A stretch of DNA of 64,000 bases from IMG/VR virus record IMGVR_UViG_3300042558_004400, positions 38,800 through 102,799 of that record; one strand, given 5' to 3'. The stretch is from a virus. The notes below the pieces were generated by a model. It worked only from the letters and a program-made list of their open reading frames with translations. It ran no database searches and was not told the DNA's origin. Positions 1 to 64,000 of the stretch are shown here, piece after piece (within the stretch, counting starts at the first letter, position 1; the number at the start of each line of letters is the position of its first letter). A program made the position numbers and the translations under genes.

Positions 1-226
1 CGATAACTTTTCCTTTAGAGTCCTTGATTGGACGCTTAGCCATCTTCATTTGGCCAGTACTTACTGATGGCTTAGGAGCCGAAGTACCTTTTTTCTCGAT
101 GTTCTTGCCTTTAGTGTCTTTAATTGGACGAACGCCCTGCTTTGCCTGACCGGTGCTTACGCTTGGATCTGGAGCAGAAAGGTTTCCGCCTTTTGACATT
201 TTACCTGTGGCTTTTTTTGCTGCCAT
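1..226 (-). CDS. Small Lys-rich repeat protein, 3' part cut by window edge
   Basis: An open frame starts at ATG 226 with a good Shine-Dalgarno (AAGGAG) about 8 nt upstream and runs off the left edge, so the C-terminus is missing. The 75 visible residues contain two imperfect copies of one unit of about 37 residues. Each copy carries PSVSTGQ, then RPIKD, then KGK. The protein is basic and low in hydrophobic residues. A related VSTG tract occurs in the small gene at 619-804. Function is not recognised. It could be a small virion or DNA-associated protein, judged only from its charge and neighbours. Confidence 0.7.
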   Translation of the reverse strand, partial: MAAKKATGKMSKGGNLSAPDPSVSTGQAKQGVRPIKDTKGKNIEKKGTSAPKPSVSTGQMKMAKRPIKDSKGKVI

Positions 227-256
227 TTTATTTTCTCCTTGATTTAATACTAGTAT

Positions 257-490
257 TTATTTTCCACGATGAGATTTAAGATGTACATCAATCTTATCGT
301 CGACCTTATCAACTTGTTCATCTAAGTGATCAAGTTTATGATGCAAATGTATGATATCATCCTTTACATTTACAAGCAAGTTAGCCACCACATTGTGGTC
401 ATCCTTGTTTTCTTTTCTGCCTCTTTGCACCAAGGAAGCTAGGATAGCACCTAAGGCAGCGATTAAGGCAACAGTTATAGTTGGTTCCAT
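257..490 (-). CDS. Small membrane protein with coiled coil, possible holin
   Basis: This 77-residue protein has one N-terminal hydrophobic helix (about residues 6-21), then a basic stretch (QRGRKENK), then a heptad-like amphipathic segment rich in D, H and K (about residues 35-70) that looks like a coiled coil. Short one-helix proteins with a charged cytoplasmic tail are typical of some actinophage holin-like proteins, which is why holin is suggested. No endolysin is visible next to it in this window, so the lysis role is inference. No strong ribosome binding site is seen; the ATG at 490 is the only sensible start. Confidence 0.6.
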   Translation of the reverse strand: MEPTITVALIAALGAILASLVQRGRKENKDDHNVVANLLVNVKDDIIHLHHKLDHLDEQVDKVDDKIDVHLKSHRGK

Positions 491-503
491 CTTGTTGTCT
501 TAA

Positions 504-638
504 TCAGGGTTTACTTTTTTTGCTTTTGCCAGCAGCTGGGGGAGTTGAGGCGTTAGACATTGTCCCATAAATAAAGCCTGGAGTTAGCTTTGAAGCTGCT
601 CCACCTTTTGGCGTAGAACTACTTTTTGCTTTTGCCAT
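504..638 (-). CDS. Very small basic protein (44 aa)
   Basis: ATG at 638 with an AAAGG-type ribosome binding site about 10 nt upstream opens a 44-residue frame ending TGA at 504-506. The product is rich in Ser, Lys, Ala and Pro (starts MAKAKSSSTPKGG, ends KSKKSKP) and has no predicted membrane segment. It overlaps the end of the upstream gene by 20 nt, in keeping with the compact gene packing here. It fits a run of tiny Lys-rich proteins at 1-959. Function unknown. Confidence 0.5.
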   Translation of the reverse strand: MAKAKSSSTPKGGAASKLTPGFIYGTMSNASTPPAAGKSKKSKP

Positions 639-804
639 TTTTGGTTCTGCCTTTCGTTTTTGTTTTTTGTTTTTTAGAAACTTTTGCTAGTTTTTTTTCT
701 CCGTACGCATTGAGAAACAAACCAGTGGACACATTACTTGTGCCCATTTTTGGTTTAGTTACATAATTGAAACCACTTATCTTAATCACTTTTTGTATCG
801 CCAT
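619..804 (-). CDS. Small Lys-rich protein (61 aa)
   Basis: The first half (about residues 1-38) has mixed hydrophobic and polar residues with a VSTG tract. The last 20 residues are almost all K, T, G, S and R, a disordered basic tail that could bind nucleic acid. The start is ATG 804, behind an AAGAAG-type purine-rich site. The VSTG tract resembles the repeated PSVSTGQ in the protein at 1-226, which suggests common origin or function among these small proteins. No known family is recognised. Confidence 0.55.
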   Translation of the reverse strand: MAIQKVIKISGFNYVTKPKMGTSNVSTGLFLNAYGEKKLAKVSKKQKTKTKGRTKNGKSKK

Positions 805-821
805 TACTTCTTCTTCTTGAC

Positions 822-959
822 TTAACCGGTCACTAGATCTTCTTCTGCTGGGACAAAACTGCTTTCTTCTTGCTGATACTCAACAGCGTCTTCCCCTTTT
901 TGCTGATCACGATTAGACCAATTGCCTTTAATTATCCTTCTGAATTGAGCTTTAGACAT
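822..959 (-). CDS. Very small hypothetical protein (45 aa)
   Basis: ATG 959 to TAA 822-824 encodes 45 residues with a basic N-terminal third (FRRIIKGNW) and an acidic, Gln/Glu-rich remainder. It begins just past the terminator hairpin of the upstream gene and has no strong ribosome binding site, so it is less certain than its neighbours. It fills the gap in the same strand and spacing pattern as the other small genes. No family recognised. Confidence 0.4.
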   Translation of the reverse strand: MSKAQFRRIIKGNWSNRDQQKGEDAVEYQQEESSFVPAEEDLVTG

Positions 960-974
960 AAGTAGTATAGTAAC

Positions 975-1017
975 AAAAAAAAGACCCCCTTAAACTTTTA
1001 AATCTAAGGGGGTCTTT
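975..1017 (-). terminator. Intrinsic terminator after the H1-like gene
   Basis: A perfect 13-bp stem (980-992 with 1005-1017, core GACCCCC/GGGGGTC) with a 12-nt loop is followed on the minus strand by a run of eight T (982-975). It lies 14 nt downstream of the stop of the H1-like gene and should end its transcript. Confidence 0.85.
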
Positions 1018-1030
1018 AATAAGATTGAGA

Positions 1031-1324
1031 TTAAGCGCTCTTCTTTGGTTTAGCCTTAGGCTTTACTGTCTCAGAAGCAGGCTTGGCTTTAGTAGTTGAC
1101 TTTGGAACCTTGGTCTCAACAGCCTTTGCTACTTTCTTGCCTTCTTCGGTTGCTGTTTTAGCGACCTTGGAAACAGCCTCATCAGCTACTTTTGCGACAT
1201 CTGAAATGTCTTTTGTAGCTCTATCAATGATAGAATTGATGACTTTATCTTGAGCAGATTTAGGACTCTTTTTCTTAAAAGAAAGAAGAAGAGAGCTTAA
1301 TTTGTTAGCTAACTTTTTGATCAT
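1031..1324 (-). CDS. Histone H1-like Lys/Ala-rich basic protein
   Basis: This 97-residue protein has an amphipathic N-terminal helix (about 1-20), an Ala/Val/Asp helical middle (about 27-65) and a C-terminal tail of Lys, Ala, Pro, Thr and Ser with AKPKKSA-like repeats. Such tails resemble histone H1-like bacterial proteins that bind DNA through charge, so a nucleoid or packaged-DNA role is inferred from composition only. The gene stands alone between its own promoter-operator region (1344-1392) and a strong terminator (975-1017), so it is probably a separately controlled, well-expressed transcript. A purine-rich site (AAGAGG) precedes ATG 1324. Confidence 0.65.
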   Translation of the reverse strand: MIKKLANKLSSLLLSFKKKSPKSAQDKVINSIIDRATKDISDVAKVADEAVSKVAKTATEEGKKVAKAVETKVPKSTTKAKPASETVKPKAKPKKSA

Positions 1325-1343
1325 TTTTTACCTCTTGTTATAA

Positions 1344-1392
1344 GTTGAATTAATTCAACCTTTATAATACACCCTTTTTTTATCAAAAGCAA
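1344..1392 (-). promoter_or_regulatory. Promoter with operator-like palindrome for the H1-like gene
   Basis: On the minus strand TTGCTT (1387-1392) and TATTAT (1364-1369) are separated by 17 nt, a plausible sigma-70-type promoter. A perfect 16-bp palindrome, GTTGAATTAATTCAAC (1344-1359), begins just past the -10 box and would cover the expected transcription start, the usual place for a repressor site. It could instead form a 5' UTR hairpin. Confidence 0.5.
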
Positions 1393-1405
1393 GTATTAGA
1401 CAATA

Positions 1406-1726
1406 TTATTTACCCTGCTGAGATTCCTTGATTAGAGTGTATCGCTCACCCGTTTCTCTAGAGACCAAAGCAAAGCCGTCTGCAGCAGCTTCTTTAATTG
1501 CCTCGGACAAAGCTTCCTTGTCTGAGGGGTCTATGTTCACCAAGGGTATTGTTACCCCTGCATATACATCTATGTTTTCAAAATTGCCGATATTAATTTT
1601 GCGGTTTACGCCACATATAAATACTGGATTTGTTGATATTGTTACTTCTTGAGCCATTAAGTTTACCACCTGGTTTATTGGAGAGTCTATTGATTGTTCG
1701 TGTGCGTTTTGACTTACCTTAGGCAT
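1406..1726 (-). CDS. Conserved-looking small phage protein, unknown function
   Basis: The protein has 106 residues. The N-terminal 25 residues are polar. The middle (about 28-65) alternates hydrophobic residues, with NIGNFENIDVYAGVTIPL suggesting a small beta domain. The next part (about 68-85) is an acidic/Ala helix. I have an impression of similar short phage proteins with a central NIGNFE-like strand but cannot name a family. It overlaps the start of the dNMP kinase gene's stop by 8 nt and is the last gene of the operon that begins near 5118. Confidence 0.6.
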   Translation of the reverse strand: MPKVSQNAHEQSIDSPINQVVNLMAQEVTISTNPVFICGVNRKINIGNFENIDVYAGVTIPLVNIDPSDKEALSEAIKEAAADGFALVSRETGERYTLIKESQQGK

Positions 1727-2504
1727 TTTGTTCCTTTAGTAAACCAATAGCTTTAAGGGTTTCTAGTGCCTGTTCTTGTACAGTCATATTACTTGTGTGT
1801 ATAGTGTGAGTAGCCACTCTTTGTATCATTTCCATTTCTTGTTCTGACTTATGATTTCTTTGTTCATCGCTCATAAGTCTTCCATCTCTTTTCAAAATTC
1901 TTTCATCTAGAGTTTGTTGATCGGCATCAAAGCATATCACAATTCCGTTTGGTTGATCCAATATTTTCTCTGCCTCATTCAAGAATCTTACATCAGAAAT
2001 AATAACTGCAAAGGGGAGTTCTTCTTCATCTTCTGGTACAGACTTATGATAAGACTTATATAGTTTAAGAGATTTAGATATGCCCCACTTGGCAAAACAA
2101 TCTTCAAAGCCATCTCTACATATATCTCCAGCTTTTTGCAGGAATGATCTAGGCTTATAGCCTTCAGGTTCTATGTTGAGGGAGTAGATCTGCTTTGTTC
2201 TAACAACGATGTCTTCGTACCCTGGCATGTTTCCTAGTGGAGAACCACCGTATAGACTGAATAGCACATCATGTATGGCATACAGCTGTCTGTTATTTTG
2301 ATTTATCCCCATTATAGATCTTTTGATGGATGATAATTCATACAACGGTAGAGCGTAGAATATGTGATCCCACTTCATTCCGTGCATTGATGTTTCCATA
2401 GAACCCTTGGGCACAAGGTGCTCAGCCACGGAAGTCTTACCGCTACCCGCTTTACCCGCTAGTCCTATTATAATTGGTTGTTGTTTTCTAAAATCTTGTA
2501 ACAT
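1719..2504 (-). CDS. Deoxynucleoside monophosphate kinase
   Basis: The product is predicted to phosphorylate dNMPs to dNDPs with ATP, feeding phage DNA synthesis in the cytoplasm. The N-terminus has a clear Walker A loop (GKAGSGKT, residues about 17-24). Further on, SDVRFLNEAE matches the DVRF-NEAE motif of the T4 gp1-type dNMP kinase family, and a basic LID-like stretch follows (ILKRDGRLM). The length of 261 residues fits the family. The gene lies between the unknown gene at 1406 and RNase H. It belongs functionally with the dCMP deaminase, ThyX and ribonucleotide reductase genes at 22-26 kb. Confidence 0.85.
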   Translation of the reverse strand: MLQDFRKQQPIIIGLAGKAGSGKTSVAEHLVPKGSMETSMHGMKWDHIFYALPLYELSSIKRSIMGINQNNRQLYAIHDVLFSLYGGSPLGNMPGYEDIVVRTKQIYSLNIEPEGYKPRSFLQKAGDICRDGFEDCFAKWGISKSLKLYKSYHKSVPEDEEELPFAVIISDVRFLNEAEKILDQPNGIVICFDADQQTLDERILKRDGRLMSDEQRNHKSEQEMEMIQRVATHTIHTSNMTVQEQALETLKAIGLLKEQNA

Positions 2505-2514
2505 AATATCAATA

Positions 2515-2958
2515 TTATAGCACTTGCTTATCGGTGTTTTGTGCTTTTCGTTCTTTTAGTTGATCCAAAAATTCATTGGCTAACATATCTGCTTCCCAGA
2601 CAAAAGCCCTAGGAACCTGAAGAACTCTAAATGGATACTCTTGTCTGATGTCTTCAACCGTCATAAGCAATGGGAGAAGTGAGGCGTTTTTACATCTCCA
2701 TTGACCAGAAATGTGATTTGCCACAACAGCTGAGTCAGTATAAATTATTGGATCTTTTAAATCTGACATAGAGCACATAAGCAATCCTGCTATAACTGCC
2801 TCGTACTCTGCTTCGTTATTGGACCTAGGTCCTAAACCTCTAGCAAACTGTGCAACCTTTTTTCTATTCTTATAGATCACAGCTGCACATGAAGCTTCAC
2901 CAACTTTTTTCTGACCCTGTCCCCTAGATGCTCCATCGCAAAAAACTTCAATGCTCAT
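2515..2958 (-). CDS. Ribonuclease H
   Basis: This RNase HI-fold enzyme is expected to cleave RNA in RNA:DNA hybrids, for example primers left by the phage primase. The acidic active site is visible: D8 in FCDGASRG, E49 in NNEAEYEA, D75 in YTDSAVV, and a C-terminal acidic residue in EADMLANE. The pattern with the SRG and NNEAEY motifs is closest to the compact archaeal/plant-like RNase H subfamily. Its 147 residues are a normal size. It sits just upstream of the dNMP kinase in the same operon. Confidence 0.9.
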   Translation of the reverse strand: MSIEVFCDGASRGQGQKKVGEASCAAVIYKNRKKVAQFARGLGPRSNNEAEYEAVIAGLLMCSMSDLKDPIIYTDSAVVANHISGQWRCKNASLLPLLMTVEDIRQEYPFRVLQVPRAFVWEADMLANEFLDQLKERKAQNTDKQVL

Positions 2959-2965
2959 ACAAAAC

Positions 2966-3175
2966 CTAGTCTACCTTGATATTAGTTGGTATGCCCAACT
3001 CTTTTGCTCTAGCAATAATTCTTTTCTCCATAGAATTAGAAGGAACTGAATAAGTTACCTGCAGTAAGTATCGAGATTTGTTGTACTCTGCCTGAGTTGG
3101 AAAATCTAAATTTTCTCTAATCGAAGAATAAAATTCTTCACTAGAGTTAACGGACTTATAGTGTCCTATATACAT
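2966..3175 (-). CDS. Hypothetical protein (69 aa)
   Basis: A short soluble protein with no membrane segment or cysteine motif. The C-terminal half (about 36-69) reads as a beta strand followed by a helix, with the RIIARAKELGI tract. It is spaced 7 nt from RNase H and 8 nt from the next gene, consistent with a real member of the operon. No family recognised. Confidence 0.55.
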   Translation of the reverse strand: MYIGHYKSVNSSEEFYSSIRENLDFPTQAEYNKSRYLLQVTYSVPSNSMEKRIIARAKELGIPTNIKVD

Positions 3176-3183
3176 AGTGTCTC

Positions 3184-3693
3184 CTAAAATGTACTAAAAT
3201 CTTTATCAGACAAAAACCCTTTGTCTTCTCTAGCTGTTGCTATTTGCATGTTCTGGACTTTGTCTATCAGCTTTCTTGAAGACTCAGAAGATATTCTTGC
3301 AGCAGCCTCCATTGATTCAGCTAATTGAACTACTGCTTCAACAGCTGTTAAGGCCATGTATTCTTTTTCTGCAGCAGCTATAGCGGCTGCTTCTCGCTCA
3401 GCTTCGTTCTTACCAACTCTATTGGTCTTGTAGACTGTCTTGTATCTAGCTTCTAGTAGCTTGTACTGAGCTCTCGCAATTCCTGCAAACCTAGCAGCTC
3501 TTCCGTAGACGTTAGACGATCTAGCAACCAGAGAAGCTAAATCATTGATAGTTAGGTCTACATAATTTGCGTCTGGTATTTCTATAAAATACTTATCTAA
3601 ATCTTCCGACTTAGAGAATGCATTGACTATCTCCTGTAGCTGAGGATTTAAAAAATTAAATAGACCATTTAATAGATCGTCGTTGGTATCCAA
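3184..3693 (-). CDS. Possible UvsY-like recombination mediator
   Basis: This 169-residue protein is almost all helical: a Tyr/Arg/Ala-rich region (about 60-100), an Ala/Glu coiled-coil stretch (about 104-125) and a closing helix with SSRKLIDKVQNMQ. The order of features, a central YK-type basic helix, a long helical middle and a C-terminal S-R-x-(I/L)-x-x-(I/V)-x-x-M segment, resembles T4 UvsY, which loads recombinase on ssDNA. This is by eye and moderate at best; a scaffold or other coiled-coil protein is possible. The start is TTG 3693 with a purine-rich AAAGAGA site upstream, inside the end of the sigma-like gene. Confidence 0.5.
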   Translation of the reverse strand: MDTNDDLLNGLFNFLNPQLQEIVNAFSKSEDLDKYFIEIPDANYVDLTINDLASLVARSSNVYGRAARFAGIARAQYKLLEARYKTVYKTNRVGKNEAEREAAAIAAAEKEYMALTAVEAVVQLAESMEAAARISSESSRKLIDKVQNMQIATAREDKGFLSDKDFSTF

Positions 3694-4259
3694 TTCATTC
3701 TCTTTCTATGTTTGTAATCAAAAGGAACTCTTCCATTCCGTTCTGAAAATAATATTTCTTTTATTTTTAGTTTGATTTTACTGATATGTTCTCTAACAGT
3801 ATTTGGATGCTCTGTTATCTTAGCAGCTATTTCAGAAGATTTCTTTCCATCTACATACTTCCATTTTATTAGTTGCCTTTCCTGAACAGTTAGGTAGCAG
3901 AATGGTGGCTGAGTATCTTCTCCTAGAATCCAAAACTCATCTACGTTGTCAGAAAAGATTAAATCTGTAACAGCATAATCTATCTGATCGATATTAACGC
4001 CTTGTATGGGAGCAGAGTTTCCATCTTCATCGTTGTAATCACTACCATTATACAATGGAAAACTTTTTCTTCCTAATTGGTCAATCAAGAATGTATCCAC
4101 GTTCTTCTTAAGAAGGTAGAAGAAGTAGCTGTAAAGAAATGCACTAAAAGGAATTGGTCCTTTTTCTGAATCCTTTTTTTCATACCTGCTGATGCACTGA
4201 AAGAATGTCATTTGAACTGTCTGCCTGACATCTTCATCCGTGCAGTATCTTTTTGTCAT
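3669..4259 (-). CDS. Sigma-70-like factor, regions 2 and 4 (C-terminal part of a broken gene)
   Basis: The N-terminal part reads DEDVRQTVQMTFFQ followed by RYEKK and an F-x-A-F-L stretch, typical of sigma-70 region 2. Residues about 118-165 (LTVQERQLIKWKYVDG, then SSEIAAKI and a recognition-like helix NTVREHISKI) form a region 4-type helix-turn-helix. It should direct host RNA polymerase to phage promoters, probably late ones. The frame begins at ATG 4259 inside the preceding frame (4234-4560), which looks like region 1.2/2.1 of the same protein. Removing one A from the A5 run near 4250 fuses the two as ...YDKRYCTDEDV..., so this is probably one gene of about 300 codons. Confidence 0.7.
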   Translation of the reverse strand: MTKRYCTDEDVRQTVQMTFFQCISRYEKKDSEKGPIPFSAFLYSYFFYLLKKNVDTFLIDQLGRKSFPLYNGSDYNDEDGNSAPIQGVNIDQIDYAVTDLIFSDNVDEFWILGEDTQPPFCYLTVQERQLIKWKYVDGKKSSEIAAKITEHPNTVREHISKIKLKIKEILFSERNGRVPFDYKHRKRMNWIPTTIY

Positions 4260-4560
4260 ATAGTTTATTCCGTCGCATACATTCGTTTACATGTTTGTAT
4301 CCGGCCTGATTCAATTTGTTCTTCATTAAATTAAATCTTATAAAGTTATCCTTCACAAAAAGAGACATGAATCTTCTTATGTCATAGTCGTTAAAGTTGT
4401 ATTTTCCATGATACAACATGGTTACGTACTTAGTTAAAAAGTTATTAAAAACTTTTAACAGCTCCTGCTGTGATTTTTCTGAACCCTTTTTTGCCTTAGC
4501 TATCAGCTCTTGCATTTCGTTCTCTTCTAAATTGTAGTATTGCTCCTTATAATTGGACAT
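4234..4560 (-). CDS. N-terminal part of the sigma-like factor
   Basis: After the chosen ATG (4560, preceded by GGAAGG; the stop of the nuclease gene overlaps as TAATG) the protein has a GS-x-x-x-QQELL-x-x-FNNFLTKYV segment like the first helices of sigma region 2, then a YDIRRFMSLF stretch. The frame ends TGA at 4234, 26 nt after ATG 4259 of the next frame. The two reading frames join sensibly if one base is skipped, with the second frame +1 to the first. It may be a real two-gene coupled arrangement, a programmed event or a sequence error. Confidence 0.55.
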   Translation of the reverse strand: MSNYKEQYYNLEENEMQELIAKAKKGSEKSQQELLKVFNNFLTKYVTMLYHGKYNFNDYDIRRFMSLFVKDNFIRFNLMKNKLNQAGYKHVNECMRRNKLYDKKILHG

Positions 4561-4871
4561 TACTTGCCTTCCCAATATGGAATCTTGTCCATATAAAATT
4601 TTTTTATGTCTTCATAGAAGACTACTTGAGGTATTTGAATCTCTTGAGCAAAGTTTTTTGCTGCACTAGAATACTTGCTACAAATAAAAGTAAGCTTATT
4701 GAACTCATCTGGATAATACCTTTTGAATCTTTTAAGCTTTATCTTACTCTTGTCGTCGAGATAACCTTTTACTTCCATCCACTCATCAACCTTTGGCAAA
4801 TAGAAATCTGGAGTGTATCCTTTTGTTCCGTCTTTTGATTGGAAAAGTAAAAACCTTTGGTTCAAATTCAA
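4560..4871 (-). CDS. PD-(D/E)XK endonuclease, C-terminal catalytic part (frame-broken)
   Basis: The motif YTPDFYLPK followed by EVKGY is the D...E-x-K catalytic signature of PD-(D/E)XK nucleases, followed by a Lys-rich helix and a closing strand/helix. The first 15 or so residues of this frame are probably not translated as such. The upstream frame (4786-5118) supplies the WEANIARIYNAY and EPKVFTFP parts that normally precede TPDFYLP in this family. Dropping one A from the A4 run near 4823 joins them (RRNK/GYTPDF). Probable role: phage DNA processing or host DNA degradation. Confidence 0.65.
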   Translation of the reverse strand: MNLNQRFLLFQSKDGTKGYTPDFYLPKVDEWMEVKGYLDDKSKIKLKRFKRYYPDEFNKLTFICSKYSSAAKNFAQEIQIPQVVFYEDIKKFYMDKIPYWEGK

Positions 4872-5118
4872 ATTCTATTTTATATGCGTTATATATCCTG
4901 GCTATATTAGCTTCCCAATTAGACCTCATAGAGATGCCAAGATCTTCTCTTAGTCCACTCTTGGTGTTCCTGTAAGCGTTTCCCCTTTGGTTCTTGTTCT
5001 CTTCCTTCAAAACTTCCATGTCAATAGCGTTACTAACTAGCTTCTTAAAGTCTGGATGTGATTTCATTTTTGTCCTGCAAAAAAAATATTGCTCAGGAGT
5101 GGAAATCTCTGTTGTCAT
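4786..5118 (-). CDS. PD-(D/E)XK endonuclease, N-terminal part (frame-broken)
   Basis: ATG 5118 with AAGGAT upstream opens a frame whose residues about 55-90 read LREDLGISMRSNWEANIARIY and FEPKVFTFPIKRR, the usual lead-in to the catalytic part now found in the +1 frame at 4560-4871. Residues after about 92 (RIHSRFLFAKG) are the out-of-frame tail. Together the two frames give a protein of about 185 residues. This is the first gene of the minus-strand operon that starts from the promoter region at 5152-5180. Confidence 0.6.
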   Translation of the reverse strand: MTTEISTPEQYFFCRTKMKSHPDFKKLVSNAIDMEVLKEENKNQRGNAYRNTKSGLREDLGISMRSNWEANIARIYNAYKIEFEFEPKVFTFPIKRRNKRIHSRFLFAKG

Positions 5119-5151
5119 GGTGCTATCCTTATCTCTGTCAAGCGTATAACT

Positions 5152-5180
5152 ATTATACTTTATAATTTAAATAAATACAA
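5152..5180 (-). promoter_or_regulatory. Candidate minus-strand promoter in the divergent gap
   Basis: TTGTAT (5175-5180) and a perfect TATAAT (5152-5157) are 17 nt apart on the minus strand and point at the nuclease/sigma/RNase H operon. The -35 match is weak (3 of 6). The same AT-rich gap must hold the plus-strand promoter for the gene at 5234; TATAAT at 5161-5166 is available there but lacks a clear -35. Confidence 0.45.
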
Positions 5181-5233
5181 ACAATAACCACAAAAACTTG
5201 CTAATAAGGCAGAAAGGTGATAGAGTATCTATC

Positions 5234-5404
5234 ATGAACACATTAAACACAATTATCAATAGCATGAGCCAGTCAATCAACGAGTCAGTTATCGAGGACC
5301 TTACAGTTCTTGGCTTCGACCACAACGAGGCAGTAAAGATCGTCGTTGAGTCAGACTTCGACCTCATTACCTCATCACAGCTAGACCCTGTGGATCAATT
5401 TTAA
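5234..5404 (+). CDS. Small UBA-like protein, only plus-strand gene
   Basis: ATG 5234 gives 56 residues (an in-frame TTG at 5198 would add 12). GAAAGGTGAT lies 12-15 nt upstream. The segment VIEDLTVLGFDHNEAVKIV followed by a second helix matches the three-helix UBA pattern (L-x-x-(M/L)GF-x-x-x-x-A). That is a resemblance only. Codon choice differs from neighbours, with GAC, TTC, AAC and ATC preferred, which suggests high expression. The gene is the only one on this strand, runs into a very strong terminator and is flanked by divergent and convergent operons, so it is independently controlled. Function unknown. Confidence 0.65.
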   Translation: MNTLNTIINSMSQSINESVIEDLTVLGFDHNEAVKIVVESDFDLITSSQLDPVDQF

Positions 5405-5421
5405 TTAATAGTATATAAAGG

Positions 5422-5457
5422 AAAAACCCCCGTACAGAAATGTACGGGGGTTTTTTT
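5422..5457. terminator. Strong bidirectional terminator with GAAA loop
   Basis: A perfect 15-bp stem (5422-5436 with 5441-5455; core CCCCCGTACA) is capped by a GAAA tetraloop. It is followed by T7 on the plus strand and preceded by A5, which gives T5 on the minus strand. It closes the plus-strand gene at 5404 and overlaps the stop codon of the minus-strand nuclease gene (5456-5458), so it likely ends transcripts from both sides. Confidence 0.9.
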
Positions 5458-6256
5458 ATGTGTATCTTCTGAACTTCTTTAATCTTAAAGCTCCTACCCC
5501 ACAGGCCCCACTCTGGGAGTGGTCGCAGAAGGAGCATACTCTTTCGTTTGTAGTAGGCAAGAAATTGTTGTCCTGCACTATAACGTTTATTCTCTCTACG
5601 AGGGTCTTCTTGATCTCTAGCAGATCTTCATCAGAATAGGTATGAGACTTCAGCTTGTTGGTTCTGAGGTAGTGTAGGGATGCTGTGATTTCTTTACCAG
5701 GGAACATGACTGATGCAGCCAGGGCATAGATCCCCATCTGCAAATTGGTAGACACATTTTTAAGGGCTACTTCTCTCTTGCCAGTCTTATAATCCACTAT
5801 GTGCACAGAGTCTCCAAGTACGTCTATTCTATCTATGAAGCCTATTATAGAATAGTTTCCTATAATAAAATTAAAACCTATTTCTTTTCCATATACATTG
5901 AATACTCTATCTTGGTTTTGGTCGTAGAATTCCTCCAACAACAGGTCCCCAACATCTATTAGATCCTTAGATATAATGTTAGTTGGATCATAATAAACTT
6001 TATGCTCTTCATATTTCATCTTCATTTCGTCTAATGAAAGTGGTGCTTCTGAAGAAACTGTATTCTCTAATACAGAATGTATTATATTTCCAAGAACAGC
6101 AGGAGAATTAAATTGTCTTGGCTCTTTTTTAATATAAGAATAGAAATACTTAGAAGGACACATCTCATATGTGTCGATCCTTGAATAGCTAAATTCAGAA
6201 AGAGTTAATTTTTGAAAAGAATCTAAGTCACTTATTTTTTTAATTGTTAGATTCAC
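5456..6256 (-). CDS. Cas4/RecB-like PD-(D/E)XK exonuclease with Fe-S cysteines
   Basis: This 266-residue protein is predicted to degrade or resect DNA ends. Visible family marks are GNIIHSVLE (H60), D142/D145 in IDRID, D155 and K157 in VDYKTG, and a Q173-x-x-x-YA helix, all standard for PDDEXK_1 nucleases. Four cysteines in the Cas4/AddB arrangement (C33, then C241, C244 and C252) would bind a 4Fe-4S cluster. No CRISPR array or other cas gene is near, so a recombination or DNA-processing role fits best. It is the last gene of the replication operon and ends inside the terminator. Confidence 0.85.
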   Translation of the reverse strand: MNLTIKKISDLDSFQKLTLSEFSYSRIDTYEMCPSKYFYSYIKKEPRQFNSPAVLGNIIHSVLENTVSSEAPLSLDEMKMKYEEHKVYYDPTNIISKDLIDVGDLLLEEFYDQNQDRVFNVYGKEIGFNFIIGNYSIIGFIDRIDVLGDSVHIVDYKTGKREVALKNVSTNLQMGIYALAASVMFPGKEITASLHYLRTNKLKSHTYSDEDLLEIKKTLVERINVIVQDNNFLPTTNERVCSFCDHSQSGACGVGALRLKKFRRYT

Positions 6257-6258
6257 TT

Positions 6259-6426
6259 TTATCTTTCGTCTTCTGGATAGGTTATTATGTTGCCATTCTT
6301 GTCATACTCTATTCCGGTTTCATCTATTGTGTGCCCAGTTTTAATGTTTCTAAATAAGCCTTCACCAATCGATACCCAACCGGAGTCACCTATCTCCATA
6401 AAGTCATCCTCAATGTATGGCCACAT
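6259..6426 (-). CDS. Hypothetical small protein (55 aa)
   Basis: ATG 6426 with AGGAG about 8 nt upstream opens a 55-residue frame that ends TAA at 6259-6261, just before the nuclease gene. The peptide is acidic with Gly and Ile (MWPYIEDD..., ...GNIITYPEDER). It overlaps the end of the upstream gene by 17 nt. The sequence looks like a small beta-rich domain; no family recognised. Confidence 0.6.
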   Translation of the reverse strand: MWPYIEDDFMEIGDSGWVSIGEGLFRNIKTGHTIDETGIEYDKNGNIITYPEDER

Positions 6427-6637
6427 CTTGATCTCCTACTTTTACTTCGCACTCAGCAAATTTCTCTATATTTAAATAGTAATTCAAAATAAGATATAAG
6501 TCTTCAAGTTCTTTTTTGCTTGCAAAAATACCGGCTACACCACATTTGATAAAGAATTTATCCTCATACTGATGAATTCCTTCACCGTATTCAGATATGC
6601 TTACGTTGTTTCTAGTAATTCTTCCTGTAGTTTCCAT
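6410..6637 (-). CDS. Hypothetical protein (75 aa)
   Basis: A short soluble protein with a beta-rich first half and a C-terminal helical segment containing KKELEDLYLILNYYL. It has two cysteines but no metal motif. It is two bases from the Cys-rich gene upstream, in the replication operon. No family recognised. Confidence 0.55.
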   Translation of the reverse strand: METTGRITRNNVSISEYGEGIHQYEDKFFIKCGVAGIFASKKELEDLYLILNYYLNIEKFAECEVKVGDQDVAIH

Positions 6638-6639
6638 AA

Positions 6640-7008
6640 TTAATCCTCATCTACTATTGTTATAGGGTTCCAACTTGGATCTCCCATTTTTTCTCTCATA
6701 TCTTTTACGTAAGAGTCCCAGTCTCTTTCGTCTTCAGACTTCTTTTCATAGGTGACCTTCCCTTTAAAGGGGTTTGTTTTAAACCTAGTCATTATAAGTC
6801 TGCCCTGCTTAGTTTTCCATCTTAAATTTCCATTTTTGCAGTCGCAAAAATCGTCAGGATCAGGATCAGTTGTGCCGTCTGGGTCATATCTACCTGAGCA
6901 TGATCTACACTTTGTGTATCTACCCTTGTCCTGACATCTATTGCAAGAGGAGCAGAATGTCCAGCATAGATTTTCTGTTGGATTCTTATAAGTTCCCTTT
7001 ATAGTCAC
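6640..7008 (-). CDS. Cys-rich zinc-binding-like protein
   Basis: This 122-residue protein holds eight cysteines in its first 57 positions (C15, C19, C22, C25, C34, C37, C55, C57), spaced like a DnaJ-type or double zinc-finger domain. An acidic linker (about 41-54) and a basic, Trp-containing C-terminal half follow. The start is GTG 7008, overlapping the polymerase stop as GTGA, with GGAGAT upstream. Such small zinc proteins next to replisome genes can be accessory DNA-binding factors, but that is inference. Confidence 0.6.
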   Translation of the reverse strand: MTIKGTYKNPTENLCWTFCSSCNRCQDKGRYTKCRSCSGRYDPDGTTDPDPDDFCDCKNGNLRWKTKQGRLIMTRFKTNPFKGKVTYEKKSEDERDWDSYVKDMREKMGDPSWNPITIVDED

Positions 7009-10000
7009 ATAATCTCCTTTAGTATCTCTTCTAATTTTTCTTTTTGTTTTATAGAAGTAGTTTTATTAAACTTTAAGTTAATAGTTTTATTATCTTCTTT
7101 ACATTGGAGAAATACATATGATCCTCCATTTGACTCATTAATTATATCATATAATTTATTTATATCTGATTGCTTAAGACCACCATTTATTTTGAGATAG
7201 ATTGGTTTTCCACCAGCAAAATTTGAAAGATCTAGTTTGTCACATGAATTTAAAACTATTTTACTGACTGCGTTTTCTTCGTCTCCATCTTTATTGATGG
7301 AACCTATTATGTTAATAACTTCTCCATCGCTAAAGTATTCATCAGAATAATTTTTAGATTCTCTTGGGAATACCAGCACTTCTATATCAGAGGAGATGTC
7401 TTGTATATTAAACTTGTACATCTTCGCACCCTTTTTTGTCACAAGCTTTTTATAACCAGAAATTATTCCAGCTATAGAAACTCTAGAGGACGCAGGCAGT
7501 TCTGTTATCTCAATAATTTCATGTGAAATATTTTCAGAAAGAAGATCCCAAATTCCATCTACCGGATTCTTAGATATGTATAATCCAAGTTCATCTTTTT
7601 CTTTTTCAAGAATAGATAGTTCAGTTCTTCTTCCGAAGTCATCATCTAAAACGCTATCTATCAGCTCATCAAAGGCTCCAGCCTTAGTGAGGTGCTCAAG
7701 TGTCCCCTTCTTTAATACCGCTGGATTAGTTCTTCTAAAAAAGTCATGCATTGAATCATAAGGTTTATCTTCGTTCCTATTGGATAAAATAGCTTCTGAA
7801 ACTGCATAGCCTATGCCATTAATGGCTGCCAAACCAAAGATAATAGTATGTTCATCTATGACTCCAAACTCTTCTGTAGATCTATTTATAGAAGGTGGAA
7901 GAACCTTTATGTTTCTTTTTCTACAATCTGCCAGATATAAGGACTGCTTTTCTTTATTTCCAACTACAGAGCTCATTAAAGCAGCCATGTATTCTACCGT
8001 ATAATTTGTCTTTAAGTAAGCTGTAATATAGGAGATCATCGCATAACTAGCAGCATGTGCTCTGTTAAATCCATATCCACCAAAGTATTCAATGTCCGAA
8101 TATATTTTATTAGCCTTGTCTTCTGGTAGAGAAGACACAGCTACACATCCTTCAACAAACTTTCTTCTAAATAAAGAGATCTTATCCATTTGTTTTTTAC
8201 CAATAGCTTTACGCAAATCATCTGCTTCTGCAGAGCTAAAGCCAGCTAGCTCTCTAGCCACACCAAGAACATCTTCCTGATACAGCATGATACCCAATGA
8301 TGGTCCTAGTACTTTTTCTAATTTTTCGTGATCGTATTGAACCTTAGATCTATTATGCTTTCTATCTATAAAAAGCTTGTCCATCCCAGATCCCATTGGC
8401 CCAGGTCTGTATAGTGATATGAGTGCCATTATGTCTTCTATGTTTTGTGGCTGCAGTTGAACCATCAACTCTCTCATACCAGATGATTCAAGCTGAAACA
8501 CACCTATGGCGTTGCCCTTGCCAAGTTCTTCGTATGTCTTCTTATCGTCTAGGGGTATGGACTCTATGTCTATATTTACGCCCCTACTCTTTTTAACTAT
8601 CTTTACACATTGGTCTATAACTCCAAGGTTTCTCAATCCCAAGAAGTCAATCTTTAGTAGTCCACACTGCTCAACTCTGCCCATGTCCCACTGTGTGACA
8701 ACTGGGCTATCCACTCCCTTTTTCATTATGGGAAGATAGTCTGTTAATGCACCTTTTGATATAACTACTCCTGCAGCATGTATCCCAGTTTGTCTGACTA
8801 AACCCTCTAGTCCAAATGCTGTTTCGACTATAGTCTTTGATTCTTCATTGCTAGAGTATTCTTTTTTAAACTCTGCAACTTCCATACACTCTGATAAAGA
8901 TTTTGATACACCAAGCACTGGTGGCGGAACAAGCTTTGCTACTCTATCTCCAACAATGAATTCATGACCTAAAGCTCTCGCAGCATCTCTGATGGATTGT
9001 CTTGCTCCAGTCCTATTAAATGTACAGATATGTGCAACATGATCTTCTCCATATTTATTTCTTGCGTATTCAATAACTCTATCTCTGTGTCTGTCATCAA
9101 AGTCGAGGTCGATGTCCGGCATGGACTTTCTTCCTTCTACTAAAAATCTTTCAAACATCAAACCAAATCTAATCGGATCAAGATTGGTAATATCAAAAGC
9201 GTAAGACAGAACGCTTCCTGCAGCAGAACCTCTACCCCAACCTACTCTGATATCATTCTCCTTAGCCCACCTAACTAGATCAGATACAACTAAAAAGTAT
9301 TCAGGAAAGCCCATCTCCTTAACGACTCGTAGCTCATGATTAGCTCTATCTAATATATGATTAGGCAGCGGATCTCCATACTTCTTCTTTAGGCCTTCCC
9401 AGGCAAGTCTTTCAAAGTATGTCGTTGAATCTTCCATTGTTGGTATCGGGAAATTTGGAAAATGCATTTCTCCAAATTCTAAATTAACTTCAATCATGTC
9501 GTTTACATGCATGGTATTCTTAAGAAGTTCATCAGAAAAAATAGAGGCCATTTCATCGTATGACTGTAAATAAAACTGGTCGCCAGAAAAAGAAAACCTA
9601 TTAGGCGTATGTATATTTGAGTTAGTTGCTACACAAAGCATTATGTCATGGGCGTTTGCATCGTGCTGATGAACGTAGTGACAGTCCCCTGATGGAACAA
9701 CCTTTGCTCCAATGTGATTAGCTAATTTAATTAGATCAGGTATGATAGTGAGCTGTTCTTGAATACCATGATTTTGAATCTCTATAAAGTAATTCTCTGC
9801 ACCTACGATTTCTTGCATTGAGGTAGCGTGCTTTAAGGCTGTGCTGTAGTCTTTTCTTAATAGGGCTTGAGACACTTCTCCATTAAGACATCCTGATAGG
9901 ACTATTATCCCATCTGAATGTTGTGATATTAGATCGTGATCTATTCTAGGTTTAACATAATAGCCTTCAGTAAACGCTCTGGATGACATCTTAATAATAT

Positions 10001-10331
10001 TGTGATACCCAATATTATTTTTAGCTAATATAGTTATATGATACGGACCTCTTTGTTCCCACTCATTTTTTGAGGGGCCTGATCTTTCCTCTTCGTCTCT
10101 ATCAAATCTACTTTTTCTAGCCTGATAAAATTCTGAACCAAGAATTGGTTTTACTCCTGCAGCCTTTCCAGCATCGTAAAAGTCTAACCACGAATGTATA
10201 TTCCCGTGATCAGTAGTAGCTAATCCAGTCATTCCCAATGACTTAGCTCTTTCTAGATATTGTTCTACACTACCGTGCCCATCCAGCATAGAGAACACAG
10301 TATGGTTGTGTAAGTTGGTCCAGTTTTTCAA
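7005..10331 (-). CDS. dnaE: DNA polymerase III alpha subunit (DnaE type)
   Basis: This 1108-residue C-family replicative polymerase is close to the usual bacterial DnaE length. The N-terminal PHP domain begins HNHTVFSMLDG with TTDHGN nearby. The palm carries GWGRGSAAGS and, near residue 405, PDIDLDFDD with the catalytic aspartates. The fingers include GIHAAGVV and YQEDVLGVARELAGF; helix-hairpin-helix motifs and a C-terminal OB fold (SRVSIAGIISG) follow. No beta-clamp, tau or delta gene is seen here, so host factors may be used. The start is TTG 10331, overlapping the upstream stop (TTGA) with AGGATTAGG before it. Confidence 0.97.
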   Translation of the reverse strand: MKNWTNLHNHTVFSMLDGHGSVEQYLERAKSLGMTGLATTDHGNIHSWLDFYDAGKAAGVKPILGSEFYQARKSRFDRDEEERSGPSKNEWEQRGPYHITILAKNNIGYHNIIKMSSRAFTEGYYVKPRIDHDLISQHSDGIIVLSGCLNGEVSQALLRKDYSTALKHATSMQEIVGAENYFIEIQNHGIQEQLTIIPDLIKLANHIGAKVVPSGDCHYVHQHDANAHDIMLCVATNSNIHTPNRFSFSGDQFYLQSYDEMASIFSDELLKNTMHVNDMIEVNLEFGEMHFPNFPIPTMEDSTTYFERLAWEGLKKKYGDPLPNHILDRANHELRVVKEMGFPEYFLVVSDLVRWAKENDIRVGWGRGSAAGSVLSYAFDITNLDPIRFGLMFERFLVEGRKSMPDIDLDFDDRHRDRVIEYARNKYGEDHVAHICTFNRTGARQSIRDAARALGHEFIVGDRVAKLVPPPVLGVSKSLSECMEVAEFKKEYSSNEESKTIVETAFGLEGLVRQTGIHAAGVVISKGALTDYLPIMKKGVDSPVVTQWDMGRVEQCGLLKIDFLGLRNLGVIDQCVKIVKKSRGVNIDIESIPLDDKKTYEELGKGNAIGVFQLESSGMRELMVQLQPQNIEDIMALISLYRPGPMGSGMDKLFIDRKHNRSKVQYDHEKLEKVLGPSLGIMLYQEDVLGVARELAGFSSAEADDLRKAIGKKQMDKISLFRRKFVEGCVAVSSLPEDKANKIYSDIEYFGGYGFNRAHAASYAMISYITAYLKTNYTVEYMAALMSSVVGNKEKQSLYLADCRKRNIKVLPPSINRSTEEFGVIDEHTIIFGLAAINGIGYAVSEAILSNRNEDKPYDSMHDFFRRTNPAVLKKGTLEHLTKAGAFDELIDSVLDDDFGRRTELSILEKEKDELGLYISKNPVDGIWDLLSENISHEIIEITELPASSRVSIAGIISGYKKLVTKKGAKMYKFNIQDISSDIEVLVFPRESKNYSDEYFSDGEVINIIGSINKDGDEENAVSKIVLNSCDKLDLSNFAGGKPIYLKINGGLKQSDINKLYDIINESNGGSYVFLQCKEDNKTINLKFNKTTSIKQKEKLEEILKEIM

Positions 10332-10528
10332 CCTAATCCTCTTCTTCTTTTAATGGCTTTTAATACATTTTGTACTTCACTTCTATAACATACTGTTACT
10401 GTTCCGCCACAGTATTTACAAACAGCTGAGTGGCCCTCTTGGGCAAAGACGCTATTGTACATATACTTATCAGGCTGCTGATTACCACATTCTGTACAAA
10501 CGCCTACTGCATCATCTTCGTTACTCAT
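10328..10528 (-). CDS. Small zinc-ribbon protein
   Basis: From ATG 10528 the product has 66 residues, with C11-x-x-C14 and C37-x-x-C40 forming a classic zinc ribbon and a basic C-terminal helix (IKRRRGLG). The start is set by a near-perfect AAAGGAGG site and an 8-nt overlap (ATGAGTAA) with the primase stop; the longer frame to 10561 lacks such a site. Lying between primase and polymerase, it may help primer handoff or bind DNA, which is inference from position. Confidence 0.75.
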   Translation of the reverse strand: MSNEDDAVGVCTECGNQQPDKYMYNSVFAQEGHSAVCKYCGGTVTVCYRSEVQNVLKAIKRRRGLG

Positions 10529-11735
10529 GTTCCTCCTTTCTTGGTGCAGGACTATACGCAAATCTAATTGGTGATGGCGAAGATTTTTCTTGAGTTTCTA
10601 TAAATCTTCCATTCACTTTTACATACTTATTTCTTTGTTCTAAGGAGCACTCCCCGCATCCAACACCAACTGAGTTTGCTCTTTCGCAAGTGTATGGTCT
10701 ACCACCGATTGACATTTGTCTTCTCTTTATCCAGTCATTAATGTGAGAGGATGATTTAGAGAAATTATAATCTCTGCACTGTGAAAGTATCTCGTGCAAA
10801 TACTTGATAGAATCTTCCGTATAGGTAAGTATTGAACACAAAAATAGTCTTGCTTCATGCTCCAGGTAGCCATCATCAATTGCCTGTTGATGGAGTCTTT
10901 TTACTGCAGAGCATTTATTCAACAAGTTATCTTTATTAAATATCTTAGGAGTTTCCTTAAGATCTTTAAACGCTTTTGCCCCATACTTATTAAAGTATTC
11001 TAATGGGTCGTCTTTTCTTTTTTCATGTTCTTCTATATCATAAGTGTATTGCCTATACCACTCATTAGCTTTATAATTAAATTCTTGTTTAGATACTTCT
11101 AAGGAGGAAGGACTAGAACTATATTCTTTAATCACTTCTATTCCCTTTGTGAATATATTTTCTCTTCCATTTGGATTCAAAAGAGTTTTATAATACCCAG
11201 TACTCTGATGCTTTGAGCCAGCCAGTCTCCACATTCTTCTAGCATCATATACGCTAAAGTCTAAAGTGTTTAAATTTAGCTTAGACTTTAGATCGTTGGC
11301 AATAAATCTATATATCTTAGGAAGGCTATTGGATGGATTTATGCCTAGACAAATGGGTTCACACTCTATGTGAAATCCTTTTTTACCAGTAAAATAAACT
11401 AACACAGAACTCTCTGGTATGTACTGAGTTAAATGATTATATAATTTAATACAATCTTCGTAGGCATCTGCTATAGAATCGCTATCTATGTCAAAGTAAA
11501 GCGGACCAAGCCTTATCGCTTCACTTATGTCTTGATTATTGTAAGCAAAGACTGATGTATATATGCCGGTATTATCATTGCTGCTAGCATATGGCAGTAT
11601 CTCTTCCGCCGTAAGTATAACTGGTTGGCCGTTCTTCTTATCTCTAATCACCCTATTTAAAGATGGAACAAATCTAGCTACTTCGTAATATTTCCATTGT
11701 GAAAGAAACTTATTTTCTTCAACTTCTATTTTCAT
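10521..11735 (-). CDS. Archaeo-eukaryotic-type primase (AEP/PrimPol-like)
   Basis: The 404-residue protein carries the AEP catalytic pattern: FDIDSD (D82, D84), then TGKKGFH (H122), then a D-x-R...RLAGSKH region near 158-176. The C-terminal third has cysteines (NKCSAVKRLH near 285, a mid-helix Cys, YTCER and GCGECSL near 352-366) that resemble the Fe-S or zinc C-terminal domain of primases. It should make primers for the phage DnaE. It is encoded next to polymerase, zinc ribbon, HD protein and DnaB-like helicase, forming a nearly complete replication module. Confidence 0.85.
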   Translation of the reverse strand: MKIEVEENKFLSQWKYYEVARFVPSLNRVIRDKKNGQPVILTAEEILPYASSNDNTGIYTSVFAYNNQDISEAIRLGPLYFDIDSDSIADAYEDCIKLYNHLTQYIPESSVLVYFTGKKGFHIECEPICLGINPSNSLPKIYRFIANDLKSKLNLNTLDFSVYDARRMWRLAGSKHQSTGYYKTLLNPNGRENIFTKGIEVIKEYSSSPSSLEVSKQEFNYKANEWYRQYTYDIEEHEKRKDDPLEYFNKYGAKAFKDLKETPKIFNKDNLLNKCSAVKRLHQQAIDDGYLEHEARLFLCSILTYTEDSIKYLHEILSQCRDYNFSKSSSHINDWIKRRQMSIGGRPYTCERANSVGVGCGECSLEQRNKYVKVNGRFIETQEKSSPSPIRFAYSPAPRKEEHE

Positions 11736-11901
11736 ATAGTGGTATTTTACCAGATTCTTGCTTTGAATTCCATAGAATGATCTTATTATTTTCTATCATT
11801 TCTTCTGAATGAGTTCTATAATATACAGATTCTTCTATGAAATACTCCATTTTTTTTATTGCAGTAAATCTTTTTAATAAACGATCATCAGTTTCGTTCA
11901 T
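11719..11901 (-). CDS. Hypothetical protein (60 aa)
   Basis: A short charged, mostly helical protein overlapping the primase start by 17 nt and the HD gene end by 14 nt. It has no cysteines and no hydrophobic helix. The overlap on both sides suggests coupling within the replication operon. No family recognised. Confidence 0.5.
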   Translation of the reverse strand: MNETDDRLLKRFTAIKKMEYFIEESVYYRTHSEEMIENNKIILWNSKQESGKIPLYENRS

Positions 11902-12574
11902 CTTTTTCCGTCTTCCATCTGTCTAGCTTTATGTTTTCTCCATCAACGATGTAATGAACCTTTGATGCAACGTTGTCTGCTAGGTGAACTATCATATCCA
12001 TGTATGTAATAGGAATAGTTTCTGGCACGGGAGACCATGGCCCAAGGTGACATCTCACTAGTCTTAGAATTGATTGTACTATATCTTCAGATATAAAAAG
12101 AGTTGAAGACTGAGATTCAGAAGCATAGTTCTTATCGTCTTCTTGACATTTTTGGACTAGTCTTGCAACAGTGTACGGATGCATTGGATCGTAGTGGAAG
12201 GAGTCTTCCCCCTCAAGCTTAATGCCCTTAGTAACATCATGCAATATGCAAGCTGCAAAAACTATATCAGTGTCCTCCCTAGATAGGGAGTATGATTCAC
12301 ACATTATCTTAGCTGCTCTAACAACTCTTTTTGTATGAAGGACATTGCCACCATAGTTGTGCTCGTCAGCTGGATGGTATTTTCCAGAAAAGCTTGATGT
12401 TATAGACCAAAAGCTAGAAGCTCTTAGAAGAATTGCTCTTACAAAAGATTTTATAGACTCATCAAATATATAATTAATTTCTTCTAAAATTGGCTCAAGT
12501 ATTTTGTCTTCATCTTTTCTTGGTACTACGCTATTATTCTCTGATAGAATTTCATCAAGTATATTATTTGACAT
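11888..12574 (-). CDS. HD-domain phosphohydrolase
   Basis: The 228-residue protein has the HD metal-binding pattern: H80 in NVLHTKRVV, H112-D113 in ACILHDVTKG, a downstream His in MHPYTVARL, and HLADNVASK near the end. Members of this superfamily hydrolyse nucleotide phosphates or cyclic nucleotides. The substrate cannot be told from sequence. Its place between the primase and a Cas4-like protein in the replication operon suggests a role in nucleotide turnover or host signal removal. Confidence 0.85.
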   Translation of the reverse strand: MSNNILDEILSENNSVVPRKDEDKILEPILEEINYIFDESIKSFVRAILLRASSFWSITSSFSGKYHPADEHNYGGNVLHTKRVVRAAKIMCESYSLSREDTDIVFAACILHDVTKGIKLEGEDSFHYDPMHPYTVARLVQKCQEDDKNYASESQSSTLFISEDIVQSILRLVRCHLGPWSPVPETIPITYMDMIVHLADNVASKVHYIVDGENIKLDRWKTEKDERN

Positions 12575-13367
12575 TTATCTGTCCATCTTTTTTTGTGCTG
12601 ATATTCCATTTAGAACAGACTGCATCGTGCGGGCATGAAGTGCAGTATGAAATCATACCTCTTCTAGGTAGGAATAATTTGTCTTCATGCAACGTAGTGC
12701 ACCATGCATCTACTGTTTCAAGATCTTCTTTCTTACTTTCAAACTTAGTAAAGTTTGGTTTAGGATTTAATAAGTCATAGTAACCAAACTCTGTTATATC
12801 TATTTTATTGCCGTACTTACTAAAGTAACTCATATTCATCACAGCAAAGTCTGTTGAGTACAAGTATTGCTTCTTAAATTTAATATTGAAAACCCATTTA
12901 ACTACATACACCTTTTTATTATGATGGTATATTAAATCAAATTTGTCGGTCACAGCAACCTTATTATTGACCGGTACTATGAACTCTTCATCTATTGCTA
13001 TGGGTATAATTCCACTGTCTGAAAAGTTTTCCGAGATAGCCAACAAGGCTGAAGCTGCTCTACTGGTGAGGCTTGCATTGTTGCCATAAAAACTTTCATG
13101 TTGCTCGTGCGTTATATCATATGCCGTAGTACCTTTGGGGTACCATATCTTTTCCCATCTGTTTAATAGGGAAGCATACGACGGAACTGAACCTGATTGT
13201 TTCTTGTAAAAAAAGAAATTAACAATACTCTTTAAGGCATTTTCATATCTTATGTACGTAAGATCTCTTCCACCTATCTTCTCGGTGAGCTTGTCTACGT
13301 GTCTGTAGTCATATAGTCTTCCACATAGCTGATAATCTTTTAATTCTTTAACTGTTAGTTTTAACAT
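12564..13367 (-). CDS. Degenerate Cas4/PDDEXK-like Fe-S protein
   Basis: The 267-residue protein has the same plan as the nuclease at 5456: an early cysteine (C15 in QLCGRLYDY), a central strand pair, and a C-terminal C242-x-x-C245-x5-C251 group suited to an Fe-S cluster. In the catalytic core, D141 (TDKFDL) remains, but the VDYK motif reads VVK at 155-157, so the second metal-binding Asp is lost while Lys is kept. It may bind DNA without cutting, or partner the helicase or primase encoded beside it. The start at ATG 13367 has AGGAAATT upstream. Confidence 0.7.
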   Translation of the reverse strand: MLKLTVKELKDYQLCGRLYDYRHVDKLTEKIGGRDLTYIRYENALKSIVNFFFYKKQSGSVPSYASLLNRWEKIWYPKGTTAYDITHEQHESFYGNNASLTSRAASALLAISENFSDSGIIPIAIDEEFIVPVNNKVAVTDKFDLIYHHNKKVYVVKWVFNIKFKKQYLYSTDFAVMNMSYFSKYGNKIDITEFGYYDLLNPKPNFTKFESKKEDLETVDAWCTTLHEDKLFLPRRGMISYCTSCPHDAVCSKWNISTKKDGQINVK

Positions 13368-13373
13368 AATTTC

Positions 13374-14843
13374 CTAAATCACTCTCATTGAATCAGCTAA
13401 ATCGCTGACATCAAAATCTGAATCTTGCTTGTAGTTCTCTTGAGTAATTGCTTCATACTCTTCATATGTTTTTCTTTCATCCACATATCTCACTAAAGGA
13501 GAATCGTAAACAAAAGTAGATCCTGTAATTCTATTTTTTGGTATCTGAAGTTGCATGATATTTTCATCTTCAGAGTCATCACCACTAGCTAGCTTTTTAT
13601 CTGTAATGAATATTGTTACTGCACACTTTTGCTGTATAGCTAAAGAACCACCAGTGTCAGACTGTTGAACAACTTCTCTTTTTTCTTTCATTCTATTTGA
13701 GTTTTCCTGAGCAGTGATAATAAGCACGCAGTTCATATCTCTGGCCAGCTTCTCTAAGCGAACCATCATCTCTTCAAACTCGCCCCATCGAGGTTTACCT
13801 TTTCCACCTCTTGTAAACATAGATTGGATTGTATCTATAACGATAACATCTGGAACACGATCGTCACTTCCCATGATATCTCTAAGCCATCTCTCTAAAT
13901 CTTCAAAATAAGGAGTCTCAGGGTCGTGTCTAACCATGAACCTATCCCCCCATTCATTAAGCTTATCTCTAAAGATTCCAAGATACTTACTTTTTTGTTC
14001 TTCGTTCCAAGTTGCTGACTCTTTGTAAACATTCTTTCCAATTATTTGAGTCATTAAAACTCTTTCCCAGTGAGCAATTGCTTCTTCAAAGTTTACATAC
14101 AACACCTTGTAGCCTGAATCAGCCCAGTGATTAATCAGACATTTTGCGAATGTACTCTTGCCCTTTCCTGATCCTGCAATTATTGCATGCACAGCGCCTT
14201 TGAAGAATCCACCTTCATCAGTATAGCCCATAGCTCTATTTAAAGCTTTGTATTGAGTTGGCAAAAAGTTTGGTATCTCTAATAAGTCTTCTGCTCTTTT
14301 CGATATGTCATTAGCGGTAGTTACACTATCTAGAGGGTTGTAATTCAATTCGTTTTCAAGATCTTTAATATCAGAAGTAATCTGCGCTATTCTTGATATG
14401 TCTTTTTCATTCTTTTCTCCCTTTTGAGTTATTAAGATCTGAAGTTCTTGTAGAGAATCTAATTGTTTTCTCTTATTGGCCTTGTGTTTAACCAACTTAG
14501 TAATAGACTCCGGTGTAGACAGCTCCATGGACATTAGAATATCCATCATTGCGTCAACCCCAGATGTTCCACCTAGAGCAGAGTAAATGTCTGTCTCTGA
14601 GTCTAACCACACTTTAAAAGCTATAGGGTTTACTTCGTCTAGTTTTGTCGTATGATGATATGCCAGTAGTGCTTTATAAAACTCATTTATCCCAGTCTGA
14701 CCATGTATGGTGCCTACTATGTCTTCTGGTAAAAAAGCATCGAAGAAAACTATTGCATCTTTTTCTCTAAGCGAAAGAGCAAATATCTGATACTCGACTG
14801 GGAATTCTTTTTCTTTTTGTTCCGTGTCTAGTTCAGTTTCCAT
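13374..14843 (-). CDS. DnaB-like replicative helicase
   Basis: This 489-residue RecA-fold helicase unwinds DNA at the phage fork. It has an N-terminal helical domain (about 15-120), a linker with a coiled-coil stretch (about 120-170) and a C-terminal ATPase with Walker A AGSGKGKST (223-231), an NFEEA motif after it, Walker B VIVIDTIQSM near 340 and a QxxKNRITG-like arginine-finger region near 440. The length fits DnaB/gp41-type proteins. It overlaps the nuclease gene stop by 11 nt, at the head of the replication module. Confidence 0.93.
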   Translation of the reverse strand: METELDTEQKEKEFPVEYQIFALSLREKDAIVFFDAFLPEDIVGTIHGQTGINEFYKALLAYHHTTKLDEVNPIAFKVWLDSETDIYSALGGTSGVDAMMDILMSMELSTPESITKLVKHKANKRKQLDSLQELQILITQKGEKNEKDISRIAQITSDIKDLENELNYNPLDSVTTANDISKRAEDLLEIPNFLPTQYKALNRAMGYTDEGGFFKGAVHAIIAGSGKGKSTFAKCLINHWADSGYKVLYVNFEEAIAHWERVLMTQIIGKNVYKESATWNEEQKSKYLGIFRDKLNEWGDRFMVRHDPETPYFEDLERWLRDIMGSDDRVPDVIVIDTIQSMFTRGGKGKPRWGEFEEMMVRLEKLARDMNCVLIITAQENSNRMKEKREVVQQSDTGGSLAIQQKCAVTIFITDKKLASGDDSEDENIMQLQIPKNRITGSTFVYDSPLVRYVDERKTYEEYEAITQENYKQDSDFDVSDLADSMRVI

Positions 14844-15477
14844 CTTGTTTTCTTTTTTCTTTCATTGTTTTATAATAAGCTTTTCTACTTTCAGAGTTCT
14901 TCTTCTTAGCCTCTAAGTAAAATTGATTATTTTTTAATGTTCTTTTCTGAACACGTACTGGCACATTGGGTGCACTCTTTATGGCCTGTAACATTCTATC
15001 ATAAACAGACTCTTCTGATAGGTTGTCATTGTACCTAAATACGATAAGAGCTATCCCTAACTCTTTGCACATCTGCATCTTTTTTTCATCTCTTTTTTGT
15101 GCTTCTTCAAATTCATACTTTGTATCAAAGAATCTTTGAGTATAAAAAAAATGCTGCCTACCATGATACTCTGCAGCTAGGTTGTACTTTGGGCAATAAA
15201 CATCTAGTCTTAGCTTATCGCCTAGGTGATGCTCGTTAACGATTTCTTCTCCTGGTAAAAGTTTTTTCATAACTAGAGTCAGGGCAGTTTGGCCTCTTGA
15301 CATCTTTTTATTTTTATCTTTTATCCAAGAAAGACCTAATTGTTTTATTCTTTTATTTAGGTCAGGAACTGAATATGATAGTTCTGCTGCTATTTGAGTT
15401 GTAGATAAATTGCTTTCAAACAAAAGATCTTTGAGAAACTCATCATCGTCTTGTTGTTCTTCCCATTTTTTCTTCAA
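14833..15477 (-). CDS. HTH plus PD-(D/E)XK endonuclease
   Basis: The N-terminal part (about residues 15-55) has a helix-turn-helix (STTQIAAELSYSVPDLNKRI). The middle carries LRLDVYCP...LAAEYHGRQHF, the D...E pattern of Vsr/DUF559-like nucleases, followed by Lys-rich helices. It may be a site-directed or structure-specific phage endonuclease, possibly a free-standing homing-type enzyme. The start is uncertain: TTG 15477 is preferred because AAAGAGG lies six bases before it, whereas the longer frame to TTG 15501 has no site. Overlap with the upstream gene is 35 nt. Confidence 0.7.
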   Translation of the reverse strand: MKKKWEEQQDDDEFLKDLLFESNLSTTQIAAELSYSVPDLNKRIKQLGLSWIKDKNKKMSRGQTALTLVMKKLLPGEEIVNEHHLGDKLRLDVYCPKYNLAAEYHGRQHFFYTQRFFDTKYEFEEAQKRDEKKMQMCKELGIALIVFRYNDNLSEESVYDRMLQAIKSAPNVPVRVQKRTLKNNQFYLEAKKKNSESRKAYYKTMKEKRKQDGN

Positions 15478-16120
15478 GTGCACCCTCTTTATTTCTATCA
15501 AATGCTCGTGCTACAGTTAGTGTTTTTCCAAAGTCTAAGATTGACATCTTTGTTTTTTCCCAAAGCTTAGGAGCTATAGCAGAAGCAAACATAGGGCAAT
15601 CAAGAATGCACATTTGATATTCACCATCGAACTCAGACACTTGAGCTAATATTGAATCTACCTTATCATAAAAATCATTGTATGGGACTTGTATGAAAGC
15701 AGAGTCTTTAGAAAAAAACTTTCCAATATTTGATTTATGCTGGAAAGAGATTACCAATACCTTGTTATGCTTGAAGTAGTACTGCATGAATGTTTTAAAT
15801 ATGTCATAGTCTTCATTGATATAATTCTCAAGGAAGCATGAATCATAAAATACTTTATCCTTTAGGCCAACCTTGCTAAGCTTATCCTGTTGTGAATAGA
15901 TGAAGTCAGGCTGTATTCCTGCAATATACTGAGGGTCATTAGAGGTGATGCTAGTTAGTATTGATTGAACAAAATTCTTTGGTGGTTTTTTATCGCCCTT
16001 AATATCGCCAATAATAGAAAAAAATGAAGATCTCGTATATGATACAAAGGCAAATCTTTTTTTCTTTTCTATAAGATCTGTTACTTTTATTATTGTTTCT
16101 TTAGTATTATATGTTTTCAT
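15443..16120 (-). CDS. Possible GT-D-type glycosyltransferase
   Basis: From ATG 16120 (ATGA overlap with the next gene, GGAAC upstream) the product has 225 residues. Alternating strands such as FAFVSYTRSSFFSII, KVLVISFQH and YQMCILDCP, with SILDFGKTL near the end, resemble the GT-D/DUF1792 fold of bacterial glycosyltransferases. No exact catalytic motif (RxGDGE) is present, so the call is tentative. The neighbouring GT2 gene supports a sugar-transfer context. It could be another alpha/beta enzyme. Confidence 0.5.
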   Translation of the reverse strand: MKTYNTKETIIKVTDLIEKKKRFAFVSYTRSSFFSIIGDIKGDKKPPKNFVQSILTSITSNDPQYIAGIQPDFIYSQQDKLSKVGLKDKVFYDSCFLENYINEDYDIFKTFMQYYFKHNKVLVISFQHKSNIGKFFSKDSAFIQVPYNDFYDKVDSILAQVSEFDGEYQMCILDCPMFASAIAPKLWEKTKMSILDFGKTLTVARAFDRNKEGALEEKMGRTTRR

Positions 16121-16803
16121 TTTAAGTTCCAATTTACTAGTACAGGATTAGGGTCTATTATAGACTCGATATGTTGAATGTTATGAAACTCACCTTTGTC
16201 TATGGACATATATCTCTTATGCTTAATGATCTTATCTTCATCTCTGATGTAACCAAGGTGCTGCATTGCTAGACCTGAGTGAACCCAATAGTTCTTTTGT
16301 CTCAACCAATCAGACACATATGTTGGCTCAGAACCACAGGCTAGTTTTTTATCTAGGAATGTGCCACCATTTGTGTATCTAAAAATTCTAGAACTATTAT
16401 TTGGAGCCCATAATTTGTCAACCCTATACTGTGTTTCGTTCCACATATGATAGAACCTAACATTGACCACATCATAAGGGCTTGACTGCAAAACCTTTTT
16501 GAGCTCTATGCCATCTTCGTGAAACAACATTTCATCGCAATCGATTGCTATAACCCAATCACCCTCTTTGGCTACTGTTTCTAGATTCTTCCAGGCATTA
16601 AGTCTAAGGTGACCTTCATGCTTCTCGAACATTGTTTCACTGTTGCTGAACACCTCTGCGTACTTAGACGCAATTTCTATTGTATTATCTTCTGAGCAGT
16701 CATCTGTAAAGACTATCTTATCTACTTGAGTGGAGAGTCTTTCAAGTACTTTATGTAAGAATCTTCCTGATTCATTTTTTCCCACCATTTGTGCTATTAA
16801 CAT
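16117..16803 (-). CDS. GT2-family glycosyltransferase
   Basis: The 228-residue protein begins with the GT-A nucleotide-binding segment (MLIAQMVGKNE, then VFTDDCSEDNT) and has a metal-binding DCDEM motif near residue 90, the D-x-D signature of GT2 enzymes. It should transfer a sugar from a nucleotide-sugar to an unknown acceptor, such as virion protein, host surface or modified DNA. It is short for the family but looks complete. The start at ATG 16803 has GAAGAGG upstream. It lies just past a hairpin at 16822-16855. Confidence 0.85.
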   Translation of the reverse strand: MLIAQMVGKNESGRFLHKVLERLSTQVDKIVFTDDCSEDNTIEIASKYAEVFSNSETMFEKHEGHLRLNAWKNLETVAKEGDWVIAIDCDEMLFHEDGIELKKVLQSSPYDVVNVRFYHMWNETQYRVDKLWAPNNSSRIFRYTNGGTFLDKKLACGSEPTYVSDWLRQKNYWVHSGLAMQHLGYIRDEDKIIKHKRYMSIDKGEFHNIQHIESIIDPNPVLVNWNLK

Positions 16804-16821
16804 TTTTCCTCTTCATAAGTA

Positions 16822-16855
16822 AAGTGGAGGATTAGGAAAACCCAACCCTCCACTT
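16822..16855 (-). terminator. Hairpin, possible terminator or attenuator
   Basis: A 9-bp perfect stem (AAGTGGAGG 16822-16830 with CCTCCACTT 16847-16855) lies between the small gene at 16869 and the GT2 gene. On the minus strand it is followed by TTTACTT, a poor T tract, so partial read-through into the GT2 operon is likely. Confidence 0.55.
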
Positions 16856-16868
16856 AAGATGCTGAATA

Positions 16869-17060
16869 TCAGGCCGTGAATTCTTCTAATTGCTCACGTG
16901 CTTCTACTGACGAAATGCGCTCAATTTCTGTTGACTTAAACAGAAGCTCTCCATCTGATCCACGGCGACCCATGGCTACTTTTTGTGCTTCTGCTTTATT
17001 GTTGGCTTTGACCAAGCTGGTTGTTGTAACAGCAAAATATTTGAACTTATTGTCTGACAT
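16869..17060 (-). CDS. Small highly expressed protein with a shared phage domain (63 aa)
   Basis: The protein has strand-like YFAVTTTSLVKANNKAEAQKV, a short loop, then an IERISSVEAREQLEEF tail. The same pattern (VT-x-T...VKA-x-NK...A) forms the first 55 residues of the metallophosphatase at 48099-49373, so this is a free-standing copy of a portable domain. Arginine codons are CGC/CGT rather than the AGA used by neighbours, a mark of strong expression. It has its own near-consensus promoter (17110-17138), an AAAGGAAAACAAA ribosome binding site and a downstream hairpin. Function unknown. Confidence 0.7.
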   Translation of the reverse strand: MSDNKFKYFAVTTTSLVKANNKAEAQKVAMGRRGSDGELLFKSTEIERISSVEAREQLEEFTA

Positions 17061-17109
17061 TTTGTTTTCCTTTTATTGATGGCTTTCGCCTGTTAATGTA
17101 ACGTCTGTA

Positions 17110-17138
17110 ATTATATCATCGAGCACTTGCGATATCAA
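17110..17138 (-). promoter_or_regulatory. Near-consensus sigma-70 promoter
   Basis: TTGATA (17133-17138) and a perfect TATAAT (17110-17115) are 17 nt apart on the minus strand. It is the best promoter in the window and reads into the 63-residue gene at 17060. An 11-nt inverted repeat, GTTAATGTAAC (17092-17102), lies at the expected start site and could be an operator. Confidence 0.8.
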
Positions 17139-17162
17139 CTTATGAGCAGTATTATTTTTAGA

Positions 17163-17906
17163 CTATAATTTAGATCTAATAGCTGTAGCAGATATAGCTT
17201 GAAGTTCAGGAGAAAGATCAACTTTTTCTATTTTGTATCCAACATCTCTACCATAAATTATATTGGTAATGTTTGGAAATTGAAGAACAAAAGGATTTTT
17301 TTCTTTTGATTCAATAAACTGTTTAACTTCAGAATAAGTAAAGGGATCTTTTTCTGAGGTATTATAAGTAGATCTAACTCCAACTACAACTTGATTAGTT
17401 CTTTTGTGGGCTTCTATCTTGAGTGCAGAGTGTCCATCATGCCAAGGCTGATAACGGCCAAGCAACAAAGTAGTTGGCTTAGTCCAGTCTACGAGCTTAA
17501 ATCGATCAATAACAAAGTCAACTTCTTGTTCAATAGTAAGATGTGGCTTTATTCTAATGTCATAATTTATTGGATCTTGCCATATAGCGTTAGTATCTTT
17601 ATATTGACTTTCATCTATTCTATCTACCCATATAATTTTATCGGCCTGACCAAAAGATTCTCTTGTAGCCTCTGTAGGACATATGAAGTCAACTACGACA
17701 TCTCTATCTTGATCAGAAATAAGTCTGGCAATAGCCCCAACTCTTCTCGCTTGTTCTATACGGTCCTCTATAGAGAAGCCGAGATCAGAGCTAAGATCAG
17801 CTCTTACTGCATCAGCATTAATATGAATTGCGTTAGTCTTAGCTGCCAATTGAGTAGCTAGCGCTGTTTTGCCAGCTCCCGGCAAACCTATAATTAATAT
17901 TATCAT
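17163..17906 (-). CDS. APS-kinase-like / nucleotidyltransferase fusion
   Basis: Residues 1-140 look like adenylylsulfate kinase: Walker A GLPGAGKT (7-14), D32-x-x-R35, and a GFSIEDRIEQARRVG stretch (43-57) typical of CysC, then FICP. Residues 145-247 form a HxGH-superfamily nucleotidyltransferase, with GRYQPWHDGH (H156, H159) and a closing ISATAIR (238-244), closest in wording to NMN adenylyltransferases but also the fold of ATP sulfurylase. PAPS synthesis (sulfurylase plus APS kinase) or NAD salvage are both possible. The 4-nt overlap with a sulfotransferase-like gene favours PAPS, which is inference. Confidence 0.75.
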   Translation of the reverse strand: MIILIIGLPGAGKTALATQLAAKTNAIHINADAVRADLSSDLGFSIEDRIEQARRVGAIARLISDQDRDVVVDFICPTEATRESFGQADKIIWVDRIDESQYKDTNAIWQDPINYDIRIKPHLTIEQEVDFVIDRFKLVDWTKPTTLLLGRYQPWHDGHSALKIEAHKRTNQVVVGVRSTYNTSEKDPFTYSEVKQFIESKEKNPFVLQFPNITNIIYGRDVGYKIEKVDLSPELQAISATAIRSKL

Positions 17907-18613
17907 AAGATAAACCTATCTTTTTTAGTAGTAGACAATCCTATAACTCTATCATAGGAGTTATAAGCTAGTTGCATTATATCATCAAACCTAGAGGTCA
18001 TAAGATATTCTTGCATTTTGATATCACGGCTAGAATGAGGCTCTACTTCATGAGGATCTACATATTCTGTAGCAGGTAATAACTTAGCAATGGACTTTGT
18101 TAAAGAATTATTGTTATCGCCGGCAATAGAATCAAACGGAACAACAAAGATATCATCAATATTATTGTATATAAAATCTGTCATTCTAATATAGAATAAA
18201 AAACATTTTTCTATATAAAGATAATCATCTTCAGTATAGATATAATCCTTTAAAGGATTTAAAATTCCGTTTACATTATTGTGATGGATAAATTCAGATA
18301 TATAAGAACTGACTGATTTTAAAGGATCTCTAAAAGTAGAAAAAACAAAATGATTATCACTAATTGCCTCTTTAAAAGCAACTTCCTTATGACACAAGGG
18401 AAATGGCATAGCTGCTTGGGAAAAAGCTAAAAGGATCTTTCTTCTAAGATATCTATTGCCTTGTCTTGGAAAACCGTCAACAGTAACTTTAAAAAAACCT
18501 TCTTTTCTAACTTGAAAATCTATGTTATCTATATAGAGATCATCAGTGGTCTCAACCCATGCTCTATTAATTTTAGACCATCCACCGGAATCAGGAGCTA
18601 AATATTTTTTCAT
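17903..18613 (-). CDS. Sulfotransferase-like protein
   Basis: The 236-residue protein has VDGFPRQGNRYLRR (45-58), matching the 5'-phosphosulfate-binding loop (GxPRSGTTxL type), and FSTFRDPLKSVSSYI (91-105), matching the 3'-phosphate loop (R-x-P-x-x-x-x-x-S). A His in CHKE (75) could serve near the active site. Such enzymes move sulfate from PAPS to a sugar, protein or lipid. The neighbouring APS-kinase-like gene could supply PAPS, and nearby glycosyltransferases could supply a sugar acceptor. Acceptor and activity are unproven, and the first 40 residues have no clear match. Confidence 0.7.
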   Translation of the reverse strand: MKKYLAPDSGGWSKINRAWVETTDDLYIDNIDFQVRKEGFFKVTVDGFPRQGNRYLRRKILLAFSQAAMPFPLCHKEVAFKEAISDNHFVFSTFRDPLKSVSSYISEFIHHNNVNGILNPLKDYIYTEDDYLYIEKCFLFYIRMTDFIYNNIDDIFVVPFDSIAGDNNNSLTKSIAKLLPATEYVDPHEVEPHSSRDIKMQEYLMTSRFDDIMQLAYNSYDRVIGLSTTKKDRFIL

Positions 18614-18622
18614 ATTTGTACC

Positions 18623-19027
18623 CTAATTAATTGGATAATGAATAGTTATATATTCTATGGCATCTTCTATGTTTTCTAAAATTTTAGTTGACATATACTT
18701 CATGTATGGGCGATCTTTATTTTGATTAGAACACATTACTATCGTTGGCTGATCATGCATTTTAGCCCAGGCCATTTCGTAGTCAGTTCCTATGTACGCA
18801 CGATCTTCTAACATATACTCAACCAAAAGTATATCAGACTTCTTCTGCATGAAAAGATTTTTTTGCACGATTTCTTCCGGACACATGTTGTTGGCTTCAG
18901 GTATGGAGGTTGGATCCAGCACTTTGTACCCACGCTGAGACAACATAAAGGTCGCTTCTTTTCTCCACCCTTTTGCATAATCGCCAACATAATCCATGGC
19001 ACCTGCCAAATACACTGTAATACTCAT
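18623..19027 (-). CDS. Nucleoside 2-deoxyribosyltransferase-like protein
   Basis: From ATG 19027 (ATGA overlap with the next gene; the TTG at 19036 is less likely) the 134-residue product begins SITVYLAGAMD, has WRKEA, GYKVLDP, SDILLVEY and GTDYEMAWA (candidate nucleophile E84). This is the standard order for the family, which swaps bases on deoxyribose or cleaves nucleotides. In phages such enzymes can help salvage or make unusual nucleotides. Its place between sulfotransferase and repair genes gives no single pathway. Confidence 0.8.
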   Translation of the reverse strand: MSITVYLAGAMDYVGDYAKGWRKEATFMLSQRGYKVLDPTSIPEANNMCPEEIVQKNLFMQKKSDILLVEYMLEDRAYIGTDYEMAWAKMHDQPTIVMCSNQNKDRPYMKYMSTKILENIEDAIEYITIHYPIN

Positions 19028-19428
19028 ACTGGCCAATGGTACTCTAGGTTTGATGGCTCGTCAAAATATTCAGAGTAATATTCATAATCTTTTCTAAGAA
19101 GATTAGATCTATGAGATCTATGAAATACATCTTCGCCAAACCAAGAAGGGTATATTATTGAAGAATGATCTACGTCTTCAAACTTCATATTATTTTTATA
19201 ACCTCTATCTATCCATTCAAGAATAGTATAGTTTTGATACAACTTTAAAGCTTCTTCATATCCAGTCCACATTCTTGTAACTGGATGATTGCGCCAACCC
19301 TTAGTGGGAGTTCTTTCCATCAATATGTTAAGGACCTGGAATGTTTCTACTCTTTGTTTGCCCAACCGACGGTAGTCTAAAACCTTTACTGATTGCACAA
19401 AATCAGGATATGGTAAAAATGTTTGCAT
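19024..19428 (-). CDS. Pyrimidine-dimer DNA glycosylase-like protein
   Basis: The 134-residue protein begins MQTFLPYPDF and carries LDYRRLGKQRVE, GWRNHPVTRMW, GYEEALKLY and a late FHRSHRSNLLRKD. This signature belongs to a DNA-repair family related to T4 endonuclease V that I associate mainly with actinobacteria. It would nick at UV dimers to protect phage DNA. It is preceded directly by a thermonuclease gene (one-base to short spacing) in the same operon. Confidence 0.8.
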   Translation of the reverse strand: MQTFLPYPDFVQSVKVLDYRRLGKQRVETFQVLNILMERTPTKGWRNHPVTRMWTGYEEALKLYQNYTILEWIDRGYKNNMKFEDVDHSSIIYPSWFGEDVFHRSHRSNLLRKDYEYYSEYFDEPSNLEYHWPV

Positions 19429-19829
19429 TATTTTTCTTTCTTGAATTCCTGGAATGTCTTGTCGCCTACACCAAAGTATTCTCTAGCTAAGCCAGCAGAA
19501 ACTATGTCTGTATTTAGACAAGCTCCTGCTTCATTCCATACTTTAGCAAGTATTCTTCCGTATTTCTCATTTTTATCAAGAATTGTTTCTATTTTAATTT
19601 TGCTACCTGCAGCTGTGATCCATTGATCAGTAAACTCTTTAGCAGCCAGCCCCATTTTCTTTTCTTCAATATTTTTAGTACGGCTTTCCGGAGTATTAAC
19701 ACCATAAAGTCTTACTCTACCTTTTCTAAAGGTATCAAATCCTAAGTCAATAAGGATATCAAATGTATCCCCATCAACTATTTTTTTAACTTCTGCATTA
19801 TAGATCCACGGGTTTAATTTTTCATTCAT
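19428..19829 (-). CDS. Thermonuclease (SNase-family nuclease)
   Basis: From ATG 19829 the product has 133 residues with VDGDTFD, RVRLYGVNTPESR and KYGRILAKV, the Asp, Arg, Glu and Arg residues of the staphylococcal nuclease active site, and a closing GLAREYF. It has no signal peptide, so it probably acts in the cytoplasm on host or phage nucleic acid. The ATG at 19829 is chosen over the longer frame to 19868, whose extra residues are Lys/Asn-rich and overlap the upstream gene. A second, divergent SNase-like domain ends the giant tail protein at 54156. Confidence 0.88.
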   Translation of the reverse strand: MNEKLNPWIYNAEVKKIVDGDTFDILIDLGFDTFRKGRVRLYGVNTPESRTKNIEEKKMGLAAKEFTDQWITAAGSKIKIETILDKNEKYGRILAKVWNEAGACLNTDIVSAGLAREYFGVGDKTFQEFKKEK

Positions 19830-19845
19830 TTTATTTTCTTTCTTT

Positions 19846-20391
19846 TTATTGCGGAGAAAAGTTTGCACTTATAACAATTCTTTCTTCCTTATTTAAGTGC
19901 AAGCTAGTCATGTGAGGAATAGCTGAATTAAAAATTAACAACATTCCTTCTTCTGGCTTTATTTTAACTTGATATTCAAATGTATTAAAAGCTGTTACAA
20001 TGAATATTAACTCTGCACTATTATCTGGCACATTAGTATACAATGTTATGGATAAAAAATCATTTAAATTTTTCATATTAGGTCTTTTATGACTATGATA
20101 CATAGTTGATTGACCGTAGCTAAGTACAATCGCCCAAATAGCATCGCACTTCATTATTTTGCCAGATACTTCAGAGACTTTGTCAGTAATAAATGACTTT
20201 AGTAAATTACCTTGTTCAGTTTCAGGGAAAATACTATCTTGATATCTATTGTCTGTTATGTCTGAGGATCTACGTGTATTGCTAATTTCTTTTATTTGAT
20301 TATTTATTATTTCAAAATTAAAATCTTTTATCATATACTTCTTTACGTCAAGATTAATTAACTCTATTGGATCGCAAACTTCTGTTTCCAC
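19846..20391 (-). CDS. 2-oxoglutarate/Fe(II) oxygenase-like protein
   Basis: The 181-residue protein has a double-stranded beta-helix core with MYHSHKRPN (H99, H101), LSITLYTNVP, a G-x-L-L-I-F-x-S-x-x-P-H turn (H160) and R171-x-V-I-S-A-N-F. This matches the small 2OG-FeII oxygenase group where H-x-(H/D)...H bind iron and Arg binds 2-oxoglutarate. It could hydroxylate a protein, sugar or DNA base. It starts at GTG 20391 with AAAGAGA upstream and follows a GT2 gene, so hydroxylation then glycosylation is one possible pathway. Confidence 0.7.
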   Translation of the reverse strand: METEVCDPIELINLDVKKYMIKDFNFEIINNQIKEISNTRRSSDITDNRYQDSIFPETEQGNLLKSFITDKVSEVSGKIMKCDAIWAIVLSYGQSTMYHSHKRPNMKNLNDFLSITLYTNVPDNSAELIFIVTAFNTFEYQVKIKPEEGMLLIFNSAIPHMTSLHLNKEERIVISANFSPQ

Positions 20392-20392
20392 A

Positions 20393-21208
20393 TTAATCTC
20401 TTTCTATTCCTATGTGATCGCATGCTTTTCTAAATATTTCTCTACTTATAGGGAAGTACTTGTCTGCGTGACTGATGCCTTCTCCTGGCTTTGGCGTTGA
20501 TGCATGCCAGCTATGACCAATCGATATTGATCCATCATATACTACGTTGTAGCCTAAGTATCTTGCAAAGTAGGAGCACCAAGTTTCTTCATAGTAGTGT
20601 GGCGTTGGCAAAAAAGCTCCTATTGCATCAGGGTATAGTTCTCGATACTTTTTATTATTAGTCATATCATCCCATACATCTCTTCTTACAAAATAAGCAG
20701 ATCCTGATACTGTAACGCAATCAATCTGATCCTTATAAAGAGAGTCTTGCGGATCATGCTCTCGCCATCCTCTATGCTTAGGTTGCGTATTGGTACCGAT
20801 TATTCCTGCATGAGTTATATAACCATGCTCATCTCTTTGCTTTGGCCCAAGTATGTGAATGTTTGGATTATTAGCAAATGCTTTTTCTATATTTAAACAG
20901 TCTTCGCTGGTCATCCAAACGTCACCGTTTAATACTCCAACTATTTCTGAGCTACTGTTGGAAGCCATGTAGTTGATTGCAGAAGAGTACCCTATGTTCT
21001 CTCTTAGGAATGTTCTATCAATTAGATAGCGTTCCTCATTTTTTCTAAGCCAAGGAACAAAGTCATCTGTAGAATCATTGTCCATGATATAAAGGTTCCA
21101 GTTTTTTACGAGCGCACCATTTGGATTATAAACATCTGAGTGCAAAGTATCCAAAAATCTCTGCAACAGTCTTCTTGTATTATAATTTACAACACATAAA
21201 TCAATCAT
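20393..21208 (-). CDS. GT2-family glycosyltransferase
   Basis: The 271-residue protein begins IDLCVVNYNT, has MDNDSTD, ENIGYSSAIN and a LNGDVWM metal-binding motif near residue 94, then VSGSAYFVRRDVWD and a downstream YYEETW acceptor region. This is the pattern of rhamnosyltransferase-like GT2 enzymes. It is longer and more complete than the GT2 at 16117. The start at ATG 21208 has AGGAGA upstream. The acceptor is unknown. Confidence 0.88.
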   Translation of the reverse strand: MIDLCVVNYNTRRLLQRFLDTLHSDVYNPNGALVKNWNLYIMDNDSTDDFVPWLRKNEERYLIDRTFLRENIGYSSAINYMASNSSSEIVGVLNGDVWMTSEDCLNIEKAFANNPNIHILGPKQRDEHGYITHAGIIGTNTQPKHRGWREHDPQDSLYKDQIDCVTVSGSAYFVRRDVWDDMTNNKKYRELYPDAIGAFLPTPHYYEETWCSYFARYLGYNVVYDGSISIGHSWHASTPKPGEGISHADKYFPISREIFRKACDHIGIERD

Positions 21209-21479
21209 GGGTTTCTCCTAATACCATTTCTCTATGAGCTTTAGAAATAAGCGTTAAGTTAAATGCTTCTTCATAGTTTAGCCCAGAATTTATTAAGCAG
21301 ATAAACTCCTGTTTAGCACCCTCTAGATCGTACAGGCAAAATTCCTGCAACCTATTGAGGTACTGCATCCAGTTAACTTCATCTTTTTGTAAAGACTTTT
21401 TTCTAAATGATACGTTAGCTAATAAAGTTCCTATCAAAAAAGAAACTATAACTGTCTTTGTATGCTTACCATTTTTCAT
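21201..21479 (-). CDS. Small one-helix membrane-associated protein
   Basis: With ATG 21479 the 92-residue product has one hydrophobic helix (TVIVSFLIGTLLANVSF, about 9-25) followed by a soluble helical domain. Longer frames to 21485 or 21536 exist but overlap the upstream gene more. The start is a judgement call. No family recognised. Confidence 0.5.
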   Translation of the reverse strand: MKNGKHTKTVIVSFLIGTLLANVSFRKKSLQKDEVNWMQYLNRLQEFCLYDLEGAKQEFICLINSGLNYEEAFNLTLISKAHREMVLGETHD

Positions 21480-21705
21480 CTGCATAATCTTCTTCTGGAC
21501 TAAAATATGTTTCTCTAACGTATAATCTAATTTCATCTGCTATCTGAAGCAAGGATCTTTTCTCTTCTTTGTCCACAGAATCTTTAGCCATAGAATCATA
21601 CATGGAAATTATATGATCAAATCTATCCATGTCAGCAACATATACTGCTTGCCCTGGAAGTACTTTTACATTAATTTTTTTCTTTGTATTTAATTTCTTA
21701 CTCAT
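21466..21705 (-). CDS. Hypothetical protein (79 aa)
   Basis: A basic N-terminus (about 1-14, Lys-rich), a short VLPGQAVYV strand region and an acidic helical C-terminal half. It overlaps neighbours by 8-14 nt, as expected for an operon member. No known family. Confidence 0.5.
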   Translation of the reverse strand: MSKKLNTKKKINVKVLPGQAVYVADMDRFDHIISMYDSMAKDSVDKEEKRSLLQIADEIRLYVRETYFSPEEDYADEKW

Positions 21706-21934
21706 CGCTTTGTTTCTTACTCTTGATCTCTGCGCCCATTACATCTTCTTCTGGCACTTGATAAACGCAAAGGTTATTTTTGTCTGGCTCAAATGTAATG
21801 AATAAAACTTTCTTTTGCTTTAATGAATACCCTTCCGGCGGTGGTGATTCTAGTGCAATCTTCTTTGAGGCGCAACCAAAGACTTGGCTTAGTCCCTCAT
21901 ATGTAACAATGTAATTTAATTTTCCAGCTGCCAT
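21698..21934 (-). CDS. Hypothetical protein (78 aa)
   Basis: From ATG 21934 (GGAATAGAAAA upstream) the peptide has a beta-rich core with Pro/Gly turns (ESPPPEGYS) and a Lys/Glu tail. The longer frame to 21964 lies within the deaminase gene and is less likely. No family recognised. Confidence 0.5.
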   Translation of the reverse strand: MAAGKLNYIVTYEGLSQVFGCASKKIALESPPPEGYSLKQKKVLFITFEPDKNNLCVYQVPEEDVMGAEIKSKKQSDE

Positions 21935-22398
21935 TTTTCTATTCCAGTTAAAGATACTCCACATTTTTGGAGAAAATTATAAACGTTATCCCAATCCTTA
22001 TATTCAGAGTTTACCAAGTAGTATACTTCTTCTATCGTACTATTGGCTATCATTTTAGCACAAGTAAAGCATGGTGGTCCATTAACAAACATCTTTTTTG
22101 GACTTAAACTATAATCACAATGAAGTAGGGCGTTCTGTTCTGCGTGAATTGCTATGCAGTTATCATAATTAGATCCAGCTTGTGAATTTTCATGTAGTCT
22201 TGGACATCCACCATCGTTACAGTGCTGAAGTCCACTTGGCCCACCATTATATCCTACGCTAACGATGCGATTATTATCATCTATTAAAACCGCTGCGTAC
22301 TGTTTTTTTGCGCACGTAGAAAAAATCTTAGCTGTTTCAATACACAATTGCATGTACTTCTTTTCTTTTGTCCTATATAATATCTTAGGTAACGTCAT
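21916..22398 (-). CDS. dCMP deaminase
   Basis: The zinc-dependent enzyme turns dCMP into dUMP, the substrate for ThyX encoded 1 kb upstream. It shows HAEQNA (H85, E87) and PPCFTC (C110, C113), the catalytic zinc site, plus an extra Cys/His group (HCNDGGCPRLH near 59-69) like the second zinc site of T4-type deaminases. From ATG 22398 the length is 160 residues, typical; the frame to 22479 adds residues that overlap the upstream gene. Confidence 0.9.
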   Translation of the reverse strand: MTLPKILYRTKEKKYMQLCIETAKIFSTCAKKQYAAVLIDDNNRIVSVGYNGGPSGLQHCNDGGCPRLHENSQAGSNYDNCIAIHAEQNALLHCDYSLSPKKMFVNGPPCFTCAKMIANSTIEEVYYLVNSEYKDWDNVYNFLQKCGVSLTGIEKWQLEN

Positions 22399-23011
22399 AA
22401 TGGTATCTATTATCATCAGATGTTTTCCACTTATTTGCATCTTCAACATCCCATTTTCTAGTGTTGACAAACCTATCAATTAGATTTCCTTCCTTAGTCG
22501 TAAAGGATGGATCGAATAATCTGACTCTATTATTTGGCTGTATTGCGTAGTTGCCATCATCTCTGAGCATGACGTGACCACACTTGTGCTGACCAGGGTT
22601 TGTGCTAAATCCAAGGTTTATAGTATTGTCATCTGGAGCATGCCAATCAAGAGTGAATAGATACTTTGTGTCAACAAACTCTCCAGATCTACTTACGTAT
22701 TTCATTCTCATATTTCTCATAGCTTGAAATTCAGTAACAGCTATGTGAGGACTAAAAGAGTTCCATAGAACAAGTTCGTGAATATCAACTTCAGGAACTC
22801 CTGGTCTTTCGCAGAAAGCATTTATAGGCATGCGCCACCAAATCCCTCCATCCTCCATTAGGAAATGAAATAGTGGGCTTCTCCCTTGAATGCTTGTTAC
22901 TCCAAAAATCATGCAAGGAAAATATTTACCATGAGAGTCTAACTGATCTCTCAAGAAGTTCCCTCTAACATAGCACTCGATCATCGGTACATTAGCGTTA
23001 AGTTCTGGCAT
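22385..23011 (-). CDS. Conserved-looking phage protein, unknown function
   Basis: The 208-residue protein is beta-rich, with repeated aromatic and charged turns (FHFLMEDGGIWWRMPINAFC, HELVLWNSF, MLRDDGNYAIQPNNRV). No catalytic motif is recognised. It ends by overlapping the dCMP deaminase start by 14 nt. Its regular length and Trp/Asp/His content suggest a folded enzyme or binding protein, but no family can be named. Confidence 0.6.
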   Translation of the reverse strand: MPELNANVPMIECYVRGNFLRDQLDSHGKYFPCMIFGVTSIQGRSPLFHFLMEDGGIWWRMPINAFCERPGVPEVDIHELVLWNSFSPHIAVTEFQAMRNMRMKYVSRSGEFVDTKYLFTLDWHAPDDNTINLGFSTNPGQHKCGHVMLRDDGNYAIQPNNRVRLFDPSFTTKEGNLIDRFVNTRKWDVEDANKWKTSDDNRYHYDVT

Positions 23012-23041
23012 TGTGTCTATGAAACTTTCTTATTAGTACAA

Positions 23042-23209
23042 TCAGACTATGGATAATATCAGGCCACATGCAAAAGATAATACAATTGATGCGCTTAACA
23101 TTATGATTCTTGTTCTATTGTTTTTTTCAATGTGAGATGCAAACTGTAAGCCGTTTGACCAATTGATCAGTATAGCAAACAGTAGCGAAATAATTATGTT
23201 TGTTACCAT
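23042..23209 (-). CDS. Small two-helix membrane protein (55 aa)
   Basis: ATG 23209 to TGA 23042-23044 encodes a peptide with two hydrophobic helices (about 4-16 and 36-54) around a polar loop (SHIEKNNRTR). It fills an otherwise empty 203-nt gap between ThyX and the unknown gene. The ribosome binding site (AGGAC) is weak. Such proteins can be holins or membrane-stress factors; no direct evidence is available. Confidence 0.5.
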   Translation of the reverse strand: MVTNIIISLLFAILINWSNGLQFASHIEKNNRTRIIMLSASIVLSFACGLILSIV

Positions 23210-23214
23210 TTGAG

Positions 23215-23916
23215 TTAATGTCCTGTCAACAAAGATTTAAAGCTTATCGGGAATAGTGGCTCTACAATTTCTTTTATGGCTTTAGCGTATTCTTGTATCT
23301 CAAACTGAGACTCTTCTGCAAGTCTCTGAGACAAGAACAGCACAACAGACTGCAAGGAGCATGACCATCTATAGACTACATACATAGAATATGCTGGCAA
23401 GAATAATCTAGCCTGCTCTGGGGCTATCCCATTGTCCATAGCCATGTTGTACAAGGCCTCACCCTGCTCTGCGTGTCTAGCTAGGGTGTCTGTCAGCAGA
23501 GAGCCCACAAAGGGGTCTGCCAGGCCGTGTGAGCCTTGTTTCTTATCCTCTGGAGCTAGTCTCCACTCTTCAACTTTTGGTATGTAGAACTCAGGGTCCA
23601 TCGTTATATATCTTCTTGAAGATTCATTCCAAGAATCCATAGTATGATCTGATCCAACGACGTACTTCCAGTGCTGACGAGCCACCATCAATGGAGCTTT
23701 AAACTCCAGGGTAACAAATGCATGACGAAATGGAGACATGTGGTTTTCTCTAGCCAAGAAGTCTATAAGTCTTGCATCGCTTTTAGACATCTCATGTGAT
23801 TCCTTAGCAAAAGATGCTCTAGCAGCATTCACTACGGATAAGTCGCTACCCATTTTATCTACAAGTCTTACGTAACCTTTGTCTAGTACATCAATGGTCT
23901 TATTCTCAATAGACAT
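23215..23916 (-). CDS. thyX: FAD-dependent thymidylate synthase (ThyX)
   Basis: This enzyme methylates dUMP to dTMP with folate, FAD and NADPH. It shows NHMSPFRH, then ARQHWKYVVG and NESSRRY (residues 79-103), a form of the ThyX signature RHRxxSxNExSxR with Q for the first His and a short insertion. It is 233 residues, usual for the family. With dCMP deaminase, dNMP kinase and RNR it completes a phage thymidylate pathway. Confidence 0.92.
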   Translation of the reverse strand: MSIENKTIDVLDKGYVRLVDKMGSDLSVVNAARASFAKESHEMSKSDARLIDFLARENHMSPFRHAFVTLEFKAPLMVARQHWKYVVGSDHTMDSWNESSRRYITMDPEFYIPKVEEWRLAPEDKKQGSHGLADPFVGSLLTDTLARHAEQGEALYNMAMDNGIAPEQARLFLPAYSMYVVYRWSCSLQSVVLFLSQRLAEESQFEIQEYAKAIKEIVEPLFPISFKSLLTGH

Positions 23917-24276
23917 TTAGTTTTCGCCTTCTTCTTCTTCATCATAATCTTCGTCTTCATTCAACAGATCTAAATCCATATCATCTAGTATAGCATCTGA
24001 CTTAGAAACATGTATGAATAAATCCTCAGAAGCCTGATAGAGATCTGCCATATATTTTTCTGTATCTTCTGCAACAGTATAATCTTTTTCTGTATACAAT
24101 CTATAGATCATAGAGTTAATGCAGATTAAAGCATCCATTAAAGATTCTTGAACTAATAGAAGGTTCTTAATATCGATAACTTCTTGGTCTTTAGAGTCGT
24201 TCAAACCTTCTATTGAATTAGAAGACATAATTTCTGAAAACATTTTATTAATGTCGTCTTCTTCATACTTAGACAT
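23917..24276 (-). CDS. Acidic hypothetical protein (119 aa)
   Basis: From ATG 24276 (AGGAT upstream) the protein is helical in the middle with a strongly acidic tail of Asp/Glu repeats (about 100-118). The frame to 24318 would overlap the RNR stop and is less likely. It sits between RNR and ThyX, so it may regulate nucleotide synthesis, but no family is recognised. Confidence 0.55.
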   Translation of the reverse strand: MSKYEEDDINKMFSEIMSSNSIEGLNDSKDQEVIDIKNLLLVQESLMDALICINSMIYRLYTEKDYTVAEDTEKYMADLYQASEDLFIHVSKSDAILDDMDLDLLNEDEDYDEEEEGEN

Positions 24277-24286
24277 TTTTATCCTA

Positions 24287-26383
24287 TCAACTATTATCCT
24301 TGATGAATTTAACTTCACAAGCGTCGGTTGTACAATATGATTCTCCTATTGCGTCAGCTGCCATGCCAGCGTAGACTCCTGTTAGATCAATTGGAAATAG
24401 CTTCATTAGCCCTTCTTCATTATACTCTTCTTCTGATATCTGAGTGTATGGCATCTGCAGGTATGTATCATTGCCTGTAGGCAAGAATGACACTGTCTTT
24501 AATTGACCATCATACATGTGCAGTACTGTTCCGACATGCTGCTTTTCTGTCTCTGCATTAAAAGATACCGTAACAGATACTGAGTTGTCTGACCAATATC
24601 TTTGAGCTGCTGCTGCAAGTGCTATTTTTTCAAATATTGTTACATCTTTTTCGCTGCGAACTGCATTAGATTTAATTGGGAAATAAACAACACTAGTTGT
24701 ATCTGGTGACTCTGCTGCTGGCTCTACTCTATAGTTAGCCATTTTAAATAATGGAAGCATTGGATCGTCGTTAGAGAATCTAATAGTTCTATTGAAGTAC
24801 TTACCTCCTGGTGTCCAGTGAACTCCAGGAGACTCTCCAGCAAGTATAGACACTGTGCCTGATGGCTTAACAGTTGTCATCTTAATTGACTCACGTACGC
24901 CTAGCCATTCAGAATAAACATTATCGTATCTCTGAATGGTCTTATAGCCTTGATCCATCCAGTCACGCAGAATGGGCATACCGTTTGTATCAGCAAAGTC
25001 AGCAACGCCAGACATAGAAGTACCTATTCTACGATTGCGTTGCATGATTGCATTGGTCTCTTCCCAATGTGTTGGCAGTAGTGTCACTGTTTTTGCGTAT
25101 AGGTAAGCGAACTTTAAAGTTCTCTTATAGTCTTCTAGTGAATCATGTCTACCTAGGTAGGTCTCTACAAGTGTGCAACATTCATATGACTCAAGTGACT
25201 GTTCAGCACAGGGGTTGAACCCGGCGACTCTGTGATCTTTATTGTTAACTGGATCAGCAAGGCGTCCATACTTACGAGACATGTCCATCCAAATAACACC
25301 GGGCTCACCATTTCTAGCTATGCCGTCAACTATGGCTGACAAATCTTGTCCTACTGATACCTCTACTGAGTTATTGGACATCCATCCCCAACCAGGATTC
25401 TGAGCATCATATGAATTTCTTTCAGGAAAAACTTCTGAGTTTTTTAAGTTGAGAAAATCCTGATCATCTATTCTACCTATCAGTAGTTCAGCTGAACGTC
25501 GAACGTTGCCAGACACTACGCATACGCCAATCAAGTTGCCAATGTCTGCTATGTCTCTACGTGTCAGCTTATCTCCTGCACGTCCAGCAAATATATTCTT
25601 AATAGCTTTGTGCAGTTTCAATAAAGGAGCTGGACCAGAAGCTGTTCCTCCGAATGTTTTAATAGGACTACCCAATGGTCGAATCAATGAGTAATCAAAC
25701 TCTATAGGGCTTTGATCTTGCTTCAAATATGAATTGATTAAATCACCAACAGATCTAGCCCAGCTTTCACGGTCGTCTGCAATTACATCAATCACGGTTG
25801 GTTTATTCGGTTCGTAGATTGCAAAGTCTTTGTCTGCACCCTTATCATCAAAGCCAACGCCAACGCCAAGCATCGATGCTTCCATTAGGAATGTAAAAGG
25901 TTTTGCTGGATTAAATTTAGACATTTCCGCAGTGCTAACAAATGCACAGTTCTGAAGAGCGGCTGAGTTCTTGTGAACGTTAACTGTTTGAGTGCCCATC
26001 ATCCAAAGACCACGACCTGGTGGCGTCCACTTCAAATTAAAAAGTCTGTCGAACGCCTCTTTAGCAGAAGCTGCTGCACGAGTATCGGACCAAGGAAGTC
26101 GTGAGGTTTTGCAGTGTTCTTTTTGAAGCGAATACATACCATTAATAACACGTTCACAAACATCAACCCAAGTTTCTTTTGTGCCATCTTCTTTTAATCT
26201 AGAGTAGGTACGTAAAAATGTAATTTCACCAACAGAATTTCCTGCAGCATCGGTGTAGCCAAATGGTGGCTTCTTCTTCCTATAGCCCTCAATAAAATCA
26301 TCGTTTATCTTAAACATAAACATAGACTGATTCTTAGTTGGTTGCTGTACTTGTGTATCTTCCGTGGTGATTGGTGTGCTCAT
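24287..26383 (-). CDS. Class II (B12-dependent) ribonucleotide reductase
   Basis: The 698-residue protein reduces ribonucleotides to deoxyribonucleotides using adenosylcobalamin. It matches the monomeric class II type: ALQNCAFVST near 145, SMLGVGVGFDD, SGNVRRSAELL, GFNPCAEQSLES (active-site Cys and Glu), VKPSGTVSILAG and a C-terminal YCTTDAC pair for redox relay. No separate small subunit is present, as expected. Arg codons are more often CGT/CGC than in neighbours. It needs host cobalamin. Confidence 0.93.
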   Translation of the reverse strand: MSTPITTEDTQVQQPTKNQSMFMFKINDDFIEGYRKKKPPFGYTDAAGNSVGEITFLRTYSRLKEDGTKETWVDVCERVINGMYSLQKEHCKTSRLPWSDTRAAASAKEAFDRLFNLKWTPPGRGLWMMGTQTVNVHKNSAALQNCAFVSTAEMSKFNPAKPFTFLMEASMLGVGVGFDDKGADKDFAIYEPNKPTVIDVIADDRESWARSVGDLINSYLKQDQSPIEFDYSLIRPLGSPIKTFGGTASGPAPLLKLHKAIKNIFAGRAGDKLTRRDIADIGNLIGVCVVSGNVRRSAELLIGRIDDQDFLNLKNSEVFPERNSYDAQNPGWGWMSNNSVEVSVGQDLSAIVDGIARNGEPGVIWMDMSRKYGRLADPVNNKDHRVAGFNPCAEQSLESYECCTLVETYLGRHDSLEDYKRTLKFAYLYAKTVTLLPTHWEETNAIMQRNRRIGTSMSGVADFADTNGMPILRDWMDQGYKTIQRYDNVYSEWLGVRESIKMTTVKPSGTVSILAGESPGVHWTPGGKYFNRTIRFSNDDPMLPLFKMANYRVEPAAESPDTTSVVYFPIKSNAVRSEKDVTIFEKIALAAAAQRYWSDNSVSVTVSFNAETEKQHVGTVLHMYDGQLKTVSFLPTGNDTYLQMPYTQISEEEYNEEGLMKLFPIDLTGVYAGMAADAIGESYCTTDACEVKFIKDNS

Positions 26384-26398
26384 TGAACAATTCTCCTG

Positions 26399-27094
26399 TT
26401 ATTTAATGCTTGTAATATATTTTGGGTTAGTTTTGTTTAGTTCTGCTTTTTTGATTTTCAATATTTGCTCCAAAGAGTATACCTTATATATTTCTTTTTC
26501 GATGAAATATCCGCTTCTCCAGTTTAAAACTTTTTCTATATTCATTGGATAATTTGTAAAGACATTACAGATTATAGCGCCTCCATATATCCTAACTAAG
26601 TTTTTAACTTTCTCTAAAGCTTGTTGCTTCTTTTCTTCTGTTGAGAATGATTCCTTTTCTGTTCTTTCATAGATCCAATTGAAAGCTTGTCTGGTCAATG
26701 GAGAAACATCTATCTGATTAAATACTCCAGACTGAAGAACTATTTTTCTATTTATCTCTATCTCTAAATCTTTTTTGGCTATTGATTTGAATAGGTCAAA
26801 CCAATCTCTTTCATTAAACTGAGGCCAACCACCAACCCAAAATAACAATACGTGCTTCTCGTCTGGTATTGCTGACTTGTTTATCATGGGCGATAGACAC
26901 GCACACGCTACAGATTTTTTGATAAAGTCTTTAGCCTTTTGTTCATCGCCTAATTTTTTTTTCTGGACTGTCCACAGTTGTCCTATTTTTTCTTTCCAAT
27001 CTGCTTCACCTAAGTATATCGTTAGATACTTTTCTGCTATGTCAAAAGATAGCGCACCATCTGTGGCCAACGCTTCTATGGACTGTATAGACAT
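26399..27094 (-). CDS. Unknown helical protein (231 aa)
   Basis: The N-terminal half is helical (about 1-75) and followed by a strand-like HVLLFWVGGWPQFNERDW segment; the rest is helical with many Lys and Glu. There is no catalytic motif. The GGGGATTAACC site before ATG 27094 is a good ribosome binding site, and a hairpin at 27151-27175 separates it from the virion genes, so it is the first gene of the nucleotide operon. No family recognised. Confidence 0.55.
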   Translation of the reverse strand: MSIQSIEALATDGALSFDIAEKYLTIYLGEADWKEKIGQLWTVQKKKLGDEQKAKDFIKKSVACACLSPMINKSAIPDEKHVLLFWVGGWPQFNERDWFDLFKSIAKKDLEIEINRKIVLQSGVFNQIDVSPLTRQAFNWIYERTEKESFSTEEKKQQALEKVKNLVRIYGGAIICNVFTNYPMNIEKVLNWRSGYFIEKEIYKVYSLEQILKIKKAELNKTNPKYITSIK

Positions 27095-27150
27095 GGTTAA
27101 TCCCCTTTACATTTATCTAAAGATATAAAACTTGGTTATAAAAATCGAAT

Positions 27151-27175
27151 CCCGCCCCAAAATTAATAGGGCGGG
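27151..27175 (-). terminator. GC-rich hairpin between virion and metabolism genes
   Basis: CCCGCCC (27151-27157) pairs with GGGCGGG (27169-27175) around an 11-nt loop. On the minus strand ATTCGATTTTTA follows, an imperfect T tract. It lies 61 nt past the end of the virion gene at 27236, at the border between virion and metabolic genes. Confidence 0.7.
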
Positions 27176-27235
27176 AGTTCAATAAGATCGCCTGCGATAG
27201 TATATCACAGGTTTATGCTTGCTAGCACTAGTGTG

Positions 27236-27550
27236 CTATGAGTGGTTGAATTTATTCTTTCTAATATTTTTTTCTATCAATAGATGAGCTGTTACTAAAA
27301 GCCAAATGGATGTAGGAAGTAAACTTTTTGTTGGATGTTCAGTTGATCTCCAAAAAAATCTAGTTAGTGTTTCCACCTTCTTAGTCTTAATGGCGTAAGC
27401 ATCGTAGGCTGCGACCGCTGCTAAGAGAGCTAGCCAAGCATACAACCCCGATACTCTTTCGTCTTTATCCAATATTATTGGAGACGAATAGTAATTAGAG
27501 AGCTTTTGAAGAGGCAACGCCTCGCCATTCTTGAACTTTATTTTTTCCAT
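27236..27550 (-). CDS. Two-helix membrane protein, possibly leaderless
   Basis: From ATG 27550 the 104-residue product has hydrophobic segments GLYAWLALLAAVAAYDAYAI and SLLPTSIWLLVTAHLLI, suggesting a two-pass membrane protein. No Shine-Dalgarno precedes it. Instead a TATAAT lies so that transcription would start at or next to the ATG. Its start overlaps the end of the upstream gene by 56 nt, more than usual. A holin or anti-holin role is possible but not shown. Confidence 0.55.
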   Translation of the reverse strand: MEKIKFKNGEALPLQKLSNYYSSPIILDKDERVSGLYAWLALLAAVAAYDAYAIKTKKVETLTRFFWRSTEHPTKSLLPTSIWLLVTAHLLIEKNIRKNKFNHS

Positions 27551-28130
27551 ACTCATTATTATACCCGGTTGGAATTGCTTGTCCAAACGTAGCATTAAAA
27601 ACTTTAGCACTCGCTACACCATGTTCCTCTTCAGGTCTAAAGACTCCAAAGGTATTAGGTGCACCTTGTGCGTCAGTTCTAGGGGCATGTCCAGTGTTCT
27701 TCATAGCTTCAGCTGATGCTAGACCCTTGAATGAATACTGACGAAGCTTGTATTCGTTTTCTCTTTCTGCGTGACCAAATGTCGCTCCAAAAACAGCAGA
27801 TCCGCTAAGGCCTTTGAATTCACTTGGGCGGAATCTAGTTCCGTCATAGGTTGCAGTGCCGTTAGGAAATGCTCCAGAAAGTGGGTGAATGTAGAATACG
27901 CTACCTGTAAAGATTTGTGACATAAATACGTCACCTGGGAAGTATCCAGTGCCAGGTACGTGATGATTATCTGGTGCACCAGTTAAAAGGTGGCTAGTAT
28001 TATATAGTGGATAGTAAGAATACGTTCCAGTACCTTTAACCCTACCCGTCATTGTTGTATATGGATTGACCATATCGTTGGAGTTTACACCCCTTAAAAT
28101 AGGTCTTGGACCTACGTACGCAGTTGCCAT
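27495..28130 (-). CDS. Putative virion structural protein with internal repeats
   Basis: The 211-residue protein is rich in Gly, Tyr, Phe and Asn. It has two related segments, FKGLSGSAVFGATFGHAE and a later VASAKVFNATFGQAIP, each followed by EY-x-K and a closing GLAS/GVAS tract, so it likely arose by internal duplication. Its own promoter (28162-28190) and ribosome binding site (TAAGGAGAG) suggest strong, separate expression. It is next to tail genes, so a structural role is inferred. No family recognised. Confidence 0.6.
   Translation of the reverse strand: MATAYVGPRPILRGVNSNDMVNPYTTMTGRVKGTGTYSYYPLYNTSHLLTGAPDNHHVPGTGYFPGDVFMSQIFTGSVFYIHPLSGAFPNGTATYDGTRFRPSEFKGLSGSAVFGATFGHAERENEYKLRQYSFKGLASAEAMKNTGHAPRTDAQGAPNTFGVFRPEEEHGVASAKVFNATFGQAIPTGYNNEYGKNKVQEWRGVASSKAL
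27558..27586 (-). promoter_or_regulatory. Candidate promoter for a leaderless transcript
   Basis: A perfect TATAAT (27558-27563) with a weak TTGGAC (27581-27586) 17 nt upstream, both within the end of the preceding gene. The expected start is about 27550, the ATG of the membrane protein. The -35 matches only three bases, so this is tentative. Confidence 0.35.
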
Positions 28131-28161
28131 TTTGCTCTCCTTATAGAAACCTTACAGTGTT

Positions 28162-28190
28162 ATAGTAAAAAGATTCAGGCCTTTTTGCAA
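28162..28190 (-). promoter_or_regulatory. Candidate promoter upstream of the repeat protein
   Basis: TTGCAA (28185-28190) and TACTAT (28162-28167) lie 17 nt apart on the minus strand in a 63-nt gap, each matching 4 of 6 consensus bases. It would drive the gene at 28130. Confidence 0.5.
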
Positions 28191-28193
28191 CAA

Positions 28194-29459
28194 TTAAAGA
28201 TTATAATCAGCCTGAATAATTAGGTCTGAAAGAACTGGTGGTATCTTATTGTCTGCCATCGACATGGTTAGCTCTATATAGACGTGACTGGAAGTCCCAG
28301 TATTTGAATTTGGACCATATGTCCCTCCACTCGGATAGAAAACCCTATAGGAAGAAATCTCAGAAACCTGAGACTGTGAAACGTTATATATTTTAGGTGA
28401 TACATTTAAAATCTCATTGATGGTTTTGCCCTCAGGTGCAGTAAATTTGATAAAAGTTTTACCCGTAGGCATGAACTTGTCGTACCTAATATCTATATTG
28501 GACAGACCGTAAGTGTAGACGTACTTGCTATTCTCTATCACATAGCTTTTTTGTCTAAGCAGCACCCTAACGGCAGTTACATTCTTTTCAGCAAAATAAA
28601 AATTAAGTGGACCAGAATTATGGATAGTGTCAGATCCTACTGTCGACCAACCACCGGGGGCAACTTTTCCTATTGCGTCGTACTGATCATCATAATAGCC
28701 TGGATTAACAGGTAGATAATTATCCTTATCAGAAAGAGATGGATTTACTGAAGTAGTGTACTCTACTTTAATCACGTTAACTCCACTAGCAGGATATGGT
28801 ACTAACGATATGCAGTTAGTCAGCGATGAGCCCATTGAGCCAGAAGGAATTCTTATGTAGAGATATAGACTAACTCCCAATGGATTAGCCTCATTTAAAA
28901 TTACATTTCTTCTCCATATTTTATCTGGTTGATCCAAAAAAGCATACTGAACAGGAGTTGTATCTATAACTGCACCATTAGAGTCTCCTCCGGAAAGATT
29001 ATTATCTATTCTGGTTTGAAGGAAATCTGGTATTACCTGGCCCTTTGTGGCATTAATGAACTTTACCTTTGAAAAAGAGGATCCAGTAATCTTGGGTAGG
29101 GTCACCTGATTGTAGTACTCATTGTAATCAAGTAATTGATCAGCCCCTATAGAGTATTCTGTTCCAGCAAATGGAGTCAAATCTATTTGTGATTTAGAAT
29201 AAAGAGAAATTTGGTTAGTGCTTAGACTCTCCATGGCCCTTACTCTATCTACTAGATCATTTAAAGCAGACGTTAAAAATAAGTTTTCTTTTACAACTCT
29301 CTCTATTATCTCTGCTATTTTCTTATCTAGAATACCGTATTTATTATACAGATACAATAAGTCTGAATAGTTTTGTTCAACCCTGGTATTGAAATCTGTA
29401 CTAGAGATTGGACCATGGTATTGTTGAGATTTTTTTTCTGTATATATAAATTCTGACAC
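28194..29459 (-). CDS. Tail/baseplate appendage protein with beta-sandwich domains
   Basis: Residues 1-75 are helical after a YHGPISSTDFN start. The remaining 345 residues are beta-rich with paired strands such as SLYLYIRIPSG, NVIKVEYTT and VTAVRVLLRQKSY, then a closing VYIELTMSMADNKIPPVLSDLII strand pair. The C-terminal pattern is shared with the larger proteins at 29905 and 32129. They look like discoidin-like, carbohydrate-binding or wedge proteins. Exact role unknown. Confidence 0.65.
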   Translation of the reverse strand: MSEFIYTEKKSQQYHGPISSTDFNTRVEQNYSDLLYLYNKYGILDKKIAEIIERVVKENLFLTSALNDLVDRVRAMESLSTNQISLYSKSQIDLTPFAGTEYSIGADQLLDYNEYYNQVTLPKITGSSFSKVKFINATKGQVIPDFLQTRIDNNLSGGDSNGAVIDTTPVQYAFLDQPDKIWRRNVILNEANPLGVSLYLYIRIPSGSMGSSLTNCISLVPYPASGVNVIKVEYTTSVNPSLSDKDNYLPVNPGYYDDQYDAIGKVAPGGWSTVGSDTIHNSGPLNFYFAEKNVTAVRVLLRQKSYVIENSKYVYTYGLSNIDIRYDKFMPTGKTFIKFTAPEGKTINEILNVSPKIYNVSQSQVSEISSYRVFYPSGGTYGPNSNTGTSSHVYIELTMSMADNKIPPVLSDLIIQADYNL

Positions 29460-29465
29460 TTTACG

Positions 29466-29897
29466 TTATTCCTTTTTTCCAATTAAATCTTCTAACATAT
29501 TTATTTTATTATTTAATAAATTTATTATAGATGAATTAATTCCATATTTTTTAAATTCTAGATTTTCTAAAAAAGACTCTGTATTAACAGTTTGCTCGTC
29601 CTGGTTATGGTCGTAGTAACTATAGGTATTATACACCCTGGATGATAGATCTGTATCTATATAGTAGTCCGGGGTAGCTAAACTGAAATCATTTGCGTAA
29701 TCAATGGATATTTGATCAGCCTCAGCACTAAGCTCGTCTGCCATCTTGGAAAGCCTTGCACAGTCTACAACGAATTGATCATAGTATAAGTTTAAAACGT
29801 TTGAAGGTATAGGCCCTCTAAATGTTAACCTTTGTCTAGATAGGTTTGGCTCTAATACTAAATTTTTTCTGTTTAATTCTGAATAACTCTTTGTCAT
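29466..29897 (-). CDS. Small tail-associated protein
   Basis: This 143-residue, mostly helical protein has RQRLTFRGPIPSNVLNLYYDQF early on. The RGPIPS...Y pattern resembles the start of the next protein (HGPISSTDFN...Y), suggesting a shared docking motif in two neighbours. The C-terminal helix (NLLNNKINMLEDLI) could form a coiled coil. Function is inferred only from the tail gene context. Confidence 0.55.
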   Translation of the reverse strand: MTKSYSELNRKNLVLEPNLSRQRLTFRGPIPSNVLNLYYDQFVVDCARLSKMADELSAEADQISIDYANDFSLATPDYYIDTDLSSRVYNTYSYYDHNQDEQTVNTESFLENLEFKKYGINSSIINLLNNKINMLEDLIGKKE

Positions 29898-29904
29898 GAT
29901 ATAC

Positions 29905-32127
29905 CTAGTGTCTAAATTTAATTCTGTAAGAATTTATAGATGGTGCTGAATACGCGTTGCCTTGTCCTCGCATCAGATCTGCCCTTAACCTTAACGCTGT
30001 AATTCCATTGTTTAAATTTTCATAATAATACACAACACTGCCAACACCTATTTCTTTTTCTCTTCTGTATACTATTTCTTTATTGTTTTCATAGTTAATT
30101 ATTGAGAAAACATTATCTGTATTAGAATATAAATTTCTTAAATCTTCTATTTTTACATAGAATAAATAATCTTGGTAAACTTTTATTCCTGGCATACTTA
30201 AAATAGATAGTCCATCGAAAATACTAAATGATCCAATGAAGGAAGTTTGTGCCCCATTGGATTGGTTTGTAGATTTGTTTATAATGATTACTAAACTGTT
30301 CTGCCCAGAGCGAAGATTCCATGTTATAGACTTGGACAAAATTCCTGGCTCTATTTTTGATAACAATGATCCATTGAGGTATATTTCTATATCCCAGTAC
30401 TGTGCATCAATTGACTTCAAGAAGTTTTTAGTAATTAAACTTGTTGCCTGACTGTGAATATTAGTAGCCAAATGAATACTTCCATAATTTATTTCACTTG
30501 ATCCAGTAGAAAAAAACTCTTGGCTATTTGGAACTGATCTTGTAGAAAATGTTGGGATTATATCATTTCTATATCCAGACAGAACCTCTTGCCAACCAGA
30601 TTGATTTAAGGAACTTCCTGAAACTATATTCATCTTTATCTGATTGCTGTTTACATTCTCTAATATATATGGAGTAATTGGGTCTATCCCGATTGGCATC
30701 TTAGCGAATCTGTATAAATTAAATCCTATATTGTTATAATCATTTTGATAAAAATATGATTCTATTGGATTCTTATTTTCTGTAACCCTAGGAATTCTAA
30801 CTAGCTCTGTATCTGTGGGTAATATAGAATTTTGTATTGGGTTAATTACATTCTTAGATCTCAATGTAGCTCCATTAAAGCTGACAATTTTTTCATTCAA
30901 TGAACCACTAGCATTGGTTGGAGATATAGGAAGCCAATTAAAATCGTTTAATTCGTCTGCATTTGGCACATCTTCTGCAATGTAGTAATTTATATTACAT
31001 CCTGACGGTATGATGTCATTAGTCTCTATAGATACTGCATCTACCATAATGGTACTATTTTGTTCTGCCGGTATAGATACCGGATTGCTGACGTATATAG
31101 CAGCGGAATCATAATATGGAGACCCTATTATCAATTCGTCTATAGCAAAACCATATACATACTTTAGTGTTTGATCGACATTAGTGCTTACATAGTCTGG
31201 TTCAACTTTAGTTAAATATATTTCTACGCTAGAACAAACTTTTGGATCAAAATGAAAAGAAAAAACATCATAATCAGATGATCCAGACTTGCTAGCAAAA
31301 ACAGAGTTTGCCCTGTCTTGACCATCAACTAGTAATATTGACGTATCAACTTGCTTTGTAGATACCAATCTGCCTTCAACTACAGATATGCCATTTTGGC
31401 TAGAGCTATCTATCGGTACTGATATTTTCAATACGCAAACGCCAATTGAATTAGAATTGTATCCATCGGTTCTGTCTGATGATACATATGACCACCTAGA
31501 ATTATTTAAACCATTAAACACATTACTAAAATCAATATTTTCTTCACTCTTTTTTTGTCCATCAAAAAATAATTCAACGGTTGCATTATTGGGCTTGTTG
31601 AGTATATTAGCAATGTAGTTAAACAAGCTTGAGTTTAATTTTGGTATCGTAACTTTTCTTACTTCTGTGTCTACTAAAGCTGAAGTAAATAAAATATCAG
31701 TTGTTTCGGTGTCATTAAAAGCATTGCTAGTGCTGTAATAAAACCCGTCTGTATTCTTTAATGAGAACAGATGATCGTCTAACTTCTTCTCAACCTCTGC
31801 TCTTTTAGATCTTAAGTTGTCTATTCTAAACTTATAAGAAGAAACAGCTTGGTACAATGCTTCAACTTCTTCATGAAAACAATCATACAATACATCGACA
31901 TTGAATAATGTAGTTGTCATTATTCTATTTATCTTTTCATGATCGATGACATTAGAAGCATTGAGGTCATCATAATTAAGACTTACTGGCTGTCCAACCT
32001 TGTTTCTATTAAAGTATTGACCATACAAGACTGATATATCATCGTAGCTTGGTTCTTCACCAAGTGAATAATACATTTTAAATATAGTATTTAAAAATCT
32101 TGCTTTTTGTATATTATCTATACTCAT
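29905..32127 (-). CDS. Large tail/baseplate appendage protein (740 aa)
   Basis: An N-terminal helical region (1-125) ends in a coiled-coil-like stretch (YKFRIDNLRSKRAEVEKKL). The rest is beta-rich with Asn/Ser/Gly loops and strand pairs like DVEIYLN-type ligand-binding sandwiches (WDIEIYLNGSLL). The end, ITALRLRADLMRG...PSINSYRIKFRH, matches the ends of the proteins at 32129 and 28194. It is probably a virion wedge or receptor-facing protein. No catalytic residues recognised. Confidence 0.65.
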   Translation of the reverse strand: MSIDNIQKARFLNTIFKMYYSLGEEPSYDDISVLYGQYFNRNKVGQPVSLNYDDLNASNVIDHEKINRIMTTTLFNVDVLYDCFHEEVEALYQAVSSYKFRIDNLRSKRAEVEKKLDDHLFSLKNTDGFYYSTSNAFNDTETTDILFTSALVDTEVRKVTIPKLNSSLFNYIANILNKPNNATVELFFDGQKKSEENIDFSNVFNGLNNSRWSYVSSDRTDGYNSNSIGVCVLKISVPIDSSSQNGISVVEGRLVSTKQVDTSILLVDGQDRANSVFASKSGSSDYDVFSFHFDPKVCSSVEIYLTKVEPDYVSTNVDQTLKYVYGFAIDELIIGSPYYDSAAIYVSNPVSIPAEQNSTIMVDAVSIETNDIIPSGCNINYYIAEDVPNADELNDFNWLPISPTNASGSLNEKIVSFNGATLRSKNVINPIQNSILPTDTELVRIPRVTENKNPIESYFYQNDYNNIGFNLYRFAKMPIGIDPITPYILENVNSNQIKMNIVSGSSLNQSGWQEVLSGYRNDIIPTFSTRSVPNSQEFFSTGSSEINYGSIHLATNIHSQATSLITKNFLKSIDAQYWDIEIYLNGSLLSKIEPGILSKSITWNLRSGQNSLVIIINKSTNQSNGAQTSFIGSFSIFDGLSILSMPGIKVYQDYLFYVKIEDLRNLYSNTDNVFSIINYENNKEIVYRREKEIGVGSVVYYYENLNNGITALRLRADLMRGQGNAYSAPSINSYRIKFRH

Positions 32128-32128
32128 C

Positions 32129-34573
32129 TTATTTAAACCTTATGCCTATTTTGTATGACCCTAAAATTGGAGTAGAATTTCCAGTCTTTGTTTTCTTCAT
32201 TATTGCTCTAAATCTTATTGATTTTATTGGACTTGGAATTTCTGGACTGTTATAGTAAGCTATCTGGGGAAGCAGGTTAGTATTATCTAAGTTTTGATTG
32301 AAGGATAGTATTTCTGGTATGCCAACAAAATTCTTCTTCATTGGAGATACTTGTATCCATTTTAGTCCGTCGTCTACACTTATATAGTAATCTATTGATG
32401 TGGAGGATTCATTTGACTGAGGGACATATTCCCCTACCTCTAAGCTTAATAGGTCAACATCATTATTGACATAAAATGGCTTAGATATAATCTCAGCAGA
32501 CTGTAAGTATATTTCTTTTCCTAAGAAAATATCCCTAATCCCTAAGCTTGCTCTTTTAGCTGGAATGTACTCATAGTTTCTTTTAAGCCAAATTGATTCT
32601 GTGTTATTATTGTTTTGTGTTTTTGAAACAGTTTCAATAACAAGATTAATTGGACTCGATGTAACTTTTGTGTAACACGGATAGCAAAGAAGTTTAGTTG
32701 CATCTTGAAGGGCTAAGACCGGCAAGGTGTCTGCATTGTTGTTTGATACGGTAAATGTATAGTCGTCTACTATGGCAGAAACAGTGTACACGCCATTAAA
32801 GGATGCTGTTGAAACTAGCCCATTGATAAAAGCATGGGACCCTACAGAAAAACCATGTCTCTCTAGACACTTTATTGTAATTACCTGCGGCGGACCTGCA
32901 GTTATTGTGACGTTTTGAACATCAATTTTTATATCCTGCAGTAGCTGATTATCTTCAAGGAAGACACATGGGACAGTGCTAGCATTGGCCACCATTGTGC
33001 CCTTGACTGTTTCTAGGACAGATTGACTTATGTTAACGCTAGCGGATCTTTTAAAAGTATAAAACTCTATTCCCCCAACAGTTTGTTTGTCATAAAAATA
33101 AACAGACTGTGAACCTTTAGTTAGCTTTATAGCTGGAGTGCTTATATTAGATGTAGTTAAATATGTTAAATCAATTTTTACAGATTGATTTGTGTTTGAC
33201 TTAATTTGATTTGGAGTTTCAAGTGCCGGCACTACAGCTGCCTTGTTCCATCTTATTGATGTTGCTCCCTGAGGCAACACCCCTGCAGCTTCTGGATTAA
33301 ACCTGGCTTGATTATGCCACTTTTTATCTGACGTTTGATCGCTTACAGAACTGTAAGGTGTCCAATATGCGTGTTTTATACTTACTGTTTGGAAAACAGG
33401 CTGCTCAAATGTAATATAAACTCTATTTGCCAATGTCTCAGGGAATCTAAATATGCCCTTATTGTAAAAATAGTTTTTATAATTTGATATATTTGCTCCT
33501 GATATGTCAGCCCCTATAAATACTGGACCATCATTGATCACCTCTAGTGGTGCCTCAGTTGTATTTGTATTATGTAGCTTGATAGAAGTTACTTGAACAT
33601 TTTTGATTTGAGCATTGAGGTCAGTAGCATCATATCCAAAAAACGGTATTAATGAAATGTAATTTATATAATCCCCATTTGAAGATGATGATTTAAGTTC
33701 AACTGTTAGTTTTAATGGCTTAGTTTGATCAAAAGAAGACCAATCTACAACCTCTGTACCTGAAGAATACTGAAATTCATAAGCAGGCTTGTTAGCCTTG
33801 TCTACGTATAATGCTTCGTATTCAAAAAATGATACAGGGCTTTCGTCTATCATCTTTGTTGGATCTGATTTTGTAACCGTAGAATCTTTTTCAAACAAAA
33901 ATGGTTTTACCAAACTTCCAAGAGACTGGCTAGTATATATATAACTGCAACCAGCTAAACCGTTTGATACACCAAGAGTGTCATTATTTTTTTGTACGTT
34001 TAAATTATTAAAATTCTTATTATAAACGGAAATACTTGAGCGCCACTTTTTAATTTCCTTCTTAGGAAGAGTAGCTATTCCGTCAGATATATCACAAAGA
34101 GAAATGGTTGTAGACTTATTTGCATCCACAAGATCCATGTTATTTAAAAGATCACCAAGGTATGTTATATTATTAGAAGTGCTTCCTGAATACAATTCGA
34201 GAGCACCTATTTTAGATTTTATCCTTTGCATTGAGGACTTTTCTGACTCTATTGCATCGTGAAGATTGTTAAATGAAGAGACATAGTTAGCAACGAGAGA
34301 GTCATACTGATGGTTGATCATATTAATATCATCCGTTATTTTTTTAACAAACTCGTTGAATTTTAATGACGACGGTATCTCACCCTTATTGATTAAATCT
34401 AATTTTGATATTGGACCAGTAATAGATTTTCTTATTGTTGATATAAGATTTTGGTATGCTGTATCAAAATCTTTTGGAGAAACATTCTTATTTTCTACGT
34501 AGTTAGATATAAAGGTTTGTACATTATTTATTACCTGAGCGTAAGCCAGTGTGTCTGTAGATAATTGTGCCAT
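32129..34573 (-). CDS. Large tail/baseplate appendage protein (814 aa)
   Basis: Like its neighbour, it has a helical N-terminus (1-125) and a long beta-rich part. Residues about 560-610 (HGFSVGSHAFINGLV, then GVYTVSAIVDDYTFTV) look like a small barrel. The C-terminus reads SIRFRAIMKK...TPILGSYKIGIRFK, as in the protein at 29905. The row of related large genes implies duplication and divergence for host contact or baseplate assembly. Confidence 0.65.
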   Translation of the reverse strand: MAQLSTDTLAYAQVINNVQTFISNYVENKNVSPKDFDTAYQNLISTIRKSITGPISKLDLINKGEIPSSLKFNEFVKKITDDINMINHQYDSLVANYVSSFNNLHDAIESEKSSMQRIKSKIGALELYSGSTSNNITYLGDLLNNMDLVDANKSTTISLCDISDGIATLPKKEIKKWRSSISVYNKNFNNLNVQKNNDTLGVSNGLAGCSYIYTSQSLGSLVKPFLFEKDSTVTKSDPTKMIDESPVSFFEYEALYVDKANKPAYEFQYSSGTEVVDWSSFDQTKPLKLTVELKSSSSNGDYINYISLIPFFGYDATDLNAQIKNVQVTSIKLHNTNTTEAPLEVINDGPVFIGADISGANISNYKNYFYNKGIFRFPETLANRVYITFEQPVFQTVSIKHAYWTPYSSVSDQTSDKKWHNQARFNPEAAGVLPQGATSIRWNKAAVVPALETPNQIKSNTNQSVKIDLTYLTTSNISTPAIKLTKGSQSVYFYDKQTVGGIEFYTFKRSASVNISQSVLETVKGTMVANASTVPCVFLEDNQLLQDIKIDVQNVTITAGPPQVITIKCLERHGFSVGSHAFINGLVSTASFNGVYTVSAIVDDYTFTVSNNNADTLPVLALQDATKLLCYPCYTKVTSSPINLVIETVSKTQNNNNTESIWLKRNYEYIPAKRASLGIRDIFLGKEIYLQSAEIISKPFYVNNDVDLLSLEVGEYVPQSNESSTSIDYYISVDDGLKWIQVSPMKKNFVGIPEILSFNQNLDNTNLLPQIAYYNSPEIPSPIKSIRFRAIMKKTKTGNSTPILGSYKIGIRFK

Positions 34574-34581
34574 AATATTCC

Positions 34582-36696
34582 TTATATTAACTTTGACTTA
34601 AATATGTTATCATATCTAATAAAATTATTAGTTATTGCGTCTTCTTTTTCAGAAGAAAATTTAAACATTAATCTATCAATAGAATAGTTTTCCTGTGAAT
34701 TATTTAAAGTTCTAAAAACAACTCTGTATCTAAATATATCTGGTATGTATTCATATATAACTCTAAGCGGCATAGTAATATTTTTATTAAATATCAATGT
34801 ATTATCATAGTGTATAAAACAATAGTCATTTCTATCTTGGAACGATGGCACCTGTGTGTCAGTCAAGATGTAATTACTTATGTTTTTAGCTACAGTTCCG
34901 TCATCAAATATGACCTTAACTGGAGAATAAGAGGAATAGTCAAAGTTGCCAAATGAACTATTTGAAGAAGTAACCGTGCCAGCGTAAAAGTTGTACGACG
35001 CATTAGAGAACTTTGATCTATCTATATAAGGCGTTTGAGACAATGTTAATGAGTTGTCATAATTTAAGTTGGTAAATCTTTCGCCATTTTTTCCTTCTGA
35101 TGAATAAGTTGAAAGAATCGGAGAAGAAAGGTTTTTTGAAAATAATGATATCTCTTTACTAGTTGCTTCATTAATTGGCTGGTAATTACAAACATATATT
35201 GAATTTGGCTTTCTACTTGTTACAAAGAGGTAGATGCCAGTTACGGTATAGGATGATGATGGCAGAAGTTTTCCGTCCTCATATAGAGAAATTGTTTCCT
35301 GCTTTGGCGCAAACCTAAATTTGGCTTTTCCATCTGATGTGTTAAACATCATTAATTCTGCTGTTATTTGCTTTTCAGTATAGGGCATGATTGGATACCA
35401 GTCTGACTCTGTAACTGGATTATCTTTTACTGTGACGCTAAATTCTACAGATGTTGGATCTGACATATCGCCAGAAGAAGACGACACTGTTGTATTTAAG
35501 TAGTCAACCATCATCTTGACGGATAGCGGCTTACCTTCAAGCCTTATCTTTTTACTTACAAAGTTAGACCTCTTAATATAGGGAGTCTGCTGAGCTATGG
35601 TTACTATATTATCAGTTGTAAACAAGGATATATTATTGATGGAAAACATATATTCATATAGATTTGTTTTTTCTATATTATTCATACTATCTAAAGCATC
35701 TGCTTTATTGAATGAAGAGTACGTTTCTTTTAACAAATGAACATTATTTTCAGATATGTTTGAATCACCTAGTGGCAGTATTCCACCAGAGTTATAATTT
35801 CCTATTGACTTTACATTTGAAAGCAAGTTTGATTCTATATAAGTACTGGAATTCAATCCCCTAAACTTAGCCCCCAATGAATAGGACACAATAGCAAAAA
35901 CCATATTGGAAATAAAATCAGAATTTTTAAATAAATTTTTAGATTCAAGATCAGATGGAGAAACATCTTTTTTTATTTCTTTTAATAAGTTTATTTGTTT
36001 TTTAGATTGTTCTACTGGATAATACTTACTGTAATCATAATTATATATATTTTTGTTTCTTAATATATAATTCTTATTTGAATCTTTTAGAAAAAATGTT
36101 ATTACATAATCCTGTAGTAGATCATGACTTTTTTTCTTTTCATTTCTTATAGCTTTTGTCAACATGGCAATAAGCTTGGAGTTTAACTCAGATTGAATTG
36201 TTGGAAGCTTTGTTCTATTGTAGTTTTTTTGTTTAAGGAAAATAATAAATCCTTTAATTTTTGTTTTAGCAAAGTCTATATCTAAATTTCTATCTACATA
36301 TATAGGTGCACTCAATGCAGATATCTTATTTGTTTGATTATCGGAAGTGTTTGAATTTGTAATATCTCTATCTAGAACAATTTGAGTTATATACAAGCCC
36401 TGCCCAATGTTTGGGGAAATCCTTATTCTTTGCGCATCAACGCTTCTATTTAGCTCTACGGACACTGCTACTTCTGCACCAACAATACCAGATGAGTCTG
36501 CGTTAAAACCTTGAAATTGAGCTTGAGAAAATATAGAACTATTAATAACAGACGGTGATTTAACTGTCAGGTTCCAAGAATTATTAGAGTTTCCAGTTAT
36601 AATATTTTTAATGCCTGTATCACTACTAATATTTTCTGTTGGGAAATTAGTATAAAAATTAATTGATTTAATATCTGTTTCATTTATGCCTACCAA
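34582..36696 (-). CDS. Large tail/baseplate appendage protein, main part of a frame-broken gene
   Basis: The 704-residue frame begins at TTG 36696 without a ribosome binding site. The same frame stays open upstream to about 36880, encoding IPDRNG, FTGSLKF and more, and then meets the end of the frame at 36878-37258. Removing one T from the T5 run near 36890 joins them into a protein of about 890 residues. The visible part is beta-rich with helical stretches near 165-270 and has a sandwich-like C-terminus (IYEYIPDIFRYRVVF). It belongs with the other appendage proteins. Confidence 0.6.
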   Translation of the reverse strand: MVGINETDIKSINFYTNFPTENISSDTGIKNIITGNSNNSWNLTVKSPSVINSSIFSQAQFQGFNADSSGIVGAEVAVSVELNRSVDAQRIRISPNIGQGLYITQIVLDRDITNSNTSDNQTNKISALSAPIYVDRNLDIDFAKTKIKGFIIFLKQKNYNRTKLPTIQSELNSKLIAMLTKAIRNEKKKSHDLLQDYVITFFLKDSNKNYILRNKNIYNYDYSKYYPVEQSKKQINLLKEIKKDVSPSDLESKNLFKNSDFISNMVFAIVSYSLGAKFRGLNSSTYIESNLLSNVKSIGNYNSGGILPLGDSNISENNVHLLKETYSSFNKADALDSMNNIEKTNLYEYMFSINNISLFTTDNIVTIAQQTPYIKRSNFVSKKIRLEGKPLSVKMMVDYLNTTVSSSSGDMSDPTSVEFSVTVKDNPVTESDWYPIMPYTEKQITAELMMFNTSDGKAKFRFAPKQETISLYEDGKLLPSSSYTVTGIYLFVTSRKPNSIYVCNYQPINEATSKEISLFSKNLSSPILSTYSSEGKNGERFTNLNYDNSLTLSQTPYIDRSKFSNASYNFYAGTVTSSNSSFGNFDYSSYSPVKVIFDDGTVAKNISNYILTDTQVPSFQDRNDYCFIHYDNTLIFNKNITMPLRVIYEYIPDIFRYRVVFRTLNNSQENYSIDRLMFKFSSEKEDAITNNFIRYDNIFKSKLI

Positions 36697-36877
36697 TGAT
36701 TCTTCTATATTAGAAGAAAACTTTAATGAACCAGTAAAAGAATCTACATGCGATCTTTCTAAGGTGCCAAAGCTACTTCCATTCCTATCTGGAATTTCAC
36801 TTAATGGCGCAGTGCTGTCATATATATATGAGTTTTGATCATTGTCAAAGTTCTCAACAAAATGAAGGTTGTATAAA

Positions 36878-37258
36878 TCATCTTCTCCGAGATAAAAATG
36901 AATAGTTATCTACATAAGAGTTTAAATAAGCTAAATCGTTTTCTATCTTTTTAATTTCCCCACCAAATATATTCTCCATAGAAGAAGATAAAATAGATAG
37001 AGTAGAAGAAATATTGTATAAAGTTTTTAATTTTAATTCTATATCCCTAAACAAATCAATCATTGGGGCTTTTTCTATTTCACTGAGAAGAGAGACATAT
37101 ACCGGAATATAATCACCAGCTGAAACAAAAGATGATAACTTATTTATCATTCTGCCAAGTTCTTGTTTTTCTAATCTAGAATCTTGTAGGACTGAAAAAA
37201 CAGACTTCCTAGAGTTTGAACCGAAAGAAGATATAAAATTGCCTAAATTATTGAGCAT
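36878..37258 (-). CDS. N-terminal helical part of the frame-broken appendage protein
   Basis: From ATG 37258 (GGGATC upstream, overlapping the giant gene's stop by 11 nt) the 126-residue frame is helical, like the N-termini of the neighbouring appendage proteins, and ends in NSYVDNYSFLSRRR. The last four residues are likely out of frame; skipping one T continues as SFYLGEDDLYNLHF into the long open frame at 34582. It may also be translated as a separate small protein. Confidence 0.55.
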   Translation of the reverse strand: MLNNLGNFISSFGSNSRKSVFSVLQDSRLEKQELGRMINKLSSFVSAGDYIPVYVSLLSEIEKAPMIDLFRDIELKLKTLYNISSTLSILSSSMENIFGGEIKKIENDLAYLNSYVDNYSFLSRRR

Positions 37259-40200
37259 CGTAGATCCCTCTCCAGTTTTTTCCATCAACATCTTGAATGT
37301 CAAAGCTTACTCCAGCTGTTAGGTTGTTCCTAACTATGCTGTATATTTCATCCCTAGAGTTAAAGTTTGACATCACTTCTTGCGGTATTTGAATTATAAC
37401 ATATCCACCGTTAGGATGCAGGAATGACATACCAGTATATATATCTGAATAAGACGCTACGTCTAGATCGTTAGAAAATTTGTTAGTAATATTAACCGAA
37501 TGCTTTAGGCCACCACCCTTGATTCTCATGTCTTCTACGCTAACGTTTTCAAAGGTATAGGTATTGTTTACGTTTATGGTAGCTATGTGCAAAGCCAATG
37601 GATTGTATTTGGTGGACTTTGCATCAAATATAGTTGAGTCTTTAGTAAACTTTAATGGACCATCTGGCGCAAAACCAGAAGGTACAGAGTATTCATTGTT
37701 AACAAGTTCTTCACATCTTACTGGAAGAAGATAGATAAATATTGGAGAATTATCTTCTGCCCCCAAGAATGGATTAAGAGGAATAATTTCTCCATTGATT
37801 TGATGAACCATTAAATCTGGACTCACTATAGTGTAAGTAACTTTAATCTCTTTTGGATCTAAAGGAACTATTTCTTTTTTAAAAGTTATTCTACCAGTAT
37901 TCTTATCAAAATCTTTTATTTCTTTTGTTGGAATATCTATCCATTTTCCTTTAGAGTTTTTGATTGAAACAAAAATCCAAGGCCTTATAGGGCTTGCGTC
38001 GGTATAGTTATCATTGACGTATAGATTCTTGTCATACTGCTCCTGCACACAATGAACAGATCCGTACCTTAAAGAGATTGTATTGTCAGAAATAACTTTT
38101 GGATTTTCATCATGTATGTCATAGTATCCATGCCCAAAGATTGAAGAGTTTGGAGTTTTAATTTGAGTCGTATCGTAGTAGCACTTTAATGTCTTACCCT
38201 TATACTCTTTCATCCAATTGGTAAAAGTGTAGCTAGAAGGTATTGTTATATCTTTAATAAACTTTCCGATGCCAACATTAACAAACCATGTGTCAAATTT
38301 GCTTAATGTTTTTGGTGGGGAAGATATTTTAATCTTTGATTTACTTTTTACTTTGACCGAGTATACTGGGCATATGTATCTTGTTGGCCTACTGTCTTCC
38401 GACTGTGGTGCTCTAACGGGAGTGCCAACTATGTTGTTTTGCGTTCCGCTGTCCATATCGGAGTCATAAGCATTAAGGCCAATGAACACATTATTCGCAC
38501 CGTAAGCCATATATTCAAAATATGATATTTTTTTGCCTAAGAACTTTTTCGTTAACACATTATAAAATTGCCAATACAAACCATAAGGAGCTGGAGTGGG
38601 GTAATCCCAAATTAAGTTTAAGAAACCAAAATTTGTAACACTATTAACTGTAGTTGGTGCATAAGAACTAAAATTAGGAAAACCTACCGGCAGGCCTAAT
38701 GAATCTGTCAAGACAACGATTCCATCTTTTACACTTATAGTATTTTTGGTGTTCTGTCTACTTGCTATATTATCTGCATCAGCTATAAAATAATTAGATA
38801 CAGTTACTTGGGGAGAAGTTTCTCTTGAATCATAAGCTATTCCTAATGTTGTTTTAAGAGAATAAAAGTTAATTCTTCCAGTTATTTGAGTTAAAGAAAA
38901 ATCACCACTAGAAATAGCACTGGTACTTGCTGTACCATTTTTCTTAAATGACGAAACTATAGAAGGTGAAATATCATATAAGCTATTTGTTTGAGTCAAA
39001 CCATTTATTTCTACATCTATTTCCTCGTGCTTGAACGATATGCTATCACCAAGTTTGTTAACCGTAGAAGAATACCTTAACTGTTCAGATGGTGTATGTG
39101 AAACTGTTTTTGTTACTGTAACATTTTCTACAATCTGTGACATTGTAAAATCAATTTTACTTACATTTATTGATGATACATTTGATTTTTGAATCATATT
39201 TGAAATTGTAGAAAAATCTATTAAAGCCTCGTCAGCAGAACTTATTTCTGTATAGCCAGTTATCGTACCTTGAGCCTTTCCTTCGAAAGTAGAGATACCA
39301 CCATACACGGCAGGTATTTCCGTACTGGGAGAAGAGATTCCAAACTCTATATTTTTTACAGAGAATCCTTCTGCATTAGGACCAAACTTTTCATCATTTA
39401 TTTTTCTGCTATACATTCTAATGCCAATCCACTTAGCATCTGAGAGGGTTGAACTAAAATTTATAGTCTTTGAACTATTTGAATTTATTACCCCATGAGA
39501 CCCTGCTGTAAAAACTGCAAATACACCTGGTATATTAACTCTTTCTTTTTTTCTTTGATAAAATTTTTGTAAATCAAGATCGCTAGTAAATACTTCCAAT
39601 TCGCCAAGTCTAACAGCCCATTCTCCAGTTGAAACTGTTACTGAATGAAGAATTTGGTCATTAGCTTTTTGTGGAACTTTAAAGAAAATATAGTCTTCTA
39701 ATACTGTTGGGCCTGGCACTCCGGTAAAGCTAATCCTTCTGTATTCTCTACCAGTAACTCCGATATTTGATATATCTGAATATTTGACAGCTGCAGATAT
39801 ATACTTTTTAGATACACTTGGAGCGTCTTCTAAGTAGCTGTTATACTTCTCTAAATTATTTTTCATTAAATCTAGCCAATAGGTTGCTAATACTGACTTT
39901 GTTTGAGAGTCAACTATTCCGTCTACAAATCCTAAGTCAGCAGCGTGTTGAAGCAGTCTTATTTTAGATCCAGTAGAAGAATCATATAGGCCATTGATCG
40001 TTACTGCGTATCCCATTTTTAACAGAGTATACTGGACATACTTAACAAAACTCTCTGAATAACCATTCCTAGTACTTGGTCTAGAAGTTGTAAATGTTGT
40101 AGTAGTTGAAGTCGTAACCGCACCTGCCGTTCTTCCTCCTGTAGTTACTGTTTCAGCTGCTTTGTAAACTACTGGATTTTGTTCTATAAATTTGTCTGCT

Positions 40201-43200
40201 ACAAAACTTGCTGTAGCGGTTGCAAGATAAGAGAGGTATTGGGCAGCTGTTGGCGTTGCTCCAAATACTGCTTTAAGATATTGTTCTAACCATTGATGGA
40301 AAAAAACAGAAAGCGTAATTCCATTATTTTGTTTCCAGACTAGTGTTGCCCAAAATCCAGTTGGATTTATAGACTGTCCGTTTGAAAAATTTAAACTACC
40401 TGTATCAAATGTTCCGTCAGTATCTCTAGCTGCTATAATTGCAGCTCTTATGGTTGCGCCAGAAAGAGCTGTGCCCCTTGTGACAGTAGTAGTAGCGGTA
40501 GCAGTAGCTGCTCCAGTGGTGGTAGTAGTGGTGACCCCAAATGAATCTTTTCCTACAAAGTATTCATCCCATCTATTCCCAGCATCTATGTCTCCAGTGT
40601 AATGAAAATTATTAAACGAAGATGCTGTTGTTTCTTGATCGGCAGAAACTATATCTGTTTTAGAAAAAACTTTTCCTGGATAACGATATTTATTAAATGG
40701 AGAAAACTTTTGTTTAATTTGTATTTTATTTTCTTCTACTTCTGAGATAGAAAAATTAGACCTAGTTATTCCACCGGTGTTTCTTGCTGATTTAAATACA
40801 ACATTTTTAAAATCAGCTTTTCCACCTATAGCAGAAGAAAAGTTTGTAGACCAATTTATTATGTATGTATTAACAGTCTTTGTTATTTCGTTAATTGAGA
40901 TACTTGTTTTAAAACCAAAATTATAATCTTTAACGTCTTGACTTCCAGGTAAAAAGTCAGTTGGAGTCCTAATGGCAGAGTTAGTTTTATTATTGTACTC
41001 AGATGAGCCCAATGCAACATAGGGATAAGTTATACTAGAAAAATCAATCTCACTAGAATTTATTGTACTGTATGCATCGAGTGATATGCCAGAAGATGGA
41101 GCTGATATGATTTGATTAAGGGCTTGAGTATTAAGTTTAAAAATTTTATAGCTAGAATTTGCTTGACCCAACAACGTATCTCCGCCTGCTGATAGCGTAG
41201 AATTGTAATCAGTAAAATTTAAAAATTTTATGTTTGGATTAGTGCATTCTAAATAAAATTCTACATTACTAAAGTCAGCGTTTATTATGCTTTCAGCATC
41301 ACCGCCATTTAGTGTGCCATCAAAATCTGCTATTAGGACTCCAGGCAAAGAGGGTGCTATCTCTCTGCAGAAAAATTGATCCGTGCTTCCTATTGCAGCC
41401 TTTAATGAAAAAGAATATTGTTGTTTTTCAAGATCAGAAAGAACAGTTATCTTTCCATTATTTACTGCACCATTAATCGTCCATAAATTTCTCCATGGTG
41501 AAACATTCCATAAAACCGTAGACTGATTAGTAGTATTGTTTGTTGCAAAGTTATTTACTTTATTTTTGTTAACATCAGAAAGATAATTATAAAAGAATTT
41601 ATTTGGTCCAATTATAGCAGTACTGACTGCAGTGCTTTGACTGCCAACTGTTCCAACGGGAAAAGCATTAGTGTCGCCATTGTTAGAGACATCTGAGATA
41701 CCTGCTCTAACGATATCATTTATTAAATAGAGAAAAGGGTTAGCGCTTATAACTAAAGACGAAGGCAGTATGTTTTGCGTATTTGTTGATCTTTTAACTA
41801 TAACGGCATTTGATCCAACAGATACTAAGGCAACTGAAGAAGATTGTGTTGAGGGACTAGCATTAAAAGTTCTTAGTGGAACAACTGAATCACTATTCAA
41901 AACTTCAGTTCTTTTTCCAAATATGCTGTACCTAGGGCTAGTTGAAGACTCATTATATTCAGAAAGATCCCAAGCATTCATGGTCGTGTGGCCAGTCTTA
42001 TATGTATCTTGTACGGTCAGGAATCCAGTTGAAGTATTGGTTATAGACAAATCTATACCTAAATAAGAAAGATTAGAAGATATCAGTGAAGCGTCTATAA
42101 AAACTGAAGCATTAGAAATTAAAGCTCTATTGACCGCATTGCCTTGAAGCTCAGTAATAGCTTGTGTTGGTGTCCACACCAAAATATCAAACCTACTATA
42201 ATCAATTGTATTATCGTCTATGTTTACTAGCCAATAGCTTCTTTGAGATTTATTGTTAGTACTTGCTGCAATAGGATTTTGAAAAAGATAATTCTGAAGA
42301 TTAAATACTGACTCCTCCATGTTTGCAAATACGTAAGCATTCTTTGCGTCAGAAGCTTGACCAGAATAAAGCACTCCGACATTTAATGTTGCCCTTTCGG
42401 AGTCTGCATAAACGTTTCTTACGTTAGAATAATTGTAAGTAATCTTTGCTAATAGTCTCCAGTTAAATGATTGAAAAGTTCTTGGATCTTGTATGGCTTT
42501 TCTAGGAGCATAAATTTTCCAGCCATCATTGGATATTCTTGTTTTTAATAATTCATTTTCTTTATAAGAAAATAATTGTGTTGAATACACTTTTCTTTCA
42601 GAAGAGCTTGGATCTATTACTTCAGATTCTTCTATAACATACTTATAGTATGGTATTGTATTTACTTTTTCTTTATAGGCAAAAAATGGATTATAAGGAA
42701 TGTTATCTTCATTCTTTTCATATTTATTATAAATAAGATAAAGATCTTTTGGATTAACTTCTTCTAATAAAACTATTATTCTATACAAATCAAGGCCTTG
42801 ATATCTTGTACCAGACAACTCTACGACTGATCTATTGTTTGTATATTTTTCTAATATAATTTTATATTTATTTTTTCCATTAGAATCTAAAAAGTTATTT
42901 CCGGAACCATCTACTACTTGTATTCCAGACTTAGATGGCTCTCTAAGTTCAGCAGATTTTTCTATTCCATTATAATTTGATACGGTTGAGTCCAACAATG
43001 TAAAAAAATTGCTTACATAATAACTATGTATAAACATTTCAGACTCAAAAGCTACTTCTCTACCAGTGTAATTAAAGTTTATGTCTGCTTGTTCTTCACT
43101 TGCAATGTAGTTACTTATAGAAACTTCAGAATTAGCTACTATAGGAGAACCAAATCCTTGATTCATTTCTTGATTAGTTTTTAAGTATCTTAAAACACCA

Positions 43201-43418
43201 AATTCATCAGCATACATTGCTGTATCTATTTCCGACGTGCTTACTGGAACAACATTTTCTGGTATCAATCCAGAAAGGTCAGAAACAGATAGGTGCATTT
43301 CTGGAGTAATCTCTGTTGAATTAAACCAACCTAAATTAATTGAATCTTCTGGAAGATGTACAGCCTTTTTTACAGCAGGCTCATTGCCTTGGTTCGTAAC
43401 ATTTTTAAAAGCTTTCAC
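37248..43418 (-). CDS. Giant tail protein with peptidoglycan-binding domain (2056 aa)
   Basis: The protein is beta-rich through most of its length. A Thr/Ala-rich linker near 960-985 and another near 1085-1110 frame an insert of about 110 residues. A PG_binding_1-like domain follows at about 1112-1180 (FVKYVQYTLLKMGY, GLYDSSTGSKIRLLQ, DGIVDSQT), which could hold the virion to the cell wall. Discoidin-like segments (ISFTGVPG, WAVRLGELEVF) come later. The start is GTG 43418 with GAGGAAT upstream. Likely a long baseplate or tail fibre component. Confidence 0.75.
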   Translation of the reverse strand: MKAFKNVTNQGNEPAVKKAVHLPEDSINLGWFNSTEITPEMHLSVSDLSGLIPENVVPVSTSEIDTAMYADEFGVLRYLKTNQEMNQGFGSPIVANSEVSISNYIASEEQADINFNYTGREVAFESEMFIHSYYVSNFFTLLDSTVSNYNGIEKSAELREPSKSGIQVVDGSGNNFLDSNGKNKYKIILEKYTNNRSVVELSGTRYQGLDLYRIIVLLEEVNPKDLYLIYNKYEKNEDNIPYNPFFAYKEKVNTIPYYKYVIEESEVIDPSSSERKVYSTQLFSYKENELLKTRISNDGWKIYAPRKAIQDPRTFQSFNWRLLAKITYNYSNVRNVYADSERATLNVGVLYSGQASDAKNAYVFANMEESVFNLQNYLFQNPIAASTNNKSQRSYWLVNIDDNTIDYSRFDILVWTPTQAITELQGNAVNRALISNASVFIDASLISSNLSYLGIDLSITNTSTGFLTVQDTYKTGHTTMNAWDLSEYNESSTSPRYSIFGKRTEVLNSDSVVPLRTFNASPSTQSSSVALVSVGSNAVIVKRSTNTQNILPSSLVISANPFLYLINDIVRAGISDVSNNGDTNAFPVGTVGSQSTAVSTAIIGPNKFFYNYLSDVNKNKVNNFATNNTTNQSTVLWNVSPWRNLWTINGAVNNGKITVLSDLEKQQYSFSLKAAIGSTDQFFCREIAPSLPGVLIADFDGTLNGGDAESIINADFSNVEFYLECTNPNIKFLNFTDYNSTLSAGGDTLLGQANSSYKIFKLNTQALNQIISAPSSGISLDAYSTINSSEIDFSSITYPYVALGSSEYNNKTNSAIRTPTDFLPGSQDVKDYNFGFKTSISINEITKTVNTYIINWSTNFSSAIGGKADFKNVVFKSARNTGGITRSNFSISEVEENKIQIKQKFSPFNKYRYPGKVFSKTDIVSADQETTASSFNNFHYTGDIDAGNRWDEYFVGKDSFGVTTTTTTGAATATATTTVTRGTALSGATIRAAIIAARDTDGTFDTGSLNFSNGQSINPTGFWATLVWKQNNGITLSVFFHQWLEQYLKAVFGATPTAAQYLSYLATATASFVADKFIEQNPVVYKAAETVTTGGRTAGAVTTSTTTTFTTSRPSTRNGYSESFVKYVQYTLLKMGYAVTINGLYDSSTGSKIRLLQHAADLGFVDGIVDSQTKSVLATYWLDLMKNNLEKYNSYLEDAPSVSKKYISAAVKYSDISNIGVTGREYRRISFTGVPGPTVLEDYIFFKVPQKANDQILHSVTVSTGEWAVRLGELEVFTSDLDLQKFYQRKKERVNIPGVFAVFTAGSHGVINSNSSKTINFSSTLSDAKWIGIRMYSRKINDEKFGPNAEGFSVKNIEFGISSPSTEIPAVYGGISTFEGKAQGTITGYTEISSADEALIDFSTISNMIQKSNVSSINVSKIDFTMSQIVENVTVTKTVSHTPSEQLRYSSTVNKLGDSISFKHEEIDVEINGLTQTNSLYDISPSIVSSFKKNGTASTSAISSGDFSLTQITGRINFYSLKTTLGIAYDSRETSPQVTVSNYFIADADNIASRQNTKNTISVKDGIVVLTDSLGLPVGFPNFSSYAPTTVNSVTNFGFLNLIWDYPTPAPYGLYWQFYNVLTKKFLGKKISYFEYMAYGANNVFIGLNAYDSDMDSGTQNNIVGTPVRAPQSEDSRPTRYICPVYSVKVKSKSKIKISSPPKTLSKFDTWFVNVGIGKFIKDITIPSSYTFTNWMKEYKGKTLKCYYDTTQIKTPNSSIFGHGYYDIHDENPKVISDNTISLRYGSVHCVQEQYDKNLYVNDNYTDASPIRPWIFVSIKNSKGKWIDIPTKEIKDFDKNTGRITFKKEIVPLDPKEIKVTYTIVSPDLMVHQINGEIIPLNPFLGAEDNSPIFIYLLPVRCEELVNNEYSVPSGFAPDGPLKFTKDSTIFDAKSTKYNPLALHIATINVNNTYTFENVSVEDMRIKGGGLKHSVNITNKFSNDLDVASYSDIYTGMSFLHPNGGYVIIQIPQEVMSNFNSRDEIYSIVRNNLTAGVSFDIQDVDGKNWRGIYDAQ
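40478..40540. repeat. Low-complexity GTA/GTG-type repeat coding a Thr/Ala linker
   Basis: A run of short, GTA/GTG-like trinucleotide repeats (plus strand) encodes the TTTTTTGAATATATTT linker of the giant tail protein. Such tracts are prone to length change and often mark domain joints. Confidence 0.65.
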
Positions 43419-43421
43419 AAA

Positions 43422-46400
43422 CTATTCCTCTTCATAATCTGGATGTAGATCAGAGTACTCAACAACATAGGGTGTAGCGCCTAATAAACCCATTTCATAT
43501 TGGGTATATCTAGAAATTGGGTACCAATCGGGCAGATTCCAGGTTGGTGTTGCACTGCTGTTATAGTAAACCTGTTCTGTTAAAGTGTTTACTTTAAATG
43601 CTACGTTTGAAGCGTAATGTTTATAGTTAGGATTTACATTAAAACCAGGGCTAAGAACAGGCTCATCTAGGGTTGATTGTGTAGAGTCATACTTTTCATA
43701 CCAGCAGACAATATCTCCGCTCAAAATAGAAGTTGGTATTCCAGCATCTGTGTTTAGATTAGTTTCAACTGAGACAAACCAATATCCAGGAATAGCATCA
43801 TCTTGGGCTATAAAATTGCCAATATTAAAATAGCCCTGGGAGTCAGAGAGTACTCTGCCGGAGTTATAAGTCTTACCTGGAACTACGTCTGTAGTGCTAT
43901 AGGCTGTATCAAATAGGTCTTTTAAATTTCTAGATTTTCTCCAATAAACAAAAACATTTGGATTTGTTTTTCCATTTATTCTTACAGTTTGAACACCATC
44001 TGCTGTAATAATTTTTGCATCCACTTCTGCTGTCAATCTATCAATTGAGCTTGGGTTTGGCTTTACGTAATAATTAACTGTAGCGCTATAATTGTCCTGA
44101 TCTTTTATGTACAAGTATGAAGAACTTTGATATGGAACATTTGCTCCAGTGTACTTGATCTGAGATCTAGCATAGCCGTCTACATTAGAAGTAATAGTGG
44201 AAGGAGTCGATGATATGTTAGAACCAGATATGATGAAATCTTTATATGGTTTTGGATTTCCGTTTATGTCTTTAGAAAAAACATTTAAAATCATAGAATC
44301 TTTTCCATCAGCAAGTACTTGTTTAGGAGAAAGAATGTAATCAAAAGTATCATAATCATATTCTTCATGAGAAAGATAAATGTACCCAGAATCTAATGCC
44401 GAGTATAATGGATTAAGTTTTAATTCTGGCAATTCGTAATCATCATCTTGAAGTGCTGACTCATACGTTATGTAAGTGCGATAGCTTGCATTTGGAGTAC
44501 TGAGTAATGAAACCTTTGTCCTATAATCATTGTCGACAGTATTGAAATATTGATTGTCTATATTAAAAACGTCTACCACTCTATACGATGCTCTGTAAGA
44601 TCTTCCAATTTTAAATGGTTGATTTTCTGGGAAAGATATAATGTTTATATAATTGTCTTCCGAAGAAACACCAGAGCAAACAGTTTCTCCTGTATATGTA
44701 TCGACTATTGTTACGTCAAATACGTTTGAATATGCTAAATACATACTGTTTGTGTTTTTAGCTGTTATGTATTCGTAATTATAATGAGAATACAAGCTGG
44801 GTGTAGCTTCATCGAAGAATGAAACTTGATTATAATTGACGGTAGATCCACTAGAATCTACCGTTGAAACGATTATTGGAGAACCCTTTCTAGCAAGCTG
44901 TTCTAGAACCACCTCTGGTTGATTAAGGCTTGCGTCAACTTTTGGATCTGCATAGATGAATCTTTCGCCATCTTGGAAATACCAACCACTTCTAATCGAA
45001 GGAGATATATACTTTGTAGCTTCATAGTTAAGAATAGCCTTTACTGGCAAGCTTGATATCTTATATATGCCTGAAGCAGAATCGTAATAGTTTAAAGAAA
45101 CATTTTTCTCAAGATCATCTGTATAGACAGTCTTTTCATTTTCTATAAAGTTATAATCAGTCCATATTGTTACGTCATCATTCTCGTTTATAGCTTCTAC
45201 AGAAGTAAAGTAAAGATTTGGAGATGAGGCGTAATCTCCTAAGCCAAAGTCTGATCTTTGAATGGTGTAATAATCTATTACATTTGAATTTTTAGTCTCA
45301 AGTAAGTCTTGATTTACATTAGGGGATGCGTGAACGACTCCATTTTCAGACATAAAAAAATTGTATTGATCTATTGAATTCGCATTAAATTCTTCCCATA
45401 CAGGATATTCAAACGGGTACACTGCGCCGTCTTTTGATCTAATTACAATTGAACTTGGTGTAGATGCAAATGGTATTTTCGTTTGCGTAAAGAAATAATT
45501 GACCGTTGAACCAGAAGTGTTATCGTAATCTCCATGACTAGATGGAGAAGCTATGGTTGCTCCAATTAAAGATATGTTTATGTTTGGGGATGAAGGTATG
45601 TAGTATGGTTCATTTTCATCTCTATTGACAGAAATTCCACCGTATATCTTTGCAGAATCATATATTGGAGCTTTTTCATAAGAGCCTACCAAGACGTTGT
45701 CTACATGTATATATAATGGAGTTGCATTAGTCGGCATACTGAAGTGCTTCAGGACGTCTGTAATAGACATTGTTATGTTACTCTTGCTGGACCCAACAGA
45801 AGGGTAGTTGATTATGGTGTAATCCCCATAATATCTTACCTTCTGAGTTTGTACTATTCTATTTTTTGCAGCGCTGTATATATTTGAATTTATCTTAATT
45901 TGACCATCACTATAAGTTTGGTTGCTAAAATTTTTTACAACAACCTTAGAGGAATTGTTTGCCATAGATCCAGATGAAAAAGATGCCCAGACATAATCTC
46001 CAGTTGCTCCACTTGGGTTCTTTGATGATATATAGTTAATGGTTGCCTGCTGAACTGCATATAGTGGTATTTGAGTTATAGTGTATGATTCAGTAGCGGA
46101 AGGACTTATAGTATTTAAATATGGTGTGGCTGCGGTGTCTACAGAATAAAAAATAATTTGATTTGATGTTAACCCAGATGGGCCGAATATATCTTTTGTT
46201 ATATATTCCGGAGAAGATGATGAATCAGGAGCATAGGCATTTTTGACATAGTCTGTTAAATTAGCCTTAAAAGTTCTATCTGCGCCTATGTAACCATGTT
46301 GATTTAATTTTAGATAAATCTCATAGTTGATGGTAGCAGTGTCGTGATCGTAGTATGGTTCACTATAAGACAGGTATGTGTCGTATGCAACTTTAATTGG

Positions 46401-48083
46401 CTCGTAGTTATCTGTCGTTACAGTATCATATTTATATCCATAAGCTCTTAGACTAAATGAATATTCTTTTGTTTTTTTATCAAGCTTTTCTAAAACAAGT
46501 CTTGCGTCCTCAAAGTCTCCAATTCCTGGTTGATAGTTTTGAGTAGCCATTGGGGTAGCGTCAGTATATTGAGGGATTCTAGATACGCCCTCTGAAAGTA
46601 CACCGGCGTAATCCCAGTATGCCTCTCCCCATTTGATGTAACCGTAGTTTGAAGGAAACCTTTTATTCAAATCTTCTACAAGATCAAAAAACTCTTGTTT
46701 TGGATTTCCCTCTTCATTAAAATACACCAAGCTATTTAGTATGTCAGTAATCTCTAGAATCTCTGGAGTAGCTCCCTGATATTGAGAGTTAGGAGTTGCT
46801 CCATAAGCTCTCCAAATATCTAGCTCTCTTCTAAGTGTTCTCTTGAGTCCATTTGCAGATATATCAGGAGGATTAATGTATACATCTAATATTCTATTTT
46901 TAAAGTTTTCATTTGACTCAAGATATAACCTTTGAAGCCCAACTCTTAATCCAAATTCATCAAAAGTATTAAAATTTTGAATAGGTATCTGCCCTATTAA
47001 CGTGTTGTCAGTATAGAGTGTCGTATAATTTTTTAAAGTATATAATTGGAATGTAAGAAAGTTATAAAAGAAAACATTGTCAACTAATTTAGATGTAACT
47101 AATTCATCAAAACTAGATAGTCTGCTTAGTTCTATGTTATCTCCTCTAACCATAATAAATCCAGGTTCAATTGGCTGACTAACATAGAGCCAATCAACCT
47201 GTTCTAGATCAACTGAAGCAATAAAAGAATCAAGCTCAACCCTTGTTATTAATCCATCAATTCGATCTAAAAATTCACCTGATGCAGCATTCAAAAACTT
47301 TCCAGCATTTGTTTCTGGGAGGGCTAATAATGGAGTAGATTTTTCTAAAGAATCTTGATATATTTTAGTCCATCCAGGGAACCTTGATAGCATACTCCTA
47401 GTATGATCAGTTATTACCGGACTTACAGTCTCTGCTATATTAATTTGAACCAATAGCAAAAAATTTGAATCAGATAAATCTGTTTCTGAGTCAAACGTTA
47501 TCTCAAATTTGTTATATCTATTTACATTTCGTAAAAATAAAACAGTTACATTTTCATTTGAATTTGATATCTGTCTCCAGTCGGAATCATTATCGCTTTG
47601 TTCTGCGCTTGTTTTTATCTTTAACGAGAAGGTTGGATTTTCATTTCCTTTAAGGTTTGAAAAAGCATGCTTAAAACCAACTATATCTATTTGGCTAGAC
47701 ATATCAACAAAACGTTGAAAGATCACACGTGAGCTTGGCGTCAATAACCTGTATGGAGTTGCTCCATTTACTAGGTCATAATAAGAGAATTCGTCATCTT
47801 CTTCGCTGGAATTATATATGTAATACTCTCCAACATCTTGGTCAGTAACTATTTCTCCATAGTTTGTAACAACGGTGGCATTAGGCAAGGACGGAGTTGC
47901 ATTGGGTAAAGTTTCAGTCCCAGTAAATGTATAGTCCCCTAATAGATTCTGCCCATAAGGGGATCTATACGTTGAGTAATTGGTATAAAACTTATTTGCA
48001 TATAGGTCTATAGAGTCAGTAGTCCATACGTTAGAACTAACGTTGAAATCTTCATTCCTAAGAGCTAAAAAATAAGTTTTCAT
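43422..48083 (-). CDS. Giant baseplate/tail protein with Ig-like domain (1553 aa)
   Basis: The first 300 residues hold a beta-sandwich (FQRFVDMSSQIDIVGF, NKFEITFDSE) and then a helical section with DIWRAYGATPNSQYQ near 435. The long middle is beta-rich. Around 1250-1345 an invasin/Big-type Ig-like domain is seen (LSPKQVLADGKDSMIL, then GNPKPYKDF and TSNVDGYARS). It probably bridges baseplate and fibres and may bind the host surface. A strong AGGAGAAATTT site precedes ATG 48083. The gene is upstream of, and 3 nt from, the 2056-residue gene. Confidence 0.72.
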   Translation of the reverse strand: MKTYFLALRNEDFNVSSNVWTTDSIDLYANKFYTNYSTYRSPYGQNLLGDYTFTGTETLPNATPSLPNATVVTNYGEIVTDQDVGEYYIYNSSEEDDEFSYYDLVNGATPYRLLTPSSRVIFQRFVDMSSQIDIVGFKHAFSNLKGNENPTFSLKIKTSAEQSDNDSDWRQISNSNENVTVLFLRNVNRYNKFEITFDSETDLSDSNFLLLVQINIAETVSPVITDHTRSMLSRFPGWTKIYQDSLEKSTPLLALPETNAGKFLNAASGEFLDRIDGLITRVELDSFIASVDLEQVDWLYVSQPIEPGFIMVRGDNIELSRLSSFDELVTSKLVDNVFFYNFLTFQLYTLKNYTTLYTDNTLIGQIPIQNFNTFDEFGLRVGLQRLYLESNENFKNRILDVYINPPDISANGLKRTLRRELDIWRAYGATPNSQYQGATPEILEITDILNSLVYFNEEGNPKQEFFDLVEDLNKRFPSNYGYIKWGEAYWDYAGVLSEGVSRIPQYTDATPMATQNYQPGIGDFEDARLVLEKLDKKTKEYSFSLRAYGYKYDTVTTDNYEPIKVAYDTYLSYSEPYYDHDTATINYEIYLKLNQHGYIGADRTFKANLTDYVKNAYAPDSSSSPEYITKDIFGPSGLTSNQIIFYSVDTAATPYLNTISPSATESYTITQIPLYAVQQATINYISSKNPSGATGDYVWASFSSGSMANNSSKVVVKNFSNQTYSDGQIKINSNIYSAAKNRIVQTQKVRYYGDYTIINYPSVGSSKSNITMSITDVLKHFSMPTNATPLYIHVDNVLVGSYEKAPIYDSAKIYGGISVNRDENEPYYIPSSPNINISLIGATIASPSSHGDYDNTSGSTVNYFFTQTKIPFASTPSSIVIRSKDGAVYPFEYPVWEEFNANSIDQYNFFMSENGVVHASPNVNQDLLETKNSNVIDYYTIQRSDFGLGDYASSPNLYFTSVEAINENDDVTIWTDYNFIENEKTVYTDDLEKNVSLNYYDSASGIYKISSLPVKAILNYEATKYISPSIRSGWYFQDGERFIYADPKVDASLNQPEVVLEQLARKGSPIIVSTVDSSGSTVNYNQVSFFDEATPSLYSHYNYEYITAKNTNSMYLAYSNVFDVTIVDTYTGETVCSGVSSEDNYINIISFPENQPFKIGRSYRASYRVVDVFNIDNQYFNTVDNDYRTKVSLLSTPNASYRTYITYESALQDDDYELPELKLNPLYSALDSGYIYLSHEEYDYDTFDYILSPKQVLADGKDSMILNVFSKDINGNPKPYKDFIISGSNISSTPSTITSNVDGYARSQIKYTGANVPYQSSSYLYIKDQDNYSATVNYYVKPNPSSIDRLTAEVDAKIITADGVQTVRINGKTNPNVFVYWRKSRNLKDLFDTAYSTTDVVPGKTYNSGRVLSDSQGYFNIGNFIAQDDAIPGYWFVSVETNLNTDAGIPTSILSGDIVCWYEKYDSTQSTLDEPVLSPGFNVNPNYKHYASNVAFKVNTLTEQVYYNSSATPTWNLPDWYPISRYTQYEMGLLGATPYVVEYSDLHPDYEEE

Positions 48084-48098
48084 TTAATAAAATTTCTC

Positions 48099-49373
48099 CT
48101 AGACTTCGTCTAACCAAATTGAATATTCTGAAGTAACACCATTTTCTGGATGGACAAACATTAAATGTTGACATGGTCTACTCATCGAATGGAAGTATTC
48201 TTGTGCATATGTATTATAGCTTTCTGGAGAACCAGAGACTCTTAATATAGTACTTCCAAGGGTCATTTTAGCCTGTTGATGGTAATGTCCCATAAATACA
48301 TCGTCAAAACGTTCAGGAATAGCACCGTCTTTCCATCCCATTACCTTCTTATAGTAACCGTGAGTGGCGCTTGGTGACGGCATTTGGTCACCATGAATTA
48401 ATAATGTTCCATAAGAGCCAATGTAATCAACTGCATACCAGTTTCTTTCGCCTTTTCCATCTGGAATATTGAAAGATATTCTTCCTTCAGACTCAAAAAT
48501 CATTTCACAGATCTTATATAGCAGTCTGTCCATGTTCGTTTCTGGGTCGTGCTGCTTTCTCATGCGTCCACCTACGGCACCATGATTACCTATTACGGCA
48601 GTAACGTGTACGTGTTCGAAGTGCTCAAGGGCAGTTTTAAGGAAATTCCCCAGGATCTTTGGGCCATTAACCCCAACCTGTCGATATATACCAGAGTCAA
48701 TAAGGTGGCTTTGTCCTGGGAAGATTTCCTCACCCTCTACTATGTCTCCCAGTATCCAAACGTGAAGGTTCTTAACTGGATGGTGAGTTCTTTGTATGTT
48801 TGTAATCTCAATCAGCTTATCCATGTAGAGGTCCATTCTTTTATCTAGGACCTCTGTATTATAATCTGGAGTAACTTTACCCATCTGCCAGTCTGCTAGT
48901 ACGGCTACTGCAGTTTCTGATGTTGACAAAGACTTTGGAAATGACGGCTTTGGTATCTTTGGCAGTTCAAATTCGTTAAATGCATCAAAAGCTGCTTGAT
49001 AAACCACATGAGATGCTTCATCTCTTACATTCTTATATTTGTCGATTAGTCTTGCTAGTCTTCTATTTTCTGATCTTAAGAAATCAACAGTGCTAGCCTG
49101 CACGCTAACTGATGGTTGAACCGCTAGTTCCAAAAATATTGACTGCTCATCCTCATCATCTTCCATCAGATCATAATCGGGAACAAACTGTTGAGTATTG
49201 ACAACGGTAAAGTAGCGAGCTGCTTCTTTTTCTTCAATTTGTCTAGAGTCTACTTTTTCTCCTAAAACTGCACCAGGAATATCATCATCCCCACCTACAA
49301 GAGCTTCTGCATTGCCTTTATTCTTGGCTTTGACTATCTGAGTCTGTGTTACTAGATAGGTTGTTTCTGGCAT
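48099..49373 (-). CDS. Metallophosphatase with N-terminal shared domain
   Basis: Residues 1-55 match the free-standing 63-residue protein at 16869 (VT-x-T-x-x-VKA-x-NK). After a linker (60-150), a calcineurin-like phosphoesterase follows: ADWQMG, LGDIVEG, VIGNHG, IHGDQ and MGHYHQ supply the two-metal site in the usual order. It could act on DNA, nucleotides or a protein phosphate. The gene lies between baseplate genes, which is unusual for a DNA enzyme and might mean a virion or assembly role. AAAAGGAAT precedes ATG 49373. Confidence 0.85.
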   Translation of the reverse strand: MPETTYLVTQTQIVKAKNKGNAEALVGGDDDIPGAVLGEKVDSRQIEEKEAARYFTVVNTQQFVPDYDLMEDDEDEQSIFLELAVQPSVSVQASTVDFLRSENRRLARLIDKYKNVRDEASHVVYQAAFDAFNEFELPKIPKPSFPKSLSTSETAVAVLADWQMGKVTPDYNTEVLDKRMDLYMDKLIEITNIQRTHHPVKNLHVWILGDIVEGEEIFPGQSHLIDSGIYRQVGVNGPKILGNFLKTALEHFEHVHVTAVIGNHGAVGGRMRKQHDPETNMDRLLYKICEMIFESEGRISFNIPDGKGERNWYAVDYIGSYGTLLIHGDQMPSPSATHGYYKKVMGWKDGAIPERFDDVFMGHYHQQAKMTLGSTILRVSGSPESYNTYAQEYFHSMSRPCQHLMFVHPENGVTSEYSIWLDEV

Positions 49374-49398
49374 AAAAATTCCTTTTGATAAAAGTTAA

Positions 49399-50556
49399 TC
49401 AAGATATTATAACAGAAAATATCGATACAGACCCTGCAATCATGTACTCTCTTTCAGAATTTATTCTATATATCCCTTTTGGAATTTCTTGACCATTGAC
49501 ACTTACGCTAAGAACGTTAACTGACTTAATGAGATCTGAAGATGTCCTTATCTGGGATTCTATATCACCAAAAGATAAACTACTTCCTATGGTCATGGAA
49601 TTTAAATATCTTTTGACAAACAAAGAAGCTTGATTTTCTACAGAAGTTCTAACAGACTGACTTAAGCCCGAAGGCAGCACTACATTTACTGCAACGTTAA
49701 CTGGAACTCTATCTGCTATTCTTATATTTAATTTTATTCCTACTGGCTTTTTTGAAGACAACGCAGCCAAAATGTTATCAGCCAGTCTTGCGTCTATTCT
49801 TTGAGCTTCTGGAACAACTATAATATCACAGGAACCAAGTCCGTATGAAGACTCTCTTACTCTCACATCTCTTACTCCAGATACTCCAAGGGCATTTAAT
49901 CTCATTGATTCATTGGTTCCATAAGATGATTCTTTTATTGATCTACTAATTCTGAGCCTATAAAGATCATCTGATTCCATGTTCATCATGGAGTAAACCT
50001 CTTTGGGGTTTGAACAAAACACTAATGTTCCATCTGATGAGTTAAAGTTATGCTTGGTCAAAGTTCCTATAGAGGCTGTAAAATCATTTCCCTCAAAATT
50101 GGCCATCAACCTACCAAATACTCTGGTGGTTCCTGCTAATATTATGACGTCGTCTACAAGCTTATATTGATATTGTTTAGTGGAAAAGGATGTTACGTCA
50201 TTATAAATTAATGTATTTTTTGGTATTAAAATATCAGACGCTTGGGGTGAAGATATATAAAACTGAATATTGTAGCTAGCTCTATCCTGCTCTGCTTCGG
50301 ATGCTATTGTTCTTCTTCTGACTGAATACAGTTCGCCAATTAAATCAAGAGCCCTTCCCTTTGCTGTTGACAAACTGGCTTGGTCTATGGCAAACCTTAG
50401 GGCCTCGTATAAGTCCCCTATTTCGACTGCTAAGGCCTCTGCAAAGGCTCTGGCTATGGCACCAGGGTGCGTAGCGGTAATCCCCGCATTCTTCTGCAGA
50501 GACTGTATGATCTGTGTTAAGATTTGATCTTTACTTTTACTGTATACCAGGGGCAT
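49399..50556 (-). CDS. Baseplate J-like protein (gp47 family)
   Basis: The 385-residue protein begins with the typical J-protein helical domain (ATHPGAIARAFAEALAVEI, then SLSTAKGRALDLIGELYSVRRR) followed by LIPKNTLIY and long beta segments. It forms the baseplate wedge that links hub and tail fibres in contractile tails. It is followed downstream by gp25-like and spike genes on the upstream side, the usual cluster. AAGGAG lies before ATG 50556. Confidence 0.92.
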   Translation of the reverse strand: MPLVYSKSKDQILTQIIQSLQKNAGITATHPGAIARAFAEALAVEIGDLYEALRFAIDQASLSTAKGRALDLIGELYSVRRRTIASEAEQDRASYNIQFYISSPQASDILIPKNTLIYNDVTSFSTKQYQYKLVDDVIILAGTTRVFGRLMANFEGNDFTASIGTLTKHNFNSSDGTLVFCSNPKEVYSMMNMESDDLYRLRISRSIKESSYGTNESMRLNALGVSGVRDVRVRESSYGLGSCDIIVVPEAQRIDARLADNILAALSSKKPVGIKLNIRIADRVPVNVAVNVVLPSGLSQSVRTSVENQASLFVKRYLNSMTIGSSLSFGDIESQIRTSSDLIKSVNVLSVSVNGQEIPKGIYRINSEREYMIAGSVSIFSVIIS

Positions 50557-50568
50557 CTTATCTCCTTA

Positions 50569-50952
50569 TTATAGATCTTGCGTAACGGATAGCGTTACTG
50601 GTTGATTAGCGTTGTCTAATATGTGTACATCGAACCTAATTGAATTAGCAGATGTTGGAACTGCTTCAATTGTTATGTTCGCACCCCTAAAAATTCCACC
50701 CTTACTTGGGTCTTCCAGGGCAGATCTAATCATTCTTTTGCCAATTTCTCCAGTAACCATAGTCTGAGGCATTCCGTATAGTACAGAGAGATCGCAACCA
50801 AGTTCGGGATAGGAAGCAAAATCTCCCGTTTCTGTCATTAGTCTTATATATATTTGTTGAACATTCTTCTGTCCGGAGTCTGCAACTACTGCTAAATCAT
50901 TGTTTCCAGTTAGTTTTATATCTCCAGATAGATCAAAGTATAGGTCCGGCAT
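50569..50952 (-). CDS. gp25-like baseplate wedge protein
   Basis: The 127-residue protein matches gp25/GPW family order: DLAVVADSGQKNVQQIYIRLMTETGDFASYPELGCDL, split here only for description, then GEIGKRMIRSALEDP and a C-terminal strand pair. It joins the wedge proteins in the baseplate. It lies 12 nt upstream of the J-like gene. Confidence 0.9.
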   Translation of the reverse strand: MPDLYFDLSGDIKLTGNNDLAVVADSGQKNVQQIYIRLMTETGDFASYPELGCDLSVLYGMPQTMVTGEIGKRMIRSALEDPSKGGIFRGANITIEAVPTSANSIRFDVHILDNANQPVTLSVTQDL

Positions 50953-50953
50953 T

Positions 50954-51640
50954 TTATGTATCGTTTCTTATCCAGGGGAAGTTTTCTAGGTTATCGCTGA
51001 TAGATCCATCTTCTGAATCAATCTTACTTTTAGCCTCACTGAAAGAATATCCGCCTTTAATATACATTATTAAAGACTGAACTTTGCTATCAGAATTTGT
51101 TTTAGCATAGGAATCTATTAAATCCTGTGTATTTTTGGGTATAATTATTTCTCCAGCGCTTGAACCATTGTCTTCAACTGGGTTTTTAGGAGCTGAAAAG
51201 CCATACTTACCATCTATAGTAGTGGGAATATTCAAACCAGGATCCTCTAAATTCTCTAAATTATCTAGAAAATGAGTAGCGTTGTGATAGGCTGGATTGT
51301 TTGAGAATGAATTTGTTTTAATTAGAGCAGGTTCATTGTACATGTCTGAAGCTGGGTTGAAGGACATTCCGTTCCACCTTAGGCCATCATCGTCCCTGGA
51401 ATAGAACTTGATATTGTCAGCAAATATAGAAACACTTCTAGTGTTAGAGTTTATAACTATTCCCACGCCGGGACAAGCAAATATCTCTATCTCACCTGCG
51501 TCTGTTACCCTTAAGAAAGAGTTGTTGTCTGGATGGTTTATTCCAACTTCTCTATTTGAAAATTCTTTTCTTCTTTTAATTTCATAGCTTTCATCAAATA
51601 AATCATTTGAAGTAAATTCTGGATCGTAATCATTAATCAT
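50954..51640 (-). CDS. Putative baseplate spike or hub-associated protein
   Basis: The first half has NSFLRVTDAGEIEIFACPG, GIVINSNTRSVSIFADNIKF and RWNGMSFN, alternating strands like a beta-helix spike or gp5 C-terminal fold. The second half is less regular and acidic. It sits between the gp25-like and OB-fold genes, the usual place for spike parts. The family cannot be named with certainty. Confidence 0.65.
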   Translation of the reverse strand: MINDYDPEFTSNDLFDESYEIKRRKEFSNREVGINHPDNNSFLRVTDAGEIEIFACPGVGIVINSNTRSVSIFADNIKFYSRDDDGLRWNGMSFNPASDMYNEPALIKTNSFSNNPAYHNATHFLDNLENLEDPGLNIPTTIDGKYGFSAPKNPVEDNGSSAGEIIIPKNTQDLIDSYAKTNSDSKVQSLIMYIKGGYSFSEAKSKIDSEDGSISDNLENFPWIRNDT

Positions 51641-51642
51641 AT

Positions 51643-52008
51643 TTAAGCCATAAACTTTGGTATTCCGGTGTCAACAACATTGTTAACAGTGTTCTTATAA
51701 ATAGAATTTTCATCTATAAAATAATTCATTATATAAGGCTGTTTCTCAGAGACATCCCTAAAGGCCACATAGCACCTTGTGCCTGGGGTTGGGGCAACAG
51801 TTTGTATGCCATAACTGAACGGGCACGGGACTTTTGAAAACATGGTACCTACAGTGTTTGAATACTTTTCGTCCAACATAACTACTGCTGTATTGTTTGT
51901 TCTGTCATAACCCATAATTGTACCAGGTCTAGCTTTTGAATCTTGAAATTTATTTAAAGATACTTGATCATTTATTTTTTGATCAAATTTAGGATAATTA
52001 ATTGCCAT
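51643..52008 (-). CDS. OB-fold spike/hub protein
   Basis: From ATG 52008 (TAATG overlap with the lysin stop; AAAGGATC upstream) the 121-residue protein has a beta-barrel pattern (ARPGTIMGYDRTNNTAVVML, then PGTRCYVAFRD and QPYIMNYF) similar to the OB domain of phage gp5/VgrG-type spikes. It likely forms part of the central baseplate spike. Confidence 0.7.
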   Translation of the reverse strand: MAINYPKFDQKINDQVSLNKFQDSKARPGTIMGYDRTNNTAVVMLDEKYSNTVGTMFSKVPCPFSYGIQTVAPTPGTRCYVAFRDVSEKQPYIMNYFIDENSIYKNTVNNVVDTGIPKFMA

Positions 52009-52271
52009 TAGAAATTTGGATCCTTTGTTTCTGTTCCGTTGTTTGCTATTATATTTCCAGAGAACCAACTGTTTAAATAAGACTCTCCGGGTTTGTTTTT
52101 AAAATTTTTAATAATCCAAGCTTTTAAAGTTTCTTCTGTTTTACCAGTATTAGAAACATATGCTTTCCTTATTGTTGAATATTTGACTTTAGCTAATGCA
52201 CCAATAACTGATTGTGGATTTCCATTATTATCTTTTAACCCCAACTTATAATCACCCCAAGCATAGAACAC
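52008..52271 (-). CDS. C-terminal part of the tail lysin (frame-broken)
   Basis: This 87-residue frame begins at an internal GTG and continues a transglycosylase-like domain. The true upstream continuation reads KYINGGKPLDRHVFYAWGDY, reached from the preceding frame by skipping one A of an A5 run near 52307. Alone it lacks a ribosome binding site. It ends at the spike gene's start. Confidence 0.55.
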   Translation of the reverse strand: MFYAWGDYKLGLKDNNGNPQSVIGALAKVKYSTIRKAYVSNTGKTEETLKAWIIKNFKNKPGESYLNSWFSGNIIANNGTETKDPNF

Positions 52272-52275
52272 ATGT

Positions 52276-52776
52276 CTATCTAATGGTTTGCCTCCGTTTA
52301 TATATTTTTCTTGCTTGATTTTGATCTATTACTACTAATAACATGCCGACTTGATTTAACGGTATAAATATTCTTTCATCTGTTGTTTCCAAGCTTCCTA
52401 GTTGTTGTACTTTGGTTCTTAAGACAGCTGGATCAGTGTCATTGGTTGTGCTGTACGCAAGTTTTAATCCCAACACATTTGTTTCACTTGGGACAGTTAG
52501 TCTAAAAGTTTTAGTTCCATGAGCTGCTGGCAGCAGGTTCATTTGCAAAAATCCAAAAGAAAAATCTCCGGTACTTCTATCTCCATTTATTGAACCAGGA
52601 CGAAAGTTTGATTCCCTTTCTGCTATGCCAACAAATAACGCAGATACTTCGTCAGAATAAAAACCACTCATCATCATCAACTGCATTAACTCATCTCGGG
52701 TCAATGCTGTCTGCTGATCGTTCTTATAAGATTTTTTAAATTTACCTATTGACTCTGCGCCTACTGTGCTAGCCAT
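52276..52776 (-). CDS. Lytic transglycosylase-like middle part of the tail lysin
   Basis: The segment VSALFVGIAERESNFRPGSINGDRSTGDFSFGFLQMN, given only in part here, carries the transglycosylase pattern ERESNFRP...GLLQ-type and would cut peptidoglycan. The frame is open upstream to about 52945, well before ATG 52776, and that unlabelled part encodes HVNFGSDNNHRNHIHVSFG, the H-x-H end of an M15-type peptidase. It therefore continues the protein at 52946-54166 after a one-base frame break. Confidence 0.65.
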   Translation of the reverse strand: MASTVGAESIGKFKKSYKNDQQTALTRDELMQLMMMSGFYSDEVSALFVGIAERESNFRPGSINGDRSTGDFSFGFLQMNLLPAAHGTKTFRLTVPSETNVLGLKLAYSTTNDTDPAVLRTKVQQLGSLETTDERIFIPLNQVGMLLVVIDQNQARKIYKRRQTIR

Positions 52777-52945
52777 ACCAGAAGAAGACGAGATTCCAGT
52801 TATTGCAGCAGCTATTTCTGGAGTGATAAAAGTTCCTGCTCTATGTGGACCAAAACTAACATGTATATGATTTCTATGATTGTTATCTGAACCAAAGTTT
52901 ACATGTGGAGCTATATTGGGATATTTTTTTCTAATAGCAGAACTC

Positions 52946-54166
52946 TTATCTTCTAGTCCGGCTATCCTTTAATCCTAACTCTGCACTGATTTCATTGCTA
53001 ATCATTATTAAATCTGGATGGAGATCATAAGAAAGCGTTTGCATGTGAGTTAGAAGAAGATCTAACGCTTTCATGTAGTCAACTTTTTTAGCTACAAAAT
53101 TGTTTTTTCCTAAAGTTATTTCTTGAGCTTTACTTACGCCTAATCCCATTATGTCAAATCCTCTACCAAAAGCATGGTCGCTAACGCTATTGGTATTGCC
53201 TAAATCTTCACTAGTCAATGCTTTAAAATTATTACCTATGATACCTCTTTCGGTACCTTGTCCGCCTCTAATGTGCAAGCTGTTTGTCAGCTGTGACATT
53301 AATTCTATTAATGCTGCAGAAACTTTACATAATTTTTTGCCAGTTCCTAATAATGTTTTATCAATTGTAACCGAACCTAATTTACCTGTTCCATCTGCTG
53401 TATATCCTCCACCTTGAACAATGTCGAATCCTAATGTTTTAAGATCTTGTTTTTCTGAATTTGTATCAAAGTCTAAATTAAAATCATAGAAATTTGCATC
53501 AAAATTAGCTTTATTATTTAGTTCTTTTAATTTTTTAGCATACTCTTGTTTTTCTTGTTCTGACAATTGATCTACTACAGCTATTGCTCTTGATCCACCG
53601 TTGTACGCTTCAGCATCCGTAGATAGGACATAACCCTGAAGACTATGCGCTAACGCCTCTCCTTGAGATCCCGTTACAGTACCTGTACTAGAATTTGTTC
53701 CACCTGCAGCAGATCCAGAGTCAGTAGCTGATTTTGAATTTATAACAGCATCCATGGCCGAACTAAATCCACCAGGTGCATAACCAGTCGTCATCAAGGA
53801 TTGTTTTGCAATTTCTTGTCTTGCATCTGCTCCAGTTAAATACGTATTTGCATCCGGATTGTTGGGGTCAATTATCTTTACGTTGTCATCTATATCTCCA
53901 GCCATGGATATTATGCCGTGCAAAGAGGACTGCACGTTTTGTATGTATCCATTTATTGCAAAAGCAGGATTGCGATAGATGCCTTCACCCTGAATAACTT
54001 TTAATGGATCTGAAGATGTTAAAGTCTTGCCAGTTAAGTCTTCTCTAGATTGGGTAGTATTGGTGTAGGTTGGTTTTCCATTTGGATAAAATGTTTCAGA
54101 TATTTTTGTTGCACTAGACTGAGAATTATTTAGATCATCAACATTAAGATTGATATCACCTGACAT
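52946..54166 (-). CDS. M15-type peptidase part of a tail peptidoglycan hydrolase
   Basis: The 406-residue frame is disordered and Gly/Ser-rich at first. Near residue 320 it reads SVSDHAFGRGFDIMG, the H-x6-D zinc-binding pattern of M15 peptidases (D-Ala-D-Ala type). The matching H-x-H lies in the open frame at about 52860. Rejoining with the two downstream frames gives a hydrolase of about 720 residues with peptidase and transglycosylase domains. A strong GGAGGAGG site precedes ATG 54166. It is expected in the tail tip for cell-wall entry. Confidence 0.75.
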   Translation of the reverse strand: MSGDINLNVDDLNNSQSSATKISETFYPNGKPTYTNTTQSREDLTGKTLTSSDPLKVIQGEGIYRNPAFAINGYIQNVQSSLHGIISMAGDIDDNVKIIDPNNPDANTYLTGADARQEIAKQSLMTTGYAPGGFSSAMDAVINSKSATDSGSAAGGTNSSTGTVTGSQGEALAHSLQGYVLSTDAEAYNGGSRAIAVVDQLSEQEKQEYAKKLKELNNKANFDANFYDFNLDFDTNSEKQDLKTLGFDIVQGGGYTADGTGKLGSVTIDKTLLGTGKKLCKVSAALIELMSQLTNSLHIRGGQGTERGIIGNNFKALTSEDLGNTNSVSDHAFGRGFDIMGLGVSKAQEITLGKNNFVAKKVDYMKALDLLLTHMQTLSYDLHPDLIMISNEISAELGLKDSRTRR

Positions 54167-57100
54167 ACTTACCTCCTCCTCCGACTGTATACTCAGAAAC
54201 TGGATTAAGTTGAGGCATATAGTCCTTTGGCGTTTCTACTGATTTCTGTTGGTACTGAGTTCCTGTCATATAAACTTGTGCTAGGCCTGAAGCTATCAAT
54301 TCCCAGTTAAGAGTAACTGGTCTTCCATCTTCATGGTACTCATCCCAAGATACAACTGGCCATTCAGAAGCTGTTTCGTACAGTTCATTAGTTATCAGAA
54401 CATTCATTAAAACATTAAATAGTTTCTTTTCTTCTAAGGTCATGGAATCAAGAGGATCGGAATCTCCGGCCTTAACAAAATGTTCTAACAAATCTGTCAT
54501 TCCATCAAGCGATGCATAAATTTTATTAAAATTAATAAACATTATTGAATCTTGATAGAATTTTTTTCTTACATTTTCTTTAATAGTTTCTTTAAAGTCT
54601 ACAACAAATTGTGTATTTTGTTGTGCAATAAATATACTTCTAAGTTCTTGAATTAAGTTTTGATAAACATTTGAATCTGTTGTAGAAAAGACTGTAGCCA
54701 TATATCTATCTTCGGCATTTGCGTAGCTTCCAGATTTATATGCAGATGTGTAGTTAGATGGTATATTTTGTTCTGATCCGGGTTCATAAGCATTATCGGT
54801 AGTTATTATTTTAGATGGATCTTTTGGATTGATTCTTAGAACTATAAGTTTGCCTTTGACTGCTTGCTGAACATAGTTCATAGCCTTTCCTGCAGAAGAG
54901 TTTTCATTGATAAACGCCGTTTTTGTTCCATCACTAGTGTTACCTGTTCCAAATTTAACTAATTCAGCTGCGTTTATTCCGTCAAATCTAACTGTATAAG
55001 TATTTGCTGATGCTTCTCCGCCAAATATAACATCTTGTACTTCGAAAGTGTCACCGTCTTTAACATGCGTAACTTTGACTATTGCTTTGAAGGATTCGTT
55101 TAATTCAGTTTTATCTGGGCCAATTCCAGAATACTTTAAAATTTGAGAATGAACAATTGCATTTTCAAGACTTATATGCCTGATTAAGCTTCCAATTTCT
55201 TTTTCTCTCCAACCCATACTTTTAAGTAGATCATCACTTCTAATGTATAAGTTGCCTTCTGCAGAACGAGTATTAGACCTAACTCCCAAAATTCCTGGAA
55301 GTATTTTTATAGAATGATACCTACCGACTACCATGCCTTGATTAAAGGATAGCCCAGCATCCATTGGTTGACCGTTTTTATTTAAGTACTGAATATAACA
55401 TCCGTGTTGATCCAAAACATTATCTCTAATCTTCTTCCAACCATTCCAGATTCCGTCACTTAACAACGCCATTCCTCCAGCAGCAACTCCAGCCGCCGTA
55501 CCACCAGAAACTACACCTGCTACAGCTATGACGCCAGCTGATATTACTGGCATTGCGAGAGCACTAAAGACAGCCATTCCAGTAGATCCTGCTTGTCTAC
55601 CAGTGTTTGCTTTAGATAACGCTTCTAGTCTTTCTCTTGCACTTGGCAATTGCTCTGCAGCTTGGTTAGCCATAATGTCTTTAACCAAAGCAGAGTGTCC
55701 GTGAGTATATTGCATGGCACCTGTTAGCTGCGTCTTTAGACTTTGAGACAATGAGTCAACAGATACATCACCATTTGTAGTTAGTAGAGAATTGCTAGAT
55801 GGGTTACCAAGTAAGAACCTTGAGCTATTTCTTAAATCTTGCATACTAAAGTGTCCTGATATCCAAGATGACATAAACCATCTTGCTGGATCGTTAACTG
55901 TTACAAATGCATTTGGAGTAATAGAAGTTACAAATCCCATTTGAGGTGTGAAGTGATGGACTACTTGTTCTACTTCAAATATTCCATACATTCTTTCATA
56001 AACGTCTGCTAGATACACAAGGTCAAATGGTCTTATGTCTGCATTACCTATAACTATTAACTCTCCACCATAAATATCTTTTAATGATTCTTTCAAATGT
56101 GAGAGTGCTACCCTCTTTGCTGTTAGCTCATCTGGTTCACCTGAAGCTGATTTTGCTATTCCTCTAAATGTTTCCATTGGATGCATAATAGGATGAAGAA
56201 TTCCAGTTATTCCTGAACCCTTGAGGTTATCAAAAAATATTCCTGTTTCTACAGTTTTCTCAACTTGCCTTTCAGGCGGAGCTGCTTTATCTAATGCTAC
56301 AGTTACCGGATACTTTCCATCTGAAACTGCAGTTATTTGAGTAGCAACGTTTCCTATATTTTCTTTTATAGTATTAGAAAGTATATGCGTGAAAGAACTA
56401 ATGTAATGTATTCTTTGGAATGGTTCTCTGACTTCTACAACTGGCTCTCCATACTCTCTGGTGAATGGATTATCGACTGCCCTTAAAAGCGTGCCTGGTC
56501 TGCCCATGGAATAATAAATTGAATCATTATAAGCTTTATTTAATATATTAGCTTGTTGAGTAAAGTTTTCTAGTTGAGTTAAACCATATCCCATTTGTTG
56601 CATTGACATTTGAAACATGTTCATAAGCCCGCCAAGAGCAGATGTAAAGGCATTATATATAGGCCCTATGTTTCTGTCCCAAAAGTTATTAATATCTGTC
56701 TTCAACCCTGTAAAGAAGTTTGATGCACTGTTTCCTTCTTTAGCGTGTTTTTGCAATAGCTTAGTAAATGCACCACTATCTGATGCGTAGTTAACATCAT
56801 AGTCTATAAAGGCTTGCCAGATTACATCGACTGGCCTAAAACTCCAATCGTCATCATCTCCACCAAGCAGCCAAGATCCAACGGACTCTACAACGGCACC
56901 TCCGACAGCACCGACTACTGCTACAGGGCTTCCAACTGTTGCTACAATTCTAGCGGTGTCCCCTCCAACTGCTCCAGCTATTGCAGGCGCTACACCTGAA
57001 CCTATTTTAGCACCTGTTGCTCCAACTCGTTTTTTGTCTGGTCTTAAGACTAACCACGCTCTTGCATATGGATCTTGCCACATCTTTTGTCTAAAGACTC

Positions 57101-60100
57101 CAACCATTAATAGGTACAACTGCTTAGGAGTTTTTATTTTTGCCAAATATTCTTCTACTTGGTCTTCAGTAATTTGCGTATCAAAATCAAAGTTAGGATT
57201 GTTTTTTGAGGCTTCTTCAATTCTTCTAAAGTCTGCTGCTGATGCTGGAGCAGTGGTCGTAGTAGGAGTTGGTGATGTAGTAGAACCGGCTGCTGCCTTT
57301 GCTTTTGCTTCACTGAATAGATACATCCTCGCATATTGCTCTACAGTAGATTTAATGCCAGCAACTTTTTTGTATACCAAAGCATTTAATGCGTCAGTTA
57401 AACCTTTTCCTTCATTGATTATTGGCTTTGAATTTTCATCATATCCATCAAAGCCTTGGTTGACATATTCTTTAATTGCAACATCTACAGCTTCTACTCT
57501 TGAGGAATTTTTATTTACCCAGTCAGCCCCCAGCAAAGTTTCAAATTCTCTTGAGCCTCCATTCCCTTTGCTGACGTTGAAGTCTTGCAAAAAGTTTTCC
57601 GTTTTGCTACTTAACAATTGGAATATCATATCAGTTGATTCTTTATCATCATCTGGATCTAAATTATATATAGCTTTCCATATATTTTTTGTTGAAGAAT
57701 AATTATGATATCCAATTCTAAATTGATCCCAAATGTTTTGAGCTTCGCCAACTGTTCTTCCGTTTCCAGCTATAACTTTAACTTCTGAGTCAAACTTTTC
57801 ATCAAACATAGACCTTGCTTGGATAGATGTGGTATCTATTATGTCATATATAGCAGAAAAATGAGTAAAAGTTTTATCTCCTGATTCTTTTGTTGCTTTT
57901 TTATCTTGTTCTCTTTTGTCTCTTAGAGTATCTTGCTTTAGGTCATCGTAATTAGCATTTGCTACACTGTCAAAATATTGCGTATAGTTTCCGCCACTGG
58001 ACAAGAACTCTTGCATTTCTGCTACTGTCCTTAAAGCCAATGTATCATCAATACTATAAACAAAAGATGGCCTAATTCCAACTCCAGATCTATCCTTAGA
58101 TATAAAGCTTTTTCCTATAGCTGGTAAATCATTTGCTTCTGGACCTGTTCTGTCTGGGTTTTGTCTATCTTCAACACTTCTAAAGGATCCAAAACCTATT
58201 ATCATTTGATTGTCTTTATCCGGCGTATCAGTGCTATCACTGCTTCTTCTGTCTAAACTTTTAAGAGTAAATGTTTTAGCTTGGTTCATGGAAGTTGTTA
58301 CGACTCCCAGTGGAGTTGAGTCTGGCACAAAAGTAAATCTGCAATCTACAAGATCTAGTTCTTGTGCACCAATTGTGTCATACTGTTTATCATTGTCGGC
58401 TCTAAGTTGAGTATCATTATTTAATTTATCTGGTAAATTTTCTGATGGAAAAACAATCTTTCCATTGTCTTTTATCAAAAGACCCAAGAAGTAGGCAGCA
58501 TCTGGAGAAACAATAGCGTCTATATCTGTTGCTCCCCAAAGGAAATATGCTGGTGCACATACTACTGCTTGTTTTGTATTTTCATTATAAACTAAAACTT
58601 TTCTTTTCTTATAATCTGCAGCGGTCCCAACTAAATCTCCGTCAGTAAAGTTATAGGCGCTGTTAAAAGCTTCCCTTGCTTTACTTCCTGCTTCGCCTGC
58701 CTTATATGGCCATTTCATAGCAATATAGAATTGTTCGTGCAAAGCATCTTTGGGCATACCCCACTCAGCAAAAGTTAACTCAGTGCTTGGATCGTAGGAG
58801 TCTTTGTATGCAGGATCTAAATCAAAATAAAAATCTTTATAAGTTTCTGATAATTGTACTCTACCATTTGCAAAGGTAATGTCAGATGCTCCTCGTCTAG
58901 CTATTGGCAGTGGCATCGTTATAACTTGCGATGCAGATATTCCACTAATGCTATTTGTGTTGAGCCCAGATGGATCAAATGCCGCACTGTTCTTGAGTAT
59001 CTCGTCTAATCCCATTGACTTAAGCTTATTGGCGAAAGAAAAATTAAAATCTAAACTCTTAACGTCGCCCTTTGTAGTAACTAAGGCTGTATCTCCAGAG
59101 CTTCCCTCTTGATCAAGTAGAGATTTTTCTACTAATGAAATATTAACTATATTAGACATTCTATCTTGTACGTCTTGTAAACTGTCTATTTTAATAATTT
59201 TGTCAAAGTCAAGAGATTGCAATGTGCCAGTTGTTCTATCTGTAAAGAATGGATATCTAAATCTTATTGGAAGCTGCCCAACCTGTTGGTGATCTTCTTG
59301 TATTCCTCTTTCTATGCCGGACTGTCCAAATGGTAAATGAAAACCAACTTGAGTTTTACCTTTTATTTTTGGCAATTTTGAAACTAGGCCGTTTGCGTTA
59401 TAATATTCTGCTCTTTTATCATCGGTTAAATCTATAAGCTTCCCACCAAGACCATTTCCGTTGGTAGAGCCTGCTTCAAATATGCCAGTAAAACTTGCCA
59501 TTTGTTTTGAAAAGCTTGCCAAATCGTCAGATATACTAGACTCTCTTAGTGCCAAAGCTGCTGCAGCTTCTCCAAGCGGAGAAGTTTCTTTATTGATTCT
59601 AGATAAGATATCATGAAGTTCTGAATCTGGTCCAGAATAGCCAGGTATATTAACTCCATCTTTTTCAGCTTGCTCTTCTGATGGGAAACCTGTAGAGATA
59701 GGAACTACTCCAGATGTGTAAAGCCAATGTGGCTTACCATAGAATATAGTTGATCTATCTTCAAATGGCCTTATTGCTACAATATAGTTTGGCAATAGTC
59801 GTGCACACATTTGAAACATATCCCAAACGGATCTCATATATGTTTGTGCCCTAAACGAAACCTCATCGTATAAGTCATCATCAGTATTATTGGTTAGTCC
59901 CATGGTAGCAAAAAGGCTCTTAAATCCCCTTCCACCCATTGTGTGTAGCAATTTACTTCCCAGTACTGCTGCACCGAATGTTGGATTGATTATACTTGCT
60001 GCTACTATTTGAGTTTTACTATCTCCAACGATTCCTTTTACTGCTCCAGATATTCCGCCTGCTTTTTGTTCTTCTGGAATTGAATTTAAACCACCCTGTC

Positions 60101-63100
60101 TTGCTTCCAAAACTGCAGAGGCATCGGTTGAAGTGGTTGATTCTTGTATTAAGTTAGACCAACTTGACCCAGAAAGTCTATCAAGATATCCAAACTTTTC
60201 ATCCATCATCTTAGCTTCATCAAGGCTGGCCATTGTAGTCCATCCATCGTCTAAGTCTCCGCCCAGAAATTGAGCTATTCCAATGCCGTTGCCTGGATAG
60301 ATGTTTCTTTTGAATATTTCTAAGTCTCTTTGTGTACTAAAGTTTGACCACAAAGATTGCATTGCTCCAACGACGGGTGTTCTAACACTTCCTCCAGCAG
60401 ACTGCATCCCTCCAACAGAGCCAAATGGATTACCTCCAGGAAGAATTCCATTTATCCCTGCTTGCAATCCTCCAGTCATAATATTCATTGCGCTATTTCC
60501 AGCAAGTCCTATTGTTCCAGTTACTGGATTATTGCCAACTGCATTAAAAGCATTGGTTACGCTCTGTTTGTAAGCTCGAGATTTTGCTGCTTCAGCTGCA
60601 GTCAGTGGCTCATATAAAATTGATCCAAAATGTCTTATTCCAAATTTGTTTTCAGAAAACACTGCTCCTCTAGTAGCGTAAGCAAATGCTTCTTTAGTTC
60701 TAGAAGTTCCCATTGATAATAGACGTATCATCAAGTCTCTTGGCTCTGACATCCAAAGTCCAGTATCTACTCCACCATCTATTTTTCCACTATCACCCTT
60801 TTTATTTATAGAGTTAATGATAGGGCTTAATTCAATTGCATCGGATTGACAGATTATAGTTATTATTTCTCCGGTTTCAACCTCTGTAATAATTCCATTA
60901 AAAACTGTTTGCAAAGAATTGGGATTAGATCCATATCCAGCTCTTAAGTGAATTCTAATTCCTGGTTTAATTCTCATATTATTAATTTGTACAATATAAG
61001 AAGAATTCATATTTGACTTAAGATTAAAAGATCTAGTTAATAATTTGTCTACTATCTCTGCGGTACCTGAGGTTAAGTCTGGTTTGTCTATATTGTATAC
61101 TTGTCCGTCAGTAAGCAATGAGGCGACAGTCATCTCTGGCTTGCTTAATTTAGAGTAAGTGTTAGACAGTCTCAACACTAATGTGTCTCCAAGAATGTCT
61201 TCAGATTGAACTATCGAGAAATCAATAACAGATTGTAATCCAAAAAAGTTATCAAATAATTTTACGCCAGCAAAGAAGTTTGAGTCATCTATAAGCCAAA
61301 GCATGTAGGTTGGAAAAGCTCTTAACATTCTTCCGGATATATCTCTATATTGAGAGTCCATCATCATTTTTTGCCAATGCTTACCAAGACTACCCATTGA
61401 ACTATTAGTTGCAGCTGACTGCATCTTATCGGTCCCCGGATGTGCTATTGTAGTCATGTAGCTATTTAGTGACTTTGCTCCAGAAACTCCGGTGTGCGAT
61501 TCTTGGGGATCATTGTCTAGGCAAGTTGGATCAGATATCTGAGTAGTTAATGTGCCTGTTGCTTTTTTGCTAATAGGATCTCTTTTTACATTTTCTTCAG
61601 CTATGTAAAATTTTCCATCAGAACTATTTGAATGACCAAATATGTAACCGCCATCTGGGGTTTGATATATTGCTGGTATCTTACCAACCGATTCAGAATC
61701 TGCAGCAGGGATGTAATGTGTAATTCCAAAATGCTCTGAATCATCTGGATCAAAAGACACTTGATTCATTGCATCGGAATTACTATCCGCTGCTAAAACA
61801 AGCCTATTAAATGCTTGAAGCTGTTCTATCGAACCAGATAAAAGATTTCCTACTTTTAATTCTCCATCTCTAGTGCCAAATTTTAAATCACCAAAATCAT
61901 ATAAAGTATTTTCATCATCTGTAAATTTTTCCACCATATCTTTTAAGATGTTTGGATATTGGCTAGCTAATGAACCGCTTCCAAGACCTTGGCTTTCTAC
62001 TAGCGTATCATTGTTTGTGTCAAGGAATGCAATTTCAAATATCTTAATTGCTTCAAAAGAATTAAGCCCTCTATCTTTGACTAGGTAGTCTTTAACGTTA
62101 TTCAAGCTTTCCTTGTTCCCTATCAACATTTCTTTAACTTGATTAACTATAGGTGTATACTCTGCAGTAGTCATGGCTCCAGACTTATTCAGTCTACCGT
62201 TTTCTACGCCGGGAAGCTTATAGTTATCAACCACGTTATTAATGACATCATTATCAAACATTTCAAACGATCTAAAATAAAAATCTGGGTCGAAAGAACC
62301 CACATGCTTATTTGTTTCCTCGTCTATTATTGCTAACGGCATGTCTGGGTATGTGTTAATGGACGACCATTTTTGTTTTAATCTTAAGAATGGATTTCTT
62401 TTAGTTCCAAATTCTTTAACTAATTCTATTTGAGATTCAGAACTAATTGCTTCTCTTTTTTGTTGAAAAATATCAAAGTCAACAAAAGACAATTGAACAT
62501 TGTAGACGTGAGGGAAAGAGGGTATAGTATCTACACTGTAGGATAGAGGAAGAACATATTTAATACCAGACAGTGCTGTTAATATGTTTTTGATTCCCAT
62601 AAACCCAATAACTCCAGCTGCTTGCTCTAAGCGAGCTAATCCACTTAGGAAGTCAAACATTTTTGTTATTTTAGTTAATTCTTTTTCTCCAAATATAGTC
62701 AAAGACATTGAAACAAAAGAGTCATTGCAGCCAATGTATTGAAACGTTGGTTCGTCTTGCATTTGCAGTTGCATTCTTGCAAGGTTATTGGAAAGTGTTG
62801 TAGAAACTGAATTTACTATAACAGCTTCAGGATCCAATTTAACTTTCATCATGGGAACTTCCCATTCTTTTATGTTAAACTTTCCACCCTTTTTATTTGC
62901 ATTTGCTTCAAATATTGCCTGTATACTTAAATCACTAAAGTATCTTTCGTACAGACTAACGTTAAAAGCGTCTGCATATTCTCTTTCTAACTTACCTCTA
63001 ATGTTTCTCCATTGTTTGGAGTCTCTATCGGTTATGGGTGGAGTAAGAAGTTTTGCTTCTTTGTCAGCAGCGTTGTTTATACTGTAAGCTAGATAACCCT

Positions 63101-64000
63101 TTGGCGCTTTTGCTAATAAGTATATTTCCCATTTATCATCTTTTAGTTTTTGGGTTTCTTCTGCAGAAGGTTGTGCTGGTACTTCAATATCATTAGGCGA
63201 TTTATTGCTCTTGATATAGTTGTACTTAGGAGATGCAGTTATTCCATTTGAATTTAAATAATCTATTGCAATTGCATCATACACTTTATCAAAGACATTA
63301 GAGCTATTAGCTCCTGCTAAGACAACTTCAACTATTTGTTGAGCTATTTTTTTCTTGTATGTACTTACATTTATATCCTGAGAAAGTTGCACTACGGTAT
63401 CTAAGTTTCTATATAAAGCTGCTTCAGATATATCAATTCCAACTTTACTTAGAATGCCTTCCCAAAAACCTCTACCAATGTCAGTTAAGTTTTTTTCTTC
63501 GGTAGATCTAAATGTTGAAACGTCAGGGGAGAACAACTTCGATTGAACTTGATTTGGTATATAAAATTCAATACTATTTCCGTTAGACCATTCATCTGCT
63601 ATATTCATAGAAAGAGTACTTGAATTAGTGTAGTTTTTTTGTCTTTCTTCAATCAATCTAAAATCTGCTGCTGAAGCTGGATCATTTGTTGCGTCGATAA
63701 TTGTTTCAGTAACTTCTTCTTGTACCAACAAAAATTCTTCATTTGAACTTTCCGAAAGAGAGATAGCTGCTCTTCCCATATAGTATCTAAATTTTGCCCA
63801 GTCAATAGCTTGATTAAAATCTTTAATCATCGGTAGGAATGGTTTGTGATTAAACACATTCAACTGAAGGTCTACTACAATAGCAAACGGATAATTAGGA
63901 ACTGTAGATATAGATATATTTGACATAGCTATACCAGTGATGCCAAATACGCTATTCAAGTATTGATTTCTAATAGGTAGTATCGGTGCATATTTGAATG
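54156..64000 (-). CDS. Giant tail/baseplate hub protein with SNase-like C-terminus (partial)
   Basis: The frame is open from the stop at 54156 to the right edge; the TTG at 63959 has no ribosome binding site, so more than 3,280 residues are encoded and the N-terminus is missing. Counting residues from 63959, a hub-like domain lies near 985-1060 (IKPGIRIHLRAGYG, VFNGIITEVETGE). Gly/Ala-rich hydrophobic stretches lie near 1140, 2330 and 2790-2840. A region like a late-control hub follows near 2640-2690. From about 2960 a thermonuclease-like domain is seen (VKDGDTFEV, VRFDGINAAEL, a closing GLAQVYM). The linker PASAADFR-x-IEE occurs near 100 and 2240. Confidence 0.85.
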   Translation of the reverse strand, partial: FKYAPILPIRNQYLNSVFGITGIAMSNISISTVPNYPFAIVVDLQLNVFNHKPFLPMIKDFNQAIDWAKFRYYMGRAAISLSESSNEEFLLVQEEVTETIIDATNDPASAADFRLIEERQKNYTNSSTLSMNIADEWSNGNSIEFYIPNQVQSKLFSPDVSTFRSTEEKNLTDIGRGFWEGILSKVGIDISEAALYRNLDTVVQLSQDINVSTYKKKIAQQIVEVVLAGANSSNVFDKVYDAIAIDYLNSNGITASPKYNYIKSNKSPNDIEVPAQPSAEETQKLKDDKWEIYLLAKAPKGYLAYSINNAADKEAKLLTPPITDRDSKQWRNIRGKLEREYADAFNVSLYERYFSDLSIQAIFEANANKKGGKFNIKEWEVPMMKVKLDPEAVIVNSVSTTLSNNLARMQLQMQDEPTFQYIGCNDSFVSMSLTIFGEKELTKITKMFDFLSGLARLEQAAGVIGFMGIKNILTALSGIKYVLPLSYSVDTIPSFPHVYNVQLSFVDFDIFQQKREAISSESQIELVKEFGTKRNPFLRLKQKWSSINTYPDMPLAIIDEETNKHVGSFDPDFYFRSFEMFDNDVINNVVDNYKLPGVENGRLNKSGAMTTAEYTPIVNQVKEMLIGNKESLNNVKDYLVKDRGLNSFEAIKIFEIAFLDTNNDTLVESQGLGSGSLASQYPNILKDMVEKFTDDENTLYDFGDLKFGTRDGELKVGNLLSGSIEQLQAFNRLVLAADSNSDAMNQVSFDPDDSEHFGITHYIPAADSESVGKIPAIYQTPDGGYIFGHSNSSDGKFYIAEENVKRDPISKKATGTLTTQISDPTCLDNDPQESHTGVSGAKSLNSYMTTIAHPGTDKMQSAATNSSMGSLGKHWQKMMMDSQYRDISGRMLRAFPTYMLWLIDDSNFFAGVKLFDNFFGLQSVIDFSIVQSEDILGDTLVLRLSNTYSKLSKPEMTVASLLTDGQVYNIDKPDLTSGTAEIVDKLLTRSFNLKSNMNSSYIVQINNMRIKPGIRIHLRAGYGSNPNSLQTVFNGIITEVETGEIITIICQSDAIELSPIINSINKKGDSGKIDGGVDTGLWMSEPRDLMIRLLSMGTSRTKEAFAYATRGAVFSENKFGIRHFGSILYEPLTAAEAAKSRAYKQSVTNAFNAVGNNPVTGTIGLAGNSAMNIMTGGLQAGINGILPGGNPFGSVGGMQSAGGSVRTPVVGAMQSLWSNFSTQRDLEIFKRNIYPGNGIGIAQFLGGDLDDGWTTMASLDEAKMMDEKFGYLDRLSGSSWSNLIQESTTSTDASAVLEARQGGLNSIPEEQKAGGISGAVKGIVGDSKTQIVAASIINPTFGAAVLGSKLLHTMGGRGFKSLFATMGLTNNTDDDLYDEVSFRAQTYMRSVWDMFQMCARLLPNYIVAIRPFEDRSTIFYGKPHWLYTSGVVPISTGFPSEEQAEKDGVNIPGYSGPDSELHDILSRINKETSPLGEAAAALALRESSISDDLASFSKQMASFTGIFEAGSTNGNGLGGKLIDLTDDKRAEYYNANGLVSKLPKIKGKTQVGFHLPFGQSGIERGIQEDHQQVGQLPIRFRYPFFTDRTTGTLQSLDFDKIIKIDSLQDVQDRMSNIVNISLVEKSLLDQEGSSGDTALVTTKGDVKSLDFNFSFANKLKSMGLDEILKNSAAFDPSGLNTNSISGISASQVITMPLPIARRGASDITFANGRVQLSETYKDFYFDLDPAYKDSYDPSTELTFAEWGMPKDALHEQFYIAMKWPYKAGEAGSKAREAFNSAYNFTDGDLVGTAADYKKRKVLVYNENTKQAVVCAPAYFLWGATDIDAIVSPDAAYFLGLLIKDNGKIVFPSENLPDKLNNDTQLRADNDKQYDTIGAQELDLVDCRFTFVPDSTPLGVVTTSMNQAKTFTLKSLDRRSSDSTDTPDKDNQMIIGFGSFRSVEDRQNPDRTGPEANDLPAIGKSFISKDRSGVGIRPSFVYSIDDTLALRTVAEMQEFLSSGGNYTQYFDSVANANYDDLKQDTLRDKREQDKKATKESGDKTFTHFSAIYDIIDTTSIQARSMFDEKFDSEVKVIAGNGRTVGEAQNIWDQFRIGYHNYSSTKNIWKAIYNLDPDDDKESTDMIFQLLSSKTENFLQDFNVSKGNGGSREFETLLGADWVNKNSSRVEAVDVAIKEYVNQGFDGYDENSKPIINEGKGLTDALNALVYKKVAGIKSTVEQYARMYLFSEAKAKAAAGSTTSPTPTTTTAPASAADFRRIEEASKNNPNFDFDTQITEDQVEEYLAKIKTPKQLYLLMVGVFRQKMWQDPYARAWLVLRPDKKRVGATGAKIGSGVAPAIAGAVGGDTARIVATVGSPVAVVGAVGGAVVESVGSWLLGGDDDDWSFRPVDVIWQAFIDYDVNYASDSGAFTKLLQKHAKEGNSASNFFTGLKTDINNFWDRNIGPIYNAFTSALGGLMNMFQMSMQQMGYGLTQLENFTQQANILNKAYNDSIYYSMGRPGTLLRAVDNPFTREYGEPVVEVREPFQRIHYISSFTHILSNTIKENIGNVATQITAVSDGKYPVTVALDKAAPPERQVEKTVETGIFFDNLKGSGITGILHPIMHPMETFRGIAKSASGEPDELTAKRVALSHLKESLKDIYGGELIVIGNADIRPFDLVYLADVYERMYGIFEVEQVVHHFTPQMGFVTSITPNAFVTVNDPARWFMSSWISGHFSMQDLRNSSRFLLGNPSSNSLLTTNGDVSVDSLSQSLKTQLTGAMQYTHGHSALVKDIMANQAAEQLPSARERLEALSKANTGRQAGSTGMAVFSALAMPVISAGVIAVAGVVSGGTAAGVAAGGMALLSDGIWNGWKKIRDNVLDQHGCYIQYLNKNGQPMDAGLSFNQGMVVGRYHSIKILPGILGVRSNTRSAEGNLYIRSDDLLKSMGWREKEIGSLIRHISLENAIVHSQILKYSGIGPDKTELNESFKAIVKVTHVKDGDTFEVQDVIFGGEASANTYTVRFDGINAAELVKFGTGNTSDGTKTAFINENSSAGKAMNYVQQAVKGKLIVLRINPKDPSKIITTDNAYEPGSEQNIPSNYTSAYKSGSYANAEDRYMATVFSTTDSNVYQNLIQELRSIFIAQQNTQFVVDFKETIKENVRKKFYQDSIMFINFNKIYASLDGMTDLLEHFVKAGDSDPLDSMTLEEKKLFNVLMNVLITNELYETASEWPVVSWDEYHEDGRPVTLNWELIASGLAQVYMTGTQYQQKSVETPKDYMPQLNPVSEYTVGGGGKYVR

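What the first reader, a model, noticed from the sequence alone, without database searches (positions are those of the whole stretch)
17163..18613. Possible phage PAPS synthesis and sulfotransferase pair
Seen: an APS-kinase-like domain (GLPGAGKT, DAVR, GFSIEDR) fused to a HxGH nucleotidyltransferase, overlapping by 4 nt a protein with 5'- and 3'-phosphosulfate-type loops (DGFPRQGNRYL, RDPLKSVSS). Known: ATP sulfurylase makes APS, APS kinase makes PAPS, and sulfotransferases use PAPS. Inference: the two genes form a sulfation module acting on a sugar or protein made by the nearby glycosyltransferases, perhaps on the virion or host surface. The nucleotidyltransferase half reads more like NMN adenylyltransferase, so NAD salvage is the rival idea.
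Basis: partly seen in the sequence, partly recalled or inferred. Interest (0 to 1): 0.75.

Follow-up and report, generated by a model that had tools for sequence, protein, structure and literature searches.

The report
Phage sulfation pair, compact PAPS synthase
A freshwater phage carries a two-gene cassette that probably makes the cell's 'active sulfate' (PAPS) with an unusually small two-domain enzyme and passes the sulfate to a target through a sulfotransferase; the same enzyme family is in most SAR11 ocean bacteria sampled, where it may fill a gap in their sulfur metabolism.

Summary
ORF K (17163-17906, minus, 247 aa) is an APS-kinase-like domain fused to an HxGH nucleotidyltransferase. 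It overlaps by 4 nt ORF S (17903-18613, minus, 236 aa), a divergent sulfotransferase that no Pfam, PHROG or NCBIfam model matches. K is widespread (over 150 viral contigs). The gene just upstream of K is a sulfotransferase in 16 of 51 de-duplicated viral loci, from five unrelated groups. S-K keeps its 4-nt overlap in relatives whose flanking genes all differ. In SAR11 bacteria K, fused or as two genes, occurs in about 304 of 397 genomes. It is never in the 13 that have CysD, co-occurs with AprA (which makes APS), and in two genomes lies in the aprBA operon. The nucleotidyltransferase half resembles NMN adenylyltransferase (NadM) in sequence and matches no ATP sulfurylase model, but context suggests it does the ATP sulfurylase step. 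NAD salvage is disfavoured. What S sulfates is unknown; the nearby glycosyltransferases do not travel with the pair. No enzyme activity has been shown.

The parts
17163..17906 (-). ORF K: kinase-nucleotidyltransferase fusion (247 aa), proposed compact PAPS synthase
   Evidence: Pfam APS_kinase 6e-16 and CTP_transf_like 1.3e-5; phrog_10255 'kinase' 7.5e-59; AF2 model pLDDT 93.5; best PDB matches are APS kinases
17499..17906 (-). K residues 1-136: APS-kinase-like domain (adenylyl-X 3'-kinase)
   Evidence: alignment with APS kinase 3cr7
17865..17888 (-). P-loop GLPGAGKT (K 7-14)
   Evidence: sequence; G7, L8, G12, K13 invariant
17760..17780 (-). GFSIEDR motif (K 43-49), equivalent to the GFSxxDR segment of APS kinases
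   Evidence: phmmer alignment; F44 invariant and R49 in 106 of 108
17163..17486 (-). K residues 141-247: HxGH nucleotidyltransferase domain, NadM-like in sequence, about 105 aa; proposed ATP sulfurylase substitute
   Evidence: NCBIfam NadM subfamily model 2e-7; PDB NMNAT 2qjt 1.8e-5
17430..17441 (-). HxGH motif HDGH (K 156-159) within GRYQPWHDGH
   Evidence: sequence; H156, G158, H159 invariant
17235..17255 (-). YGRDVGY loop (K 218-224), signature of the family
   Evidence: G219, R220, V222, G223 invariant
17175..17195 (-). ISATAIR motif (K 238-244), nucleotidyltransferase ISxTxxR
   Evidence: sequence; R244 invariant
17903..18613 (-). ORF S: divergent sulfotransferase (236 aa), overlaps K by 4 nt
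   Evidence: own HMM of K-adjacent sulfotransferases; similarity to L077, L058 and L074 proteins; AF2 model mean pLDDT 74.8, top PDB fold matches are sulfotransferases but weak
18446..18478 (-). S 46-56 DGFPRQGNRYL, 5'-phosphosulfate loop (PRxGN)
   Evidence: sequence; R50 invariant in a 14-row alignment
18305..18331 (-). S 95-103 RDPLKSVSS, 3'-phosphate-binding R...S spacing
   Evidence: R95 and S103 invariant in 39 sulfotransferase-like proteins

Best explanation
S and K form a translationally coupled sulfation cassette. K is a compact bifunctional enzyme of active sulfate. Its C-terminal HxGH domain joins ATP and sulfate to adenosine 5'-phosphosulfate (APS) and pyrophosphate, and its N-terminal APS-kinase-like domain phosphorylates the 3'-OH to give PAPS. 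S takes the sulfuryl group from PAPS and puts it on an unknown acceptor. Shown here: the folds and motifs, the conserved APS-kinase and sulfotransferase signature residues, the recurrent pairing with unrelated sulfotransferases, and in SAR11 the exclusion of CysD and the linkage to AprBA. Inferred: the chemistry of each domain, above all that the NadM-like domain does the ATP sulfurylase step (perhaps in reverse in SAR11), and the acceptor.
For: K kinase half: Pfam APS_kinase 6e-16; AF2 model best matches solved APS kinases, several with bound APS; D32, R35, F44 never vary and R49 almost never. Sulfotransferase link: an ST within 6 kb in 29 of 51 de-duplicated K loci versus 0 of 17 and 0 of 19 control loci, and directly upstream in 16, from five unrelated groups; three Pfam sulfotransferase families among the neighbours; R95 and S103 invariant in 39 of them; further STs beside K in contigs of bacterial and archaeal genome sets. 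S-K keeps its overlap in three genomes with wholly different flanks. The two K domains stay together although split, fused or in reversed order. SAR11: strong K in about 304 of 397 genomes, CysD in 13 and none of these with strong K (Fisher 3e-9), Sat in only 18, STs in 23 of 40 K genomes lacking CysD and Sat. AprA in 25 of 28 K genomes versus 6 of 32 without; K inside the operon with aprB and aprA next to Xsc in L320, and with similar neighbours in L321.
Against: No biochemistry. The nucleotidyltransferase half matches NadM models and no ATP sulfurylase model. In SAR11 AprBA could supply APS from sulfite (PMC5069961), so those genomes do not prove that K makes APS. 22 of 51 viral K loci show no ST within the stretch held, and the SAR11 split pairs looked at mostly lie among osmolyte-catabolism genes. 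The ST HMMs were built from K neighbours; the unbiased Pfam test was weaker, 6 of 25 K contigs versus 1 of 25 controls. The S model is of middling quality with no fold match at E <= 0.001.
Confidence: 0.7

Rival explanations
1. K is an APS kinase only in effect: it makes PAPS from APS supplied by the host (CysDN, Sat or AprBA), and the nucleotidyltransferase domain does something else, for example runs APS back to ATP and sulfate, or is regulatory.
For: The kinase half is the clearer homologue. SAR11 has AprBA, which can form APS from sulfite (PMC5069961), and AprA tracks with K.
Against: The nucleotidyltransferase keeps its full set of catalytic motifs in over 100 sequences and stays with the kinase through splitting and reversed domain order, so it is probably an active partner in the same path. 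Three sampled K genomes lack a detected AprA.
Confidence: 0.17
2. K makes, and S uses, another 3'-phosphonucleotide donor, as in Campylobacter where a CysC-like kinase (Cj1415) takes part in making CDP-phosphoramidate 3'-phosphate.
For: A kinase of this kind acting in phosphoramidate donor synthesis is a real precedent (PMC11800397).
Against: Other genes of such a pathway were not noticed beside K, though they were not searched for. The operon with aprBA and exclusion of CysD point to APS. The neighbours belong to sulfotransferase families.
Confidence: 0.06
3. NAD salvage: nicotinamide riboside kinase plus NMN adenylyltransferase.
For: The C-terminal domain matches NadM models at 2e-7 and PDB NMNAT 2qjt at 1.8e-5.
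Against: The kinase half is APS-kinase-like. The domain is about 105 aa against 167-175 for the NadM models, so room for NMN is doubtful. NadD is present in 36 of 40 K-bearing SAR11 genomes. Sulfotransferases and aprBA, not NAD genes, are the neighbours found.
Confidence: 0.03
4. The pairing of K with sulfotransferases only reflects gene-rich accessory islands of large phages, without joint function.
For: 2OG-Fe(II) oxygenases and other accessory genes are also common near K.
Against: Direct upstream position, mostly with overlaps of a few nt, in 16 loci, five unrelated ST groups, and none in control loci from similar phages; transfer of S-K as a unit; the SAR11 evidence on CysD and AprA does not rest on STs.
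Confidence: 0.04

Closest known systems
Bifunctional PAPS synthases (animal PAPSS1/2: APS kinase plus ATP sulfurylase)
   Same: Same proposed chemistry and the same order, kinase first and nucleotidyltransferase second; kinase half recognisably APS kinase
   Different: About 250 aa instead of about 620; the nucleotidyltransferase half matches NadM models and no ATP sulfurylase (PF01747) model
APS kinase CysC
   Same: Kinase domain, P-loop, D..R and GFSxxDR motifs
   Different: Short kinase with a fused or adjacent nucleotidyltransferase; well below the CysC cut-off of NCBIfam (55.5 against 138.7 bits)
NadM-type NMN adenylyltransferase
   Same: GRxQPxHxGH and ISxTxxR motifs
   Different: About 60 residues shorter, family-specific YGRDVGY loop, found with an APS-kinase-like domain and sulfotransferases
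PAPS-dependent sulfotransferases (Pfam Sulfotransfer_1/2/3)
   Same: PRxGN loop and R...S spacing of eight; neighbours of other K genes are members
   Different: S itself is below every Pfam, PHROG and NCBIfam threshold
Phage-encoded cysC reported from freshwater lakes (PMC10914622)
   Same: Phage genes annotated as cysC in freshwater phages
   Different: There read as assimilatory sulfate reduction; here the partner is a sulfotransferase and there is a second domain. Whether that set includes K was not checked

Membership tests
APS kinase family (PF01583) | Profile match over the Pfam cut-off | tested here: met
   59.3 bits against cut-off 21.1, residues 2-84
APS kinase family (PF01583) | NCBIfam CysC equivalog cut-off (TIGR00455) | tested here: not met
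   55.5 bits against 138.7; so a relative, not an orthologous CysC
APS kinase family (PF01583) | Conserved D..R, F and R of the APS site | tested here: met
   Alignment with 3cr7 and conservation in 108 sequences; the role of these residues is from general knowledge
APS kinase family (PF01583) | APS 3'-kinase activity | not testable with these tools
   No assay
ATP sulfurylase Sat (PF01747) | Profile match | tested here: not met
   PF01747 not among matches at E <= 0.1; so K is not a Sat even if it works like one
ATP sulfurylase CysDN | CysD or CysN sequence relation of the nucleotidyltransferase half | tested here: not met
   No CysD match among the 25 shown, and the CysN/CysC fusion models match only the kinase half
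NMN adenylyltransferase NadM (TIGR01527) | Equivalog cut-off | tested here: not met
   23.2 bits against 181.2
NMN adenylyltransferase NadM (TIGR01527) | Nucleotidyltransferase motifs GRxQPxHxGH and ISxTxxR | tested here: met
PAPS-dependent sulfotransferase | Pfam Sulfotransfer match for S itself | tested here: not met
   No match
PAPS-dependent sulfotransferase | 5'-phosphosulfate loop and 3'-phosphate-site R...S spacing of 8 | tested here: met
   R50, R95, S103
PAPS-dependent sulfotransferase | Sulfotransferase fold | tested here: inconclusive
   AF2 mean pLDDT 74.8; top fold matches are sulfotransferases, at E 5e-3 to 1e-2
PAPS-dependent sulfotransferase | Sulfuryl transfer from PAPS | not testable with these tools
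   No assay

The most novel reading that the evidence does not exclude
K is a third kind of ATP sulfurylase, built on an NMN-adenylyltransferase-like domain of about 105 aa and fused or paired with an APS kinase. It supplies PAPS to phage sulfotransferases, and in SAR11 it takes the place of the missing Sat after AprBA and supplies PAPS for sulfation.
Probability: 0.55. Interest if true: 0.87.

Novelty: new variant of a known kind. Interest (0 to 1): 0.77.

Why it matters
If true, some phage genes that surveys annotate as cysC and count as sulfate assimilation may instead be sulfation genes that modify something during infection. It would also bear on an open point about SAR11: it is reported to lack cysDNCHIJ and sat while having AprBA (PMC5069961), and many K-bearing SAR11 genomes encode sulfotransferases with no known PAPS source. 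Both become directly testable with one small enzyme.

Tried and rejected
First automatic extension of the sulfotransferase HMMs drifted into 2OG oxygenases through a fused protein and was redone without iteration. Pfam sulfotransferase scans of 50 viral contigs were too insensitive to settle the enrichment. Sequence search of S in PDB and in the phage collection found nothing. Literature searches for phage PAPS synthases or phage sulfotransferases found no paper on this pairing, in an open-access library only. NAD salvage, a phosphoramidate-type donor and mere island clustering were considered and ranked low.

Full report
Observation. ORFs K (17163-17906) and S (17903-18613), both minus strand, are as described, with S upstream of K and a 4-nt overlap. 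K carries an APS-kinase-like domain (Pfam 6e-16, residues 2-84) and an HxGH nucleotidyltransferase domain (1.3e-5, residues 148-193). S has no match in Pfam, PHROGs, NCBIfam or PDB sequences. The window is part of a 102.8-kb virus record; it encodes a DNA polymerase III alpha, DnaB-like helicase, ThyX and a B12-type ribonucleotide reductase.

Structure. The AF2 model of K has mean pLDDT 93.5. Nearly all of the 50 best solved relatives shown are APS kinases or PAPS synthetases, several with APS bound. The displayed list reflects the kinase half, so the kinship of the other half rests on sequence: NadM models at 2e-7 and NMNAT 2qjt at 1.8e-5. The model of S is fair (mean pLDDT 74.8, residues 1-33 unreliable); its leading fold matches are sulfotransferases, but at E values of 5e-3 and above.

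Relatives in viruses. K has over 150 relatives in viral contigs and six in the annotated phage set, including Stenotrophomonas and Xanthomonas phages. S has 13 loci, all close. Reading the gene just upstream of K showed sulfotransferase-like proteins of quite different sequence. With fixed HMMs, 29 of 51 de-duplicated K loci have one within about 6 kb, against 0 of 17 helicase and 0 of 19 nuclease loci whose stretches do not carry K; in 16 it is the next gene upstream. These HMMs come from K neighbours, which biases the test; with Pfam models the contrast is 6 of 25 against 1 of 25. Of 39 such proteins, Pfam finds Sulfotransfer_1 in 11, _3 in 11 and _2 in 10 (a protein can match more than one), and only R95 and S103 besides the start are invariant. 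That spacing of eight is, from general knowledge, the 3'-phosphate site of PAPS-dependent sulfotransferases.

Unit of transfer. In three relatives (L013, L004, L010) S-K keeps the 4-nt overlap while no other window gene lies nearby; in L012 the surrounding region is conserved too. This ties S to K and unties both from the window's glycosyltransferases and 2OG oxygenase.

Cellular relatives. A scan of bacterial and archaeal genomes gave 21 loci, some of which look like phage contigs, and several lie beside sulfotransferases. K occurs fused, split into two adjacent genes, and in reversed domain order. In the SAR11 order 317 of 397 genomes match; 13 of these are single weak matches that look like ordinary CysC, leaving about 304 (my count). 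CysD is in 13 genomes, none with strong K (Fisher 3e-9; related genomes are not independent, so this P value is generous). Sat is in 18. Of 40 K genomes without CysD or Sat, 23 carry Pfam sulfotransferases and 36 carry NadD.

APS link. AprA, the enzyme subunit that forms or reduces APS, is in 25 of 28 sampled K genomes, 6 of 19 genomes with neither K nor CysD, and 0 of 13 CysD genomes. In L320 the order is cystathionine beta-lyase-like, MFS, K, CADD-family protein, cytochrome c, SET, membrane protein, AprB, AprA, with Xsc nearby; L321 has a split K with similar neighbours. AprB, AprA and Xsc of L320 exceed their NCBIfam cut-offs; the gene I first took for SuyB matches only galactarate dehydratase, below cut-off. 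The published account of Ca. P. ubique states absence of cysDNCHIJ and sat and presence of aprBA, while its Table 3 marks cysC in some strains; that cysC may be the kinase half of K (my inference).

Judgement. That K handles APS or PAPS is strongly supported. That its second domain makes APS is the simplest reading but is open, since host enzymes or AprBA could make APS. That S is a PAPS-dependent sulfotransferase is likely. The acceptor is unknown. Earlier phage cysC reports read such genes as sulfate assimilation (PMC10914622); whether their cysC set includes K was not checked.

Noticed in passing
L306, L307 (SAR11), split kinase and nucleotidyltransferase genes: The split pair lies between DddP-like M24, Rieske, DMGDH/BHMT-like genes and enoyl-CoA hydratase or HalD-like genes; the link to sulfate is not obvious there.
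   Followed up: partly
L316:10246-11220, L317:5530-6495, L318:8934-9914, L319:9013-9996: In four SAR11 genomes a protein of about 325 aa that looks like a pyruvate-kinase barrel domain (Pfam-tested in L319 only) is directly upstream of fused K.
   Followed up: partly
L310:9274-9840, L312:9157-9723: A SIS-domain isomerase-like gene follows fused K directly in two SAR11 genomes.
   Followed up: partly
L038:6765-6968, L255:3283-3495 and many other K loci: A small DUF2061 membrane protein is often the next gene downstream of K in viral contigs.
   Followed up: partly
L268:6004-6936: One ORF of about 310 aa carries the two K domains in reversed order, nucleotidyltransferase first.
   Followed up: no
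SAR11 genomes with PF01747 (18 of 397), for example G301:C1:133557-134159: A minority of SAR11 genomes carry an ATP-sulfurylase-domain gene, mostly in frames of about 340-390 aa; context not examined.
   Followed up: no
window 54156-63998: Very long ORF (3280 aa, runs off the window end), perhaps tail-related; not analysed.
   Followed up: no
window 14833-15501: ORF matching phage HNH and homing endonuclease families between the helicase and a GT-D-like gene.
   Followed up: no

What the first reader, a model, noticed from the sequence alone, without database searches (positions are those of the whole stretch)
54156..55090. Thermonuclease-like domain fused to a giant tail protein
Seen: the last ~300 residues carry DGDTFEV, VRFDGINAAE and GLAQVY in SNase order, with a helical insert near 3095-3190. 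The SNase Arg and Glu after the first strand are kept, but the D-T before Glu reads N-A and the YGR Arg is missing (DRYMATVF), so catalysis may be weak or lost. Inference: a virion-carried nuclease or nucleic-acid-binding tip domain delivered with the tail.
Basis: partly seen in the sequence, partly recalled or inferred. Interest (0 to 1): 0.68.

Follow-up and report, generated by a model that had tools for sequence, protein, structure and literature searches.

The report
Nuclease domain on phage baseplate hub
The end of this very large phage tail protein is a staphylococcal-nuclease-type domain with its three main catalytic residues intact, so these phages probably carry a nuclease on the part of the tail that pierces the host; a related fusion was noted in 2007, but its purpose has never been tested.

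Summary
The last ~290 residues of the 54156-63998(-) ORF form a staphylococcal nuclease (SNase) domain: PHROG endonuclease profile E=7e-6; trimmed AlphaFold2 model pLDDT 87.6; all 50 listed PDB fold matches are SNase or SND1. The 'missing' YGR arginine is present: DRYMATVF aligns with YGRTLATIF, so Arg35, Glu43 and Arg87 are all kept. N-A for D-T is real, but N is the usual residue at that site, also in the phages' own stand-alone SNases. In 69 related C-terminal domains, 56 keep all three catalytic residues and 13 lack both Glu43 and Arg87; none lacks only one. The losses fall in one clade plus one single lineage, suggesting an enzyme usually under selection.

The protein is a baseplate hub. 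Distant hub homologues in Moorella and Bacillus phages and Bacillus/Cytobacillus phage-like plasmids carry an SNase at the N-terminus; others are annotated as lysozyme or glucosaminidase proteins. An N-terminal SNase on such a hub was reported in 2007 (PMC2147016). New here are the C-terminal placement in a large environmental phage clade, the helical insert, and the pattern of active-site retention and loss. Activity, presence in virions, and substrate are untested. Verdict: new variant of a known kind.

The parts
54156..63998 (-). Giant baseplate hub ORF (stop at 54156), 5' end cut off by the contig end
   Evidence: homologous to the annotated baseplate/hub proteins of KLEB27-3 and ME3; L002 has the complete 3436-aa ORF
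55101..55430 (-). End of the hub core (RDNVLDQHGCYIQYLNKNGQPMDAG...) and helical linker before the SNase
   Evidence: Alignment A3: this is where homology to the KLEB27-3 and MTATph1 hubs ends
54246..55103 (-). SNase-like domain including the helical insert (P0001 residues 110-395)
   Evidence: phrog_452 E=7e-6; AF2 pLDDT 87.6, pTM 0.87; listed PDB matches all SNase or SND1; HHalign P=6.6e-8
55050..55058 (-). DGD: equivalents of D19 and D21 (D21 is a calcium ligand)
   Evidence: Alignment
54987..54989 (-). R148 = SNase Arg35
54972..54974 (-). N153 = SNase Asp40 position; N is the usual residue in this family
54963..54965 (-). E156 = SNase Glu43
54705..54707 (-).
54366..54683 (-). Helical insert of about 105 residues (P0001 250-355) between SNase strand 5 and helix 2
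   Evidence: AF2 secondary structure; shorter in L129, L123, L133, L161
54270..54347 (-). WDEYHEDGRPVTLNWELIASGLAQVY: SNase helix-2 region, the most conserved C-terminal stretch
52946..54166 (-). Next gene: M15-peptidase-like protein (SDHAFGRGFD motif), overlapping the hub stop by 11 bases
   Evidence: Weak Extensin-like_C match E=0.17 here and 0.026 in L004; Peptidase_M15_4 0.035 in L062; VanY 1e-4 in the C-terminus of the MTATph1 hub
52276..52776 (-). Tail-lysozyme-like protein
   Evidence: Phage_lysozyme2 E=0.014; 4e-4 in L012
19428..19868 (-). Stand-alone SNase gene of the same phage (DGDT, GVNTPE, YGR)
   Evidence: PF00565 E=7.2e-15
49399..50556 (-). Baseplate_J protein: tail-module context
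   Evidence: PF04865 E=9e-12
50569..50952 (-). Sheath initiator/baseplate protein: contractile-tail context
   Evidence: PF10934 E=0.0018, below its cut-off; phrog_975 E=5e-5

Best explanation
The C-terminal ~290 residues are an SNase-family domain fused to the baseplate hub of a contractile-tailed phage. It is probably a working calcium-dependent nuclease carried on the virion. Like the peptidoglycan hydrolases encoded beside it (and fused to related hubs), it most likely acts outside the cytoplasm at the cell envelope during attachment and entry, where calcium is available. There it would cut extracellular or envelope-associated DNA or RNA. Shown: the SNase fold by profile and model, retention of R35/E43/R87, the hub family, recurrence at both ends of the hub, and joint loss of E43 and R87 in two lineages. 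Inferred: catalysis, presence in virions, place of action and substrate.
For: SNase identity: phrog_452 E=7e-6, 13 of 30 relatives, HHalign P=6.6e-8, AF2 pLDDT 87.6 with only SNase/SND1 among listed PDB matches, sub-threshold Pfam SNase in relatives L129, L063 and L122. Catalysis: 56 of 69 domains have R35+E43+R87, 13 lack E43 and R87 together, none lacks only one; at least two losses on the tree. In the 56, D19, D21, T22 and R35 are also invariant; E43 and R87 were used to pick those rows. Hub: homology to annotated baseplate/hub proteins, Baseplate_J and sheath initiator nearby. Recurrence: N-terminal SNase in MTATph1 (PF00565 E=1.3e-7), KLEB27-3, B. velezensis pAD3, Cytobacillus and several viral contigs. 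Envelope link: neighbouring M15-like and lysozyme-like genes; hub homologues annotated as lysozyme or glucosaminidase proteins; the same inference in print (PMC2147016).
Against: D40 and T41 are N and A here, which may weaken calcium binding. Pfam does not reach SNase for the window sequence itself. A sister clade keeps the domain after losing catalytic residues, so it also has a non-catalytic role. PDB fold E-values are only about 1e-3 with TM about 0.5 by target length, because of the insert. No virion proteomics or assay exists.
Confidence: 0.6

Rival explanations
1. A former SNase now kept as a structural or nucleic-acid-binding OB-fold module of the hub, with no catalysis in this phage.
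For: D40N and T41A; the 12-member sister clade plus L149 kept the domain after losing E43 and R87; the most conserved C-terminal residues (W357, P358, W362, D363, N375) are not SNase catalytic residues.
Against: R35, E43, R87, D19, D21 and T22 are all intact here and across 56 relatives; the phage's stand-alone SNase has the same N at position 40.
Confidence: 0.27
2. An active nuclease that works inside the host cell, on host or rival DNA, either when translated late or after delivery with the tail.
Against: SNases need millimolar calcium, scarce in the cytoplasm (general knowledge); the phage already has a stand-alone SNase; a hub subunit is assembled into the tail; free activity would endanger the phage's own DNA.
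Confidence: 0.1
3. Not an SNase: an unrelated baseplate OB-fold domain with chance motifs.
For: OB folds are common in baseplates (general knowledge); no Pfam match for the window sequence.
Against: Profile, fold and residue evidence all point to SNase; compact relatives are canonical, e.g. L133 DGDT...RFAGINTPE...YGRTLAIIF.
Confidence: 0.03

Closest known systems
Staphylococcal nuclease family (Pfam PF00565 / PHROG 452)
   Same: Predicted fold order beta1-3, helix, beta4-5, helix; D19, D21, R35, E43, R87; GLAQVY end.
   Different: C-terminal part of a >3,400-aa hub; ~105-residue helical insert before helix 2; N-A at D40-T41; below the Pfam cut-off.
BtI1 hub protein (0305phi8-36 gp147 family), Hardies et al. 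2007, PMC2147016
   Same: An SNase domain fused to a giant myovirus baseplate hub.
   Different: There it is N-terminal, in Bacillus; here it is C-terminal with a helical insert, in an environmental phage clade.
Moorella phage MTATph1 WPA89519.1 (annotated 'endolysin')
   Same: Homologous hub core with an SNase domain over the Pfam cut-off.
   Different: SNase at residues ~150-250; M15-type peptidase fused at the C-terminus.
Bacillus phage KLEB27-3 gp035, B. velezensis pAD3 WP_207169201.1, Cytobacillus pN497 WP_243509945.1
   Same: Same hub family; N-terminal SNase motifs; the two plasmid proteins are annotated 'nuclease'.
   Different: N-terminal position; KLEB27-3 ends soon after the hub core.
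Uncultured Caudovirales phage baseplate hub protein A0A6J5M9K0
   Same: 45% identical across the whole query in BFVD, an apparent orthologue with the C-terminal domain.
   Different: Annotated only as a baseplate hub protein.

Membership tests
SNase family (PF00565) | SNase fold | tested here: met
   AF2 model pLDDT 87.6; all 50 listed PDB matches are SNase or SND1
SNase family (PF00565) | Catalytic R35, E43, R87 | tested here: met
   R148, E156, R242
SNase family (PF00565) | Calcium ligands D21, D40, T41 | tested here: inconclusive
   D127 kept; N153 and A154 replace D40 and T41; N is also the rule at D40 in the stand-alone phage SNases
SNase family (PF00565) | Pfam score over the curated cut-off | tested here: not met
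   No hit for P0001; relatives L129, L063, L122 reach 17-18 bits against 21; PHROG 452 does match. Filed as a divergent relative, not as a Pfam-curated member
SNase family (PF00565) | Calcium-dependent nuclease activity | not testable with these tools
   Needs an assay
Baseplate hub family of 0305phi8-36 gp147 | Sequence homology of the hub core | tested here: met
   tblastn to KLEB27-3, MTATph1 and ME3; the ME3 record cites homology to the 0305phi8-36 hub. The 0305phi8-36 record itself was not available
Baseplate hub family of 0305phi8-36 gp147 | T4 gp27 / P2 gpD fold in the core | tested here: inconclusive
   Profile searches of two core regions against PDB sequences found nothing; the published assignment used other methods
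Virion-associated nuclease | Present and active in purified virions | not testable with these tools
   Needs proteomics and zymography

The most novel reading that the evidence does not exclude
A virion-borne nuclease is a recurrent, interchangeable entry enzyme of giant-hub myoviruses, placed at either end of the hub in different lineages and swapped with peptidoglycan hydrolases, so that cutting nucleic acid at the cell surface is a selected step of infection.
Probability: 0.35. Interest if true: 0.68.

Novelty: new variant of a known kind. Interest (0 to 1): 0.48.

Why it matters
The 2007 paper left open why a hub would carry an SNase domain. The fusion now appears in dozens of environmental phage contigs and at the opposite end of the hub in others, with catalytic residues either all kept or lost together. 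That makes the question testable: natural apparently active and apparently inactive forms exist in otherwise similar hubs. If active, it adds nucleases to the enzymes that tailed phages carry for entry.

Tried and rejected
Direct Pfam and PDB sequence searches of the window domain gave nothing useful. DNA-level and tblastn searches of the C-terminal part in named phages found no match. PDB profile searches of the hub core found no solved relative. The 0305phi8-36 record is not held. A genome-contig scan gave one short Kiritimatiellae MAG contig, too little to name a host; the DNA polymerase is too widespread to indicate a host. The idea that separate SNase ORFs in L062 and L063 are genuine gene splits was dropped: the reading continues across the break, so a frameshift or sequence error is as likely. 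Rows L094 and L160 in the residue table were misaligned and were left out of the counts. Literature searches for tail thermonucleases found only PMC2147016 to the point.

Full report
What is there. The window is bases 38800-102799 of a 102,799-base virus record. The ORF at 54156-63998 on the minus strand is open at the contig end, so its N-terminus is missing; the closest relative, L002 (89% identical over the C-terminal 424 aa), has a complete 3436-aa ORF. The C-terminal 424 residues are P0001.

Is it SNase? Yes, by several lines of evidence. P0001 matches PHROG 452 'endonuclease' at E=7e-6, and 13 of 30 relatives match it too. A profile of 55 relatives aligns with stand-alone phage SNases at HHalign P=6.6e-8. 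An AlphaFold2 model of the trimmed domain has pLDDT 87.6 and pTM 0.87 with the SNase element order; all 50 listed PDB matches are SNase or SND1, the best superpositions at 3.6-3.9 A rmsd. Distant relatives with a shorter insert (L129, L123, L133, L161) look canonical, for example DGDT...RFAGINTPE...YGRTLAIIF in L133, and three relatives show a sub-threshold Pfam SNase match at E 0.005-0.008. Pfam itself does not find SNase in the window sequence.

Catalytic residues. In P0001 numbering: D125, D127, R148 (R35), N153 (D40), A154 (T41), E156 (E43), R242 (R87). Aligned with relatives reading YGRTLATIF and with the Moorella hub's FGRWLVVAY, the Arg of DRYM is that arginine. N at D40 is the majority residue in the family and is also found in nearly all stand-alone SNases of these phages (GVNTPE), so it is not by itself a sign of decay.

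Retention and loss. Of 69 non-identical, correctly aligned C-terminal domains, 56 have R35, E43 and R87; 11 keep R35 but lack E43 and R87; 2 lack all three; none lacks only one of E43 and R87. On the tree the losses are one supported clade of 12 plus the single row L149, at least two events. In the 56 rows, D19, D21, T22 and R35 are also invariant; E43 and R87 are invariant by the choice of rows and are not independent evidence. This suggests that catalysis is under selection in most of the family, while the domain can persist without it.

The protein that carries it. The rest of the protein is homologous to the baseplate protein of Bacillus phage KLEB27-3, a protein labelled 'endolysin' in Moorella phage MTATph1, and the baseplate hub protein of Acinetobacter phage ME3, whose record cites the hub of 0305phi8-36. 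Baseplate_J and sheath-initiator genes lie downstream, followed by virion structural protein genes. Immediately downstream of the hub are an M15-peptidase-like gene and a tail-lysozyme-like gene, both weak matches; the MTATph1 hub carries a VanY/M15 peptidase as its own C-terminus.

Recurrence at both ends. Homology to KLEB27-3 and MTATph1 ends near the start of P0001. Those hubs have an SNase at the other end: MTATph1 residues 154-248 match PF00565 at 1.3e-7. KLEB27-3, B. velezensis pAD3, Cytobacillus pN497 and viral contigs L094, L099, L104, L105, L107 and L109 show N-terminal DGDT...R...E...R-type SNase motifs, with some departures such as TQTPE in KLEB27-3. N- and C-terminal hub SNase profiles align at P=4.5e-12. 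Whether these are separate captures or one relocated domain was not resolved. Other hub homologues on Bacillus and Paenibacillus plasmids are annotated lysozyme or glucosaminidase proteins. Many short-hub relatives show no SNase by profile search.

Prior knowledge. Hardies et al. 2007 (PMC2147016) reported that the BtI1 hub has an N-terminal SNase-related domain where 0305phi8-36 has a transglycosylase, said its utility was obscure, and suggested the domains come from stand-alone genes. The window phage does have a stand-alone SNase at 19428-19868, as do many relatives.

How it most likely works. Inference: a calcium-dependent nuclease displayed on the hub that cuts nucleic acid at the cell surface or in the envelope during entry, alongside the wall hydrolases. 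The calcium requirement of SNases (general knowledge) and the interchange with wall-degrading domains favour an extracytoplasmic site. Nothing here shows activity, virion incorporation or substrate.

Verdict. Real, slightly misread, and related to a published oddity. The C-terminal version, the insert, the wide environmental spread and the retention/loss pattern are new details that make an old question testable.

Noticed in passing
48099-49373 (-): A calcineurin-like phosphoesterase (motifs LADWQMG, GDIVEGE, GNHG, GHYH; phrog_284 'exonuclease' E=1e-42) sits between the Baseplate_J gene and a 1553-aa virion protein gene; L002 has a same-length ORF (424 aa) in the same place.
   Followed up: partly
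19428-19868 (-): Stand-alone SNase of the same phage with canonical YGR and GVNTPE (N at position 40); 24 of 31 related viral contigs have one too.
   Followed up: yes
52276-54166 (-): M15-like peptidase and tail-lysozyme-like ORFs are separate here and in L002 (416 and 166 aa), but relatives such as L012, L062 and L126 have a single ORF of 514-580 aa in this place carrying a tail-lysozyme match.
   Followed up: partly
L004, L009, L012, L044, L049, L053, L126: The hub is encoded by two to four consecutive or overlapping ORFs in several relatives rather than one giant ORF; not checked whether these are true splits or sequence errors.
   Followed up: partly
L067:4792-11469: The MTATph1 hub is annotated 'endolysin' although it is a 2225-aa hub with SNase and M15-type domains.
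   Followed up: yes
L013, L015, L018, L032, L044, L125 and near relatives: A clade keeping the SNase-like domain with E43 and R87 replaced (GIIASS, REKSLGTVF): a natural, apparently catalytically dead comparison set.
   Followed up: yes
37248-43418 (-): A 2056-aa protein near the tail module with a peptidoglycan-binding domain (PF01471 E=8e-8).
   Followed up: no
24287-26383 (-): B12-dependent ribonucleotide reductase gene.
   Followed up: no
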